64,000 nt of DNA from Morchella semilibera (Eukaryota; Ascomycota; Pezizomycetes; Pezizales; Morchellaceae): NCBI GenBank assembly GCA_009192285.1, contig WBVU01000005.1:186001-250000 (forward strand). The letters are read 5' to 3'. The position numbers and the translations under genes were made by a program. Below the pieces are notes generated by a model. The model did no database searches, was not told the origin of the DNA, and saw only the letters and a list, made by a program, of their open reading frames with translations. Below, piece after piece: positions 1-64,000 of this stretch; position 1 is the first letter of the stretch; each line of letters opens with the position of its first letter.

Positions 1-2232
1 TCTCATATGGGGAACCTTTATTAAAAAATATCCCCATTCGATGATTTTATAAGCTTAGAAGGAGTGGGGGTCGAATGACCCGCTAGATCACCCCCTAGTC
101 AAACTTGTGGCTGGAGGCTTCAGCGCTTGGCTTCTTAATGCCAGGTTTGTCAAAAAAAGACTCCTGATCCATCAGCGCAAAGGACCTATTTTTGACCAGA
201 TCTGACACCTGGTACATACGCTCTACTATGCGGGTGTGGTTATAACTGTTACCCACCTACATAGCTACAGTCCTACTACTGGCCGCCTCCCTACCGGTTT
301 TGGCTGCCTCTTGCGGGTTCTATTTCTGTATCTAGGTACAGTCGCAACTCGAGATGCCGGATCTCAATACGCTTGACCCCTTTTGCCCCGTACGAAACTC
401 TGGCGGGGGGCGGATTTAGTTCTCTTGCTGTAGAATTAATTTGCTATCCCGAATCTCCTAGGAATATTTAATATCTTGTACGAAATTGTTAGAATCTTGG
501 CAATCCGGCATATCGAGTTACGACTGTAGTATGAACCAAGCAGATTGTACAAACATTACAAGAGAAAGGCTGCCAGTGGGCCCGAGATGTACTACGTTGT
601 CAAGGGTAGGTGAGTAGAACACGGACATCCAGTTCATGTTGCTACGTTCTACCCACCTACCCTTGACACTGGAGGGAGTATCTCGGAGCTCACGCCGGTG
701 GTGCGCATCTGCCTCTTCGGGTAACTAGGTATAGAGAAGATGCGTATATACACGTCGATAGCACGGTACCAAATGGCATGCATCGGCTAGTCTGGCCAGA
801 AAAATGATTCCAGGGACGACCATAGATATCACCTACAGCCCGGACCTGCCCCCGCAAGTCCTGCACCTTTAGTGGGAGTATGATATGCATACTAGTCTAA
901 ATCGGATGTCAATGCTAGTAGAATATTAGTTTTGATGTCGGAAGCCAGAACATACTGTCTTATCTTGTATGTTAATCGAGCGGTTGGGAGCTCCCAGTAT
1001 TGCAATGCCTCCACTCGACAGCAACCCCCCCCCCCCCCTAGGGTACTAAAACCGATACCGCTTAGGCTGGCAGTAAATGCTGACCTCCCAGAAAGAGCTA
1101 AAGCTTGGTGGCGTTTGCTCACAGATACTTTTATCCCTACTGTGAAATAATTGATCCCTCATATACACCCCGGGTCTCCATTGTAGGAGGAGTCGGGGGT
1201 GCCGATCGCTATCCGAAAGGGTCCAGCAAATCCACCACACGGGGAAAAAAAGTGGGCGGGAGAAAAATAAGAATGGCGGGAGAAGACAAAACTGCGCGGG
1301 AGAAAATAAAGTATGCGGGATGGTGTGTGTGCGTGTGGTGGGGGGGGGGGGGGCAGAAGACTTGGGGTGGGGTCTACTCTCCTATGAAAATCTCAACCAG
1401 AAAAGGTTGTGGACAGGGTTCTCAATGGTACCAATTGGTATGATCTTCATGCCACATTCCACTCACTACTGGGTCTCCAGGTGATCATCAAACCGTATGA
1501 TATTCCACACACTGCTTATTTTACTGACTATAATAGGGAGTTTAAGCCAAATCGACAACAAAAGGTCAACAAAAAAAGGATTAGCGTGTACTAGCCCGGT
1601 GTAGTAGGTATGATATCCTCGGAGGTGCGCACAGAGACCTTTGGTATAGTCTCCTGAATATACCAGTGATAGCATGGCTATATACAGCGTTTTCCTGATC
1701 ACACCAGCCTCATTTTCACTTGCCGATCTTTTTTTTTGCGGCGAGGGGCTGGCTTAAACCCTCTGACAAAAGTATCATACTGTAAATGAGTCTTGTCTTA
1801 GTTTTCGAAAAGCTATCCGAAAGAAAAAAGATTTTTGGGGGCACCAATTGCAACCTTAAGGCTCTACTATGATATTTATCATATAACCGAGATAGATAGA
1901 TACCTACCATATCATACCTACTATTACCTAGAGGTCTTCATACCGTACGTTACTTGGTGTACTATCAGAGAATGTTATCAATACGTACTTGTTAATCACT
2001 AACCAGATTGTCATTGAGAACCCTGCCTGAGCTGGGTCCTGTTGCCTTGGTATGGATGCACCCTTTCCGCACGCCGCAAGGTAGATCCTAGTGCACTTGT
2101 ATCGACCGATATGCACAATACCTCTAGTAGTATAGCTCGAGAAGTGATGTTCCCTATGCTCGTCAACCGTTCACATACCATCTTATTTAAAGGATCCCGG
2201 GCAGGAGCCACAGTACGCCACAGGAGGGTGGG
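1..2232. other. Intergenic, no supported gene
   Basis: No open frame here is longer than about 110 codons and none shows a recognisable domain. The stretch holds a hairpin at 599-667, a 13-base C tract near 1026, and a 14-base G run at 1340-1353 followed by CAGAAGACTTG. The same G-run junction occurs again at 10310-10337. A segment near 1539-1612 resembles 24208-24275 (shared GTTTAAGCCAAAT and GTACTAGCC...GTAGGTA), so it is probably a dispersed repeat. Confidence 0.6.
599..667. repeat. Near-perfect hairpin
   Basis: Arms 599-620 and 646-667 are reverse complements over 22 bases with one mismatch, around a 25-base loop. Weaker pairing (a CCGAGAT block) continues outward on both sides, to about 575 and 690. 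It looks like a small foldback/MITE remnant. No target duplication was identified. Confidence 0.75.
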
Positions 2233-2525
2233 TAGTGTTGGGCACGAGCCTGTTCGAGACGAAACTGGCCTAAAGCTCGAGCTGGCCCGGATTGTGGGAA
2301 GAAGGGCTCGAGCTATCAAAGATATAGCTAAAGATAGTCATATCGATATATATTACATTCTCAGGTGATTCTCAGATGATCTATCCTTGCTATATCTACA
2401 GTTTCTCTAATATCAGCCCATTACTAATAGGTTGGGTCGCTCGGGCCTTAGGTCGGGTTTTTCCGGTATTAGCTCGAGCTGGCTTGGGCTCGTGGGGAGG
2501 AGAGCTCGGCTTGTGCCCAACACTA
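2233..2525. mobile_element. hAT-type MITE, copy 1
   Basis: The ends are TAGTGTTGGGCAC and GTGCCCAACACTA, matching the YARNG start typical of hAT terminal repeats. The flanking 8-mers AGGGTGGG (left) and AGGATGGG (right) match at 7 of 8 positions, as expected for an aged hAT 8-bp target duplication. The 293-bp interior is rich in CTCGAGCT-like motifs and has no coding capacity. A second copy lies in the opposite orientation at 58723-59100. Confidence 0.85.
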
Positions 2526-4089
2526 AGGATGGGGCAAGGGTCACGGTTTTGAGATCAACCAAGGCTCCCTTCTGACATCTGATAGGACAAAACCAAAAGG
2601 TGTGCCTAGGAGTTGACAGTTCTGTCGGGGATATTCGCGCTACTTCAGGTCTTTGGAGGTACTTGGATTCTTTGGCGGCTGCCCCACCCTAATTAAGTAC
2701 CAAACCTCCTCAAAACATTCCCAAGCTAAGGTGTTCCCGGGGGTATGACCCTGGTGGCCCGGTAGATTGTATTCTATGCCTTTTGGCATAGAAGGCCGGT
2801 ACGTAGGTGAGCTAGGCGATGCATTTGCGTGCAATGTCTGATGTAAATGTATCAACAGATGACTTTACCTACATTTTTGTGGGCCTAACAGTCTACAACT
2901 TTAGATACAACCTTACCTAAACCTTTACATCTGTTTATAATTTTACATACACCTTTCCCAATGATTATACCTGTAAAGTCATAAAAAAGTCGTAGAGTGT
3001 TATTTTTTCCCAAGTATATGTCTGGAATAAATAAAATTATATCAAAATGATGGTATAGTAGGTTAGAATGGTATGTAGCGGTAAATGTGCCGAAAAGCAA
3101 CCTCACCAACCGTGGTAAAATAATTTACCACCGGTGGTATAAGCACAGAACCTCAGTCCTTGTGCCAATACAAATGCTGAGTAGTCTTTTATATTGTTAC
3201 ACTATACTATATTAATTAGTGCCATACTTATGAAGGTTTCCCGCCGGTGGTGGTAAAGTGCTTGCCACCGGTGGACAATTGGACTCATAGATTGGCATTA
3301 TATAGCCCCTTTTAGCCAAAGGGTCTATGCTTTTATCCATCCTAAGGTATAGATATTGGTATTGTTTTCACCACCGGCGGTAAAATAATTTACCAGGTAA
3401 AATCACTTTTGACACGTTTACCACACCATAAATGGTCTGCTCAGTGTTAAATAGCATACATTTCGGATTCTGATATACTAAACCTTTGAATAAGTCCTTC
3501 CTCATAGGGTTAGGGCTTTTAAGAGTTGTACATATTGAAGGTCGTCCAATTTTACTTTACATAAGTATTTACTGATTCATTTACTAATTCACTTACACAT
3601 ACAAAGTGAATATTCTCCCCCTCACTACAATTTCCACATTTACATGATTCATCTCACGGGCGTTAGAGTGAACTAGGCAAACAAGACGGCTAAGCGTACC
3701 AAACCCTATGATGCTGGATAGAAAAGTAAACCTGTAGATGGAAACGGGCCCACATATAGAGATAGCCTAGATCCTGCGGTAAAGGCTCTGAAGCATAAAA
3801 ACCCCTAGTCTCGACGAAAAGAGCGTTCAAGGGACAAAATTTACCCTAACCTACGGGTCAACCCACAAAAAAAATAAACCCTTAAGAAATTCAAATTCCA
3901 AGCTTAACAGTCTTCTTTAGGCTCGTCGATTCTTTGGCAGTAATAATTTCATTTTCGCACTACAGAGCTTCAAACCCTCACCACCGCGGCGGCAGATAGA
4001 GCGATACAAAAAGAAAAAGAACATAGAAAGAAAAGGAGAGGTTGTTCAACGCACACCCCAACACTCCCCCCAAGCCACCCCAGTGTGTT
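2526..4089. other. Intergenic with CCACCGGTGG palindromes
   Basis: No supported gene. The segment 3105-3405 carries three related palindromic blocks built on TTACCACCGGTGGTAA, listed separately. The rest is AT-rich, with no recognisable signal beyond being the 3' flank of the minus-strand gene ending at 4090. Confidence 0.55.
3108..3402. repeat. Three spaced CCACCGGTGG palindromic blocks
   Basis: Blocks near 3109-3142, 3241-3275 and 3370-3402 each combine GGTGGTAAA with TTTACCACC or its degenerate forms around AATAATTT or AGTGCTT spacers. Spacing is about 130 bp. The first and third share GGTAAAATAATTTACCA. They could be terminal or subterminal repeats of decayed foldback elements or a dispersed palindromic repeat. 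No function is visible. Confidence 0.55.
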
Positions 4090-6596
4090 CTACCTCTGTC
4101 CTCCCCTACCCTTGTGCTCTCCGACCCATTTTACCGGCTTCGGTTTCTCCCCCTCTCCTATACCCGCATACGGGTCCTTTTCCTTTTCCTCTGCACTCCC
4201 TACGTTGATCTCAAACGTAGATCTAACCGGCCTGTACGACTCCTTCTCCGCCGCCAGAATAGTTACTGCCACGGTTCCCTGGCCCACCGCATAGAGCACA
4301 AATTCATCCTGCTTATTCGGGGCTCCTGCTGCCACCACCACCTTCACATCGCTGCTCACGGCGATCTTTTCCTTCGCCCACTGAGAGGAGTCCTCAAGCT
4401 GCACTGTATACGACTGCCCACACTTTGCCTCCCGTGGTAGAGTATTCTGATTCAGTTTCAGTTCAGGTTCACGTGGCGGCTGATCCGGCGACCTAGCCAG
4501 ATGTTCGTCCAGCGCCTTTGCGAGGGAAAAGTTGAAGGTCTCCTTTGAGGACGGATCCTTTGGGTCCTTTGCGAACTGCTCAAGACGGACAAACAGATTC
4601 CCACGGACCCAAAACGCCTTGTTGGGGGTGCAAAGGCTGTAGGCACCGAGAGGCGATGCGCAAGGTTTAATTACAGAATCCAGTGGGTGAACTTCGAAGC
4701 CGGAGACGTAGTTTATGAGAGTGTGGATTGGAGCCTTATAATTATCATGGACGTAGATAGCGGCAATGATGGTGGTGTTCTCACGGGTAAATGTGGAGAT
4801 GAGACTGACGCAACCGGGAGAGACGTTTATGAGTGGTGTAGCCTCAAGACTCGCTCCCAAGACATCAGAGCCAAGGAATATAGGGTCGAGTGAGGCGGCA
4901 TTGATAACAGGAGGTGGGGGGTCAGGTGATTCACCATCTCCGATGATCTTGCGAACGCCGGACCGAAACCTCTCAGGGAGCATTGATACTGCCAGATCAA
5001 CGACGGCGCCAAACTCGGGCACAGCAAGGGGGCCAAGTGGAGGGGGCACAGCAAGGGGATCAGGTGGAGGCACATTTAGGGCGGGGCCCACAGGTGGAGG
5101 ATCGGGTCCAGGTGGATCAGCGGCGTCCACTTCTGGATCGGCTATTCCCCACGGATTCAAGACGCCGATACGCCTTAGCCGGGTCTCTGGGTTTCGGTCT
5201 GGGAAGAGAGAGTTTCGTCAGCACGAGACATATCACAGCAAGGAGGGTGAAACATACTGCAATCAAGCTCATCCCCCAGAGGGTGCTCGTGGTCAAGGGC
5301 TGTGGCGAGATAGTCTGCACGTGCTTGCGTAGCAGCGGGCGGAGATGGCACTAGTGCCTCGAGTGCGTGGGTAGCATCTAGGACACGCCCCCCAGCGACC
5401 TCGATCCATACATGATGACCAAATGAACTCCGCTCCGGATCCAGCGGAGGCACCCATGGTCCCGTGCCTGTGAGATTCCAGGCTGATTAATACCATACAT
5501 TTGATAGACAGGTTGGGAGCGGGAGGGGAGGGGCGTAGCGGCTCACCATTGCCTTCCCAGAACGGTGTATTACACCGTAAATGGTCCCCGCCAAGTGGGA
5601 CACACCCAATCAGCGGCCCTGGATTAATATATCCGTTTGGCGCTTGAAGTACCCAGCGTGAGTTGGCAATCTCTGCACCTGTGGCATCCATTAACAAGGA
5701 GCACCCGAGCTGTGTGATACCAGCTACATCGCCACAGTTGCATTGCGGAAAGGTAGCGCCAGCCCAAGCTAAAAGATTAAAGTGCCCCCCAGTAGGACCT
5801 TGTACGTAGGATGGACCCCCATCCACTGTATTGTAGCGTGGCACCTGGCTTTCAGGGTTCCAAACGACGTTAACAACACGTCTGATGTACCACTCGCTAA
5901 GCTGATTAGGTTCTAGACCTATGAACTCAGTAGGCGTAGGCGCAAACATCCGCCAAAGTGCGATCGGGTAGCCTGGGTTCATATTGATGCGGGTTCGTCC
6001 TGGTGCTCCCGCCGCGGGAAGCCCGTCTGGCCAATCTGCCCGAGCCCAGCAGAGCTCGAGTTGTGCCGTTCGATCAGCATGAAAGGCGGCGCCTACCTAG
6101 GCGTCAGATTGACCAAGTCTCCAAAGTGAATGAATATATTATACGAACCTAGTGTATCGTGAATGATTACTGAATTGAAGCCGCCTGCCCATCTGAATGG
6201 GATATCAACGACATTGTTGGGGGACATGAGAAACATTCCTACTACATTAACATTTCCGTCTCCCGCGCCTGCCGGTGGCACAGGGGTACTGGCGCTCTGT
6301 AGGACGAGATGAGGGCCCATGAACATGGCGAGGGTGTATGTCCCGAGTTGTTCCCTCCAGGCATCCGGGAAATCTGCGGTTCCCGTTATTCTCATGCTTA
6401 ATGACCCATTTGGGTTGAGGCTAGGATTCCGGAAGATATTTGGTATGGTTGGGGCGGGCGGCCCATTCTGGGGGTTGTCATTGCGGTTCCAGATCTGCTG
6501 CTCAAGGGCGGGGGTGGTTTGCAACAACACGCCATTGACCTTATCAGCAAGGGTGAAGCTGTTTACAGCACGTATTTCTTCGATTCTCCACGGCAT
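4090..6596 (-). CDS. Transglutaminase-like (Cys-His-Asp) protein with C-terminal Ig-like domain, spliced
   Basis: I read four exons. Exon 1 starts with ATG at 6596. Exon 2 ends at 5547, exon 3 is 5467-5258 and exon 4 is 5198-4090. Introns 5546-5468 (79 nt, GTGAGC..TTAATC..CACAG) and 5257-5199 (59 nt, GTATGT..CTGAC..CCCAG) keep frame exactly. The exon 1-2 junction is uncertain: 6148-6036 (113 nt, GTTCGT..GCTGATC..GGCAG) keeps frame and gives 751 aa, whereas the better-looking GTAGGC donor at 6096 does not. The core has CNCGDVAG (Cys codon 5734-5736), GHHVWIEV (His 5412-5414) and RVLDATH (Asp 5376-5378), the Cys-His-Asp order of transglutaminase-like/papain-fold enzymes. A Pro-rich linker, an unrecognised region and a bacterial Ig-like (BIG2-type) segment follow. 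No signal peptide or clear membrane segment is seen in the spliced frame. Substrate is unknown. The fold call is by motif only; Cys-His spacing (~80 aa) is longer than usual. Confidence 0.7.
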
Positions 6597-6660
6597 GGCT
6601 AGTAGGAAGGAATGAACTGTAGGGGAATGATGGGGTCCTCAATGTAGGAGAAGGAACCTG

Positions 6661-6668
6661 TATTTATA
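6661..6668 (-). promoter_or_regulatory. TATA-like box upstream of the transglutaminase-like gene
   Basis: TATAAATA on the minus strand lies about 65 bases upstream of the ATG at 6596. This is a plausible core promoter position with a short leader. Confidence 0.5.
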
Positions 6669-6669
6669 C

Positions 6670-7233
6670 TAAATTTCAATTAATCAGTAGAACCGAGAAT
6701 CTAGACTACTTCTTCGATTGAGCTGAAATTATGTAAATCTACTACATTAATCTAATTGGCTTCCTGACGTCTCCGGACTGGACTGGGTCTGCATACCATC
6801 AAAATCCAGTTTCCATGCACGATCTACGGCCATGTGCACCCAGGCCGGGTTCAGAAACGTAAAAAGAACTGAGAGCACACGCTACGAACCTTTACGACCT
6901 ATCGTGCATTAGAGGCTTTTAGTTGACCCCTCTTTTCTATTTTCAAAGTGAAGAGGAAACTCCTGTAGCTAAGAGTTTATGCTAAGCAGAGCATCCTGCG
7001 GGTACAAACTGAGGACGGGACGTAGCTGCATGATATTCTCTAAATCTCTCATACGCCTAAGGTATAATTATCTAATTGACGGTCAGTCCGAATTACAACA
7101 AGACACCGTTGGCTGTTTGTCGTAAACAATCTTTTCTTCAACGACGATACGGGTGGGGGGGGGGGGAGAACCTTAATCCCCGCTAACAAAGAGATGATGA
7201 TGATGTTGAGCTAAGGAGAAATACATAGACACC
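6670..7233. other. Intergenic, nothing recognised
   Basis: Upstream flank of the minus-strand transglutaminase-like gene. A G run at about 7152-7166 precedes the MITE that starts at 7234. No gene or RNA signal is visible. Confidence 0.5.
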
Positions 7234-7419
7234 TATCCCCTGGTCTGTTGAGACTTGCAGAATCCAGGACTTCCTATTTTAGTAATAATTGTCCCACTTT
7301 TTGCTAACAAACGCCAACAATCTCTGGCAAACACCCACAGAAAGTGACGGGCTCAGTGACTTTGCCACAGCCCGAACAGGAAGTCCTGGATTCCGCGAGT
7401 CTCACCAGCCCAGGGGATA
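7234..7419. mobile_element. MITE family A, copy 1
   Basis: A 186-bp element with long terminal inverted repeats starting TATCCCCTGGTCTGTTGAG and ending in its complement. The arms pair over about 45 bases, including a central CCAGGACTTCCT / AGGAAGTCCTGG block. It is flanked by TA on both sides, suggesting a TA target duplication (Tc1/mariner- or PIF-like activity). There is no coding capacity. Confidence 0.8.
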
Positions 7420-8116
7420 CCTACATAGTAATTTACTCTTAGGTTTCCCTCCGGCGCTTGCTACCGTGGCTAAACATCATCTTTACATGGGGCATCAACC
7501 ATTAGCGTCCCACAAAAGCGCACGGAATTGAAAATACTTCACAATGGGCTTAAGCGTCTCTGGTTGTAAATTGGACTGACAGTCTATCAGATAGTGCCAG
7601 TAGATAGAGTACTAACTCGCTAGCGTCGTTTGCACTAAAAGGTACTCAGAATGTTAGGACTCTTGGTTAGACGTTACTCCCCTCCCTGGTACTTAGCGGG
7701 GCACATACAGGCTCGGCGCCCGCATTTGATAATTCGGCAGCACGCTGATTGGTACGATCTTCGGTGATTATCTAAGTGTTAGCTCAAAAATGCATGCTTC
7801 TAAGCGATAGGGTATTAGGTCTCAGATTGCCGTTTGGCCTTGGATTGGGTGTGTCAACTTGATTCAGCTTGAGCGCCTCAAGTCAAAACCCCAAACCACA
7901 TCTTTTTCGAGCTAAGAGTCCGTTTTTGCCAATGAGAATCATAGTTGATGATCTTCAGCCTGTCTCACGCTTGTTGCTTGCATACTGTTCAGCTAGAGTA
8001 GATGTTCATCATGCACTACAACCCCAGAGTACGTAATGAATCAAAATCCCAGCTAATGCACCAGTCCAGGAAATGTCAAAGCCTCCTGGAAAAAACAACA
8101 GTCGGAGAATTGACCT

Positions 8117-8434
8117 TATCCCCTAGTCTATTATGACTATCAGAATCCAGGTCTTGTTTCGGTAATACAGTTGCTAACGAACCCCTTGATAAACTGTGGC
8201 GGGAGCCGAGGGGGCAACGGGCTTAGTGACTATCCCTTAGTCCGCGAACGACGACGCCCCCCCCCATCATAGATCTGGGGGATGTGTTGTTTGGTGAGGG
8301 AGATAACGCGATCTGGTAGTAAAGCCACACAAAATTTGCTTCTTCTTAGGGGGTCATTTTACTAACAGACTAAGGGATGCCGCACCTTGAATAGGAAGTC
8401 CCGGATTCTAGGAGTCTTATCAGCCCAGAGGATA
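8117..8434. mobile_element. MITE family A, copy 2, interrupted
   Basis: It has the same terminal repeats as the element at 7234-7419 (TATCCCCTAGTCT... ...CCAGAGGATA) and the same internal GGGCTYAGTGACT segment. Just after that segment a different MITE (8231-8378) is inserted. Removing the insert leaves about 170 bp, close to the 186 bp of copy 1. Confidence 0.75.
8231..8378. mobile_element. MITE family B, copy 1, nested in family A
   Basis: Terminal repeats TATCCCTTAGTC and GACTAAGGGAT flank a C tract and a TTTGCTTCTTCTTRGGGGGTCA segment shared with 11912-12075. The first ~15 terminal bases resemble family A (TATCCCYTRGTCTGT), so one transposase may have mobilised both. The insertion splits copy 2 of family A, so this family was active later. 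Confidence 0.75.
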
Positions 8435-8447
8435 CTACTCGCGTTTT

Positions 8448-8537
8448 TGGACACGACTAATATTGCATACACCCAAGAAACCGCCAAGACTACATTTTTG
8501 TATGGCATGTAATAGCGGTTGTGTTTAGAAACGCTAT
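8448..8537. repeat. Inverted repeat with an AATATTGCATAC motif
   Basis: Left arm GCGTTTTTGGACACGACTAA and the arm around 8498-8537 (GCATGTAATAGCGGTTGTGT then AAACGC) are imperfect reverse complements. The same motifs recur near 32021-32066 and 32100-32145 in the opposite order, and partly near 35283-35330. This is probably a dispersed foldback element. Confidence 0.5.
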
Positions 8538-8565
8538 GAAGTTGTGAGTAGGTATATATAAATTA

Positions 8566-8690
8566 CTACCGCTAGTACGCATATGAGATCAAAATTGCTA
8601 GAAGCAGACCTGATCTACGCCCTTCAACCGGTCGTGGAGGTAATCCCTGGCCGGAGATAGCCGGTTCGTAGGGTCATTTAGCCGAGAAAT
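8566..8690 (+). repeat. Dispersed repeat R, copy 1
   Basis: The segment with CATATGAGATCAAAATTGCT, CAGACCTGATCTACG and GAGGTAATCCCTGGCCGGAG is shared with 45165-45310 and 50469-50600. All three copies are in the same orientation. No terminal repeats were resolved and the function is unknown. Confidence 0.7.
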
Positions 8691-8699
8691 GAGTATCCT

Positions 8700-9515
8700 T
8701 GGACGGATGAAATCGTCAAATTCGCGGCTTGCCTTTTTGAGCTAATACTAGCTCAAGCAGAGAATCCGGGATAGCAGATTCATTTTACGGTAAAGAATAA
8801 AAATCCCGGAGGGTTTCGTACGGGACAGCAAGGGATCCGGGGTATTAAGACCCGGTATACCGAGTTGCGACTGTAGTCCCAAAACCACCTGCATATAGGT
8901 TGCATGTGATATGTCACCTCCTATGAAGGTACAGGCACCCACGGAGTGAAGGCTGATCCCGTCTGATGGCGATCAGGGATTTGAGGCCAAATAACAGCCA
9001 GGTTCTGGACGCCAAGGGCAAATTACTGCAAACAAAACCATCAGGCAGGATCCACCGTCAGAGCTACTGTATCCCTAATCCCACTAATGCATGCACAATG
9101 ATCTTTGCGGTTTTTATTTCTTGGGACCCCGCAATTTGGACCTTTCTACAGGCGGTGACTACAAGACTCTATTACGCCATCAATTGATAAGCTACTAACA
9201 TTGCCAAAACACCTGTCCTTCTCCGGGGTTAGAGAATCCGGCAACTAACACTCAACGAAGAAAAAATTGTTCATTACCAAGGCTTCCAGGAGATGCAGGT
9301 AGGTTGTGATACTACATTTTCGACTGCAAGACTGAAAGATACGCATACTGGTATATTCAATCCTTATGCCTATGATTTCCCTCTGAGTGTACTTTGAACA
9401 CCTATGTCGGCTATGAGGCTAAATGCAGCATGATCTTGATAATTAATGATAGGTCAATACTTCTTCACGCTTACTGTGAAATACGCTGGGTGGATATCCC
9501 GAGTGAATTATCGCT
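8700..9515. other. Intergenic with part of a dispersed repeat
   Basis: No supported gene. Near 8805-8880 a segment (GTACGGGACAGCAAGGGATC then GGTATTAA) resembles 48078-48105 (GTACGGGATAACAAGGAATC) and 37515-37540. GAGTTACGACTGTAG near 515-530 resembles GAGTTGCGACTGTAG near 8860-8875. These are old interspersed repeats. Confidence 0.45.
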
Positions 9516-9559
9516 GGGATCCTATCAACTGGGATCTTATCAGCAGGGTCTTATCAGAT
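9516..9559 (+). repeat. 15-bp minisatellite, three units
   Basis: Three imperfect tandem units of GGGATCTTATCARCW-type sequence. Confidence 0.6.
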
Positions 9560-9599
9560 GTTCTCTAAGCGCCTGCCAAGCCTGACCCCTCAAACACCG

Positions 9600-10252
9600 A
9601 CAACTCCGTCGACCTTTGGAACACCCTCCGATTCCCCCCAACGCCCCCCCATTTGCCTACCCCCCGTAGTATCACTGGGCTGATACCTACCCCTCCTTCA
9701 TATCCTAGACTATCTCCACCGTTCTCGCAACGCGAGCCTAGTCAACAAGCTCACCCGGTCCTGGGCAGAGGTTCCTACTGCCCTGGTACGGCCGGGCGGT
9801 GACGCGACCGACAAGGAGGAGACAGGCGCAGAGCCGTAGAGTGATGATGATCTACTGACATCCACAGGCCTCGACAGCGCCCGCGCCTGCTGGTGTCACC
9901 TTTCCGTCTCCCGCCCCACCTCCCGCCCGCCCCTTGTGGTTAGCCAGCACCATCACCCCCTCCACCAACCACCCAACAACCCTACGCTCCCCGACCCCAC
10001 ACCACCCCACCCCTACCACCGACAAACCCCGTCCCGTCCACGCGCAGAGACCAAAGAAACCCGAAAAGTGTGCTGCCACGCACCTGGCCTACCCCACCAC
10101 TTCACAACCTCCAACGTCTCGCTCCGCAACCCGCAGAAATGGCGGGAGGAACTGTGGGGACATCCGCTATGTGCGCTCGTGGACGATGTACCTACATCAG
10201 CTCGACGCCCGAGCCCTGACGATGCGGCTGGGATGTGATTATACCGGCAATT
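9600..10252 (+). pseudogene. Possible relic coding sequence
   Basis: GC-rich stretches read as protein-like pieces. One (about 9710-9838) contains NASLVNKLTRSWAEVP and ends in a stop. A second (10134-10238) contains KWREELWGHPLCALVDDV. Between them is Pro/Thr/His-rich sequence. Base composition is much more GC-rich than the flanks. The pieces lie in different frames and no domain is recognised, so this may be an old gene with unresolved introns or a decayed one. The style resembles the relic copies at 43.6 kb and 52 kb, but I could not align them. Confidence 0.3.
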
Positions 10253-11430
10253 AGGGGTTCGGAGGGGGCTGGCGGTGGGGCTTGGAGAGCGCGTAGGGAT
10301 GGGGACCCCGGGGGGGGGGGGGGGGGCAGAAGACTTGTTATGGACGGCTCGAGCTGCTCGTGCTTCTTAGTGGGCTCAGATATTAGTCTTGTAGTCATTC
10401 TAAACCCCAGTGATGGGATATATGTACATAGGGTTAGGGTTCATTATTACAGCATGGTATAATACATTACCAAAGGTATTGTTAGCACCTCTACTGTGAT
10501 TAAATTAAGAACAAAAAAAGGTGGATATAGCCCGGAGCTTGGCTCGTAAGGGTGGCTGCCTGAGCCTGTTCAAGCTACACCCGAGCCTGTACCTCCGCAA
10601 CCCCCCCGAACCCCCTAATACATATATTTACTCACCTGCCAACCTACCCGTAGAGGCTAGTGTATCTAGACCTCCTCCTTAACACGCAAGGATACACCTA
10701 CGTATCAAGGCTACCGCCACGACGGCATCCTCCATCACCACTACACAGAGACCGGCGTCACCAAGCACGGGCACATCCGGACGCAAACGAGAGTTGATAA
10801 AGACTACCTCCGGGAAGGAACAATCGCATAGAAGAGCCTCCTATCGGTGATTGAATGATAGAGGTGACTACTATCCCAGCGGTAGAGGCTATCCCCAGGG
10901 AGGGACAATCACGCAGAGATGCCTAAGAGCCACTAAATCAACCTCCGGATAGCATAAGCCGCGTAGAAGAGAGCCCTACCAGTGTTGATTGAATAGCTCC
11001 GTCGCTTAACGCGAAGGGCATGTATAGCATGTATATCCTGGCTGAATTGTTGATTGATGCCGGAAGCGGCTCCTATCCCACCAAGTCCAAGGACACCACC
11101 TCCCAGAATTCTAACAAGCTGCTGGGAGAGCGGGGGTGGGTGACCCTGGAGGGGGCTGGGAAGGGGAAGGTTGGTAGCCAGTGGTAGGCGCCGACCCCAA
11201 TAGCACTAACGCATGTAGAGCAGGGGAAGCGAGGGAGGCGAGTGTTGACCAGGTTGAGGACGGGTCGGAGGACGGGTCAGAGGACATGGGGGGTGAAAAC
11301 TGCGGCAAGAGGCAGCGAGGCCAGCAGGGGAAAGGTGGGGTAAGGGAATTCTGTATTGGAAGGCGAGGATACTTGAGTTGTGGTGTTGGGAGAGAATTGA
11401 GGGCGCGGGGACGCTTCTCCTCGCGACTCT
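10253..11430. other. Intergenic, with long G run
   Basis: A run of 17 G at 10310-10326 is followed by CAGAAGACTTG, as at 1340-1364. A two-unit GGGTTAGGGTT telomere-like piece lies at about 10429-10442. The 10.6-11.4 kb part is GC-rich but I cannot assign a gene. A small frame at 11181-11462 is low-complexity and acidic. Confidence 0.4.
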
Positions 11431-11476
11431 TAACCCTGACCCTGACCCTGACCGTGGCCTAACCCTGACCCTGAGC
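11431..11476 (+). repeat. Telomere-like CCCTGA/CCCTAA array
   Basis: TAACCCTGACCCTGACCCTGACC followed by CCTAACCCTGACCCTGA is a degenerate interstitial array. Canonical two-unit TTAGGG pieces occur elsewhere in the window: 10.43, 23.33, 45.36, 54.27, 58.18 and 59.53 kb. Confidence 0.7.
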
Positions 11477-11911
11477 CCGCGGCCTACCACAAAGTGTGTA
11501 ATCTTGCATCACGTGTTATTGCAAGAAGAATACCCACCAGGGACTATATTATTTTAGACCAAAGTTGGAGACAGAAGCTGGGCAGTAAATATGTCAAAAA
11601 CGCGGACCTTATCATCCCATCCAGGAATTCGTTTCCGCAGCTGATGGAGAAACACAACATGTATCGTAAATGCATGCAACGCATTGCTATATTGCCCCGC
11701 TTTTACAGGCAGGTCGAGGGCGGGGTGTGGCTTGTTTAAGTTTTCCTACTTAACCCGAAAAGGCAAAACAAAGCCCGTACCCCTCCCCCCCAAAGAAGAA
11801 AGAAAAGAGGAGAGGTGTACTAGTACGTTGAATAACTAGCGATGGCTAGCTCGCGACTGCAAGTTGATCCAGTTATAGGGAACAGCGACAGAGTCTAGGG
11901 AGCAGCTACAG

Positions 11912-12075
11912 TATCCCTTAGTCTGTCAACGCTGACCCCCCCCCTATAATTGAGGAATTAAATTTGTACGGAAGATCTATTATTTGATAAGGGAGATAAC
12001 GGGATCTATTAGTAAAGCCACACAATTTTTGCTTCTTCTTGGGGGGTCAGCATTTTACTGACAGACTAAGAGATA
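11912..12075. mobile_element. MITE family B, copy 2
   Basis: A 164-bp element with ends TATCCCTTAGTCTGTCAACG and the complementary ACAGACTAAGAGATA, TA on both sides, a C10-11 tract near the left arm and a GGGGGGTCAGC block in the right arm. It matches 8231-8378 over most of its length. Confidence 0.8.
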
Positions 12076-12159
12076 GGGAAAAGCGGTGAAGTATAGGAAC
12101 AGTGGGGGGATTAACCTAGCTGCTCAGATTTGATGTGTCGTGCTCAGTCCGGAGGTGGC

Positions 12160-12331
12160 GCTAACCACCTCTGTGTCTAAATATTAAGCTCTTGGCACTA
12201 ATCCCTGCCAGACCAATCAAATCACGTAGATTCTGTCTCACACATGTCTCACTATTATGCTTTCTACCACTAGCGCGCCTATATAGGAAGTGAGGCTAAC
12301 CACCTCTGTGTCCAAATATTAAGCTCTTGGC
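12160..12331 (+). repeat. Direct repeat of 37 bp
   Basis: GCTAACCACCTCTGTGTC followed by AAATATTAAGCTCTTGGC occurs at 12160-12196 and 12295-12331 with one mismatch, spaced 135 bp. It could be the ends of a small insertion or a short segmental duplication. Confidence 0.7.
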
Positions 12332-12738
12332 GGTGCTTAGTCAATTACCCTCCCATTAATCCCGCCACACCGAGATGTCGCGCTTTCATACCTCCTGAGG
12401 CATAGGGTACAGTAGATAGATGCTCGGAGCGCATTAAAGAGATTTATCTCTTGGTGTTGACTCTCCATCTCTAGAATTTTGGTATCCCGGAGAAGCATCT
12501 AATATGGCAGTTGGAGAGCTCGGGTAGGATACTTCTTCCCGTTTAGGTCCTATGTAGCTTGCAGCAAAATATCCAGAATTAGTGAAGGCTGTGTTAATAT
12601 ATTCCATTCGTTTTCTATAGATGTGCATGCTTTTGGTTTCGACTAGGGGCTGTCACCCGCCGATAGCAGGATGTAGATAAGTGGGTCTTTGCATCACAGT
12701 ATACATGGAATGTATTCTGGTCATCTCAATTTGGCAAG

Positions 12739-12936
12739 GTGAGGGACGAATTCATCACGCTTGATGGATGGGACGACCCATCTAAAAGGCACATGTTAAG
12801 TTGTATGGTCTACACTAGTGATCAAGGTGTAAGGAGCATTCATACCCTCTCGTCGGGGTTTCCATCCGTTGAGTCAATACTTAGATCGGTCCGGGCGTTA
12901 CCCGTACACACTTTCACACATATTTGCCAATTATAG
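12739..12936 (+). pseudogene. Fragment resembling a DUF659/hAT-type transposase segment
   Basis: The 65-codon open frame contains ITLDGWDDPSKRHMLSCM, similar in pattern to the DGW-(S/T)-(D/N)xxxxxxLNF motif of DUF659 domains in hAT-like transposases. Nothing else of a transposase is recognisable around it. It could be the fossil of an autonomous element related to the hAT MITEs in this window. The call rests on one motif. Confidence 0.35.
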
Positions 12937-12939
12937 TCC

Positions 12940-15900
12940 CGTCTGCGAACGACAAACCGCTGGATATTATTGGTATGCAGGCCAGAGCATGTACGACAAC
13001 ATTTTCTCTTTGTTTACATCAGTCATCGTATGTACGATAACGTGATTTCTTGACGTATAGGGTGCCCTATTCATCAGTCCTAGTAGATAGAACGAACTCT
13101 AGGCCCCTCTGAATAGAAATAGAACTATATGATTGCTACCGCTGCTGGGAGGGAACCTTACGGATGCTTGTGAAGGCCCAACTAATTCTTCAACCATTGT
13201 ACGGAAATAATGGTAAAATATTGCATCCAATCACTAAAGATGTAAGAGGGTATGGGGGCTTGTCATTGCTAGCTGTCGGGGGAGAAAGCTCCCTATTTAT
13301 ATAAGGAGATGATAGTACAAAGGAAATATAATGAGCGTAGATATACCCATACAATGTGACTCATCACAGTCTTCATGACTAATGTGAGTAATACAGTACC
13401 CGAGTCCAACCCAGTGCTTACCCAGCTGATACCTAGTACACGGTTGAACCTAGCCTCCTTCAAGTCTCATGCCACTTCGACCCCGTGGCCGTTTAGGCTC
13501 AAATCGCTCCTTATCCAGGTTTGTTTGGTGGGCGACCTGGGTGCTCCGCCCACCTGGCTCACGCAAACCTCTCTTCTCACCACACCTCTCCTTCCGCACA
13601 AAAGCAGACCCTCGCCAGTAACAACAGCCTTCCGTAAAAATTAGCTCCCCCACTTCACATACATTCACATACTTATCATGTCTTCCCTACTCGAAAGAGC
13701 TAATTCAGTCATCGAGCACTGGCCCAGTGGTTCCTATGTGGCTACGGGGGTGACCATCGAGCAATACCGTCGAGCTCGGCTCTCTATGTAAGGAGCACGG
13801 CCTTACTATTAAATACTTGCACGGGGATAGCCTTCTTGCACTCTGCCAGATGCCAAGCCCTGCATGAATTTGTCTAGGCCTGGTTAGAGCGTGAGAGTAT
13901 AGAGGAACCCACCGGCATAGTCGCATAACCCGCAATTGCTTTGTAGTTGTGGAGTATTAATAGAGTGATGGCCTACGATCGAGTGATTAGCCATGACCAC
14001 CCCAACTTGATCGGTTGGTTGATTGCTTGGTACTTGATACATGCATCCTCCGGAGGCAGGGTAGAACCTTCCTCGGCCATGGCAACTTACAAAGGGACAA
14101 GAATCTATCAATGATAGGCACATCAACCCTAGGGCAACCCGCCTACCCGATCGGAAACACTGTGCAACACTGGGCACTAGAGACTCGGGACTTGAAAGTT
14201 GAGGCTTGGAGGTCAGAGGTTTGGTGGGTTGGGGTTGGCGTTGGGGCTCGGTACTCTAGGGCGTGAAGGTAGGTACGCAGGCCACCGCCCTCGTACCAGC
14301 CCCTAGCCCCTAACCGAATGCCAATAGGCTGTTCTCAACAGCCTGTGGTAAACTGACTACCTAATGCTCTAGTCTCCAACCCGCCACTCTTTTTCAACTT
14401 TCTATTCACGCATACAATCCCACCCATCCCATTTGCAACCCCCTTTCCTCTCCGCTACCCCTCGGTTGTCCACGATACGATACGCTCCTGACATTGGTAT
14501 AGTGGCTGTTGTTGATTTATTCATTCATTTAATTTGTTGGTTTTGTGAATATTTCATAGGTCATGACTAGACGGATCGCTTGATTGCGTGGCCTAAAGGT
14601 GGGGTTTGATTAGCCGGTTAGGCTAACGGGACCTCTTCAGGACTTCTACAATAATCTTACTTTGTGCACTTTAGTGGACCGGTTGTGATCTGGACCGCTC
14701 TCTCATATGAGTTTGGTAATCTATTTACTGCCACAGGATAGCTTATGGCACAATTGGGAGATACCCAACTCACGACAGGTCAACATATACCAGTCTATTA
14801 CTTTACCCCCTGATAATACATGTAATAAAAGAGCCGATCAAAAGTTTGATTTAGTTAGCTCGGAAGGGCTGTATATTCTGAAGATCGGTGAAGCTCTATT
14901 ATGGCTGTTATTGGGTTACAGCAGTTTGCTGGTACATTTACACGACAGGCAGTGGCAATTGACCATCACGTCGAGTGTAATAGTAAGAAGGGCGATCTAA
15001 AGCGTTATGACATCAGTAGTTTGATAGGCTGGTATACAGTGTCTGGCCAAAGTACCGTGGCAGGTAACCTAGAGCTGAAACTATGATACATATGTCGGGG
15101 TCTTGCTACATTACTATAACACTATGAAATGCCAGTATCCCTATCTGCCAATTGCAGAAGGCTTGGCTGTTGTTTGCAGGAGGGGGGCGGTAGTGCCCGT
15201 AGTGGGGCAGGCGGGGCTGTGGACTGCCGTTTGTGGTTTGGTGGTCCGAAAAAGAAAATAGGGGTTTCACTATAAGCCCTATCATGTGCATTCTACCGAT
15301 GGGTTCTAGTCACATACTCTAATCTACTGTAAGGCGGGTTTCTTTGGGTTGGCGCTGCGTGCGGGGTGGGCGGGGCGCGGACCTGGCCCGGGTAACTGTT
15401 TCCGATACAGGAGCAGGCTCTTTATGTATTGGGTAGTGTGTGAGGGATCGAATATAGTTTTCTTCTTCTTTTTTTTGATTATATAATTCGATTTTGCCTT
15501 TATGGGATCCTAAGGTGTCGTTTGTGTATCATATGCATATATTTCCAGAGGTTACATATCGTTGCATACATACATGTACTCAGGATGCTTACAGTTCCTA
15601 CGCTACCCGAACATCAGTAGTTGGGGCCGCGAATCTATATCTGTATCACTCAATCAATTACACTTGCGTCTGTGTCCCCCGGGTCAAGGTTTGAACTTAT
15701 ACTTGCCTCAGAAGTAAAAGCTAATGGATGGGGGAGGTACCCAACTCTCCACAATTCATTCCCGCTCTAACCAATTCATCATAGAATATCACCGTTGAAG
15801 AAACACGATCTTGCTTAATCTTTATAAAACACGTGTTCACCTGTAGCACAGCCATCGCTTACACACCTCCGTTGCTAGTGCTATATCAACAAGCTTTCAA

Positions 15901-18009
15901 GATGATACATGGAGCTTAATGTCTGTCATATATTTTCACTTGTTAACACAATCTATGACATGCCGGTGTATAAATCCTTTGTTATTTTCCCTCCCTCCTT
16001 GATTATATTCTTCCTTCAAGACATTATATTCTTTCCTCGCAATAATCTTGCATCCCACCAGAATGTCAAAACCAATGCGCAAAAACAGCGTAAATAATAC
16101 ACCCTCAAACTTGGAACCTGACAGAGTTGATAAATTAAACAACGAGCTATATTGGAGGCTGGTAACAGCACTAGTAATCAAAACAAAGCAACCAACCTTC
16201 CATAAATATCTATCTCCAGCAGTGCAAACAAAGTCAAACTACTACTTGATTCTGAAACTTATATATCTCCATGAAAGAACAGAGTAATTCAGCATGCAAA
16301 GCCTACCTTATGTAGATCAAAAATATACTCTGATATTATTTAAAATCCGCAGAGAGATCGAAACCATAATGTTACAGGATTGTTGGAAGTGCGGTACTGG
16401 TAGTACAATGGTATAGTCCTGGTATGACGGCGCGATGGAAGAGTGACGTACGCCCAGAAGCGGGGTTCAGTTATAACTCGGCAACCACTACCACATCTCA
16501 TGAGTGGACCCTTGGTTACCCCACCTTGTAGGAAGTCGGAGCAGTAGCGGAGGCATTGCGGGAGATTTGCTATTGGAGGAGTTAGCGGGTTAAGGGGGTT
16601 CTTCATGTATAAATAGCTAGTAGGATTCCCGTCGTCTTAGGGGAATCATAATCTTCTCAAGCAAACGGAATCCGATCTACAATATTACAGGTTCAAAAGC
16701 TACAGAACTATTGCTTAGCATTAGCCATATCTTAGTAACATCTGAGATATCCTTTTACACATAACTAATACCAACCAAAAAGTTATTGATTTTGCTGAGT
16801 GTAATATCAAACAGGTTACCAGTTTGGGGAACTTCATTGGTTACCTCATTGAGGAGTTACCTCATTGAAGAAACAAACATTGTCATGAGAAGTTGAAGGT
16901 TTGTAAAGGCTAAGTAGTTGCTTCGGATATTCAGGTTGAATGGCCGGAAAATCCTGTGAACAATTCCGCCTTGGTACGCGATGGTGCTTCAAACTACGGT
17001 TTGCCTATTTGGATATCTAGCTGGTTGCTACATACTTATTCTCTATAGACTCTAATGGAATTGCCTAGTCTGTAAATACACATGAAAGTAATAGTAGTGC
17101 CGACAGTTAAACTGGTTTACTCAAACATATATCAGGTAACGAGATACTGGCTCTCACTGTATCTGATTGATATTATATAACTATTGAAATACTGCCTCAA
17201 ATCATGTTCCCGAGCGTTCATTAACTGTATTTCTACATTACTACCTTTACCTAACATACATATCATGAGTTATGAACACTCTTTTATAGATTCTTTCTAT
17301 TGCCGATAGTTAGAAAAAAATAGTCTCTTAACTCACATTTGGTTGTGCGTGTTGGTTTTCCATAGTTCACCGCACTTATACAATAACCTTCCCTGTCGTC
17401 AAATTATTTTTTAGCCCTTTGCTCTACACAACTATTTCGTAATGGAACTCGAATCATCTGCTCTCCTCTTATACCTCTTTGAGGGGGCTGTAGGCCGTCT
17501 GATGGGTATGGTTTCCATTGGGCTTATATGGTTACCTGAAAAACGTTACATATATTCATTTAGTCTCTCGGAGTCCGAGCCGTCGATAACTATACATATG
17601 CGACACTCCCGGAACCCAGCAACACGCTTATCTCCCCAGCCAACAGCCATGCTTGCCCGCGATCGGAGCTGACTTGCGCCTTCCGAGTTGAGGAGTTCAC
17701 CTTGGGATTACCAGCGCGATGAGCGTGCGGGCCCTACCCATACCCACTAGAGTGCAAACCATGAGGTTGATCAAACCTAGATTGAGGAAGCTAGTGCATG
17801 GGCCGGTGTGAATCCTGGGAGATCACCGTCGGGTTGAATTGATAGATTATGAGCTTGGTGAGGCGAACGGCGGTGTAAGCGTCTGGTGTAATGCCTTGCA
17901 CTTGTTTCTTGTGGTTGGAGAGTTACCGATTTGAGTATTGGCATAGACCAGGTCGTGGGTTTGACAATCTTATCCGTCAGAGCGATACTACCTGAGTGTT
18001 GCGCGGATA
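12940..18009. other. Long intergenic stretch, no supported gene
   Basis: Short open frames occur (13375-13644, 14707-15000, 16048-16287, 17777-18196) but none has a recognisable domain, a consistent start context or support from splice-joined neighbours. The best small candidate is 16066-16287 (plus), a lysine- and asparagine-containing 73-codon frame beginning MSKPMRKNSVNN, downstream of a TATAAAA at about 15822. I would not call it a gene without transcript data. Confidence 0.45.
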
Positions 18010-18087
18010 GGGTAGGGATGTCTAGATGGAGCTCACCTAGTGGGGTTAGGGTAGGGATGTCTAGATGGAGCTCACCCAGTGGGGCCA
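18010..18087. repeat. Tandem duplication, 2 x 39 bp
   Basis: GGTAGGGATGTCTAGATGGA... is repeated exactly 39 bp later (18010-18048, 18049-18087) with three differences. The unit length is a multiple of three, so it stays open on the minus strand. The surrounding frame has no other sign of coding. Confidence 0.85.
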
Positions 18088-18386
18088 GGGCAGGACTGCG
18101 CCAAAGTAAGTCCCGGGACCGTAATTCCTGATAATATAATATATTGGCATAATCCATAGCTGCTAGAAAGGGCCTTGGTTCCATTTGCTTATTCACTGTA
18201 AGACCTAATAGGAAGAATATGTAGTGTTCAATGGGATGGAATATCAGGAGGTTCGAATTATTTCAGAATCGTGACCCTCAAATACCATTTAAACTCGTTT
18301 TAATAATTAGGAAATAACCAGTCTGTTGTCCTATCAAGCACCAATAAACCAATTTTATAAGAACGGGGGGGTGTTTGCTGCAGGTT

Positions 18387-18540
18387 TAAAAAAAGAAAAG
18401 AAAAAAAGAAAGACAGGAATAACTGCTGCGAGGTGAAACGAGAAAAAAAAAAAGGAAGATTTGCTGTTGAAAAGCAAGAAGAACCGGGAATACTATGCTG
18501 CGAGTTGATAACAAAAAGGAAAACAAAAATAATCTTGAAC
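18387..18540 (-). other. Pyrimidine-rich 3' flank of the ankyrin gene
   Basis: The plus strand is A/G-rich, so the transcript of the minus-strand ankyrin gene would carry CT-rich sequence starting about 60 bases after the stop. It contains an imperfect duplication (GGAATAACTGCTGCGAG / GGAATACTATGCTGCGAG). A comparable tract follows the TPR-CHAT gene. Confidence 0.5.
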
Positions 18541-18596
18541 GAAATTCTCAATAATGAAAAGGCAAACCCCCGATGATTATCCATGATTCAACACAC

Positions 18597-21500
18597 TCAA
18601 CCGCGCTTCCGCTTCCCATCGTGACGTGTTTCCCCAGGCTCTAGTTTGGCACCCCTATCCACTAGGAGTCTGGTATTCTCCTCAGCCTTCTCGCGGCTCG
18701 TGTGCCTCGCTGCGTGATGTAGTGGTACTTGTCCGTCGCCGTCACGGGCGTGCATGTCTGCACCGGCATCTAAGAGTAGAGTTATAACCTCTTTGCCATG
18801 TCTCGACGCAGCGAGGTGCAACAGCCCCACTTTATCATTGTCAACAGCGTTTACATCAGCGCCCGCCCCGATCAATATCTCTATTGCCTCTTCCAGGTCG
18901 CATTCCCAAGAGTCGCCGGGCCGACCCAGAAGATCCCGTAGCGGAGTCTTTCCATTGATGTCCTTGGCGTTAACATTGCCACCGTTATCAACTAGGAATT
19001 GGAGCTCATCATTGTCTTCTAGTCCCTCGAATGCTTCGATTGCGTAGTGTAGTGGTACTCGTCCGTCACCGTCGCGGGCGTTTATGTCTGCGCCGGCATC
19101 CACGAGCAGAGTCATGATATATTCATTATGTTTCGACGCAGCAAGATGCAATAATCCCACTCTATCATCATCAACAGCGCCCACGTCGGCGCCCGCCTCG
19201 ATAAATGTCGGTACTGTTTCTTCCAACATATCAATATCGGCCGAACCAAAAAGACATAGTAGAGGCGTCTTTCCATTGGTATCCTTGGCGTCAACATCGG
19301 CACTGTGTTCTACTAGGAAGTTGAGCTCCCCGCTGTCTTCGAATTCCGTGAGTGCTTCAATTGCGTGGTGTAGTGGTAACCGTCCGGCACCGTCACGGGC
19401 GTTTATGTCCGCACCGGCCTCCAGAAGTAAAGCTATAATCTCTTCGTCGTGCTTCGCTGCAGCAACATGCAATAATCCCACCTTATCATTGTCCACAGCG
19501 TTCATGTCGGCGCCCGCATCGATCAACAACTCAACCACCTCTGCCCAGTCCCAGTCCCAAGAGTCGCTGGCCCGACCTAGAAGATCCTGTAGCGGCGTCT
19601 TTCCATTCATGTCCTTGGCGTTAACATCGGCACCGTTATCGACTAGGAACTTGAGCTCCACGTTTTCTCCGGATTCCTCGAGGACTTCGATTGCGTAGTG
19701 TAGTGGTCCTCGTCCGTCACCGTCGCGGGCACTTATGTCCGCACCGGCATCCAGAAGCAGAGCGATAATTTCCCGGTCATGCTTGGACGCAGCAATATGC
19801 AATAATCCCACTTTATCATTGTCAACGACATTCACATCGGCGCCCGCCTCGATCAACATCTCAACCGCTTCCCCCCAGTGCGGGGCCCAACAGTCGCCAG
19901 CCAGATCCAGAAGGTCCTGTAGCGGCCTCCTTCGATTAATGCCCTTGGTATTGACATTGGCACCGTTATCAACGTTGTCTCCGGACCTGAGTCCTCTGAG
20001 TCCTTCAATTGCGTGATGTAGTGGTACTTGTCCGTCACCATCACGGGCGTTTATATCCGCACCGGCATCCAGAAGCAGAGCAGTAATCTCTTTCCGGTGT
20101 CTCGACGCAGCGACATGTAATGATGCCACTTTAGCATTGTCAACAACGTTCACATCGGCACCCGCCTTGATCAATATCCGCATTTTTTCTTCCAACCCCG
20201 AAGGCTCGGGGAAATGTAGAAGGTATTGTAGAGGCGTTCGTCCATTGAGTCCCACGGCGTTTACATCGGCACCCTTTTCTACTAGAAGTTTAATCTTCTC
20301 TATCCCATAACATGAATCCTGGGTTGCGTGATGTAGTGGGGTCTCTCTACCGCTGTCACAGGCGTTTATGTCCGTACCAAGCGCATCCAGGAGCAGAGCC
20401 AGCGTCTCTGGACAACCACCCAACGCAGCGAGGTGCAAAAATCCCACTTTGTCCTTCTCAGTAGGGCTCACGTCGGCCCCCGCCTTGATTAATATCTGTA
20501 CTGCTTGATCCTCCTCCCAATTCCAACGGCCGCAGTACCATTGGTGTCCCCAAGCGCCGCGGCTCAGCTGCAGAAGGTGGTCTAGTGGTGTCTCTCCATT
20601 GATGTCCTTGGCTCTTACATTGGCACCCCTATCTACTAGAAGTTCAATCTCCACCACCCTGACATATAATCCATTGATTGCGCGATGTAGTGGAGTCTCT
20701 CCATCACAGTCACGGGCGTTTATGTCCACACCGGGCACATCCAAGAGCAGAGCCAGGACCTCTCTGTCCTCTTCCAACACAGCGAGATGCAATAAACCCA
20801 CCCCATCCTTGTCAGCAGCGTTCACGTCGGCGCCCGCCTTGATCAATATCTCTGCCGCTTCCCTACGAGAGTCGTGGCACCAGCCAAGAATATCATGTAG
20901 TGGCGTCTTTCCATCAATGTCCTTGGCGTTTACATCGGCACCTCTATCTGCTAGAAGCTTAATCTTCTTCATTCCGTAACGTGAATCTTTGATTGCGGAA
21001 TGTAGTGGCACCCGTCCGCTGCCGTCACGGGCGTTTATGTCCACACCGGGTACATCCAAGAGCACAGGCATAAGCAAATCTCTATATTTCAACGCAGCGC
21101 TATGCAATAGTCGCCCCTTATTGCTGGTAACAGCGTTCACGTCCGCGCCTGCCTTGATCAATATCACTGCCGTAGTTTCCCAATATGGAAACGTGTCACC
21201 CCGACCGAATATATACTGTAACGGCGTGCGTCCGGTGCTGTCCTTTGGGTCTAACGAGGCTCCATTTTCCAGCAGGTGGAGAACATTCGTATCTCTCGTC
21301 CGGGAATCTTGGTTCAGCACTGCATGGTGTAGCGGTGTCCTTTGATCAATGTCTCGCGCCTCAATGCTTGCGCCCTTCTCCGCGAGGACCGGTATCGCAT
21401 TTGGATCTGTTCTTGGTGCGGGGCTGAGGGGCTGTGTCGCGTGCGGGATGTTTCTTGATGCAGCATGATGCATTGCTGTCATCTGGTTGATGTCCCGTGC

Positions 21501-22292
21501 TTCGATGTCCGCCCCGGATTCCAGCAGCAAGGCAACCGCGTCGCCGCAGGCATGGTGTAGCGGCGTTCTTTGGCGCTCATCTCGTAGGTCGACGGCTAAG
21601 CCTTTCTCGATGAGCAGGGAGACCGCCCCTTCACTCCCCGACTTGGCGGCATAATGTAGCACGGACATCTCGTCATCGCCTCGACTATGGATATCCGGGC
21701 CGCGACCGGCGTCCAGCAGCAACCTGATGCAAGATACATTCCCTATTTCCGCTGCTCGATGCAGCAACGTGGCGCGCCCGCTAGCGGGGGGAGGCGCATT
21801 AGGATTGGCACCGGCATCGAGAAGGGTGCTTATCAAGGCTGCACTACGCTCACCGCCGAAGTTGAGCGCGCTCCATAGCGGGGTGCCGCCTGCGCCGTCC
21901 CGCGGATCCATGATATGAGCGTGCTCATGCGCACGGGGTGTTCGAAGAACATGGTCCAGCAGCAAACGAAGGATATCTATCTGTCCGAGCCTCGCCGCCA
22001 CATGCAGCGGTGTTTCGCGGAAGATATCCCGCTGACCCGTTAGTTTGCCACCCTCATCCACCATTTTCGCCCAGTAGCCATGCTGTAGCAGCGATCGAAC
22101 TATGTCTGCATTGCCACCCTCCACCGCCGCATGCAGCAGCTCCCGTTTGTTCCTATCCAAAGGAACCAGTACTTGTGCTGCTCTCGCGCCCTCCCGGAGT
22201 AGCGATTCCACAACAGCAGGTTTGCCGAGGCGTACGGCGTCTTGAATCTTCCAACCCTTGTGGTGATCTGTGCTGAGCCCTAACTCGGACAT
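18597..22292 (-). CDS. Giant ankyrin-repeat protein (1231 aa)
   Basis: One uninterrupted exon. I count about 33 ankyrin repeats covering nearly the whole protein. The first nine are diverged and individually variable. From about residue 355 to 1225 there are eight copies of a super-repeat of roughly 109 residues (324-330 bp), each made of three ankyrin units with hallmarks GxTPLxxLL...AGADVNAVDNDKVGLLHLAAS, LLLDAGADINARDGDG, and VPLHxAI...LVDNGADVNAKD. The last five copies are the most alike at DNA level. The C-terminus is short and basic (HDGKRKRG), a possible nuclear signal. No enzymatic, NACHT, F-box or membrane domain is fused. Ankyrin arrays bind proteins. In fungi such arrays often form the sensor part of STAND receptors, but here the array stands alone. 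It lies 3.4 kb from the TPR-CHAT gene, in the same direction. Confidence 0.93.
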   Translation of the reverse strand: MSELGLSTDHHKGWKIQDAVRLGKPAVVESLLREGARAAQVLVPLDRNKRELLHAAVEGGNADIVRSLLQHGYWAKMVDEGGKLTGQRDIFRETPLHVAARLGQIDILRLLLDHVLRTPRAHEHAHIMDPRDGAGGTPLWSALNFGGERSAALISTLLDAGANPNAPPPASGRATLLHRAAEIGNVSCIRLLLDAGRGPDIHSRGDDEMSVLHYAAKSGSEGAVSLLIEKGLAVDLRDERQRTPLHHACGDAVALLLESGADIEARDINQMTAMHHAASRNIPHATQPLSPAPRTDPNAIPVLAEKGASIEARDIDQRTPLHHAVLNQDSRTRDTNVLHLLENGASLDPKDSTGRTPLQYIFGRGDTFPYWETTAVILIKAGADVNAVTSNKGRLLHSAALKYRDLLMPVLLDVPGVDINARDGSGRVPLHSAIKDSRYGMKKIKLLADRGADVNAKDIDGKTPLHDILGWCHDSRREAAEILIKAGADVNAADKDGVGLLHLAVLEEDREVLALLLDVPGVDINARDCDGETPLHRAINGLYVRVVEIELLVDRGANVRAKDINGETPLDHLLQLSRGAWGHQWYCGRWNWEEDQAVQILIKAGADVSPTEKDKVGFLHLAALGGCPETLALLLDALGTDINACDSGRETPLHHATQDSCYGIEKIKLLVEKGADVNAVGLNGRTPLQYLLHFPEPSGLEEKMRILIKAGADVNVVDNAKVASLHVAASRHRKEITALLLDAGADINARDGDGQVPLHHAIEGLRGLRSGDNVDNGANVNTKGINRRRPLQDLLDLAGDCWAPHWGEAVEMLIEAGADVNVVDNDKVGLLHIAASKHDREIIALLLDAGADISARDGDGRGPLHYAIEVLEESGENVELKFLVDNGADVNAKDMNGKTPLQDLLGRASDSWDWDWAEVVELLIDAGADMNAVDNDKVGLLHVAAAKHDEEIIALLLEAGADINARDGAGRLPLHHAIEALTEFEDSGELNFLVEHSADVDAKDTNGKTPLLCLFGSADIDMLEETVPTFIEAGADVGAVDDDRVGLLHLAASKHNEYIMTLLVDAGADINARDGDGRVPLHYAIEAFEGLEDNDELQFLVDNGGNVNAKDINGKTPLRDLLGRPGDSWECDLEEAIEILIGAGADVNAVDNDKVGLLHLAASRHGKEVITLLLDAGADMHARDGDGQVPLHHAARHTSREKAEENTRLLVDRGAKLEPGETRHDGKRKRG

Positions 22293-22949
22293 GTCGATGA
22301 TATGATGCTCGTGGTGGTGGTGTTGGGGGCGTTCTGTCTATAGGTTGAAACTGCTCTCTCCAGATATAACAATTCTCACTTTAAATGTTACCCCGCACCT
22401 AAAGGCCCGACGGGGTTGAAGGTCACGTGTGGTTGGTTGGCTTGCACGATTATCAAACAACCCCCTGCATGCCAAGCTGGCTAGCTACGCCTCAATACAA
22501 CTGAACCCCCCCGCCAACACACACACAAAAATCAATAGACTAGAAAGACTGGGTAGATTCAGAATATATCATTTTCCTTGAACGGTCCTCTAGGTAGTAG
22601 CCAAGCCCCAGAAGTAAAACCGGACTCGTTATGTATCTACCCGTACATACCCGAATATGCACTTGGGACTCCAAGCTTTGGTGTTACGGAATGACCACCA
22701 AAATAACTCCAGGGAAAAAAAACCAGTGCTTTTGCTCTACTTCCCCCTCAACAGCGTACATCTAGCCAAGCCACCTTGCCAAGATGCAATGATACGTCGC
22801 CAGAAGATTCCACCCCCCCCCCCATATTCATAGCAGCCTCTAATCTGATACCTCATGCCATTGCCGAAAGCTTCCCCCAGTTGATGATAGCTCCCTATTG
22901 AGACATCTTATAATACCCTACTCCAATTTATGATCTATGTGTGGAAATA
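22293..22949. other. Upstream flank of the ankyrin gene
   Basis: No other gene is seen. There is no strong TATA; a weak TTATATC lies about 70 bases upstream of the ATG on the minus strand. C tracts occur near 22508 and 22810. Confidence 0.45.
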
Positions 22950-23470
22950 TGCTTACCTGAGGCTGACTTTTGTGGCCGCTGAAGTCTGCCACCGAGCAGG
23001 GGTAATTTATTCACATTTGGTGAATCTTCATGTTAAGTGGTAAAGGCTAAGGGTTAACATATGCGCGTATCATAGGAAAAGGATAACCATGGCATTATAT
23101 GACTTCATGGGACCTTTATAAAGAAGTCGGTAAAGCTAAGCCACCCCGCTACCTCGAGGGCAGGGAGAGGAGGAGACATGCAGGACGGAGGATCTTCGCT
23201 TGTTTCACACCGCTGCTTTCAAGCCCACCCCCATATCTTTTTCTGCGATGTGCAAGAAGGGACAGGCTGCGCGCGCATAATGAATAAACACCAAAAATAG
23301 CGGTGGGAGATTTGGATGCCAACCCTAACCCTAGAAGGCGGAGCTGTATGAAAGTTTGCAGGGGTGACATGGGTTACAAAGCGGAGTAAGCATTGAGATT
23401 CATCTGCGGGGGGGTGTGGGGGGGGGATCCCCACGCTTACAGCTGCCGCCGCTGTGTGCGCAAAGCGGGC
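22950..23470 (+). repeat. Dispersed repeat T, copy 1 (contains telomere-like core)
   Basis: It is collinear with 53900-54460. Shared blocks include AAAGGATAACCAT, CAGGGAGAGGAGGAGAC, a GCTTCACAC-type block with CAAGCCCAYCCCCAT, CTAACCCTAACCCT..GAAGGCGGAG, ATGGGTTACAAAG and GATTCATC.GC.GGGGG. Both copies are on the plus strand and carry exactly two TTAGGG-type units at the same internal place. It is non-coding and of unknown type. Confidence 0.75.
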
Positions 23471-23477
23471 TTCACTA

Positions 23478-23929
23478 CGACAGGTAATGCATCGCAAATG
23501 GGTCCCGGAATGGATCCTTCGTGCCACATATTATGAATTGGCAAATGAATCCTAAATGCATCATGCAACAAAAGCATCCTAAATTCATCGGCATAAGCAT
23601 CCCAATCCCATTGGACGACTTTCCAATGAGGAAAGGGATCAGTAGAAGGATCGGTTAATGTATATGATCCAGAAATAGAAAACTATTTTGTGTTGGGGTT
23701 CGAACGGGAATGCTTCCACTGAGAAATTGAATATCTTTCCAACTAGGCTATCAATGGATATAATAATAATATGGTAATAGCCCTTATCTAGCGAGTCTAT
23801 AGCTATTCGACGAGTTTACCGATGCGTTTCCCGACGCCTTTGCTGATGCTTTTCCTGGTGCCTTTCCCAAAGTCGTCATGAAAGTCGTCATGCATACCGA
23901 TCAAGAGAGCCTTCGACAGCTAGTGCATC
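23478..23929 (-). mobile_element. tRNA-like (SINE-like) repeat, copy 1
   Basis: On the minus strand it has a pol III A box (TAGCCTAGTTGG, 23739-23750) and a B box (CCGTTCGAACCCC, 23695-23707) spaced as in tRNA genes. The ~75-base region is tRNA-like but has no convincing full cloverleaf. The element is collinear with 44045-44486. Both begin with a diverged and end with a good copy of GATGCATTACCTGTCG, so the family itself has short direct ends. A GGATCATATAYAT...GGAAAGTCGTC segment follows the tRNA-like part. Confidence 0.75.
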
Positions 23930-25714
23930 GAAGGATGGTTATTCATTCCGGTCGCTGTAGCCTGTATTCTCGGACTAGCGACCGCAATGGAGGTATCTTG
24001 GGGGGGGGGGGCAGCGCCCCCACACCCCCCGCCAGTGGGGCAAATAGTGTCTACTTATCAGGTAGAGCCTAACGTGCTTTGTGTTGCTGGAGATCCACAT
24101 TTTGTGCTCCCAGGAGGTGAGCGACCAGAGCTCAAGTGCCCGAATTATCCCGTTTCCGTTCCGGTTGTTTTTTCTTTTTTTTTGGGGGGGGGGGGAGGAT
24201 AGACCGTTTAAGCCAAATAGAAACAGAAAATCGCCGAATGTGGAAAAATCGGCATGTACTAGCCTGTGGTAGGTATAATACCCCCCATGATAGCATGCGT
24301 TTCTTTGAATTCATGTATTTAGTGGGTGCCGGTGCTGGTCTTTTTATTTCAAAAGGGGCCAGGTTTCTAGTCCTAGGACAAAATCGACCCTTCACCACCC
24401 GACATCATACATTAGGCAAACCTACAATTCTTAGCGGAGATTAGCCAAAAGGCCGGTGCACCTATATACACATAGCCCTGACCCCCACCCACCCCCTCCT
24501 CTTCTTTACCTAGCCTTTAATTAGGTGTCAAGGGGAAGGAGGGCGAGATTCGGTGGGCCCTTTCCGGTATGCGCGCGCGCATTCTGATCGTAGGAGTTTG
24601 TGTCCTCCACCGCAGTTCTGAAGGTTTTGATGTCTACAGCGCTAATATCATCTTCCGCGGTCGTCTCGCCCGGCGTAGCCTAGACAGCAGCTATTCTCAA
24701 CATGTTGGCGGAATACCTCCACTGATGGTCTTCGACCAAAGGCAAAGTGGTCCCGGAGAACCTTCGTATATACTGCAAAAATATACTTAAGATGGGGCTC
24801 GCAAACCCGATTGTTGGGTAGGCCTTGGTGACTTGTAGCCTATTGGTTTGTATTCGTAGTATGAGCTTCATACTAGACCCGTCTCGACGTACTCGCTAAA
24901 GTTGGGAGCGATAGAGAACCGCTCGGATCCACGCCCGCCGGCTCGGTAAAATACCCAACGACGCATAAGGTCTCCACTAAGAACAAGTGCGCGGACAAAC
25001 CGCCTTGTTGACTGTTCTTGGATCATCAGTCTCACAATACCGGCCAGCTCGACCATTAAGCTAAGAGGTTGCGTATTCTACATAGAATTTTTGAGCTCTC
25101 CAAAAACGAGAATGCCAGACCAACCCAGAGGCATGCAGGCGGGTTTGTTGTATAAAAGGGTCCCTGGTTTGGGCCTGACCATCATACATCAGCAAAAGAC
25201 TGGGTCTCTCGTCTTGCTGCGCCCTGAGGCCGCTCGCCCAATTTCTGTGCGGACCCTGGTTGGCCTACGTAATTACGCCCCGCAGTCGGCGTGAGAGTTT
25301 AGACAGTACGGTGCTGTTTCCCCCCACTCATATTACCTTATCACCACTACTTTCTTGTTACAAAAGCCAAGGTGCTGTACAGTCATCTTGGAACGATTTT
25401 CTGCCCGCTGCAAAACACCTAGTTATGCAACTGACCCTAGCCCGACCACCAACACCCCACCAGAAAGGGGTATAATTGTATAACGCTCCGAAATCAAAAA
25501 CATCATGTATCCATCATTAAAATTACAAAAGAAAAGAAAATGAGGGAGAGAACAGCAACAAAAGCAAGGAAAAAGAGAGTGGGGACTGCAAGAAAAGAAA
25601 CGAAATCGAGAGGGGGGGAGGGGAGGGGAGGGACGGGCAGCAAAAAATAAACGCAAAGAGAGAGGAGAGGGCGGGCGGAAGACGGGAATAAAAGAAACAC
25701 TAGTAAGAAACCCC
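23930..25714. other. Intergenic; pyrimidine-rich 3' flank of the TPR-CHAT gene at its right end
   Basis: No supported gene. There are G runs at 24000-24011 and 24183-24195. The stretch 24208-24275 resembles 1539-1612. From about 25548 to 25700 the plus strand is almost pure purine, so the 3' end of the minus-strand TPR-CHAT transcript would be CU-rich. Confidence 0.5.
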
Positions 25715-28700
25715 TTACGCTCCGTTGTGAATGAACGGCGCCCAATCCAACACCCTCCCCATCTGACGATCCTCCACGCCCCTGGCCTTCACAACAGCAT
25801 CATGCAGAGCCCTAGCCACACTGCGTCCCTCCATGACATTCTGGTAGAACCTCTCCGCAACCGCCACACAAACATTATCTCGCCCCTCCCACATCGTCCC
25901 CACAACGTGTCGGAAGCCCGCCATCTGGAAGGCGGCAGCTAGCGTGATCCCTTCGTCCACCAACAAGCTGTCCCCGGTCTGGGCCGTCGAGCACGCTGAG
26001 AGATAGGCTACCACTGCGCATCCGCCCTTTGCAGCCACATCAGCAACGGTGAGCCGTCCACCGTGCAGTAACAGTCCACCACTACTGGGATCCTGGGCGC
26101 TGATGACACCATGGCAGGCAAAATGGACGGCCTGGCAGTCGCTGAGGGACGACAGCACCTCTGGAACCTTGGGGTGCTCCATGAGCTTGGTCGCCACACC
26201 GACGGGCTTTACGATCTCGACAATCCGCTCCAACTCCTTCGTCACACCCTTGAGATCACTCTGGCCTTCGGTCGTCGGCATCGAGACAAGTAACAGATCC
26301 TTTATTGGGCCCGCTGGCTCGGGCTTCTGGCGGGAGTACTGTAGCGCCTTGATGCTTGGTGTGTACGAGGACACGACACGACTTATGGTATTCTTGGTGG
26401 ATCCCTTGGTGTGATGGCCAGCGGCGTGGAAAGGGGCGAGCCCCAGTGGGCCCGTACCGATCCACCAAATATGTGGCAGCTCAGCCCCCGGGGCAGGCGG
26501 GCCGTCGATGCCGATAGCGGTGAGGACGGGAGAAACAACAACATTCCATAGCCAGATCAGTAGCTTCTGCATCTTCTTTGTGCGAACAGCGTAGGTGGGT
26601 ACACCGCCCTTCACGAGATCCTTTACACTGCCTAGGAGTTCCACTGCTCTGTTGGAGTCCCATTTCTCAAGTGCAACGCTCCTAATGGCGGCGCTGGTGA
26701 CTATGATTGCGTCACAGTGGATCACACTTGCGTTAACCACAACTATAGGCCCAGGGGTGGCGAGGGCCATGAGACTCTCTCCGCTCGGCGACCTCAAGAA
26801 GCCTTCATACCCTGACAGACCCCTTACGGTCTGCAGTACTTCCTCCATCCTGGCCATCACAATCTTACGCCGGGCCATCACATTGTCAGGACCAAGTTGT
26901 TGCCATCCTTCTGCATGGGCTGGTGCAGCAAGCCTGTCCTCCATTTCTCTCCGCAATTCCCAAAGCTCCCGGCACAGGTCAGGGTGGTCAGACTGCAGGT
27001 CTGTCATGTCGCTGCGGCAGTCTATAATGAACCCCGCAATAATCCCACGACCCAGCTCAAGCAACTTGAGCGCGTGTTTGGCCCCTTTTCCAACCAGCAG
27101 AGCGCAGGTAGCTGCCCGTGAGGCAATACCAGTGAGCATCGCCAACAGCCGCTGCTGGTCTACACGTGAGAGGAACGGCAAGCTGACCTGCGGCATGAGG
27201 CTCACGCAAGCCTCGTACAGAGCTGCTGCGTCGGTGAACCTCTTAGAACTCATATAAACATGTCCCACCCGCTGTGCGGCGCGGATGCGTACTAGTGGCG
27301 GGGCGGAGATGGTGTTCCATGCGTCAAGAAAGGATTGGTGCGATAACTTCCCGTCCGGCCCCTCGTTCTGCTTTGCCCGGTAGCGCAGGAGATAACATCG
27401 CCCCAGATCATCTAGGACCTCCCCTTGGGCTGGAGTCTCGACGTTGGTGCCACCGCTAGCAGGCTTCAAGGAGAGAATGGCATAATTTAAGGAGAGGATG
27501 GCTGAGTCAATATCGGTGAGCTGCTTAGTATGGCGGAAGCGTGCGCGGAGGAACCTTCCGAAGCGGAGAAGTACTCCGAGGCGTCCTACATTGTATTGCC
27601 CTTCCTCGTCGCTCACGGCCGTACTGGCAAGACCTATTGCCCGCTGGAGGTCGACAAAGAGGATTGGGAGGGTAGTGTAGCGGAGGTAGAGGGCGTCGGC
27701 TAGAATGATCTCGAAGCGGAGTGGTCCACCAAGGCTGCCACTCGTGGCGGTGTCAGAGGCGTCCATGCACAACTCGCCGAGGGTTATGGCAGCGTTGAGG
27801 TCGTCCATTGCGGGTTTGCCGACGCGGCGAAAGCGGTCGATGAGGCGCTGGCAGAGCCGTCCGACGAACCTGGGGCGCTCTCGATGTCCCACAGGTATAA
27901 GGTCGACTGCTTGCCGCGCTACCGAAATGCTCATGTCTATATCCTCCATTGCGCCTAGTCTGTTGTACCGACTCATGAGGTATCCGGATAGGATGTTGAG
28001 GGCACATGCATGAACCATGTCGTCCTCTGGGCCTTCCAAAACACCTCCGTGACAGTGTTCCACCGCTTTCTCGAGATCCGCTGGGTCTCCCGTTCTATCA
28101 TACCGATGCCAGTGCCACTGCGAAAGACTCACACGCCCAAATGCAACTACATCACGCTCGCCCGGTGGGACCCTTGCCAGCTCATCCGTGCAATCCTCGA
28201 TGTTCTTGGCGACTGACAGTATCCAATCGGGCCCATCCAAGGACCGCTGCATCTGCTGTTGGGAAGACATGAAAACCTTCACATGCTGCCTAGTGTGGCT
28301 GCTACCCCCACATGACATCTTAAGCAAAGTCTTGCAATTTTCGATCGCCCGGTCCCGATCCTCGCTAGGAACCCCCTCGCCCCGAAACTTGTACATAGAC
28401 CAGCAGCCAAGCTCTGCCAGCCTGGTTGCATATGCTGGGTCATCCTTCGGTGTCCGTTTCAGTTCCTCCTCATCGCAACGTTTCCCATCTGTCAGATCCT
28501 TATCATTCTTACAGAGTAAATATCGTATTATAAGTAGATCCCTGAGACAAGCAAACTTGCCGGTTTGGTAATGGCTGGTCTTGGAGTCCACCCCCATGAC
28601 CCGCTGGCACACCGCAATGGCGGCATCGAGGTCCACTTTCTGGCCGCTACAAGCAAACTTCTGCGTATGGAGATAGCTAAGAGACATCATGAAATGGAAA

Positions 28701-31120
28701 TATAGTAGACTGCCATCCTCCTCCATTCCTTCCCACGCCATTGTAGCCAGCTCGATTGCCCTGTCTAGGTCCGAGTGCCCCCTCGCTTGCTGCGGGTATC
28801 GCACGGAGTAGTAGTAGGCCAGGGCAATCCGCATCTTGGGAATACAACCACTAGAGCCGGCCCCTTGTAAGGCCATCGCAGCAGTCAGACTCATCTCACC
28901 ATAGGTCAGGGCACTATCGAGGTCCGCCAGGTCCTCCAGCATCCTGTAACGGCTGAAATAGCAGGTGGCCAAACGCTGCACACGCCGGACATACGACCAA
29001 CCCACAGGCTCGGTCACGGTGACAACAACCTCCATCTTTTTCACCGCGAGTGCTATGTCTGCGGTGTTGCCCAACGTTTTGGATCGCATCATGAGGTGCC
29101 CACTGAGGATGTACAGGCGGTCAACATACAACTCGGGCTCCTCGTCCGGATCAATAACCTCCAGTGAAGCCTCTACATAGGCCACTGGGTCCACCCCGAA
29201 GCCAATAGCTGACAATTTAGACTCTAGGTCAGCTAGCTGCGCCACTATATTGTTTCGCATACAAGCCATGGGTAGCCGGCCAAGCAACACGGAAGCAATG
29301 TCCTTCGCCTCAACCAGACTTTGGCGTTCACCGGCTATGCGCGCATAGGTAATAAATAGACTCCACATAGGCAAAAGCATAAACAATGGTAGTTTTCCCT
29401 TATTTTCGACAGCCCCGAGCACTATATTTGACCACCTAATTCCTTCCTCTGCATCACCCCCAAAGTCCGTAGCCAGACATCTCATATGGGCAACCTCTAA
29501 GCGAAGGCGGATGTCCTCGAGGACGGGGTATACCTTTTCTTCGGTGGAATCGAGCACAGCCTCGATAGCGGCCGCAGAGGTATCCAGGTCCCCCAGAGCC
29601 CTACTGGTCTTATAGCGGGTAGCATGGTATCTCGCCAATATTCTCCAGAGCATTGAGTCGTTGGCGCTTAGACCCGTCAGTTCGGTCAGATACGTGATAG
29701 CCATGTTCAACTCTGCCACCTCCCGTGTAGCCATGAATCGGTAATTATGCATATAGCTCAAGGCGAGTAAAAACGAACTTCGACTTTCTCCGCTCTCTGT
29801 TGTCAGGACCCCAGTCAAATATCCCACCGCAATCTCCAGATGTTCCGCCTTCCGCGTAGGTGGGTAGCACCCTTCGTACCAACTACTTAAATCCTTCAGC
29901 GTAGATACCTCTTCTCCTTTGATGTTTATAGCTAATTCCCCACTCAATAGCAGGTCTGCGCCGGTAGGGTTGCCCTGCATCCTCATGATCTGACACATGC
30001 TCACGAGCGGGATCAGCCGAAGAAAACCGGGGAAAAGGTGGAGGCATGACTCGGTGTATTGCAGGGCGAGGCCTAAGCATGTGGGGTCCTCCGTGGACTT
30101 GTAGCGGAGAAAGAAGAGTTGACCGAGTATGAAAAGGGTAGGGTCGTGGTGCGGGTGAGTAGGGGGTATGAGCGAAAGAGCGTGGGTGACTTCTTCGACG
30201 GTAAGGGTTTGCCAGGAACGGCCCTGCAACGAGGAGAAAGTGTAGATCAATGCAGGCCGGTTAACGGTGGTCTCTAGGGCGGTGCCTGTGGTGTCTCCAC
30301 ATGGGGTTTGTCCACACTCCTGTACTGCAGGGACTGCATTTTGGGCCTCCGCAGAAAGTGCTCTCTCTGCGACGATTCCGCTACCTGAGAGGCTTGACAC
30401 TTTGGTATCGGGCTCCGTCGGCATGCATGAACTGGGCTGGGCGGGCCCTGTGGGGTCCTCGAGCTGCTTAACGGGTGGCGCGGCTGACGGGGCACAGTCA
30501 TTCGCACTACTGCCACCCACTGCATCTTCTATACTCCCGCCTCCCAACCCTGATGACCCCGTCACCTCCCTCACTAAAAATGTCAGCCTGAACCCTTGGC
30601 ATCCTAAGAGGGACCCCCCTGCCACTTTAATCTCTGAGCTCCTACCTATCCTCAGCAAGATGGGATACTCAGCCTTATCGGCGACGCTCGCGAACTCTGG
30701 GAGATCTGACAGAGCGTTTTTGCGGCGCATGATGTTGAGCTCCTGCAGGAAGAGCCCCATCCCAATCTCAACCCTAGCCCGCTCTCCCTCATCGGGAAAC
30801 CATCTGGCGATGGCCTTGCCCCGCGGGGATTGTCTGAGCTCATCGAGTCTGGTGCTCACAGGATCCACCTCAAAGTCAGCGGCAGCGTAGTCGGTCTCGT
30901 CGTCTGCTGTCGCTTGGGGTTCCGTGAGCGGCACCATGGAGTTGTTTGTGACAGAACGATTACCTGCAGGTAGCATTTCCCCCGAGCCCAAATCGTCCCC
31001 TGTAGAGGAATCCATCGCTGGCAGTAGCGACTGGCACGTTGGTGGGTGTGGTTGGTCGATTGTATCAGTAGAAGTCAAAGTACGAATGCTGGTATATGTG
31101 AGATTGTTGGCAGGCTGCAC
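25715..31120 (-). CDS. TPR-array CHAT-domain protein (caspase-like), 1801 aa
   Basis: A single exon. The N-terminal ~250 residues are low-complexity and Ser/Pro-rich. Residues ~270-1400 are helical repeats of TPR type with recurring patterns such as LxxYxxSRYxxxGxxxDLDxAIxxAxxAV, where each unit notes one category of co-occurring short helices. The last ~320 residues are a CHAT domain: VHFACHG places the catalytic His at residue 1670 and LSACSTA the catalytic Cys at 1710, followed by a conserved GMxGFRHVVGTMW-like block (here QMAGFRHVVGTMW). Both dyad residues are present, so it is probably an active cysteine protease of the caspase/separase clan. In bacteria TPR-CHAT proteins act as defence proteases (for example Craspase, which pairs with a type III CRISPR effector). 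In basidiomycetes and ascomycetes they are numerous and mostly unstudied. ATG 31120 is the first in-frame start; a second Met (MDSSTGDD) lies 35 codons in. A TATATAAA sits 54 bases upstream. Confidence 0.93.
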   Translation of the reverse strand: MQPANNLTYTSIRTLTSTDTIDQPHPPTCQSLLPAMDSSTGDDLGSGEMLPAGNRSVTNNSMVPLTEPQATADDETDYAAADFEVDPVSTRLDELRQSPRGKAIARWFPDEGERARVEIGMGLFLQELNIMRRKNALSDLPEFASVADKAEYPILLRIGRSSEIKVAGGSLLGCQGFRLTFLVREVTGSSGLGGGSIEDAVGGSSANDCAPSAAPPVKQLEDPTGPAQPSSCMPTEPDTKVSSLSGSGIVAERALSAEAQNAVPAVQECGQTPCGDTTGTALETTVNRPALIYTFSSLQGRSWQTLTVEEVTHALSLIPPTHPHHDPTLFILGQLFFLRYKSTEDPTCLGLALQYTESCLHLFPGFLRLIPLVSMCQIMRMQGNPTGADLLLSGELAINIKGEEVSTLKDLSSWYEGCYPPTRKAEHLEIAVGYLTGVLTTESGESRSSFLLALSYMHNYRFMATREVAELNMAITYLTELTGLSANDSMLWRILARYHATRYKTSRALGDLDTSAAAIEAVLDSTEEKVYPVLEDIRLRLEVAHMRCLATDFGGDAEEGIRWSNIVLGAVENKGKLPLFMLLPMWSLFITYARIAGERQSLVEAKDIASVLLGRLPMACMRNNIVAQLADLESKLSAIGFGVDPVAYVEASLEVIDPDEEPELYVDRLYILSGHLMMRSKTLGNTADIALAVKKMEVVVTVTEPVGWSYVRRVQRLATCYFSRYRMLEDLADLDSALTYGEMSLTAAMALQGAGSSGCIPKMRIALAYYYSVRYPQQARGHSDLDRAIELATMAWEGMEEDGSLLYFHFMMSLSYLHTQKFACSGQKVDLDAAIAVCQRVMGVDSKTSHYQTGKFACLRDLLIIRYLLCKNDKDLTDGKRCDEEELKRTPKDDPAYATRLAELGCWSMYKFRGEGVPSEDRDRAIENCKTLLKMSCGGSSHTRQHVKVFMSSQQQMQRSLDGPDWILSVAKNIEDCTDELARVPPGERDVVAFGRVSLSQWHWHRYDRTGDPADLEKAVEHCHGGVLEGPEDDMVHACALNILSGYLMSRYNRLGAMEDIDMSISVARQAVDLIPVGHRERPRFVGRLCQRLIDRFRRVGKPAMDDLNAAITLGELCMDASDTATSGSLGGPLRFEIILADALYLRYTTLPILFVDLQRAIGLASTAVSDEEGQYNVGRLGVLLRFGRFLRARFRHTKQLTDIDSAILSLNYAILSLKPASGGTNVETPAQGEVLDDLGRCYLLRYRAKQNEGPDGKLSHQSFLDAWNTISAPPLVRIRAAQRVGHVYMSSKRFTDAAALYEACVSLMPQVSLPFLSRVDQQRLLAMLTGIASRAATCALLVGKGAKHALKLLELGRGIIAGFIIDCRSDMTDLQSDHPDLCRELWELRREMEDRLAAPAHAEGWQQLGPDNVMARRKIVMARMEEVLQTVRGLSGYEGFLRSPSGESLMALATPGPIVVVNASVIHCDAIIVTSAAIRSVALEKWDSNRAVELLGSVKDLVKGGVPTYAVRTKKMQKLLIWLWNVVVSPVLTAIGIDGPPAPGAELPHIWWIGTGPLGLAPFHAAGHHTKGSTKNTISRVVSSYTPSIKALQYSRQKPEPAGPIKDLLLVSMPTTEGQSDLKGVTKELERIVEIVKPVGVATKLMEHPKVPEVLSSLSDCQAVHFACHGVISAQDPSSGGLLLHGGRLTVADVAAKGGCAVVAYLSACSTAQTGDSLLVDEGITLAAAFQMAGFRHVVGTMWEGRDNVCVAVAERFYQNVMEGRSVARALHDAVVKARGVEDRQMGRVLDWAPFIHNGA

Positions 31121-31173
31121 ATCCGTAGGTAGAGAGACTAGTACAGAAGGACAAGAGGGGTGTCTCTATGTGC

Positions 31174-31181
31174 TTTATATA
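31174..31181 (-). promoter_or_regulatory. TATA box of the TPR-CHAT gene
   Basis: TATATAAA on the minus strand lies 54 bases upstream of the ATG at 31120, leaving room for a short leader. This position supports the upstream of the two possible start codons. Confidence 0.55.
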
Positions 31182-31189
31182 CACTGGTA

Positions 31190-32311
31190 ATGTTACTGAG
31201 GGGCAGGGGCGGGGGTGGGAGGAGGCGAGGCACGGCAACACCCTGCAGCAGGCTAGGCTGAGCATATCGCCCACAATACCTGGCGCGTATGTCACTCATA
31301 CCATAAAAGTTAAAGGCTACCACAGGGATGTTATTCAAAATCTACTCGCTACCATCCATAAGAACAGGAAAATGTAGATGCCAACGACGAGGATAACCCC
31401 TATGGGGCCAAGACAACTCTCCATACAAATTGTCCCCTCCTCCGTCACTCCCATTTCCAGGTCCTTATGGCGGATAGCGAGTACCTGGGAGTAAGGGTAA
31501 GTACTGGGACGCCTATTTGGGGGGATTTCAAAAAGTAAGTGCCCGCAAAAGGACCCGATTGGGCAGATGGATACAGCTTTTTGACAAAATAACACTTGGG
31601 AGACAAGCAGGTATTTAGATAGTGTGTCCTGCAGTTCCTACATCACAACCCCCTCAACCTCTCTTTCACTCTGATCTTTCTTAAACTTCACCATGGCCTT
31701 TTTGATGGCCTCAAATCGCTATTTAGATGAAGTTAGAGCTATGTAGTACTTATTCTGTTCTACCTCCGGGAAAAGTTTAGATTTTCTTCAATGAAAATAT
31801 GTGAAATGTCTCTGTACCTCTTTCCCCCATACAAATCTTGGATGCCTTTGGTCGCTACCCATACAAATTTACCCAACCGACCTAGGTGTCTCGGTATCGA
31901 AGGTGCACACCCGGTACATATTGACGTGCCTCTGGTTGGTCAATATCCCTGCTGCGGCGCAGAGACGAATGACTCGCAGGTCCATGAAGATTCCGCCTCT
32001 GACCGTTACTGCATGCGGTCTTTCTGTGTGCATGCAATATCAGTCGTGTTTCGAAACGCTATGGAGCTGCCAGCACGTATTATCACTACTCTAGTGTCCT
32101 GACGTTTTTCACTGTGACTAATATTGCATACCATACAAAAATATGCCAAGCCCCCTATGTTTGGTGCATGTATGTACAGGCGACCCAGTTCAAAAAACAT
32201 CAGGAAACTACGAGTACTCTTGCCACTGAAATCCCTTCGGATTCTAACTGGTAGTCAGCAATCATTGTGATTTGACGTTTGGTTGTAGTTAAGGTTCGGT
32301 GTTTACTTTAT
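31190..32311. other. Intergenic with parts of a foldback repeat
   Basis: No supported gene. The segment 32018-32145 contains the two arms of the GCATGCAATAT..AGTCGTGTTT motif seen at 8448-8537, but in inside-out order, so it may be two abutting remnants. Confidence 0.45.
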
Positions 32312-32584
32312 TAGAGACTTTTAGCCACGGGTGTAGAAGGGCAACAAACAAAAAATTATTAATTCCCAAGACCATGCTGCATGCGTTTGCCCCTTGGCCC
32401 GCATAGGGACCCACAAGCACCCCGAGAAGGAAACCACAGGCATAAGGATTGAATATATCTCCATGCGTATGTTTAAGCCCTGTACTTGAAAATATTATAT
32501 CACATCCTCCTTGCATCCAACTTGCATGTCTTGGAAGTCTTGGGAATAAATAATTTTTTGTTCGTTGATGGCTAAAAGACTCTA
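32312..32584. mobile_element. MITE with TAGAGACTTTTAGCCA ends
   Basis: Left arm TAGAGACTTTTAGCCA and right arm TGGCTAAAAGACTCTA are complements with one mismatch. Further in, ACAAAAAATTATTAATTCCC pairs with GGGAATAAATAATTTTTTGT. Total length is about 273 bp and it is non-coding. Only one copy was seen in the window. Confidence 0.75.
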
Positions 32585-34072
32585 TTACGTTTGGGTATGA
32601 TTATGGTTAACAGAACTGTCTCAGGGGGGCGTGGGATACAATGCTTTGCATGGTACAGTCGCCGATGGTAGGAGTTGGACGAGGAGTGAGTTTCAAGTGG
32701 AAAAAAAAAAATAATCTGATCCGTCACTTCAGTTCCAGTTTTTAAGAGAGTGCAAAGATCTCGTTGTTGCGAGAGAATAATAACATTACATAATGTCCTG
32801 GGCCGCGTTGGCCGTGTGGTTGTGGTGCCCGTGATGACCGTAGAGCAATCGTGGATGTGGGTGTGTCCTTGTCATGATCGAGATGAACTGCCCTAGGGGC
32901 TATGCACCCCAGGCAGAAGGCAGAGGGGCGTTGAGGATTCTTCATCCTCATGGACAAAACTAGACCTACGCCTACGATTTCGTATAGACGTCATATCATA
33001 GGTGAGAAAGAAACTCTTCCACGCGCAATGCATGCACTGCGGTAGAGAATCAGTGTTCATATAGCTAGCGCAAACTCTCACGAATAACCAACCGGACTGG
33101 GCTGGAATACTGCTTACCGATTGGTCAGGACTACACTTTGGGTTAGATCAAGCAACCCGAACCCCAATTTCCCAGCCCAGACCGATTCGATATCCGCGGT
33201 ACTGCACTGTACAATAAATCCAATGGTTTCAACTAGTTCGTATATGATGAGGAAGTACTCGTTAGAGATTGCAGCCCCCGATCCGATGTCAGGTGCGGCT
33301 GCAGGGCGCGAGACTTATGCACAAATAGGCGGGGTCGGTAATTGAGGTTTTGGAGGTCCGCATCTGCTTATGGGCCGAGAGCCTGCGCCGAGAGACTGCG
33401 CCGAGCATGCGTCAAGATATTTTGCCCCCCCCATTTTAGAACTGTCTAACACGTAGCGACTAGAGCTCCGACCCCCAACGAATTGTTCGCACTTGCAAAA
33501 TGGATTTAGAGCACGAGGAATTAGATATCGGGCTGCCTGGTATCCGACATCTTTCGGTTGTGACATACAGCGCATATTGATGCGAAAATCTCGTTGTCGG
33601 ACGCTGCAAAACCTCTCTATCTGGTTGAAAACCTAATCTGTACCAATTACATTCTCCAGATTTCTGTTTGGTTGAACTTCTTTGCAGAATCTGCCAACAT
33701 TTAAGGAGGCCGTATAGTGCACCGCGCACCCGAAACGTTCCCTCAGAAATACGCCGTCTGTACTTCCGAGAACTGGTTCATGGTTATCACGGTGGCGGAG
33801 GCGGCCCCTCAAAAGTTGGCAGCATTTAATCACCAGTGAAAGGGATACTGCATACACCATGGCGCAAATCTTGAGTCTATCAAGCTACATTATATAATCT
33901 CAGCGAGTCATGTGGAGGTCCCCGGGCCCTTGGCACTCGGTCTGCAGGGCCCGGGGACGTGCGATCTAGCATCCCAGAGAGATCCGGCTAATTCCGCATC
34001 TAAATAGTGATCAAATCTGAACCGGTTCCAGTAGGAGCCCTTCCCAGTTTAACCATCAAGTAAAAAGATCCG
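32585..34072. other. Intergenic, nothing coding recognised
   Basis: Small frames only. It contains the perfect hairpin at 33918-33958. Confidence 0.45.
33918..33958. repeat. Perfect GC-rich hairpin
   Basis: GTCCCCGGGCCCT (33918-33930) and AGGGCCCGGGGAC (33946-33958) are exact complements around a 15-base loop. No adjacent gene makes use of it as a terminator. Confidence 0.75.
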
Positions 34073-34255
34073 TACCGCAGAATCTCGGGAATAACGAATT
34101 GAATTGAACTGGTCTGGAAGATTAGGGTTCGAGTTGGTCAGGCGCCTGCTAAGCCTCAATCCGACAAAGCTAAAGCGTAACCTTTAGTCGTCTTGACCAC
34201 TAGGTAAGTGGTATTTCAGCCCAGTCCGATTCGTTATTCCTGAGATTCTGCGGTA
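34073..34255. mobile_element. MITE with TACCGCAGAATCTC ends
   Basis: A 183-bp element. The left arm TACCGCAGAATCTCGGGAAT continues ACGAATTG, and the right arm is its complement with one mismatch over the first 27 bases and weaker pairing to about 36. TA ends are consistent with a TA target. It is non-coding. Confidence 0.8.
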
Positions 34256-34990
34256 TTAACGCTCAAACGTGCCTTTATTATTACACCGATATATCACTGG
34301 ATTTGTTGAAGCCTGCACACCGCAGAACCTGTTGTAGCCTATGAGTAATATTCACTCAATACGCCACTCCTAGAGCCCAACCCGATAGAAAGTGCCCCTA
34401 TACGTACATGATTCCAAACGCAGGGCTCAATAGTTACACTAAGTCAGCTTGTCTAGGGGGTGAGAACTATGATCTTGCTCACCCAATATGCTCTTTAGGA
34501 ACGGTTGACGAACCGAACCTGCCTGTAAAACTTGGGTAACCTAGGATAATACTTGCCTGCAAAGAGACAATAGGTGTAGTAAATACTCTCCACCTTACTG
34601 AGTGGTGAAACAATAAGGATTATCCTGGTAGTGCACCACTTGGTAATCAATGGGGCTGCATGCTGTACGCTGTAGGTATGCACCCGAGTACTCTACGTAC
34701 CCACTCGTATGGTGCGGACGCCTTGAACCGGGGGTCAACTTCAGCCGCTAATGACTTTCCCCAACCACACCCTAATCCTATATTCCTCTATGCTATTCGA
34801 TAATATTGCGTCTCCCCTACCATATGACACAGCCGGATAAATTCTATCTTGTGTTGTGGTGGAGCTATAAATTTTCCAAAAGTTGGTGAAGATCAAAACA
34901 ATCACGCACAATAGTTCCCTATTTGGGAGAGCTGAATTGCCCGGTTGGAAAGGTATGCCTCTAGTGCTATGTCCTGGACGCATAAGACAT

Positions 34991-35123
34991 TTGGGAGAAT
35001 CTCTCTCATGCATTAGCGCCGAAATTCTGGCTGTAAAGACGTCCGGGTAAGCAGACTAGTCTCTAGAATACCCTGCATGTGCCACGAAGTTCGCAGGCTC
35101 ATGCATGAGAGAGATTCTCCCAA
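34991..35123. repeat. Inverted repeat, 23-bp perfect arms
   Basis: Positions 34991-35013 and 35101-35123 are exact reverse complements (TTGGGAGAATCTCTCTCATG plus CAT). The arm core ATGCATGAGAGAGATT recurs singly at about 46665-46680. This is probably the end of a small foldback element. Confidence 0.75.
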
Positions 35124-38100
35124 GACATAGGAGCGCAAAGATGTCAAATGACAACTAGGTGACCAGAAAATATTTAAATAATCTCCAAGTGGGTGATTGA
35201 GCGTCAGGGATCGATGTCGCGCGACACTCTGCCCGGGGCGTCCGCACTCGTGGGCTCAGCAGGGAAGCGCGCCAGATCTACCTTTTTGTACCTTTTGTGT
35301 GTCATGCAATAGGAGCCGTGTTTTGAAACCCTGAGTGGCCTTGTCTTTGCGTCAGGCACATCCACGTCTCTTGCTTGGTGTGTGCTATACGAGGCCATAG
35401 ACTTTTGTCGATTACGCCCTTTAAGGCCATGTCTAGCGACCTCAAGCAACCACTCAGTGTTGGGCAGACAATTAAAAAGACACTAGAAATTATCTAAAGA
35501 TGCAGCTCAGAGAAATCCAGAATTTTGAGCCCACTTTCCAGGTCTGTATGATGCGTCCTCCAAGGCGGTCCCCAAGGGTCCCTGAGTTTGCATACATATT
35601 TTGCCATCAAAAACTACCAAAACCTCTGTAACACGACTATGGGTGTCCCCAACGATATGAAGCGCGCGTGGTGACCTTGGCACCTAAATTTAAATACATA
35701 TGGGCTACTCGCGGCAGGTAAGGTGTACCCGAGTATGTAAATCTAGGGATGCAATTCCTATTAGATTAAAAGAGGGAAATACACCATGCAGTTTATGTAC
35801 TATACTTAAGAGGCTATCAGAGAGGGGACCATGATGCTGAGAGAAACTCTTAATTCTCGAATAATCCACTACCCCGTATTTGCAATGTGGTATGTACTCT
35901 ACTAAGTCTAAGCCAAGGCGATCTTGCGAATCAAGTTTCCCAAATTCCGTGCTGGGTTCAGGGTTTCACGGGGCGGAAATAGTGGGTTTCTCGGGGGTGA
36001 AAGGGCGCTTGGTAGGTACATCTGAAAGAGCCACAGGACCCATTCTTCTCTCAGGTCGATTCTGAGAGATCGGACTCCATCTTAGAACTGCGGACGAAGG
36101 TCTCTAGGTAGGATCACGAGACCTAGAAAGATTTAAGGTGGGTTAGTGTGCCGCAGGAGATGGAGGCGCCTCGTGCCTTGCCGAATTCAAATTTTCTCTT
36201 GGGAGGGGGGATGGGGTTCAGTTATCGGGTGGGCGAGGTGGCGAAGTTTGCTTCTTTTCTACCCCTTACCGTCCATCCGGGTAACTTACCACTTTATTCA
36301 CTGACCTTATGTTTTTGTTTTTTCAGTTGTGTTTTCTTTTCATGTTCTCATTGACGGGCAGCTAGGCCGGGGGGAGGGGCTTCTAGGCGTGGTCTTCCCT
36401 TCTGGGCTGACCTGCTTAGGGTCCCCTCTAGCATACGCAGATACATAACCCTAAGTAACTGTTTCTGAGCGCTGATTAGGCGCAAACTAGTCGTCAAAAA
36501 AGCATCCTTGGTGCGCCATAGATTATACTACCTCGCTGCCTCTGCCCCCCACCTCTCTGGCTGCCTGGCACTCTGCCTGCAGTATGTCTACTATAGTGGA
36601 AGGGGTGCCCAACCGTGCCCGACCGTGTCCGACGTAGGGACGGACTGACGTCAGTCATTTCCGGCGGATTTCGGGGGCGGAAAACGTGAAACACTAATTT
36701 TCAGGGAAATACCACCGCATGATCACTCCTACTCTCTTGTCATAAAAGAAAAGGAGCCGTGTAGCTACCTTGTGATGGGTTTTCGCTCATTGCGAAACAC
36801 CCCGGGGGTGCGCCGCCAACCGCCTATCGTGTGCGTGACTAAGGTAAGCGAGGTGCGGTTCCACTTATGCCACCCACTTATGCCGCCTCCAATTAATGCT
36901 ACCTCCAATGCCGTACTATTAAGGGGTCTCTCCAATGTCACCCTGTGAATGATCCCCTCCGGTATTTTCTGATGCTCTGGGATCTCCGGTGGATGACGAC
37001 ATTACTGCATGAAGCATGAGGTGGCTGGTCCCTGCATAAATTTGATCTGCAGCTGCTGGGAACATTTGCCGACGCCGCAAAGGCCAGTGAAGCAAGCGAT
37101 AGCGGTGGTGTGCAATGTGGGAAGGAACTATTACACCATATCAAGCGTGGGGTCGCAGTGCTGGAAGGGAAGGAAGAGGGAGAAGAAAAGGCGGAGAGGG
37201 GATTCCAACTCAGCCAATGGAACAGGACATCCCCCCCCATCAACAAAATATTAGGTACTTCAACTGATTACTTGAGGTTCTGGTATTCAATTCCCTGCCC
37301 CGCACAATGAGGCTCTGCCATGGCGGGGTAATTATCCCTGCCTGCAGCGCCAAGGCGGTCCCTGCAAGGGCGCAAAGACCCACAGGGATCAGCCCATGCG
37401 GCTCTGCGGCGGCGCGTGTTTCTACCAGAATTGCTACGATTACTGTAACAGGCGCGCACCCGATAGAAACAACAGGAGGATTTTCAGGGCCGCGGATCCA
37501 GACGCCCAGGTTTCGTATGGGATAGCAAGGAATTCGGGTCGGTACTTAGCTATAAGGTAGGTATATAGATAGAACTCTCACAGAATATCATATAGAAGGG
37601 AACGGGCAGATTGAGTTCTACCATTATAGTCAGATGCGAATGAATCGAGAAATAAATCATAATCGACGACACATGATGGCCCTTTTTTACTGTGCGGGGG
37701 AGAAGAAGAGAAAAAAAAATTCCCCAAGCGCGGGGGAGCGTAAACTCCTCGCATATGCCACAAATATCTCAAACCGAATCCCGTCCCCTCGGCCTCAATA
37801 CAACGCCAATGTCGCAACGAATACGGAAAACCCACCCGCGAGCTTTTGATTACCGGTAATGCGGCTAATTATATAGTGTGATTCTGTCCCCTTTCTCCTC
37901 CTCCAACTTTGGACGAAACCACACCATAACGGCCTAAGCTTGTCATACATCGCTTAGCGGGCAGGAGGCAAAAAATGCACAGTGGTCAATCGTTAGATGA
38001 ATTCAATGAAGGCCGCCGCATCCAAATCAAGGAGGATTCAAGTATAGAAAGAGGTTGAGAGTCGTCGTATATTGCTAGATAGACTAAATAGTAACTCCCA

Positions 38101-38402
38101 GTACAAGCTACGATGGTATGTTTTCTCTTTGCCCCACAGCAGGAGAACCTCGACACCTGCCCGACAGACCTCCGAGGCGCATAGACACGCTGTGATGGGA
38201 CGAGCGGGGGGTGTATGCGGTGCGTAGTAGCTAATGGACTGGTGGTCAATATGTGGTCACAGTGGCAAGTACATACTGGCGGAGGAATACGTCTCTATAT
38301 TTACTTAAGAGCAGAGATTAGCCACCGCTCTTCCCTAACATCCACACTCCTCCTCCTACCACTACCAGCTAGACTAGCCCCACTCCACCACACTACAACA
38401 AA
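35124..38402. other. Intergenic, no supported gene
   Basis: Only short frames (for example 36148-36354 and 37307-37525) without recognisable features. Near 37515-37540 lies a copy of the dispersed GGGATAGCAAGGAATTCGG segment. A GGAAGGGAAGGAAGAGG purine patch lies at about 37160-37205. Confidence 0.45.
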
Positions 38403-38685
38403 ATAGCCGACTGCCTAGGCCTCGCCATCAACATCGCCGAGTACCTCGATGAACTCAAAGACTTGGCCGCGCAGCACCTCACCGCGATCAAAGACGAGGT
38501 TGCGATGAAAATCGATGGGATCAGGGATGGGGTCGCGAGGGTTCCGAACGTCCTCCCACTCACCAGCGCGGTCACAATCCGGCAGGGGATGGAGAAGATG
38601 TTGGGTGCCTTCTTGGCCGAGATTCGCGCGGATCAGTAGCCTCCGCGCGGAGGTGCGGGCGGAGATGGGGGCGTTCCGTGACTGG
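38403..38685 (+). pseudogene. Relic or unresolved exon of an unrecognised gene
   Basis: A GC-rich stretch reads as a well-formed helical segment from 38409 to the stop at 38637-38639, including LAINIAEYLDELKDLAAQHL and GMEKMLGAFLAEIRADQ. The coding pattern continues in the next frame (SLRAEVRAEMGAFRDW) up to a GTGAGT donor at 38685. It is preceded by an AAATAG acceptor-like site at 38406. So it is either an exon of a gene with a single frame break or a decayed copy. Its helical character suggests a coiled coil. No upstream exon with a start codon was found. Confidence 0.4.
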
Positions 38686-38689
38686 TGAG

Positions 38690-41088
38690 TTTTACATTAT
38701 ATCAAACCCATTGTCCCCCCCCCCCCTTCGTACTCTTTGGCTGCGGGTATATCCCGCCCACCTTTCTTCCCATTACTGACAGACTTTGCAAAAACAGCCA
38801 AAAGATGCTATCTATACGTTACCACGATATGAATGCCGCGGCGAGAGACGGGGAACGATGAGTGGTAGGCTTATTTCTCTCCCCCGCCACCCACAGAAGC
38901 TGGATCATGGTGCTAACGACGGGCGGCGAACAGTGTCAGCTAACTTTCACGGCGGTGCTTAGGCCCCTACTATCATCAGGCAGCAGGCAGATGGCAGATC
39001 ATATGTGAGGTACCTTGACATGTTGAAGTGCGGTGATCAGTTAGCTGGATTGTAATTAGAGAGGTTTTGCAAAAAATAATAACCGACCCGTAACCAAACA
39101 CTTGATTGCCCGACAATGACGACCGCCAAAGAACACCTCCGCAGGGCCGTTAATCGGAGTTTAACCCAGCCTACCCACCTCCATACCCGCACGGGGGGGG
39201 GGGGGGGCACGAGAAAATGTCTTTTCTGACGCTTTTGTCTAATATCTTTTCTTATACCTCCCTCACGCCACACTTATATGACGAGAACCGGTGGCGGAGA
39301 TGCCCTTTTGCATGTGCCATGCCATGGTCTTTTGCCCTCCCCCTGTCTTATGCAGGGCCCCTGGTGCCTGTATGTGGGGGGTCCCTGCATACCGCGCCCT
39401 GCCAGATCTCGCTTATCTGTCGAGATCTCGGGACATTGAACCCCTGTCGGGCGCGCCGGTGGGGGGACCTTTTTTCTCTTCCTCCTTTAATTTTCTCCCG
39501 CGCATTTTACCGAGATATGATGGACTGAGATAAACCACTATAGCTATTTTCATTTTATACTATTGCTATTCCTATCAAATGCCCAGGTAAATAACCTCAT
39601 CATGCCCGCCCATTTCCGTCTCCGCAACTTCCATTCCTTATCGACCTCCTCCTTTGCCAAATGGCCGTCTTGAATTTCTATACCAATGTTTTCAAATTGA
39701 AAACCACCTCAGAAAACCGCTTGGCCTGTATATCCCGCAATTCCATCACAAGAGCATTATCAATGTTCCCCACACTAGCATGCTCATAAAGCTCCTCGTC
39801 GATCCACCTTACTGCTCATTTTCCCCCTAACACTCTCCCATATCACTTTAGGCGCTAATGTTATCTCTTGTAGAAACCAAACATAAAGTGAAGCGCCCTT
39901 CTCTCTCTAACCTGCTAGCCGAGTCTAATGCTAGCTACCTTACTGATGGATCAATGCTACCTCAGTCCCAGCTAATTACCAATCCATCCATGTCTGGAAC
40001 CAATTGGTCCACTTCCCCGTTAGCTCCCATCCCTGTAGTGATCGTGATTGATCACTCTTGTGGCGCAGAACAAGCTTCCTGCTCCGCGCCTAACAGCGGT
40101 CCGCAGTCCTCCCAATGGCTTTAGGACGTATCTCAGATAGGTGAACAGACACCTCTAATCACTTTTGCACAGTTCGCCCTCTGATGTAGTTATCAGATTA
40201 TTATCTAAAACCTAAGTAGCCAAAGCCCTGTCCCCTCTTGCTTCCATTTTGCTGCCTTCCCTCCACCCCTACCAACCCCAGGATTGGTTGCTCGTACACC
40301 CATATTTCAACGTTGATCACTGTATCGTGATACAGATTTCTGGGGGGACCCATTGAAACGGCTGGACAAAATGCGTCTCCTAAGCGATATGAGTGCCGGG
40401 GCGTCTCAGGTTGAAACTGTAACAGGCCCGGCACTTGCTCATGTGGCTAGCTTTGATTGTTTGGTGGGTGGGACATGATGGTTCGCAGTCTTCGCTACCA
40501 TTCAGACTTTACTACGGGTTTAAAAATATCAGTTCGTGATGGTTTTCAACCTACTTCATGTACACGGCTGTGAAGCGACCTGGGTCTGCATCGCAAACTC
40601 TCTCCTAGAGGTTAATGATGTATAGAGTGTGATATCGCTCCACAAGAAGTGCATGGACTTCCTGACCTCGACTGACGTCAATGGGAAATGTCACCTGCTA
40701 TGGAAGTGAATTGGTCTATGCAACAGAATTGTTTGAATTGCTTTTAATAGTGCACGCCTTAGGTTCTCACCCTACAATATGAAATTATATAATTTGAATA
40801 ATATGTCAATAACAAGACAGAAATATATCAATCTTAGTTCAGCCACAATTACAACCCTCCGCTCAGCCGCTACCCCTCTCCCAAAGATAACCTCTAGCTC
40901 AGTCCTAGGACTCCTCAGCCCGCATAGTCATTGGTCACTACATGTACCTCTTTCTGCTCAGTCGTCGCTACACAATGCCATTTTCGCTCGCCGTGACATA
41001 ATGCCGCTCAGTCACTAACTCTTTGGCCCAGGGGCCGTTGCATAGTGCCTTTTCACCGGGGTCGGCGAGGGGGGCGGGGCAGCCCCAG
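38690..41088. other. Intergenic, nothing recognised
   Basis: A G run at about 39193-39207 and a C run at 38716-38727. Short frames only (39217-39528, 39858-40124) with no domain. Confidence 0.45.
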
Positions 41089-42821
41089 TCACGGTTTCGA
41101 CCTTACCCGACGCGTTTCCAGTTGTGCATCGCGTAGCTCAGTTGTGAGCTTGCTGAGCCCGCTGAGCTCAGGCCGTAACCTTGTAGAACGCACTTCCAGC
41201 GGCACCTCGCGTAGCTCACCCGAGACCTGGGTAGGCTGGGTCAGTACCTCCGACTTTACAGGACGCCTTTCCAGCGGCACATCGGGTAGCTCAGCCGCTA
41301 ACTCGATGGTCTCAATCGGTACCTGCGGCTTTATAGGGGGCCTTTTCGGTGGGTTAGGTAGCCGCGACCCTACACGACGCCTTTCCAGCACAATCGGTAC
41401 CTGTGGCTTTGTAGGGGGCCTTCCCGGCGCGGTCATTAGCTGCGACTTTGTGGAGCGCCTTTCCAGCACGGACGCGGTGCGGTCAGTCGGTGGCTGCGGC
41501 TTTGTGGAGCGCCTTTCCGGCGGCGCCTCGCGTAGCTTAGCCGCGAGCTCGGTGGGCTCAATCCATACCTTCGACTTTACAAGACGCCTTTTTAGCGGAG
41601 TCGGTACATAATGTCGCTCAGCCACTAGCTCGATGGGCTCAATCGCCGCTACATCCTCCCGCCCGATCGCCGCTACACACCCCTGCTCAGCCACTAAACC
41701 ATTCCGCATGGGCTCGCGCGGGTTGATCCAGGTGTGCTGAAGAGCCTCGGAGGCAGATGGGCGTGCGTCTGGCAGGAACTGCATTGTCTTCTTTATGAAA
41801 TCAACTAGATCCCACGGTGCCGAACTGTTTGTCAAATGAATATCGGGGAAGAAAGTTTGATTGTGGGAAAACTTTGACAGCATGTTGCGACTAGGTCGAG
41901 CCTTGAGGTGTATCTCCGGGTTGTGATGTATGGTGGTGCAAGTCGTGGTTCGGTCGTCAGGGCATATGCAGAATGGTGCGATTCCGGTGAAGATCTCGTG
42001 AGCAATCGCGCCCATAGCCCAGATGTCAACCGCGTTGGTGTATTCGCTTGTGTCATCATTGTATCCTAGTACTTCCGGTGCCATATATTTCGGCGTGCCA
42101 GTTTCGGTTTGCATAATACTCGCAGATGGATCGGTGGACTTTGAAGCACCGAAGTCCGCAAGCTTGACTTTCGGTGGATATCTACATGCAATAAGAATAT
42201 TCTAATGAACCTAGGTAGTTAGCCTTCAGGGTATGCATCAATAATTTTATTCAGCTCTACGGGGGAATATAACGCACCTCCGGCTTGAGGTCACGATGGC
42301 AAAAGTACCTGGAGTGCATTACTTCAAGTGCTGTCAGTATCTGAGTAATGATTACTCTGCAGTGTTCCTTGGCACAATCCGGGTCTCTTCCCATATATAC
42401 CCGGAGATCACCTTCCTCAAGATATTCCATGGCGATACAGATAGAGTTATTCCCCTCATACCAACCAAACAAGGTAACAAACAGGTCGGTATCCTAGGAA
42501 AAATAACTAGTTAGTAAACGGGTGTCTAACCGGGGTTGAGATAACTACCTCGCGAAGTGCTATCATCGCTTTCAACTCGCTTGCGATCGTTTTGTTATTC
42601 ACAGTCACACCCGGGCGCAGGTAGATCTCTTTGACGGCACGATAAGATCTTCTACCACGGCCCACCAAGCTATGGCGAGAGACAGCACCGAATGTTCCGT
42701 CCCCCAATGAATTTTGTACCTCCCAACGCTCTGTGATTCCATTTCGTGAGTTTATAATAACGTCTTTCTCGACTATTACATCGTATTTGAAAGATCCGAA
42801 ACTCGGTGGGTTTCCCGACAT
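41089..42821 (-). CDS. Serine/threonine protein kinase with repetitive basic tail (533 aa)
   Basis: Three exons: 42821-42549, 42493-42278, 42201-41089. Introns are 42548-42494 (55 nt, GTAGTT..ACTAAC..CCTAG) and 42277-42202 (76 nt, GTGCGT..CATTAG). Both junctions restore the kinase fold exactly: the second splits HRDLKPE|N. Motifs: glycine loop LGDGTFGAV (39-47), AVK (Lys64), alpha-C Glu82, HRDLKPEN (Asp159), ADFG (Asp179), TGTPKYMAPE (Glu206), DIWAMG. All catalytic residues are present, so it should be active on Ser/Thr. The family resembles fungal CAMK-type kinases, but no FHA or other targeting domain is present. The tail after the kinase domain (about residue 330 on) is built from degenerate 20-25 residue units with ELAAELRxxPLExRxxKxxP, possibly a binding surface. 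No pathway can be assigned. Confidence 0.88.
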
Positions 42822-43599
42822 TGGTGATAGCTATTTGGATTTCTCGACTGAATTTTCAGGGGCTTGGATGTTATAGGAGGTTTCGGAGAGCAGAAGGGGA
42901 GCGAACAGCGGAGTTCTTACCCTCACACAAGATAATTCGCCTTGCACGTAAAAAGCGGGGTAAACGTAGGATGGGTTAATGATATGCTCCTGTAACCTGA
43001 CCAATTGTGACATTTGTTTCTAAAGATCATCTTCCTAATCAAGTAATTAACTCACGATTTTACAGCAGACTTAACTGTCACGGTACGCCAAGACTTCCAT
43101 TTTGCTGCCATCAACTATTCCACCTTATTATGGGTGTGACATTTGGCCCTCTACCAAAAACCTAACCTTTAGAAACTCGATAGCTCCACAACAAATGATA
43201 AAATTATTCTGGCTCTATTGGATTAGAGGAAGGGAGACTATCGCTTAACAGAGAGAAAAATAATTTAGGGTGTGGTTGGGGGGGGTTATTAGTAGTTAAA
43301 GTTGACCACCTAAACTGGTCAGGTTACTGGTGTCCCCAACCACACAGCCTTAGGGCCTGCTTGGCAACCAGACAAAACGGAGTTTACAGGGATCAAGGCC
43401 TAGCAAGAAAATCGTTGAAATGGGCCCTTAATCTTGCTAATGATAATCTCTCGTTGTTGAGTTATTTTCAAAAACCAGTCTCTTCGTTGTGGTTGTCGCT
43501 GGCTACTATGTCTTTAGTTACTAGGTGAAGTGGTTTTTATATGCTGGGGACTTTGTTTTCTTCCTCACACACGCAGCACCCCCCCACTCCGCGCAACTA
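42822..43599. other. Upstream flank of the kinase gene
   Basis: No gene or clear TATA was recognised. Confidence 0.4.
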
Positions 43600-44900
43600 T
43601 GCCCAAACACCGCCCCGAAACCCCGATATTCCAGTCTCCCCTGCTTAGCTACGTCGCCAGCTGGCCGCAGCACCCACACCACCTGAGGAGGGAGACCCGC
43701 TCGCGTCGAAGCCCAATGAACCGCTCCGAACCCTACCCACTTTCTATATCAGCGTTCTTTGCCTCAGTCCATAGCTTCCTCGAGAGCGGTTGCTATCACG
43801 AGCAGTTTCCCGTGCTCACACATGGTTCCAGCGCTGGGGGCTTGAGCTAAACAAGCACCCCCGGCTACCTAGCCTCCCCCCTCCCCCTCCCCCACCACAA
43901 TCCAGGTATGTCCTAACATACAGATCTAGAGCTACGCATACGACGCCCCCCTCGCGCCTTTACTCTACCACGCCGGGAAATGCATCAAATGATGCATTAT
44001 CGACACATTTCCCATACAAAACCGGGCATGATAATGCATCCCTTGATGCATTACCTGTCGATGGCTCTCTTGAGAGATATGCATCATGCATTTCATGACA
44101 ACCTTACCACCATTTTGCGAGGATGTCATTAGGAAAGAGGAGGTCATCAGGAAATGTATCAGGAAATGTATCAGGAAAGTGACCTGATAGCCATAGACTC
44201 GCTTGATAAGAGCCATATCATATCATTATTATATCAATTGATGGTCTAGCTGGTAAGACATGCAATTTGTTAGTTGAAACACTCACGTTCAATTCCCCCG
44301 TACAGAATAGTATTTTTTACTGGATCATATATATCCTGTTACAGATCCCTTTACTGATTGGAAAGTCGTCAAATGGGACCGGGATGCATATGCCGGTGCA
44401 TTCGCCGATTCATATGTATCTACATTAATACGAAGGATGCAATTCATGACGCACCTTGAGACCCATTTTCGATGCATTACCTGGCGTAGTAGAGTTCCTA
44501 TTTGTAGTATAGTCACCTCAGTCCACGGTGCGCTCACCACCTGGATGTCGGACATCCGCCCTGATCTCCGTATTTTTCTCTCTGCCGAGGAACGGCCGCA
44601 CGTGGTGCTTGCTGGGTCGGTGCGCCAGCCGGATGCAGCCTTCTTTTATGCGCGAGTCTCAGCTTATGGGCGGTGCTGGCGTGATTCTTTCCCGGAGGTG
44701 ATGTTTGGGGCAACCCCTTCAAGCAGCGGTATAAGGAGGTGGCGGAGGTGGCCAGTGTGTGATTGGCAGAAGCAGCTTAACATTATCAAAGAGGCTGGAG
44801 CTCACTCGGAGGCGCCATCGCGCAGCTCTGCGCCAGGGGGAGGAGGAGAGCGGGATAGGGGCGACGACGCAAATTGCACTCGAAGAAGGGGCCGCCAGCT
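43600..44900 (+). pseudogene. Relic gene A, left copy, interrupted by a SINE-like element
   Basis: A GC-rich leading part (ATG at 43600, MPKHRPETPIFQSPLLSY...) is followed by a C/T-rich intron-like stretch, then by 44515-44860, which aligns with 52071-52440. Shared features are CCTCAGTCCACGGT, a segment reading VHGxLxxWxxDIxPDLRxxLSAE, and FKQRYKEVAEVASV (44729-44770) against FKQWYDKKMVEVARV on the right. Neither copy stays open for long, and the frame breaks differ, so both look decayed. A tRNA-like element (44045-44486) sits in the intron-like part of this copy only. The function of the ancestral gene is unknown. Confidence 0.5.
44045..44486 (+). mobile_element. tRNA-like (SINE-like) repeat, copy 2
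   Basis: It is collinear with the minus-strand copy at 23478-23929: A box GGTCTAGCTGGT (44243-44254), B box ACGTTCAATTCC (44285-44296), then TACTGGATCATATATAT and GGAAAGTCGTC. GATGCATTACCTGTCG at 44045 and GATGCATTACCTGGCG at 44471 mark the ends. A partial extra unit with the GATGCATTA motif lies just upstream (about 43979-44040). Confidence 0.75.
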
Positions 44901-45164
44901 CCCCTCCTATTCGTTAAGATGGCCTACCAAAAATACCACCATACCAACTGCGTCGACGGGCCTACGAGCATTCTCAAGGAATCGCGAGTCAGAAGAAGCT
45001 ATGCTGTTGAGTCTGGTACTGTGCGCTACATTTTTCGGACGGGGGGGTGTGGGAGAATGGCTTTGGGGATTAATGTAGCCGAGAACTAGGAGTTGCTTTA
45101 ACAAAAAACGTATTCTGCCTGGTAAGAAGAGGGTGTTCTGAAACAGATATAGATATAGAAATAA

Positions 45165-45310
45165 TATATACCGCCGTTGCTCGGAAGACTGGCTATGTAT
45201 ATGAGATCAGAATTGCTGTGGGCGGGCCTGATATACGCCCCCCGACCAACCGTAAAGGAGGTAATCCCTAGCCGGAGATAGCCAATTTCTTAGAGTTTTT
45301 GCGGTACTGC
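45165..45310 (+). repeat. Dispersed repeat R, copy 2 (left border of the array)
   Basis: It aligns with 50469-50600 (ACCGCCRTTRCTCG, GGCTATGYATATGAGATC, GAGGTAATCCCT, CCAATTT) in the same orientation. Together the two bracket the four-gene array. Confidence 0.75.
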
Positions 45311-45623
45311 GGCCGACGGCCGCGGTGCATGTTCCAAGAAATGGGTATTATACTCAGGGTTAGGGTTATCTACCACTATTCGTTCATTTGGAAAGGTCTG
45401 ACCTTGGGATTAATGGATACTTAACTTCCTTTTCATACGTCCCGAAAAACCCCCCATGATAGCACAAAAACGCAAAAAGGAAGGAGGGAAGGCAGGGAGA
45501 AAAAAAACAGACCACGCAATTCATCGATATTAAGCATGTATCTGTCTACATAGAGCCTCCATTTTGGCTGGCTGTTAACTGGTGCTAATGGCCGCAGTGA
45601 TGTACATCTTACTTATATGCCTG

Positions 45624-46358
45624 CTACACCACCTCCAGATATCCCTCATCATCAAACAGCCCCCTATATCTCGCCAGCTCTACCACCGTCTCCAACATAA
45701 GCCCCCTCATGTACCCGTGACGTGTAAGTTTCAGGTTTGCATAACAAAACGCCGCCATGTGCCTCGCTCTCTTGACCGTACTCTCATTATACAACTTATC
45801 ATCACCCAATGCCGGATAATCCTGATACCGGCTTGTCTCCTCTAGGCGGAGTCCAAGCGCGGCAAGACCCCCAAAGATCTCATCCGCGGTCGGCCAAGAG
45901 CTTGCTGTTCCTCGGGGGAACATGACACGAATCCTCCGCTTCAGGAAGCTATCGAGCTCCAGTAGCGCGGCGTGGGGTAGTGCGTCGACGTCGGCCATGT
46001 GGGCGCGGCCTAAACAGCCGGTCAGATTGGTCTTGGCCATCTGCCTGAAGATCTCGGGGGAGCCGGCGCCGCGTCCGGTGGCGGTGTGGAGGGGGGGTGG
46101 CGCAGGGGCAGGGGTGGTGGTGATTGCCTGTTCGACTTGGAGACGGGCAACGGAGGAGGCGAGGTGGGTGTTCACACTGTTGGTGGCTTTGAGCTCGGCT
46201 TGGAGTGTGTTTATTATGGACTGGAGGGCGGCGACGTCGGTAGGGAGGGGGTCGGCGGAGGGGGTTGTGGTGGGTTGGGGAGCGGGGGGGCTCTTTGATG
46301 GGACGGTAGGTTTATCCGGGGGTTTACTCGGTGGGACGCTGAGTTGGGCGAAAGACAT
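45624..46358 (-). CDS. Unrecognised array gene, copy 1 (244 aa)
   Basis: I do not recognise this family. The protein begins with a Pro/Ser/Thr-rich stretch. Then comes a short heptad-like helix (LPTDVAALQSIINTLQAEL, about residues 39-75), a Pro/Thr linker, and a conserved C-terminal domain of ~150 residues. Family hallmarks: SPEIFxxMxKTN, GRLGRxHMxxVDAL, ELDSFLRRKL, FPxG, LAALGLRLED, RARHxxAxxYAN, ETxVELARYRGLFD, GFLxxE. The domain has no signal peptide, membrane segment or obvious catalytic motif and appears helical. It is open throughout. It is the most diverged of the three intact copies at its start and ends in YLEVV. A run of 21 G on the plus strand (C in the transcript) lies 13 bases upstream of the ATG. 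Confidence 0.75.
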   Translation of the reverse strand: MSFAQLSVPPSKPPDKPTVPSKSPPAPQPTTTPSADPLPTDVAALQSIINTLQAELKATNSVNTHLASSVARLQVEQAITTTPAPAPPPLHTATGRGAGSPEIFRQMAKTNLTGCLGRAHMADVDALPHAALLELDSFLKRRIRVMFPRGTASSWPTADEIFGGLAALGLRLEETSRYQDYPALGDDKLYNESTVKRARHMAAFCYANLKLTRHGYMRGLMLETVVELARYRGLFDDEGYLEVV

Positions 46359-46371
46359 AGTTTGGGAGCTT

Positions 46372-46392
46372 GGGGGGGGGGGGGGGGGGGGG
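46372..46392 (-). repeat. Poly(C)21 tract in the leader of array gene copy 1
   Basis: Twenty-one consecutive G on the plus strand directly precede the start region of the minus-strand gene. Tracts this long are unstable in replication. Effects on expression are only a possibility. Confidence 0.85.
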
Positions 46393-46700
46393 CGCGTGTA
46401 TGAACTTGGTCGAGTATCGCGGATGGCAGAGGGTATCGGGTCCTCTTAAGGGGCAAACCTGTTGTCAGAAAAAAGAGGGGTCAGATTTCCATCAGGGTTA
46501 GGGATATTTCTCATCTCTCATACATAAATGTCATGTGACCTCTAGTTCTTGCTGTAGAAAACATCCTGCTAAGTATTTTGCTGTCTTATCAAATCCCCAC
46601 GAGTCCATAAACCTCGCAGGTTGCTACTTTACTTTGGTCAATCATTCCTACATAAGCGACGCTGATGCATGAGAGAGATTTCACAAGGGCAAAGTTCTGC

Positions 46701-46711
46701 ATCTTTTATAG
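46701..46711 (-). promoter_or_regulatory. Possible TATA box for array gene copy 1
   Basis: CTATAAAAGAT on the minus strand lies about 345 bases upstream of ATG 46358 and 100 bases beyond the stop of copy 2. It sits in a block (ATTGGATGCCTG) repeated upstream of each array gene. The distance would require a long leader or a leader intron. Confidence 0.3.
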
Positions 46712-46811
46712 ATTGGATGCCTGGTTATTTTGTATATTGGCACCGCGGGTGCCCACAAGTGATAGATTGTATAAATATATTCCCATTCAATCCCCACCCC
46801 TGCCCGCACTA

Positions 46812-47561
46812 CTACTCCTCCTTCAGGAACCCCTGGTAATCAAACAAGCCTCGATACCTCGCCAGCTCCACCAACGTCTCCAACGCAAACCCAGGCCAAT
46901 ACCCATCATGGGTTAATGCTCGATTTGCATAATAATACGCCGTAAGGTGCCTCGCCCTGTTGGCTGTGCTGTCTCCTTTCATCTTGTCCTCAGCCAAGAT
47001 CTTGAAATCCGTAAAGCGACCTCTATCCTCAAGCCGGATCCCCAGAGCGGCGAGACACCCAAAGATACTATCTGCCTCGGGCGTCTTACGTGATTCGCCT
47101 TTAGGGAGGATCGTTTGCAGCTTCCGCCGCAGGAAGCTGTCTAGCTCTGTCAGTGCCGTGGCAGGGAGGGCATCGACTTCCACCATGTGCGTACGGCCGA
47201 GACGGCCGTGCCAGTTGGTCTTTGTCATTTCCTGGAAGATCTCGGGTGACGCCGCGCCACGCCCGGAGGCCACGGTGAATGGCTGAATCGGATTCGGGCA
47301 AGGGAGGGGTGCAGTGGTGAGGATGCGGGTGGTGTTAGTGGTGGTGGTGGTACTGGCGGTGGTAGGAGTGGAGGTTTCCTGCTGGGCCTGGAGACGGGCA
47401 GCACAGACGGCAAGGTGGGCGTTTACGCTATTGGTGGCTTGGAGCTCAAGGAGGGTATTGATCATAGAGTGGAGGGATGGGACATCAGTGGGGAGTGAGT
47501 AACCTGGAGCTGTGGTGGCTTGCGAAACGATGGTGAACGTTGCAGGCACACCCTCATCCAT
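46812..47561 (-). CDS. Unrecognised array gene, copy 2 (249 aa)
   Basis: Same family and orientation as 45624-46358, with the same order: heptad-like LPTDVPSLHSMINTLLELQ, Thr-rich linker, then GRGAASPEIFQEMTKTN, GRLGRTHMVEVDAL, ELDSFLRRKLQ, LAALGIRLEDRGR and LARYRGLFDYQGFLKEE. It is closer to copy 4 than to copy 1. Upstream, an ATG at 47677 (MSLFGNNPQTGG) and a GTAAGTCC donor-like site at about 47620 with a CACTAAC branch match those of copy 4, suggesting a 5' intron. The exact start (47561 or a spliced upstream exon) is not settled. Confidence 0.75.
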   Translation of the reverse strand: MDEGVPATFTIVSQATTAPGYSLPTDVPSLHSMINTLLELQATNSVNAHLAVCAARLQAQQETSTPTTASTTTTTNTTRILTTAPLPCPNPIQPFTVASGRGAASPEIFQEMTKTNWHGRLGRTHMVEVDALPATALTELDSFLRRKLQTILPKGESRKTPEADSIFGCLAALGIRLEDRGRFTDFKILAEDKMKGDSTANRARHLTAYYYANRALTHDGYWPGFALETLVELARYRGLFDYQGFLKEE

Positions 47562-48158
47562 AGGCGGGTTAGTGCGGCGTCTTCAGGATCGCAGCCCAGA
47601 ATCAAGGGTCCAGGACTTACTGTTACTGAAGAACTGAGCTCCTCCGGTCTGTGGATTATTACCGAATAAAGACATGGTCGAAGGACTTAGAGGGGAATTT
47701 GCTTGAGGGGTGTCGTAGATTTGGAGTCCCAGAGACAACTAGGAGAGGTATTTGAAAGAACTTGCTGTCGGAAAAAGAGGGGTCACATTTAATACAGGAT
47801 TAGGTGTATCTCCTGTCGGTATTAGGCAAAGATCAGCATCTTTCATTTGGATGCCTGATTACGGCCCACGAGCGATACATTACATAATTATCCAATCGCA
47901 CCTTGCTATGCCGGATGGCCAAGATAGACTTCGAGCAACTGGGAAGAGGCCAACTCGATGGAAAAAAACCAGTCACGGGCGGAGATCACCATATCTTATA
48001 CGGGATAGCAAATTGATTGCGCAATAGAAGAAAAAAAAAGAAGAAAAAAATAGATCCCCCAGAGAACTCCGTACGGGATAACAAGGAATCCGGCATATTA
48101 AATTCTGCCATGGTGCGGTGAAACTGTATGCACTTTCGATCCACCACCCCCGCCTGCG

Positions 48159-48795
48159 CTACTCCTCTTCTTTCAGTAATCCCTCGTCATCAAACAAACA
48201 CGATACCTCGCCAGCTCCACCAAAGTCTCCAACGTCTCCGACGCAAACCCATGCCAATACACATTATGCTTCCTTTGTAGATTTGCATAAAAATACGCCT
48301 CGCTTTCTTGGCCGTACTGTCGGATTTCATCGTCTCGTCTTCAAATATTGAGGAGTCCGCATAGCGACCTCTATCCTCCAGTGGGATCCCCAGAGCGGCG
48401 AGACACCCAAAGATACTATCTGCGTCAAGCGCCTTACGTCATTCGTGGATCATTTGCAGCCTCCGCCGTAGGAAGTTGTCGAGCTCCGTTAATGCTGTGG
48501 GGGAGAGGGCACCAACGCCCGCCATGCGCGTGCGGCCGGGGCGGCGGTGTCAGTTGGTATTTATAATTTACTTAAAGAACTCGGGCAAGGCAGCACCACG
48601 TCGGGAGCAATGGTACGTGGGTGGTCCGGGTGGGAACATGGGACGACGGCAGTTATGGTGGCAGGAGTGGGGGGGGGGGGCGGTGGTGGTGGTAGGAGAT
48701 GGTTGTGCCAACTCGATCTGGAGGCGGTTGGGGCAGGCGGCGAGGCGGGCGCTGGCGCTGGTCGCAGCCTCGACCTCGAGTAAAGTCTGGATCAT
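48159..48795 (-). pseudogene. Unrecognised array gene, copy 3, decayed
   Basis: Homology to copies 2 and 4 runs end to end: MIQTLLEVEAATSASARLAA, GAALPEFFK, TALTELDNFLRRRLQMI, DADSIFGCLAALGIPLEDRG and a final KEEE-like end before the stop at 48159. It has an in-frame stop after EFFK, a short deletion region and at least two later frame changes, so it cannot make the full protein. The upstream Thr-rich linker is replaced by GC-rich low-complexity sequence. Confidence 0.8.
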
Positions 48796-49354
48796 GGCGC
48801 GGAGGGTTGGGGGTCAGTGGGGGGGGGAGGGGGGTAACCTCTTACTGTAACTCTGGGGGCTGTTGCGGGACCCCCCCAACCGGCAGAAAAGCTTCGAGCT
48901 GTGGGGAGGGGCGCGGGGCCCAATGGAAAGGTTGATGACATCTTATCCGAGCCTGGTTGTGGGGTTAGCGCGAGGTGTTACTATCTGGAGGGCGGGGGTG
49001 GGGAGGGGAGACGGAGGGACGGGAAACTAATTGTGAGGATCATACGTGACATGGCCGAAGAACTTGAGATCAGGAGGGAGATGGTGGATGGGGATGGGGA
49101 TTTGTGTACTTTGACTTTGGAAAGCGAGCTGGCACAAAACAAGAGAACACATCCACTCAGGGTTAGGTATCATTTCTTATCTTAATTAGTCAAAAATCAG
49201 ATGCTTAGATTGGATGCCTGATTTCCTGTTCCGTACGTGCATAGCCTATAGATGATAGCGCAAGACAACTACAGCTCTCTTATTTCTGTTCTGTACTGTA
49301 CCGGCAGTTGGTGCACTAGGGGTAGTACATTCTATTATCTCCCCCGTTCTGCAA

Positions 49355-50263
49355 CTACTCGAGTTTCAAAAATCCCTTATCATTAAACAGCCCCCGATAT
49401 CTTGCCAGCTCTAAAATGGTCTCCATCGCAAACCCCCGCCAGTAGTTCTCAGTCCCCTTTTCTGAATAGTACCACGCCGTATATTCCGACCCCCTTCTCA
49501 ACGTGGGCTCGTTTATCACGGCAATATCACTGGTATGCTTCTTTCCATAATGGCCTCGATCCTCCAGCCGAAGTCCCGCCGAAGCAAGAGTCTCGAAGGT
49601 CTTGTCGGAATCGGTTGTTGCGTTGTGGGGGCATTGTACGCCGCGAGGAAAGAAGGTATTCAGCTTCTGCCGCAGGAAACTGTCGAGCTCGGCTAGTTTC
49701 CCGTCACAGAGGGCGTCAACTTCCACCATGTGCGTGCGACCGAGACGGCCGTGCCAGTTGGTCTTGATAATCTCCTTAAACACCTCCGGCGAGGCAGCAC
49801 CTCTCCCGGAGGCGACCATGCATGAGTGGTTCGGATGCGGGCATGGGAGGGGGGCAGTGTTGGTGGTGTCATTTGGAGTGTCATTCGGGGTGCTCGTAGT
49901 GGTGGTAGTGGTGGTAGTGGTAGTGGTGGTAGGAGCGGGGGTTGCCTGCTCGGTCTGAGCGCGGGCGATCGCGAGGCAGGCGGCGAGGTGGGTGTTGGCG
50001 GTAGTCGTGGCTTGGAGCTCAAGTAGATTGTTGATTATGGAGTGGAGGGTGGCGACATCAGTCGGGAGGGAGTAGTTTAGGCCTGCGGTGGGTTGGAAAA
50101 CACTGGGGCGCCCTGCGGGATCTTTCTTATTTGGAGGCGGGGTTAGCGCAGTGTCTAGTGGGGAGGGCGGGCAGGGCAGGAAAGCAAGTGAGGACTTACG
50201 TTCTCTGTGGATCTGGTCTCCACGGGGGTCATAACGGGGTACGTACATGTTGGTCGAAGGCAT
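49355..50263 (-). CDS. Unrecognised array gene, copy 4 (302 aa)
   Basis: The longest copy. After an N-terminal extension it has SLPTDVATLHSIINNLLELQ, a poly-Thr linker encoded by a (GTGGTR)n tract on the plus strand, then VASGRGAASPEVFKEIIKTN, GRLGRTHMVEVDAL, ELDSFLRQKLNTFFPRG, ASAGLRLEDRG, and LARYRGLFNDKGFLKLE. The N-terminal ~60 residues contain a GTAAGTCCTC donor-like site with a GCGCTAAC branch and AAATAAGAAAG end. Removing 78 nt keeps frame, and a homologous site exists in copy 2. So residues ~25-50 may be intronic. The start at 50263 is the first ATG; a second lies five codons in. It sits at the upstream end of the array. Confidence 0.75.
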   Translation of the reverse strand: MPSTNMYVPRYDPRGDQIHRERKSSLAFLPCPPSPLDTALTPPPNKKDPAGRPSVFQPTAGLNYSLPTDVATLHSIINNLLELQATTTANTHLAACLAIARAQTEQATPAPTTTTTTTTTTTTSTPNDTPNDTTNTAPLPCPHPNHSCMVASGRGAASPEVFKEIIKTNWHGRLGRTHMVEVDALCDGKLAELDSFLRQKLNTFFPRGVQCPHNATTDSDKTFETLASAGLRLEDRGHYGKKHTSDIAVINEPTLRRGSEYTAWYYSEKGTENYWRGFAMETILELARYRGLFNDKGFLKLE

Positions 50264-50468
50264 TCAAGATTTGCCTAGTGGGGGGTGCCGGTGGATGGAC
50301 ACTTCGTGTTGAAGAATAGTTGAGGGTGTGAGTTGGGGTTATTGAAGTTTTATGTGGGTTTGCTGTATCTTAGTGCGTAGACGGGAATGTGTCCTTTAAA
50401 AGGAATATTACTCTACCTACCCCGCATCAGGCCTGAGACTTGGCGGTGAACCAAAAATTGTTGGCTTG

Positions 50469-50600
50469 GCGCATACCGCCATTACTCGAAAAACTGGCTA
50501 TGCATATGAGATCAAAATTGCTATAAGCGGACCTGATCTACGTCGACCAAGGGAGGTAATCCCTGGCCAATTTTTCGAGTTTTCGAGTTTTTGCGGGTAT
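50469..50600 (+). repeat. Dispersed repeat R, copy 3 (right border of the array)
   Basis: Same orientation as the copy at 45165-45310, about 5.3 kb away. It is also similar to 8566-8690. It lacks the CCGGAGATAG part that the other two share. Confidence 0.75.
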
Positions 50601-51959
50601 AACGGTATTTCGGGCATTCCATCACTTACCACCTATCGTTGTGGGGTATTGCCGTAGCTTCAAGACTACATGCAATTATAATGAGGTAAACAAAAAACAA
50701 TCAGTACAGGGCTCTCTTTGATACAATCGGGAGAACGTTTTGGTAGAGAATACTGCCAATGCGAAAGGTTTGAATGACTTAAGATTCTCCTTCAACCGAG
50801 CAAAAGGTCTTTGGCTTTAGCACTAGTCCGACCCAGCTAGGCGTTGATTTGAACTCATTCGACCCTGAGATTAACAAACCTAACCCTGTTTATAAGACCC
50901 CTACCCCGCAGATCTCTCTAGGTTGGTCCGCTAATTGCATTCGTAGCCCTTTAGGAATTGTCAAACCCTTTCTTCCTTTAAACCGTACCCCAAACTTAGC
51001 TCACTTAAGACTTAATCACTTAAGGGAAAGCATTTTGTAGTGGCAATTCGTTATTAGTGGGGGCCAAGGGCTTTCGCGGGTCCTGATAAGGGGTATTAGA
51101 CTTTGGAGGTTGCGGAAGGTGTAGGGAGGGTTTCTAAACTAGAATGCGGAATACGTAAAATCATACCGTTGCGAAGAAGCTGAATTCCTTATTTTTTTCG
51201 ATTTCGGTCCCTATAAGATAGATATTGAAGCTCCTTGCAGATTGCGTCCCCGCCGCTCTAAAACTCGAGCAGCTTGTATCTACGAGCTATGGGTCGGTAC
51301 CTGAGGGGGCCTCTTATGCAGCCCTAATGTTGCATGACCTACGGCAACGAGTCATGAGATTAATCGTCCCTGGAGTAACGAACGATGTGGCAATGTAACA
51401 TGAGTGGAGCTGAGGAATGAAGTATTACCACAAACGGGGAACCGAATCAAAAGGGCAACCTAATACATTTCACATATATACTAACCAGTGGCATCCGCCT
51501 AGTGGGCTCGGCTCGGCGTTCTATTATTCTTTCTCATAGGTTACCTAAGTACTGAGCAGATTGCCTAGTGTTTGGAATCAACCGAGGTCCTGCGCCAGCG
51601 TTAAGAGCGTATGTACCCCATATTTTCTTAACCCCGCCCTCATTGCTCCAGCCGATCTAGGCTCGTGTGAGAGATCTAACAGATAGTGGGACCAGCTCGG
51701 AAAATCATAACAAATTTTTATCTTCATTTACCCTTATTTTTTCTTCTCTTTATCTGATTTTCTTTGGTCTCGTTTTTTTTCTTTCTCTTGCCCTCCTCCT
51801 TCTTCTTGTGGGGTGAAGGGGTCTGGGGGATGCGGCTCACAATCGGAGATAGCAAGTACAAAGTGATCGTGAGGCCAGATCTGTCAATGAAAGTTTAACA
51901 TAAAAGCGGGTGGTATAACCCATGAATATCAAGCCCATACTACCCTCCCTGTAGGAGCG
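50601..51959. other. Intergenic, with pyrimidine tract
   Basis: No supported gene. 51715-51815 is a long T/C-rich tract on the plus strand. Confidence 0.45.
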
Positions 51960-52652
51960 AATACTCTCTTGCCAAGTATCAACGTGCACAATTTACTAGC
52001 TACCCCCCCCCCTCCAATCACAACCCAGGTATCATGTATCTATGTGCTAGCATACATACTTGGCATGAATACCTCAGTCCACGGTACGCTCAACATCTGG
52101 CTGCCGGACATTCCCCCCCCGATCTGCGTACCGTCCTCTCCGCCGAACACCGAACAATAAAAGAAGGCTACAAGCGAGTCTGGGTGCTAGCCAAATGCAG
52201 CCTTCCCTTACGCGAGTCCCAACTGATCGGCGGTCCTTTCCCGCGGGGGGAGGGGGGGCGTTGTTTGGGGCTGCTTTCAAGCAGTGGTATGATAAAAAGA
52301 TGGTTGAGGTGGCCAGAGTGTGGTTGACAAAAGTCGGAAAGCAATATTGGTGTTGGTGGATATCGAAGAGGGCTCTATTGCGACTGTTGGGGCTTACTCG
52401 GAGGTGCCGTCGGGGACAGCCCAGCACCGGTGGCGGGGCAGAAGCGAGGACGAGGACGAGGACGAAGATGAACTCGGCGGGAAGCAAATGGAGTCGGAAC
52501 GCTCCCCGCCACCCCTCCGCCTCCAGGAGTTCCACGATATCTGTGACACCTCGTAGTGGGTTGGCCCCTCCCACGGCCACCGTCGAACTTTTCCGCCCCC
52601 CTGGCAACGAAATAGTCCTTGCGTACCCTAATACGTATGTCCTTTTGATCTA
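51960..52652 (+). pseudogene. Relic gene A, right copy
   Basis: It aligns with 43880-44860 without the inserted tRNA-like element: a C-rich stretch, an AYCCAGGTAT intron-donor-like site, then CCTCAGTCCACGGT and the conserved part with LRTVLSAEHR and AFKQWYDKKMVEVARVW. The last frame (to 52653) is open but changes character into Arg/Thr-rich sequence. The frame is broken before that. The promoter and first exon seen on the left are not recognisable here. Confidence 0.5.
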
Positions 52653-53899
52653 AGTCCTCCCACACCCCCCCCCCCGGGGCGGCTCGGGTAACTAATCACA
52701 AGATTCAGACACACCTCCGCGGCAGGGCCCCCACCACGAAGCACGGATCTGTTGCGCTCAGTCGACAATGACCGCACGGTCCAGCTACCCCTAGAGCCGT
52801 ACCACAGTGCGCTTGATACGGCGGTGAGATCTTTGGCGCTATCAAGAAAGGAAGCGTGCATAGGGCTGGAAGAAGGTCCAGGGGCGAGGAGGCCGGAACG
52901 AACGGAGAGGAACATGTGATCGTGGGTGAAGAGCAGCAGTAGGAAGAAGAGTGGGGGACACGAGGTGGGTTAGGGTTTGAGGGGTGGGGCTGGAGGTGCC
53001 GAAAAGTGATGAAATGGCAGGAGAATGGTGAAGGTGAATCAGCAGAGTACGAATAATAAAAGTACAGTGCGGTGAGCTGTATAGGTCTTATTTTTGGTAT
53101 ATTGGAGTTATTAAGTACAGGCGTGGTGGTGAAGGAAGATAGTTTTTACAAGGGCAACGCCGTACATACATATCACTCTCATGCAGAGCTTAAAAATAAG
53201 AATAACGATTATTAAGAAAAGGGACCAGCCATAGTGCGTGGAAACTACATTGCGGCGAGCCTCGAAGTAGCACGATGTGAAACTTGGTACAGGGACTTAG
53301 TTTGGCAATACAGCTGCCCCGACTAGAATGTTATCTAAACGTGGAAGCATCTTTTTGGTCCGTAATCAAAGTTAGTATGGCAACGTCTCTATATACCCAA
53401 AGAGTAAAAACCAACTAAATCAATGCGCTTTTCTGGGAGCCGAAGGCATGCTCCCAATTATCACGAAACATGTATATAACTCACCAGATATTAGATCATC
53501 TGACAATTTCTTCTCCAGAACGACCTACCTTCCACCAACATCTTAAAAAAAGGGAAACCTATAAACAGGAACGGCATAGAACCATAATAGAAGTATAATA
53601 TCAACAACTCTGGTAAATGGTAGGCATGGATATCGCAAGACATATCTACCGGTATTACCATGATATAGCCTTGGCGCTTCGAGGAAGAGTTAGCATGGCC
53701 AATTTACTCCTCCAATTAGCTGGTCCAAGAACAAGCAGCACCTAGCATACTCTGCACCAAGTACGGCAGTCCGGTAGCTACAAGGATTTGAGGGTCTATC
53801 AATGGTGGACGCACAGCAAAGGCGGAGGAGGAGATGATGGGAAAGAGGATCGGAGATACACAATATGGGTGGGGAGAGTTGGGGTCCGGATGGATAAAT
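52653..53899. other. Intergenic, nothing recognised
   Basis: A 12-base C run at about 52665-52676. Short frames only. Confidence 0.4.
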
Positions 53900-54460
53900 G
53901 TGAACATTACCACCTAGTAGGGGTATCTTATTTACACTTGGTGACTTTCATGTCACGGTAAATTTCAAGGACTAGCATATCTATTATTGGAAAGGATAAC
54001 CATTTCAATACCATATGATTTAATGGGATCACTGTGGCGGGGTGGGTGGGGCCGAGTCACTTCCCTTCCGGGTAGACAGGGAGAGGAGGAGACTGGACGG
54101 AAGATTCTCGCCTGCTTCACACATTGCTACTTCCAGGCCCATCCCCATCCCCTTTCAATGTGCAAGCGGGAGGTAGGGAGGGGGTTAGGAAGCCTCAGTG
54201 CCATAACCGTGAGGTTGCGCGCCCATAATCAAGAAAGGGGGGGTGCCAGCAGGCTTGGTCGCTAACCCTAACCCTGAAGGCGGAGATGTATGAAGTATTA
54301 TATTAAAATGTTGGGATCAGATAGAACAGTGGCACGACGTAAGATGGGTTACAAAGGGTACTAGGATTCATCCGCTGGGGGCGGGGGGCGGGCGGGAGGA
54401 TGCTTCCCACATCGAGTGCTTCCACGCTGACAGTCGCCCCTACCGCCGCGCGCAAAGCAA
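53900..54460 (+). repeat. Dispersed repeat T, copy 2 (contains telomere-like core)
   Basis: The collinear partner of 22950-23470, in the same orientation, with CTAACCCTAACCCTGAAGGC at the equivalent internal position. About 30 kb separates the two. Confidence 0.75.
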
Positions 54461-57008
54461 GGGGGAGCCTTTCTTCGCAATGTGTGAACCCCAACACACA
54501 GTGCGAATGTACCGACCGACCCGTACCCAACCTAAACCCACCTGTCATTCCTGTGGGCACGGTTGTACGGTGTAGTATCTTTATAGGGATTGTCGGTTGC
54601 TATATTAACCACTATCTCGGGGACGGAGGAGCCCCACCCTCTATATACACAGCTACTAAGCTACTGGTGCCATCACATCCCACTAACGGGCCTTCGCTTG
54701 CTGGTACCGCTACATGTGCCGTCTTCCTTACAAGTTGCAGCTCCTGCAGATCAAGGGGGTCCCCCATGTGGTAGGTTAGGGTCACGATACCTCTCACTGG
54801 TGCGGATTTCTGCTCCGTGTGTATCATCCAATCACGGGGCACCTGGGTGGATACCCTCTTGTACCCAGCAAAAGCCACTCCCCATTCCCAGCCCAAGCAA
54901 ACCTGCCTGGGTATGAGGACGCAGAGAGAGGGGGTAGACTAGAGAGTAGCTAGGTGGAACGTATTCAGGCGCGAGATGGCTCGGCATGAGTAACCCGGAA
55001 CCGCAGTATACGCCTCTAGATGAGCGGTAAAATTACATTAGTAGAGGGGGGGTAAGCTCAGAGAATGGCTGGGACGCCCGTTATCAAACGGGTTGCAAGG
55101 TCCAACCCATGCAGTCTATAGGAGTAGGGGGTTGACGGGCTACAATTGCGGTAATAATGCCCAGTCGTGATCGGCAACGCTTGAACGCCTAGTTTAGCCC
55201 TAGCTCTCCCGGTAGTCGGTGGGGCAGAGCCACCTTCTGGGCGCATGTAACACCCAGAGCTAGCGACGGCACCAAAGTAAGACTAGGGCCCGCCCCAAAT
55301 TGGTTTTTCCACCACCTCCACCGCTGCAGGACTGGTGGTCCCCAGCTAGGGTTTGGCCAGGAACGGCAATTGGAAGGGGTGTCCAGGGGTGGTGGTGTTG
55401 AGATGGCGTGGGTAGCCGGTTTGAGGGGTGGCGCTACGGTTAGCGTGCATTAAATCCTGTACCCCGCGAGCCATGTCGCTCGGAACGGAGGCGGGAATTG
55501 TATTTGCGTGGTGGGATAGGGCGTCATGGGGTGTCACTCGCATCGGCTGGGTGGCGTTAATTATTTTATTTATACTTCATACATACAGTACCAAAAATCG
55601 GGGTGTTTTTCGTGCTGTAAAACAGCAGGATTTAAGTAGATACTCTATTCTAGTAGTATTCTTATAAGCAATAGTACTAGTGGCGTATTCTGGAAAAGGT
55701 GGTAGCATTAGCGGAGTATTTTGGATGGTAGGCCGGTATTGTTATTGCCCCCAACAGGTGCTACAGTACTGCCGTAGCACTACGGTACCAAAAACATTTC
55801 TGGTACTGTAGTAACACAGGGACTAGCCCAAATAGGATGTAAGCACCGAGGGTTAGGTTAGAATAGTACATTGTGGTAAATATGCGAGGAGAAAGGTGTC
55901 TTCATTAACATAGTCGTACTTAGCCAGTTGAGAGTCCCTCTGCTCTTCTTAAGATCGTCACGAATAGAAGTAATTACAATCGGTCTCTTGGTATTGTTAG
56001 AGTAAGTAAGCCTATCGCTCAGATGTATGAAATGGTCAAATTTGCGACCTGGACTGTGCACCCAGAAAATGTCTCAGGTGGTGTCTCTGGGGTCTCGTGC
56101 AACCTCCTCTGCGAACAGCTTAGTAGGAAGCGGTAGGCGGATTGCTGTCAACGAAGCCGCGGTACATCACCAGGGGCGAGTACACAAAAAACTATCTATC
56201 TGTGGATTAATCATCTTTGTTATCCCCTCTTTACTTCCGCTGGCTACGGGTACGAGAGTAGGTGATATTGTCGGGTAGAAAATTGATGTATGTTAGCCGA
56301 AAGTGTAAAGGAAGCCCAGCGGTATGCTATCTGAATTGCGAAAAGTTCAAGAAAGGGAAGCTGAAGGCCATTCTCCTTGTGCAAGCCGTTGATAGCAAAA
56401 AGCACCCCGTGGACATTTCCGGGTATATAGGAAGGTGGCCTTGTAGGGTTTATTTGGCAGATAAGCCTTTAAATCATTTTCTTGCTCTCTAACGGGGCGT
56501 GGTCGGGAATCAGGGTGCACAAACTTCATCCCCAGGCCGACCGCGCATGCAACCTGTCCACTTTGCGCTGCAGTCATGATTATTCATGGATTGCTCTGGA
56601 AGTCTTGAACCTGGTTCTCGGTGAGGGGGGCGGGGGTAGAGGCCAAGGCAACGCCTTGGAGCGAGTACTAGGGACGTTTCTATTGCCAAAAATAACATGC
56701 CCGTCCCAATCCCCGTCCCTGTCCCCCTCCCCGTCCCCGTCCCCTATCCCCCGTCCCCGCCCACCCCAAAGGAACAGGTTCAATACTTCCGGAGCCATAC
56801 CCTACACCGCTTGCCGTGTGAGGGTGGACTCATATTATCACATCTACTTGTACCCCAGCTTACATAGCTTGAAAGTCTTATAATAAAAGAATTTTGGTCA
56901 AGAAGAACATATATGACGAAGACCCAGGGAAACTAAACCTATGGACCTAAGAAAATAATCTCCTTACATATCTTTACCTTCATATCAGCGCATATACATA
57001 CATGTGGT
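54461..57008. other. Intergenic, low-complexity patch only
   Basis: No supported gene. 56698-56765 is a (CCCCGTC)n-like low-complexity tract that keeps several frames open, so the apparent open frames around it are not evidence of coding. Confidence 0.45.
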
Positions 57009-57389
57009 ATAACGTGTTTCACCGGGAAAGCGACCGCTACCGGGAAAGCAACCGGGCCCCGCTGATGAGAGATGGTAGGACTAAAGTTCAGTCTAATATG
57101 AAGCCAAATATGTTGGAAGTACCCTTTGTTGTTTTTGGGTTATAATCACATGTACTTAGGATAGTGTGGTGGGGGGGGTACTTTCAAAAGACCCAAAAGG
57201 GGAAGGAATTATGTATTATTACAGCCATCTCAAACTTAGCAAATATCATCTAAAATAGTCAAAGGATATCTAAAGGGTGTTTCTGGACACTTGATTCGCT
57301 CCAGCCTCAAAATCCGAAATTTTTAAAGTCCTGTTGTCATGGTTGATTGTTTACCCAGTGATGATTGCTTTCCCAGTGAAGCGCGTTAT
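57009..57389. mobile_element. MITE with ATAACGYGYTTCACYGGGAA ends
   Basis: Left arm 57009-57031 and right arm 57367-57389 are complements with three mismatches in 23 bases. A second GGGAAAGCAA copy follows just inside each end. It is about 381 bp and non-coding. The flanks do not give a clear target duplication. Confidence 0.65.
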
Positions 57390-58722
57390 GTGTAATTGGT
57401 CAAGATATACTGCATCAAAGGATCCCGTCCTATATAGCTAGCTATACACCCCCCGCGGCGGTCCCTGCTTTTTCCTTTCGGCATTTTTTCATTGAGTTGA
57501 TATCGTCCTACGTTGAACTGATATTATCCTCCGTCCGTGTACCTCACCCGCTTGGATGATAAGGATACCCGTTCGCTGTGCCACAGATATTTCTATGGGT
57601 TGGTTTACTATTGTAGAGGTATGCTCTGGCGGAAGTATGATCTGGTGGAAGGATCAGTTTACTATTGCCGGGATCGGTCCTTGGTGTAGAGGATGGTTAA
57701 GGAGGCATAACGCGACCGGGGGGGGGGTCCACTCCCCAACAGAGGTAGGGGCCACGGTACCCTGCAGGGCTTTGAGGGAGTGCAAGGTGTCAAGGCACCA
57801 TTTCTCTGCTAGGGAGCCGGAGATGTCGGTCGTCGCCAATTCTTCTGTTCCGCGATATTTACTTCCTGCTCAATGCGGCTATCACGTTGTAGCACCATCA
57901 AGTGTGAAAATTAGTGTTGTCTCTCTCCCTCCCAACAACCCTCGCAATCCTCCATTAAGGCAAACAAACAGCATGATAAGTATCTGAATGGCTGGGGAGG
58001 TGCACAGTGCTTATGGCGGAGTTCCCGGACAAGCAAGACGATTGTCAGCCTCTTACTCGCTGGCAGAATTGCGGGAGGGGGGGAGGAGAGTACACTACAC
58101 AGACTTTGATCTTTGCTTGGGAAAGAGGGGATGAGGGGAGTGTGAGTTGGGAGGGGAGGGGGACGTGTACAAGGTATATAGGGTTAGGGTTAACAATATG
58201 TACAATTCCCGCTGGTCCAGCCGTAGGTACCTGCACGTTTTGCAAACCCCCCAAGCACTAACGAACCCAAGGTAACCCCAACGCGGTACTCACCATACAT
58301 GGTGTCCATCTGTATATAGTCCAAACATTGGATTCATATATGTTTGTGAGTGCTCTTGTGATCATAATCTGATAAGAGAAAATACACATATCCAACCAGC
58401 CTTTTGCTCAGGCCCTACAGCCAGCCTGCTACCGTAGGGTCTAGAACCTTATGTATATCTTTCTGACAACTATCGGGAAAGGACACCGACTAGACCAGGG
58501 AGAAAGAAGTGTTGATCCCCCACCGGAACGCTAATACCAGGTCAGTGTAGTAAAATGTGTTCGTTTCTCACTTTACATATAAGAATAAGGTTTTTAGACG
58601 AGAGCGGGCATATTCTAGCAGTCCAACATTAAATGCAGATGTTTTAGGACTCCGGCTGGAAAGTTAAGTGTTATCTTGACCCCTAAATTGGGGTCCTGCG
58701 GGGGAGGGCATTGCTCTAGCAC
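57390..58722. other. Intergenic, no supported gene
   Basis: The open frame at 57556-57987 has no recognisable features. A two-unit GGGTTAGGGTT piece lies at about 58180-58192. Confidence 0.45.
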
Positions 58723-59100
58723 TAGTGTTGGGCACAAGCCGAGCTGATTTGAGCCTTGGGCTTGAGCTTTAGGCTCGGACACCTCGAGTCCTCCTTCCCA
58801 CGAGTCCAAGCCAGCTCTGGCTAATACCAGAAAAGTTCGAGCCAAGGCTCGAGCGACCTAATCTATTCGTAATGGGTTGATATTGGCAAAATTGTAAATA
58901 TAGCAAGGATAGATCCTCTGAGAATCACCTGAAAATGAAATATATATCGATATGACTATCTTTAGCTACATCTTTGAGAGCTCGAGTCTAAGCTCGAGCT
59001 ATACCCCTGAGCCCGAACATATCGAGCCTTGCTTCCCGGAATCCGGGCTAGCTCGAGATTTAGGCCAGGCTCGTCCCGAAAGGGCTCGTGCCCAACACTA
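58723..59100. mobile_element. hAT-type MITE, copy 2
   Basis: Ends TAGTGTTGGGCAC and GTGCCCAACACTA, flanking 8-mers TCTAGCAC and TTTAGCAC (7 of 8 match), and an interior homologous to 2233-2525 in inverted orientation (ATATAGCAAGGATAGATC, ATATATCGATATGACTATC). At 378 bp it is longer than copy 1. Confidence 0.85.
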
Positions 59101-60953
59101 TTTAGCACTCCGGCTGGTTCATCTTGGCTCTGAGAGTAGCTCAAGGAGATCCCACCAAGCTTTGGAAGGATATGTGTCCGGTCCCTCTGCAGGAGGGCTG
59201 GGAATGAACGAGCCCAGTGCTCACCGTGTTCATTTTCACCGCGAGATACACTTATCAGACTCGGATCATTTACCCTCAACACCCCTCGGTACACTGAATG
59301 AACTTTGTTTTATCGGAAAATGAGGTATAAAATCTCCACGCACTTGAGACCAAACATGCTATATATAAGCTTGAGGATCTAGGGGGGATTGGGTACAGCT
59401 CCACGGGGCATGCGCACTCGTAACATCGACGGAATGGTTAGAGAAACCCGGCGACGGGAGCACATGGGATAAAGGGCCTTTCGTGGGACTTTGAAAGGAA
59501 TATCGGATACTAGATTTCGAGTGTTGTTAACCCTAACCCTACGCAATCCACTTAGATGCGCCTTAATCAAGTTCTCCTCTCTCCTTCCCTTTTTCCATAC
59601 CGGATGCAAACTCAATATCGTGAAACTATATGAATAAAAAAAAACCTACTCTAGGGACGAAATTGTGAGAGTTTTTTGTGGGCGGATTTATTCCCAAATT
59701 GCATTTTATCACTCACTTGAGGTATAGTCAACGTCCTGTCGGATACTGGAACCATAAAAACCAACCCCCAGTGGGGGGTATGTTTACGGTACGCCTGCAA
59801 GACAACCGCCTTTTACGAAACAGTTAGCCCTTCATAGTATCACGATAGGTATTTGCAGACATGGTTCAACTCCTAACGTCCTAATTTCTTCAGCAACCTC
59901 TTGATCTGGCAATCGCCACACTTACTATTTTACTAGGTTTCCTATTTCATACCTTTCTATTCGTCCTAGCCACCCGGCACGAGGGTGTAACTATTATTCA
60001 ACGGCCGCGGAGGAGCTAATTTACCACAGAGCCGGGACAACTACTATGTTTTACTTTTCTTATTCTATCTTTTATACTCACATAACTATTAATATGTTTC
60101 TCTTCGGACACCATATTATCGTGTGTTATAACTCATTCTTCTTTAAATAATATACAGACCTTAAGTCTTTCTCTTGCTTTCTTGGCTAGAATAAATGTAT
60201 CTAACGAACTTTATCTTCATCCTTCCGCATCTCCAGTAAAAATAAGTTACACCCCCCACCCACTACCAAGGAAAATTGGACCCGACAGACCCCCCCTGCA
60301 CCTCCGCAGTATGAGGCACTAATGGTCTCATGATGCGATTGGCCGCTCTCAGTTGGCTTATTGCACTTGGCAGTCAGTACTTACTACTAGGGGTAGCCAC
60401 CTCGCGACCGCGAGTTGTAGGGACTCTTCTGCCTACCCCGAATTATGATATCAAGTACATCCTCTAGGCCTCCACAGCAGTTATTGTCGGGGGCCCCAGC
60501 CCCCTCCCCCCTTCCTCCTCCGCTCTCTCGATCTCTCCCCCTTCCCCCTCGAAAGCCTCCCCACTCCCGCCTATCCCTAGCACTCCCTACACCCCCCACT
60601 CCTTATTTTAGTGAATCGCTCTATCTTCTAATTAAAGCTTTTATGGATTATACCGGCTCGTAAAAATATTCTTAATGTCCAGTATTTTTCCCAGCTTGAG
60701 AATTATTTCATAGCTTTGAATTCTCTTAGGTGTATCATTGGTAGTGGACAGCCCCTAGATTGCTGGTCTCGGTGCAGTACAAGCGGTAACATGCCAAGGC
60801 GCGCGCAAAAAGACCACTTTACAGTAGAAGAAGCTCCACTTGTTGTGTAACCCTACTACCTAAACTGCCACATCATCAACCTACAAAGCCACCCCGTACG
60901 TTCTACACTACAATCTATCACATCGAAGAAGAGACACCGTTTATGGTAATATC
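59101..60953. other. Intergenic; promoter side of the NLR gene
   Basis: No supported gene. A TTAACCCTAACCCTA piece lies at about 59526-59540 and a C/T-rich patch at 60487-60600. Upstream of the NLR start, an ATG at 60943 opens a different frame overlapping the start at 60954, so it could act as an upstream ORF. Confidence 0.4.
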
Positions 60954-63900
60954 ATGTCTAAATGTCAAGGGATGGACGGGACACACCCATCGACGCCCGG
61001 CGGCTCGGGTGACAGCGTCGTTCTTAAACGTCAAAAGACGGACGAGGCACGCCCGCCGCCGGGCGGTGGGTTGCTCGCGCGCTCAGAGAAGCCAGGAATC
61101 ACCTTGAGACTATCCAACATTCCTGCGGAAGTATCTAAACACCAATTACGCAAAATATTAAACAGCCTACCCAGTGATCCCCAGAGAAAAGAAGAAAGTG
61201 TGCTAGGATTATCGCTTACGCCATCAGAAGTATCTTCCGACGAATCATCCCAAGTGGCGACTGTAACATTCCGCTCAACTCCATCCTGTCTCCGGGGATC
61301 GCCAACCTCAATGGCTCTTGATGTTCTTGGAGGGGCCTTTTTGGATTATAACTTTTTTGGCATGACACCCTTAAACAGTCCAGCGGAACCGGTGGTTGAG
61401 TATGTTCTGTCCGCTTTAGCCTTCAGAAGGGGAAGATGAGGATAATAACTCTTTTAGTATTATCGCTATCACTGGGCTGGCAGGCCATGCGTTTGGGTCA
61501 TGGAGGTCACGCAGGGATTATACCATGTGGCTGAGGGACTCACTCCCAGCACATGTCACCAATGCCCGTATTCTGACTTATGGCTATGACTCAACGCTAC
61601 TCAACAACAAATCAAATGCCTCCATTCACGAGTTCTCCCAGTTATTCCTCCAGGCTCTTGTTACTGTCAGAGCTTCCGAAAAGGTGATTATACGCCAACC
61701 ACTCATATGATGCCTCGCTAACGGGCTTTAGGAGCAATCCCGACCTATTATCTTTATTGCTCACAGCTTAGGCGGCCTTGTGGTTAAACATGTAAGTGTC
61801 CTTGTTCTGGTCGATTCTATTGTCTGCGTAAAGACAACGGAGAGTATCCTAACCAAATAGGTACTCTGTAATCATCGGTCGGTACTAGCATCATGCCATG
61901 CACTTCTCCTCTTTGGGGTGCCCCACCATGGCTTAGATGTGGTAGCGCTCAGGTCTATGGTAAAGGGTCAACCAAATGCAAGATTAATCGAAGACCTCGA
62001 TGAGTCATCGAATTTTCTTCGCCTCCTCGAGCAGTTTTGGAAATCTCATAGAACAGCTGGAATCAAGATTATTTCCATATACGAGACAAAAACAACCGCT
62101 ACTGTCGAAGTAGGAATGCCAATACCAGTCCTTGAGATGACTTGAAAGCTAATAACCTTTAGAAAACGCCACAGGGCTGGGAACGGACTGGTCCAGAGGT
62201 CATAATGGTGAAACAGTATTCAGCGACAGCCGCGAGTACATGCCCGGAAGATATTTTCCCCATCGATCGTAACCATTCCGATATAGTGAAATTTGAGAGC
62301 GAAGGATGTCAGTACTACAATATTGTTAAACAAAGGATAGGAGACTTGGTGAAGGATGTGCAAGGTTTGAACAGGAACATCCCCAGCCATGAAGGTTTTT
62401 GCTAACATTGTAATAAGATGGGCCATGGGTCAAACTTGAAAGTATGATGTATCCCAGTTCCCCAGAGTGGCTCCCGGAGTCTCAGCGGGGACTATGGTCC
62501 TGATTTTCCTTGATCAGTAATCCGGGGTTCATTGATGATTTATACTACTGGTAGCCTTTGATGCTAACTAGTGTTTAGATACCAAACGGCAAGAGATATT
62601 GCGTTGGCTTTTGACAATAGAGTTTGAAGATCATCACTCTTTCAATTCTACCCGTCGGCAGCAAGGGAGCGGTATATGGCTCTTGGAGAACAATATGTGG
62701 AAAAGGTGGGCCACGGGTGATGAATCGTCAATTCTTTGGCTGCGGGGTGATGGTAACGTTGCCCTACTCAGCCAATCAGCCTGCGAGACTAACTTTATAT
62801 TCAGCCGGGTCCGGTAAAACCATGTTGACGTAAGAATTCCTGCCCGAATGATTTCAACGAAACTTATTTTAGAAAGGTCCTTCGTGATCGACACCCTGAA
62901 GATCGAGGCCAAGAGCGATGATCATATCCTTGTATACTTTTACTGTGACTATAAGGAGCCGAAGCGCCAGGAACCAGTTCCAATCCTTAATACCATCGTT
63001 AAGCAGTTCTGCTTAAAAAAATCGTTAGGTGAGATAAAGATACCCAGAATTGTGCTGGATGAGTACAAAAAACGAGAGGATCAGGGTCATTCCGCTGGTG
63101 CCTTGAATATGAATGAATGCAAAGACTTGCTTCTCGTATTATCAAGTTACTACCTCAAAACAACTATTGTCATCGATGCGCTGGACGAGTGTAATCAGAA
63201 CACACGCTGTGGGCTGTTCAATGCCCTGAAATGCATTGTTTCTATGTCCCGGAGTAAAGTAAAGATATTCATCACCAGTCGATATCACGATGACATCGAG
63301 AGAGCCTTCGGGGATACGATACATTACTATCTCTGTGCAGATGATAATCAAAAGGATATTGAGGGGTTCATCGAGGAAGAGGTCAACCGCCGCTGCGAAC
63401 CCCAAAGGCTCAAGGATACTGATTTGCCCCTACTTTCTGGCAAGGCCGTACCAGCTGAGCTCAAGACTGAGATTATTTCCACCCTAAAGTCTAGGTCATG
63501 TGGAATGTATATCCCCACCTCCCTTAAGTGCCCTCTTACCCGTTCCTAACAGCATGTTTAGGTTCCTGTGGGCACAACTTCAGGTCCTAGCCCTCTGCAA
63601 CGAGAGAACGCATAGTGGCATGAGAAATGCCTTGCGGGAGCTCCCGAATACCTTGTCTGAGACGTACAGTCGCATGCTTTATCCGAGCAAGCATGCGCAG
63701 TCCAGTCGGAATCAGCTCCAGGGGCACCGTATTCTCAGATTTCTAATGAACGTCGAGACGAGGTGGTCACAAGAACTTATCTTACAGGCCCTTGCCGTTC
63801 AGTGCGGGAGAGACACATTTGACGATGACATCTTAAGTCTTGAGCGTCCAGACATCCTGACAATCTGCCAAAACCTCGTGGTTTACAACGATAAACTAAA

Positions 63901-64000
63901 GACCATACAATTTGCTCATTTCTCTGTAAGAGAATATTTGCTCAGGGTAGAGGGGTTTGACCAATGTTATTGCCACAACATGATGGCTGCGGTTTGTCTA
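60954..64000 (+). CDS. NLR-type receptor: alpha/beta-hydrolase plus NACHT, 3' end outside window
   Basis: Spliced as 60954-61399, 61458-61683, 61732-61791, 61861-62109, 62163-62394, 62579-62752, 62805-62829, 62877-63506, 63562-64000+. Every junction has GT/AG and keeps frame. The N-terminal region (LRLSNIPAEVSKHQLRKIL) is of the type preceding fungal NLRs. The alpha/beta-hydrolase (esterase-like) domain has IIAITGLAGHAFGSW, MWLRDSLP, NARILTYGYDS, the nucleophile elbow FIAHSLGGLVV and LLLFGVPHHG. The NACHT has RQEILRWLL, GDAGSGKTML (Walker A), TIVIDALDEC (Walker B), FITSRYHDDIE and a winged-helix-type LSETYSRML...RFLM, then IQFAHFSVREYL. The receptor-repeat part lies beyond the edge. These proteins act in fungal incompatibility and immunity. 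Intron 62395-62578 is longer than the rest and could hide a small exon. Confidence 0.88.

Follow-up and report, generated by a model that had tools for sequence, protein, structure and literature searches.

A Tandem Gene Array on the Minus Strand

The 64,000-nucleotide stretch of DNA analyzed here (the window; C21:186001-250000) carries, at 45.6-50.3 kb on the minus strand, four copies of a single protein family, three of them open and one decayed, arranged head to tail. This agrees with the first-pass annotation, which had described three open and one decayed minus-strand copies about 1.2-1.35 kb apart: an ungapped repeat search (repeat family D2) places the four copies, W1 to W4, in register at spacings of 1188, 1339, and 1204 nt. 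As stop-to-stop frames, the open copies W1, W2, and W4 measure 273, 256, and 302 aa, respectively.

W1 (45624..46358, minus strand) runs from an ATG at 46358 to its stop in a single-exon reading, within the open frame 45624-46445, and encodes in order a coiled helix, a Pro/Thr linker, and the C-terminal domain; the first-intron search over 18 copies yielded no intron model for it. W2 (46812..47675, minus strand) has its ATG (47675) in a first exon, with exon 2 lying within the open frame 46812-47582, and its C-terminal domain, all-alpha in the predicted structure, spans 46815..47276 on the same strand. The splice signals of W2, read by eye, comprise a GTAAGT donor at 47620 and CTAAC near 47573; a canonical acceptor was not seen by eye at the family position, and the N-terminal model of this copy is therefore uncertain. 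W4 (49355..50263, minus strand) is an open frame with its ATG at 50263 and the domain at its 3' end, and has a donor at 50199, a CTAAC within 50149-50136, and a candidate acceptor AAG near 50126. The decayed copy, W3, lies at 48159..48828 on the minus strand, these being the limits of the match and not of a gene; its portion 48274-48828 aligns with W2 residues 29-219 and has three TGA and one TAA codons inside.

The positions first given as the limits of the array, 45165 and 50600, proved not to be gene ends, as copies of a short repeat sit there. Repeat searches place one copy at about 45165-45304 (plus strand) and the other, in the same orientation, at about 50473-50612; the two are 74% identical (45168-45304 vs. 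50473-50596). The repeat, which we take to be MITE-like from its ends, recurs elsewhere in the window, at 8576-8674, as well as at three other loci of the family (L039, L040, and L049). A dispersed element of ∼173 bp (46514..46686, no strand assigned; query positions 815-987 in a similarity search of the genome) interrupts the upstream block of W1, and similar stretches occur on several other contigs. The proposal that intergenic blocks were duplicated along with the genes is supported, with corrections to their extent: ATTGGATGCCTG lies upstream of W1, W2, and W3 (0-1 mismatch) and not of W4, while the AGAGGGGTCA block accompanies W1 and W2 and no other copy (ungapped search, repeat family D14).

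Genome-Wide Distribution of the Family

The family extends across the genome, beyond the single array first noticed. A protein search of the 56,756,124 bases (23 contigs) with W2 as the query returned 52 matching pieces, and one with a divergent copy at a looser cut-off returned 69. After merging of pieces and of the duplicated scaffold C22, 18 copies, not counting relics, have an open domain frame, and they fall into five clusters. Two distinct scaffolds carry these clusters, one of them present twice in the assembly (C21 and C22). Six open copies are located on C5 (208-216 kb), and three open copies occur in each of the four C21/C22 clusters, at 231-236 kb (the window array), 805-811 kb, 844-871 kb, and 1560-1566 kb in C21-style coordinates. 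The decayed members include W3, C5_a, which has a single in-frame TAG, and relics on C5, C7, and C14; the 18-copy analyses were performed without C5_a and W3.

Where C21 and C22 were compared, they show short indels, a few messy substitution stretches, and one N run in C21, all of which were taken for residual assembly error. Because C21 has short indels in D1, D2, and E1, the C22 version of these three copies was used, and their openness rests on C22. Over the window array the two are 100% identical, so that the decay of W3 is present in both assembled copies, on scaffolds that may not be independent.

Protein Architecture and Predicted Structure

Family proteins consist of a short variable N-terminus, a predicted coiled-coil-like helix, a Pro/Thr linker whose length varies, and an all-alpha domain of ∼150 residues; in C5_g, by eye, the helix is out of frame with the domain. 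The domain motifs noted on first inspection recur genome-wide: G-LGR-HM, VD-L, ELD, and YRGL show little or no variation across the alignment of 18 copies, 35 residues of the domain are invariant, and the same alignment confirms that the C-terminal domain is more conserved than the linker. The charge of the domain is balanced (K+R 17-23, D+E 17-23, pI 5.4-9.1), and neither a signal peptide nor a membrane segment was seen by eye.

With the three window proteins as input, the full-length proteins were predicted poorly (pTM 0.46), and the model of the W2 domain alone was usable, with a pTM of 0.71 and a mean pLDDT of 68.4. This model is helical except for isolated bridge residues, and its residues 1-29, some of which belong to the conserved core, have pLDDT values below 50.

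Purifying Selection and Segmental Variability

The coding sequence of the family is under purifying selection. Every one of the 153 domain pairs among the 18 copies (pairs that share ancestry and are not independent) has pS above pN, with a median omega of 0.32, and so do 133 of 136 comparable helix pairs (median 0.37). The expectation of selection at the protein level is thus borne out, as the domain omega of ∼0.32 is not near 1, the value a dead family would give. The copies are well diverged: median pS between them is 0.56, and dS is mostly 0.6-1.4 among the 25 closest domain pairs. The closest pair, B1-B2 (dS 0.36, dN 0.08, omega 0.22), includes a copy, B2, that is itself a mosaic.

The domain combines a fixed framework with variable stretches: three conserved segments are interleaved with three variable ones. 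The conserved segments (W2 domain residues 1-53, 69-88, and 126-152) have mean pN values of 0.17, 0.21, and 0.18 with pS of 0.49-0.60, and the variable segments (residues 54-68, 89-105, and 106-125) have mean pN values of 0.42, 0.48, and 0.41 with pS of 0.64-0.75. Among the 151 domain columns, pN is 0 in 27 and exceeds pS in 21. Mean pN is not above pS in any variable segment, giving no evidence of positive selection, and since pS is raised there as well, relaxed loops explain the variability as well as diversifying ones do.

Recombination Among Copies

B2, the middle copy of cluster B, is a recombinant of its array neighbors. It tracks B3 through the helix, the linker, and the early domain, and then B1 to the end. 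At the 192 informative sites (those that separate B1 from B3 and at which B2 equals one of them), the first 73 split 69:4 and the last 119 split 13:106 (B3:B1); the breakpoint falls inside the RLGRAHMV core codons, and none of 2000 shuffles equaled the observed split. In the family tree, only one inner branch is strongly supported, cluster B is grouped weakly, and the clusters are not monophyletic. Transfer or exchange of copies between clusters may account for this, or the clusters may predate their present members. Diverged copies in tandem, members that have decayed, and one clear recombinant together give the family the marks of birth-and-death evolution.

First Intron and Upstream Box

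A permissive search, run without a control, could model a first intron (phase 1, GT-AG, and including a branch-like motif) in 13 of the 18 copies, the weakest models being those of D2, E2, and E3; no first-exon model was obtained for C5_b, C5_g, W1, W2, and B2. FG pairs were seen by eye, one to three each, in six of the 13 modeled first exons, and also in the first exon of W2. An FG nucleoporin was rejected as an identity, as the many FG repeats of such a protein are missing and only these one to three pairs are present.

A short box, ATCAGGCATCCAAT, recurs upstream of many copies. In the window it lies on the minus strand upstream of W3 (49209..49222, exact), W2 (47846..47859, one mismatch), and W1 (46712..46725, one mismatch), a modest signal given that three matches were reached in 2 of 100 shuffles. 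Genome-wide there are seven exact matches, where ∼0.4 would be expected by chance at equal base frequencies and the reversed control pattern has none. Six of these are upstream of family copies and represent four different copies (C5_d and C5_f, plus W3 and B1, the latter two each present on C21 as well as C22); the seventh is at C2:6583. Allowing up to one mismatch, the box is found upstream of 9 of the 19 copies scanned and is missing upstream of the other 10, W4 included. Because the copies otherwise differ at roughly every second synonymous site, we infer that selection has kept the box as a putative regulatory element.

Searches for Known Families and Folds

The family is unassigned within the Pfam, NCBIfam, PHROG, PDB-sequence, and fold libraries searched. 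Profile searches with family copies gave no match at the curated cut-off in Pfam or NCBIfam, three domains gave nothing at E ≤ 1 in PHROGs, no PDB sequence fell below E 0.5, and the fold search of PDB and BFVD, with models that include a domain model with weak parts, gave nothing below E 0.7. The first reading of the family as unassignable therefore stands for these libraries. Pattern-seeded scans produced 21 candidate stretches in a viral collection and 44 in a prokaryotic one, and confirmed no relative in either. A literature search turned up nothing on such a family in morels among the papers listed (10 of 101), which lack the word Morchella, and an eight-letter motif search of the literature found no paper.

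Several weak candidates were set aside. BRD2/3/4 bromodomains account for 8 of the 23 PDB fold matches, at E 6.5-9.7 and an rmsd of 12 or more. A DruD match (PADLOC) in one copy (E 0.0082) was taken as chance because the other 17 of 18 copies lack it. Weak matches to ATG16 and Tektin cover the coiled-coil part, and COG6_N, to which 4 of 18 full-length copies (best E 0.064) and none of 18 domains gave a match, was likewise taken as a coiled-coil match. Identity as a transposable element gene was rejected, as the 18 copies and the 10 window ORFs searched match no transposase, integrase, or reverse transcriptase domain, and so was STAND/NLR membership, as a P-loop NTPase Pfam match is missing in all 18 copies.

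Interpretation and Alternative Explanations

We interpret the array as one cluster of a selected, birth-and-death multigene family whose products may act as adaptor or recognition proteins. To this explanation as a whole we assign a probability of roughly 0.6, weighted to the part that the data display directly, namely selection, the segment pattern, recombination, and shared structure. Intracellular location, oligomerization, partner binding, and co-regulation belong to the proposed mechanism. The coiled coil would gather several domains into an intracellular oligomer, in which the core GRGA-S-E-F...N--G-LGR-HM--VD-L...YRGL would hold the fold and meet a common partner, while the variable segments may bind differing ligands or partners. 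The family would then serve as a collection of modules for adaptor or recognition roles, and the common upstream box probably lets many copies answer one regulator. On its own, the proposal that the proteins are intracellular oligomeric adaptor or recognition modules is putative, and we advance it tentatively; it is the likeliest functional reading, ahead of a nucleic-acid-binding regulator. A bolder form, in which an all-alpha domain of a new type, its core fixed and three of its segments variable, mounted on a coiled coil and recombining between array neighbors at its most conserved core, makes up a non-NLR intracellular recognition repertoire co-regulated through one box, is a long shot.

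A nucleic-acid-binding role would follow if the domain were a divergent BEN-like nucleic-acid-binding or chromatin domain and the family a set of transcription or chromatin regulators, which we judge unlikely. The order of features F...N--G-LGR...VD-L--AL-ELD-FLRRKL---P resembles the BEN motif, a coiled coil is common in regulators of this kind, and the apparent lack, by eye, of a signal peptide or membrane segment would suit them. Yet none of the 18 copies has a PF10523 match among the Pfam results, BEN is named in none of the 23 Foldseek match titles up to E 10 (from a model with weak parts), and the balanced charge of the domain, with its pI of 5.4-9.1, also counts against such a role; PF10523 had no match over the whole genome either, which is weak evidence, as the controls were silent too. 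There is a substantial chance, somewhat short of even, that the family is already known or annotated in other fungi, outside the libraries used here. The searches covered general and structural libraries rather than fungal protein databases, and the dS values among the closest domain pairs suggest old duplications, so that other morels should carry relatives; against this, Pfam-A, the most general library used, gave no match at its curated cut-off. Such a family would be compatible with our main explanation, and its existence bears on novelty.

That the copies are cargo or relics of transposable elements is very unlikely. Short dispersed repeats lie beside and within the array, and the clusters are not monophyletic in the tree, but the copies are diverged and still under purifying selection, they occupy a few clusters and are not scattered, many share an intron position and an upstream box, and the 10 window ORFs match neither transposase nor reverse transcriptase. 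Least probable of all is a dead array, in which open frames merely remain from a decaying family. W3, C5_a, and the C7 and C14 relics are decayed, no family splice acceptor is visible by eye in W2, and W4 lacks the box; 18 long open domain frames, an omega of ∼0.3, and the 35 invariant residues argue against it.

The selected birth-and-death family described here constitutes a well-bounded, testable gene family in edible fungi, with a set of conserved residues, a documented recombinant, and an upstream box as a candidate regulatory element. Should its domain prove to be a recognition module of a new type, the repertoire for self/non-self or microbial sensing in fungi would gain a class alongside NLRs; should it prove ordinary, the family still fills an annotation gap.

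Comparison With Known Systems

Fungal NACHT/STAND receptors (NPHP3_N, PF24883) are also expanded in this genome, with at least 125 matching pieces, one gene lying 12.6 kb from the window array; the morel family differs from them in that its proteins have no NTPase match. Among the best 150 of 206 candidates, NPHP3_N genes lie ∼13 kb from open copies of two clusters and over 100 kb from the other three, and general linkage to such genes is therefore not supported; NLR linkage as a general feature of the family was accordingly rejected, proximity being limited to two clusters of five among the matches listed. The BEN domain (PF10523) is alike in its motif order and all-alpha character, but it has 76 positions as compared with the ∼150 residues of the morel domain, and neither a profile nor a fold match connects the two.

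Tandem multigene families evolving by birth and death are a well-known kind in eukaryotes. While the morel domain differs from these in matching no curated family searched, the family resembles them in its tandem copies, decayed members, dispersed clusters, recombinant, and purifying selection.

Sequence Context of the Array

Several other open reading frames lie near the array in the window. On the minus strand, these encode a long ankyrin-repeat protein (18597-22337), a CHAT-domain protein with weak TPR matches (25715-31165), and part of a protein kinase (41089-42201), and on the plus strand there is an NPHP3_N NACHT-like gene (62818-63549). Closer in, the segments at 44515-44772 and 52071-52333, which lie on either side of the array, share 68% identity in the same orientation and are a further duplicated sequence flanking it.

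A whole-genome pattern search matched the upstream box (the 14-bp motif upstream of several family copies) exactly seven times, and the seventh of these matches lies at C2:6583-6596, close to a contig end. Two protein searches of the genome, one with array copy W2 and one with a divergent copy, gave no family match near this site, which may mark a family copy that has been lost or has diverged.

Assembly Features

A short 5.8S rRNA fragment, named from a pattern match and by eye, lies at C19:2699622 amid sequence that is otherwise unrelated; searches of the assembly with two 5.8S patterns revealed no full rDNA.

Two pairs of scaffolds, C21/C22 (C21 carries the window) and C12/C13, each share matches at nearly equal coordinates. 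Between C21 and C22, identity was 100% in three of the five stretches compared and about 99.4% in the other two, and the differences were for the most part short indels, along with a few messy stretches. These observations suggest that the scaffolds are duplicated and that the genome size is inflated.
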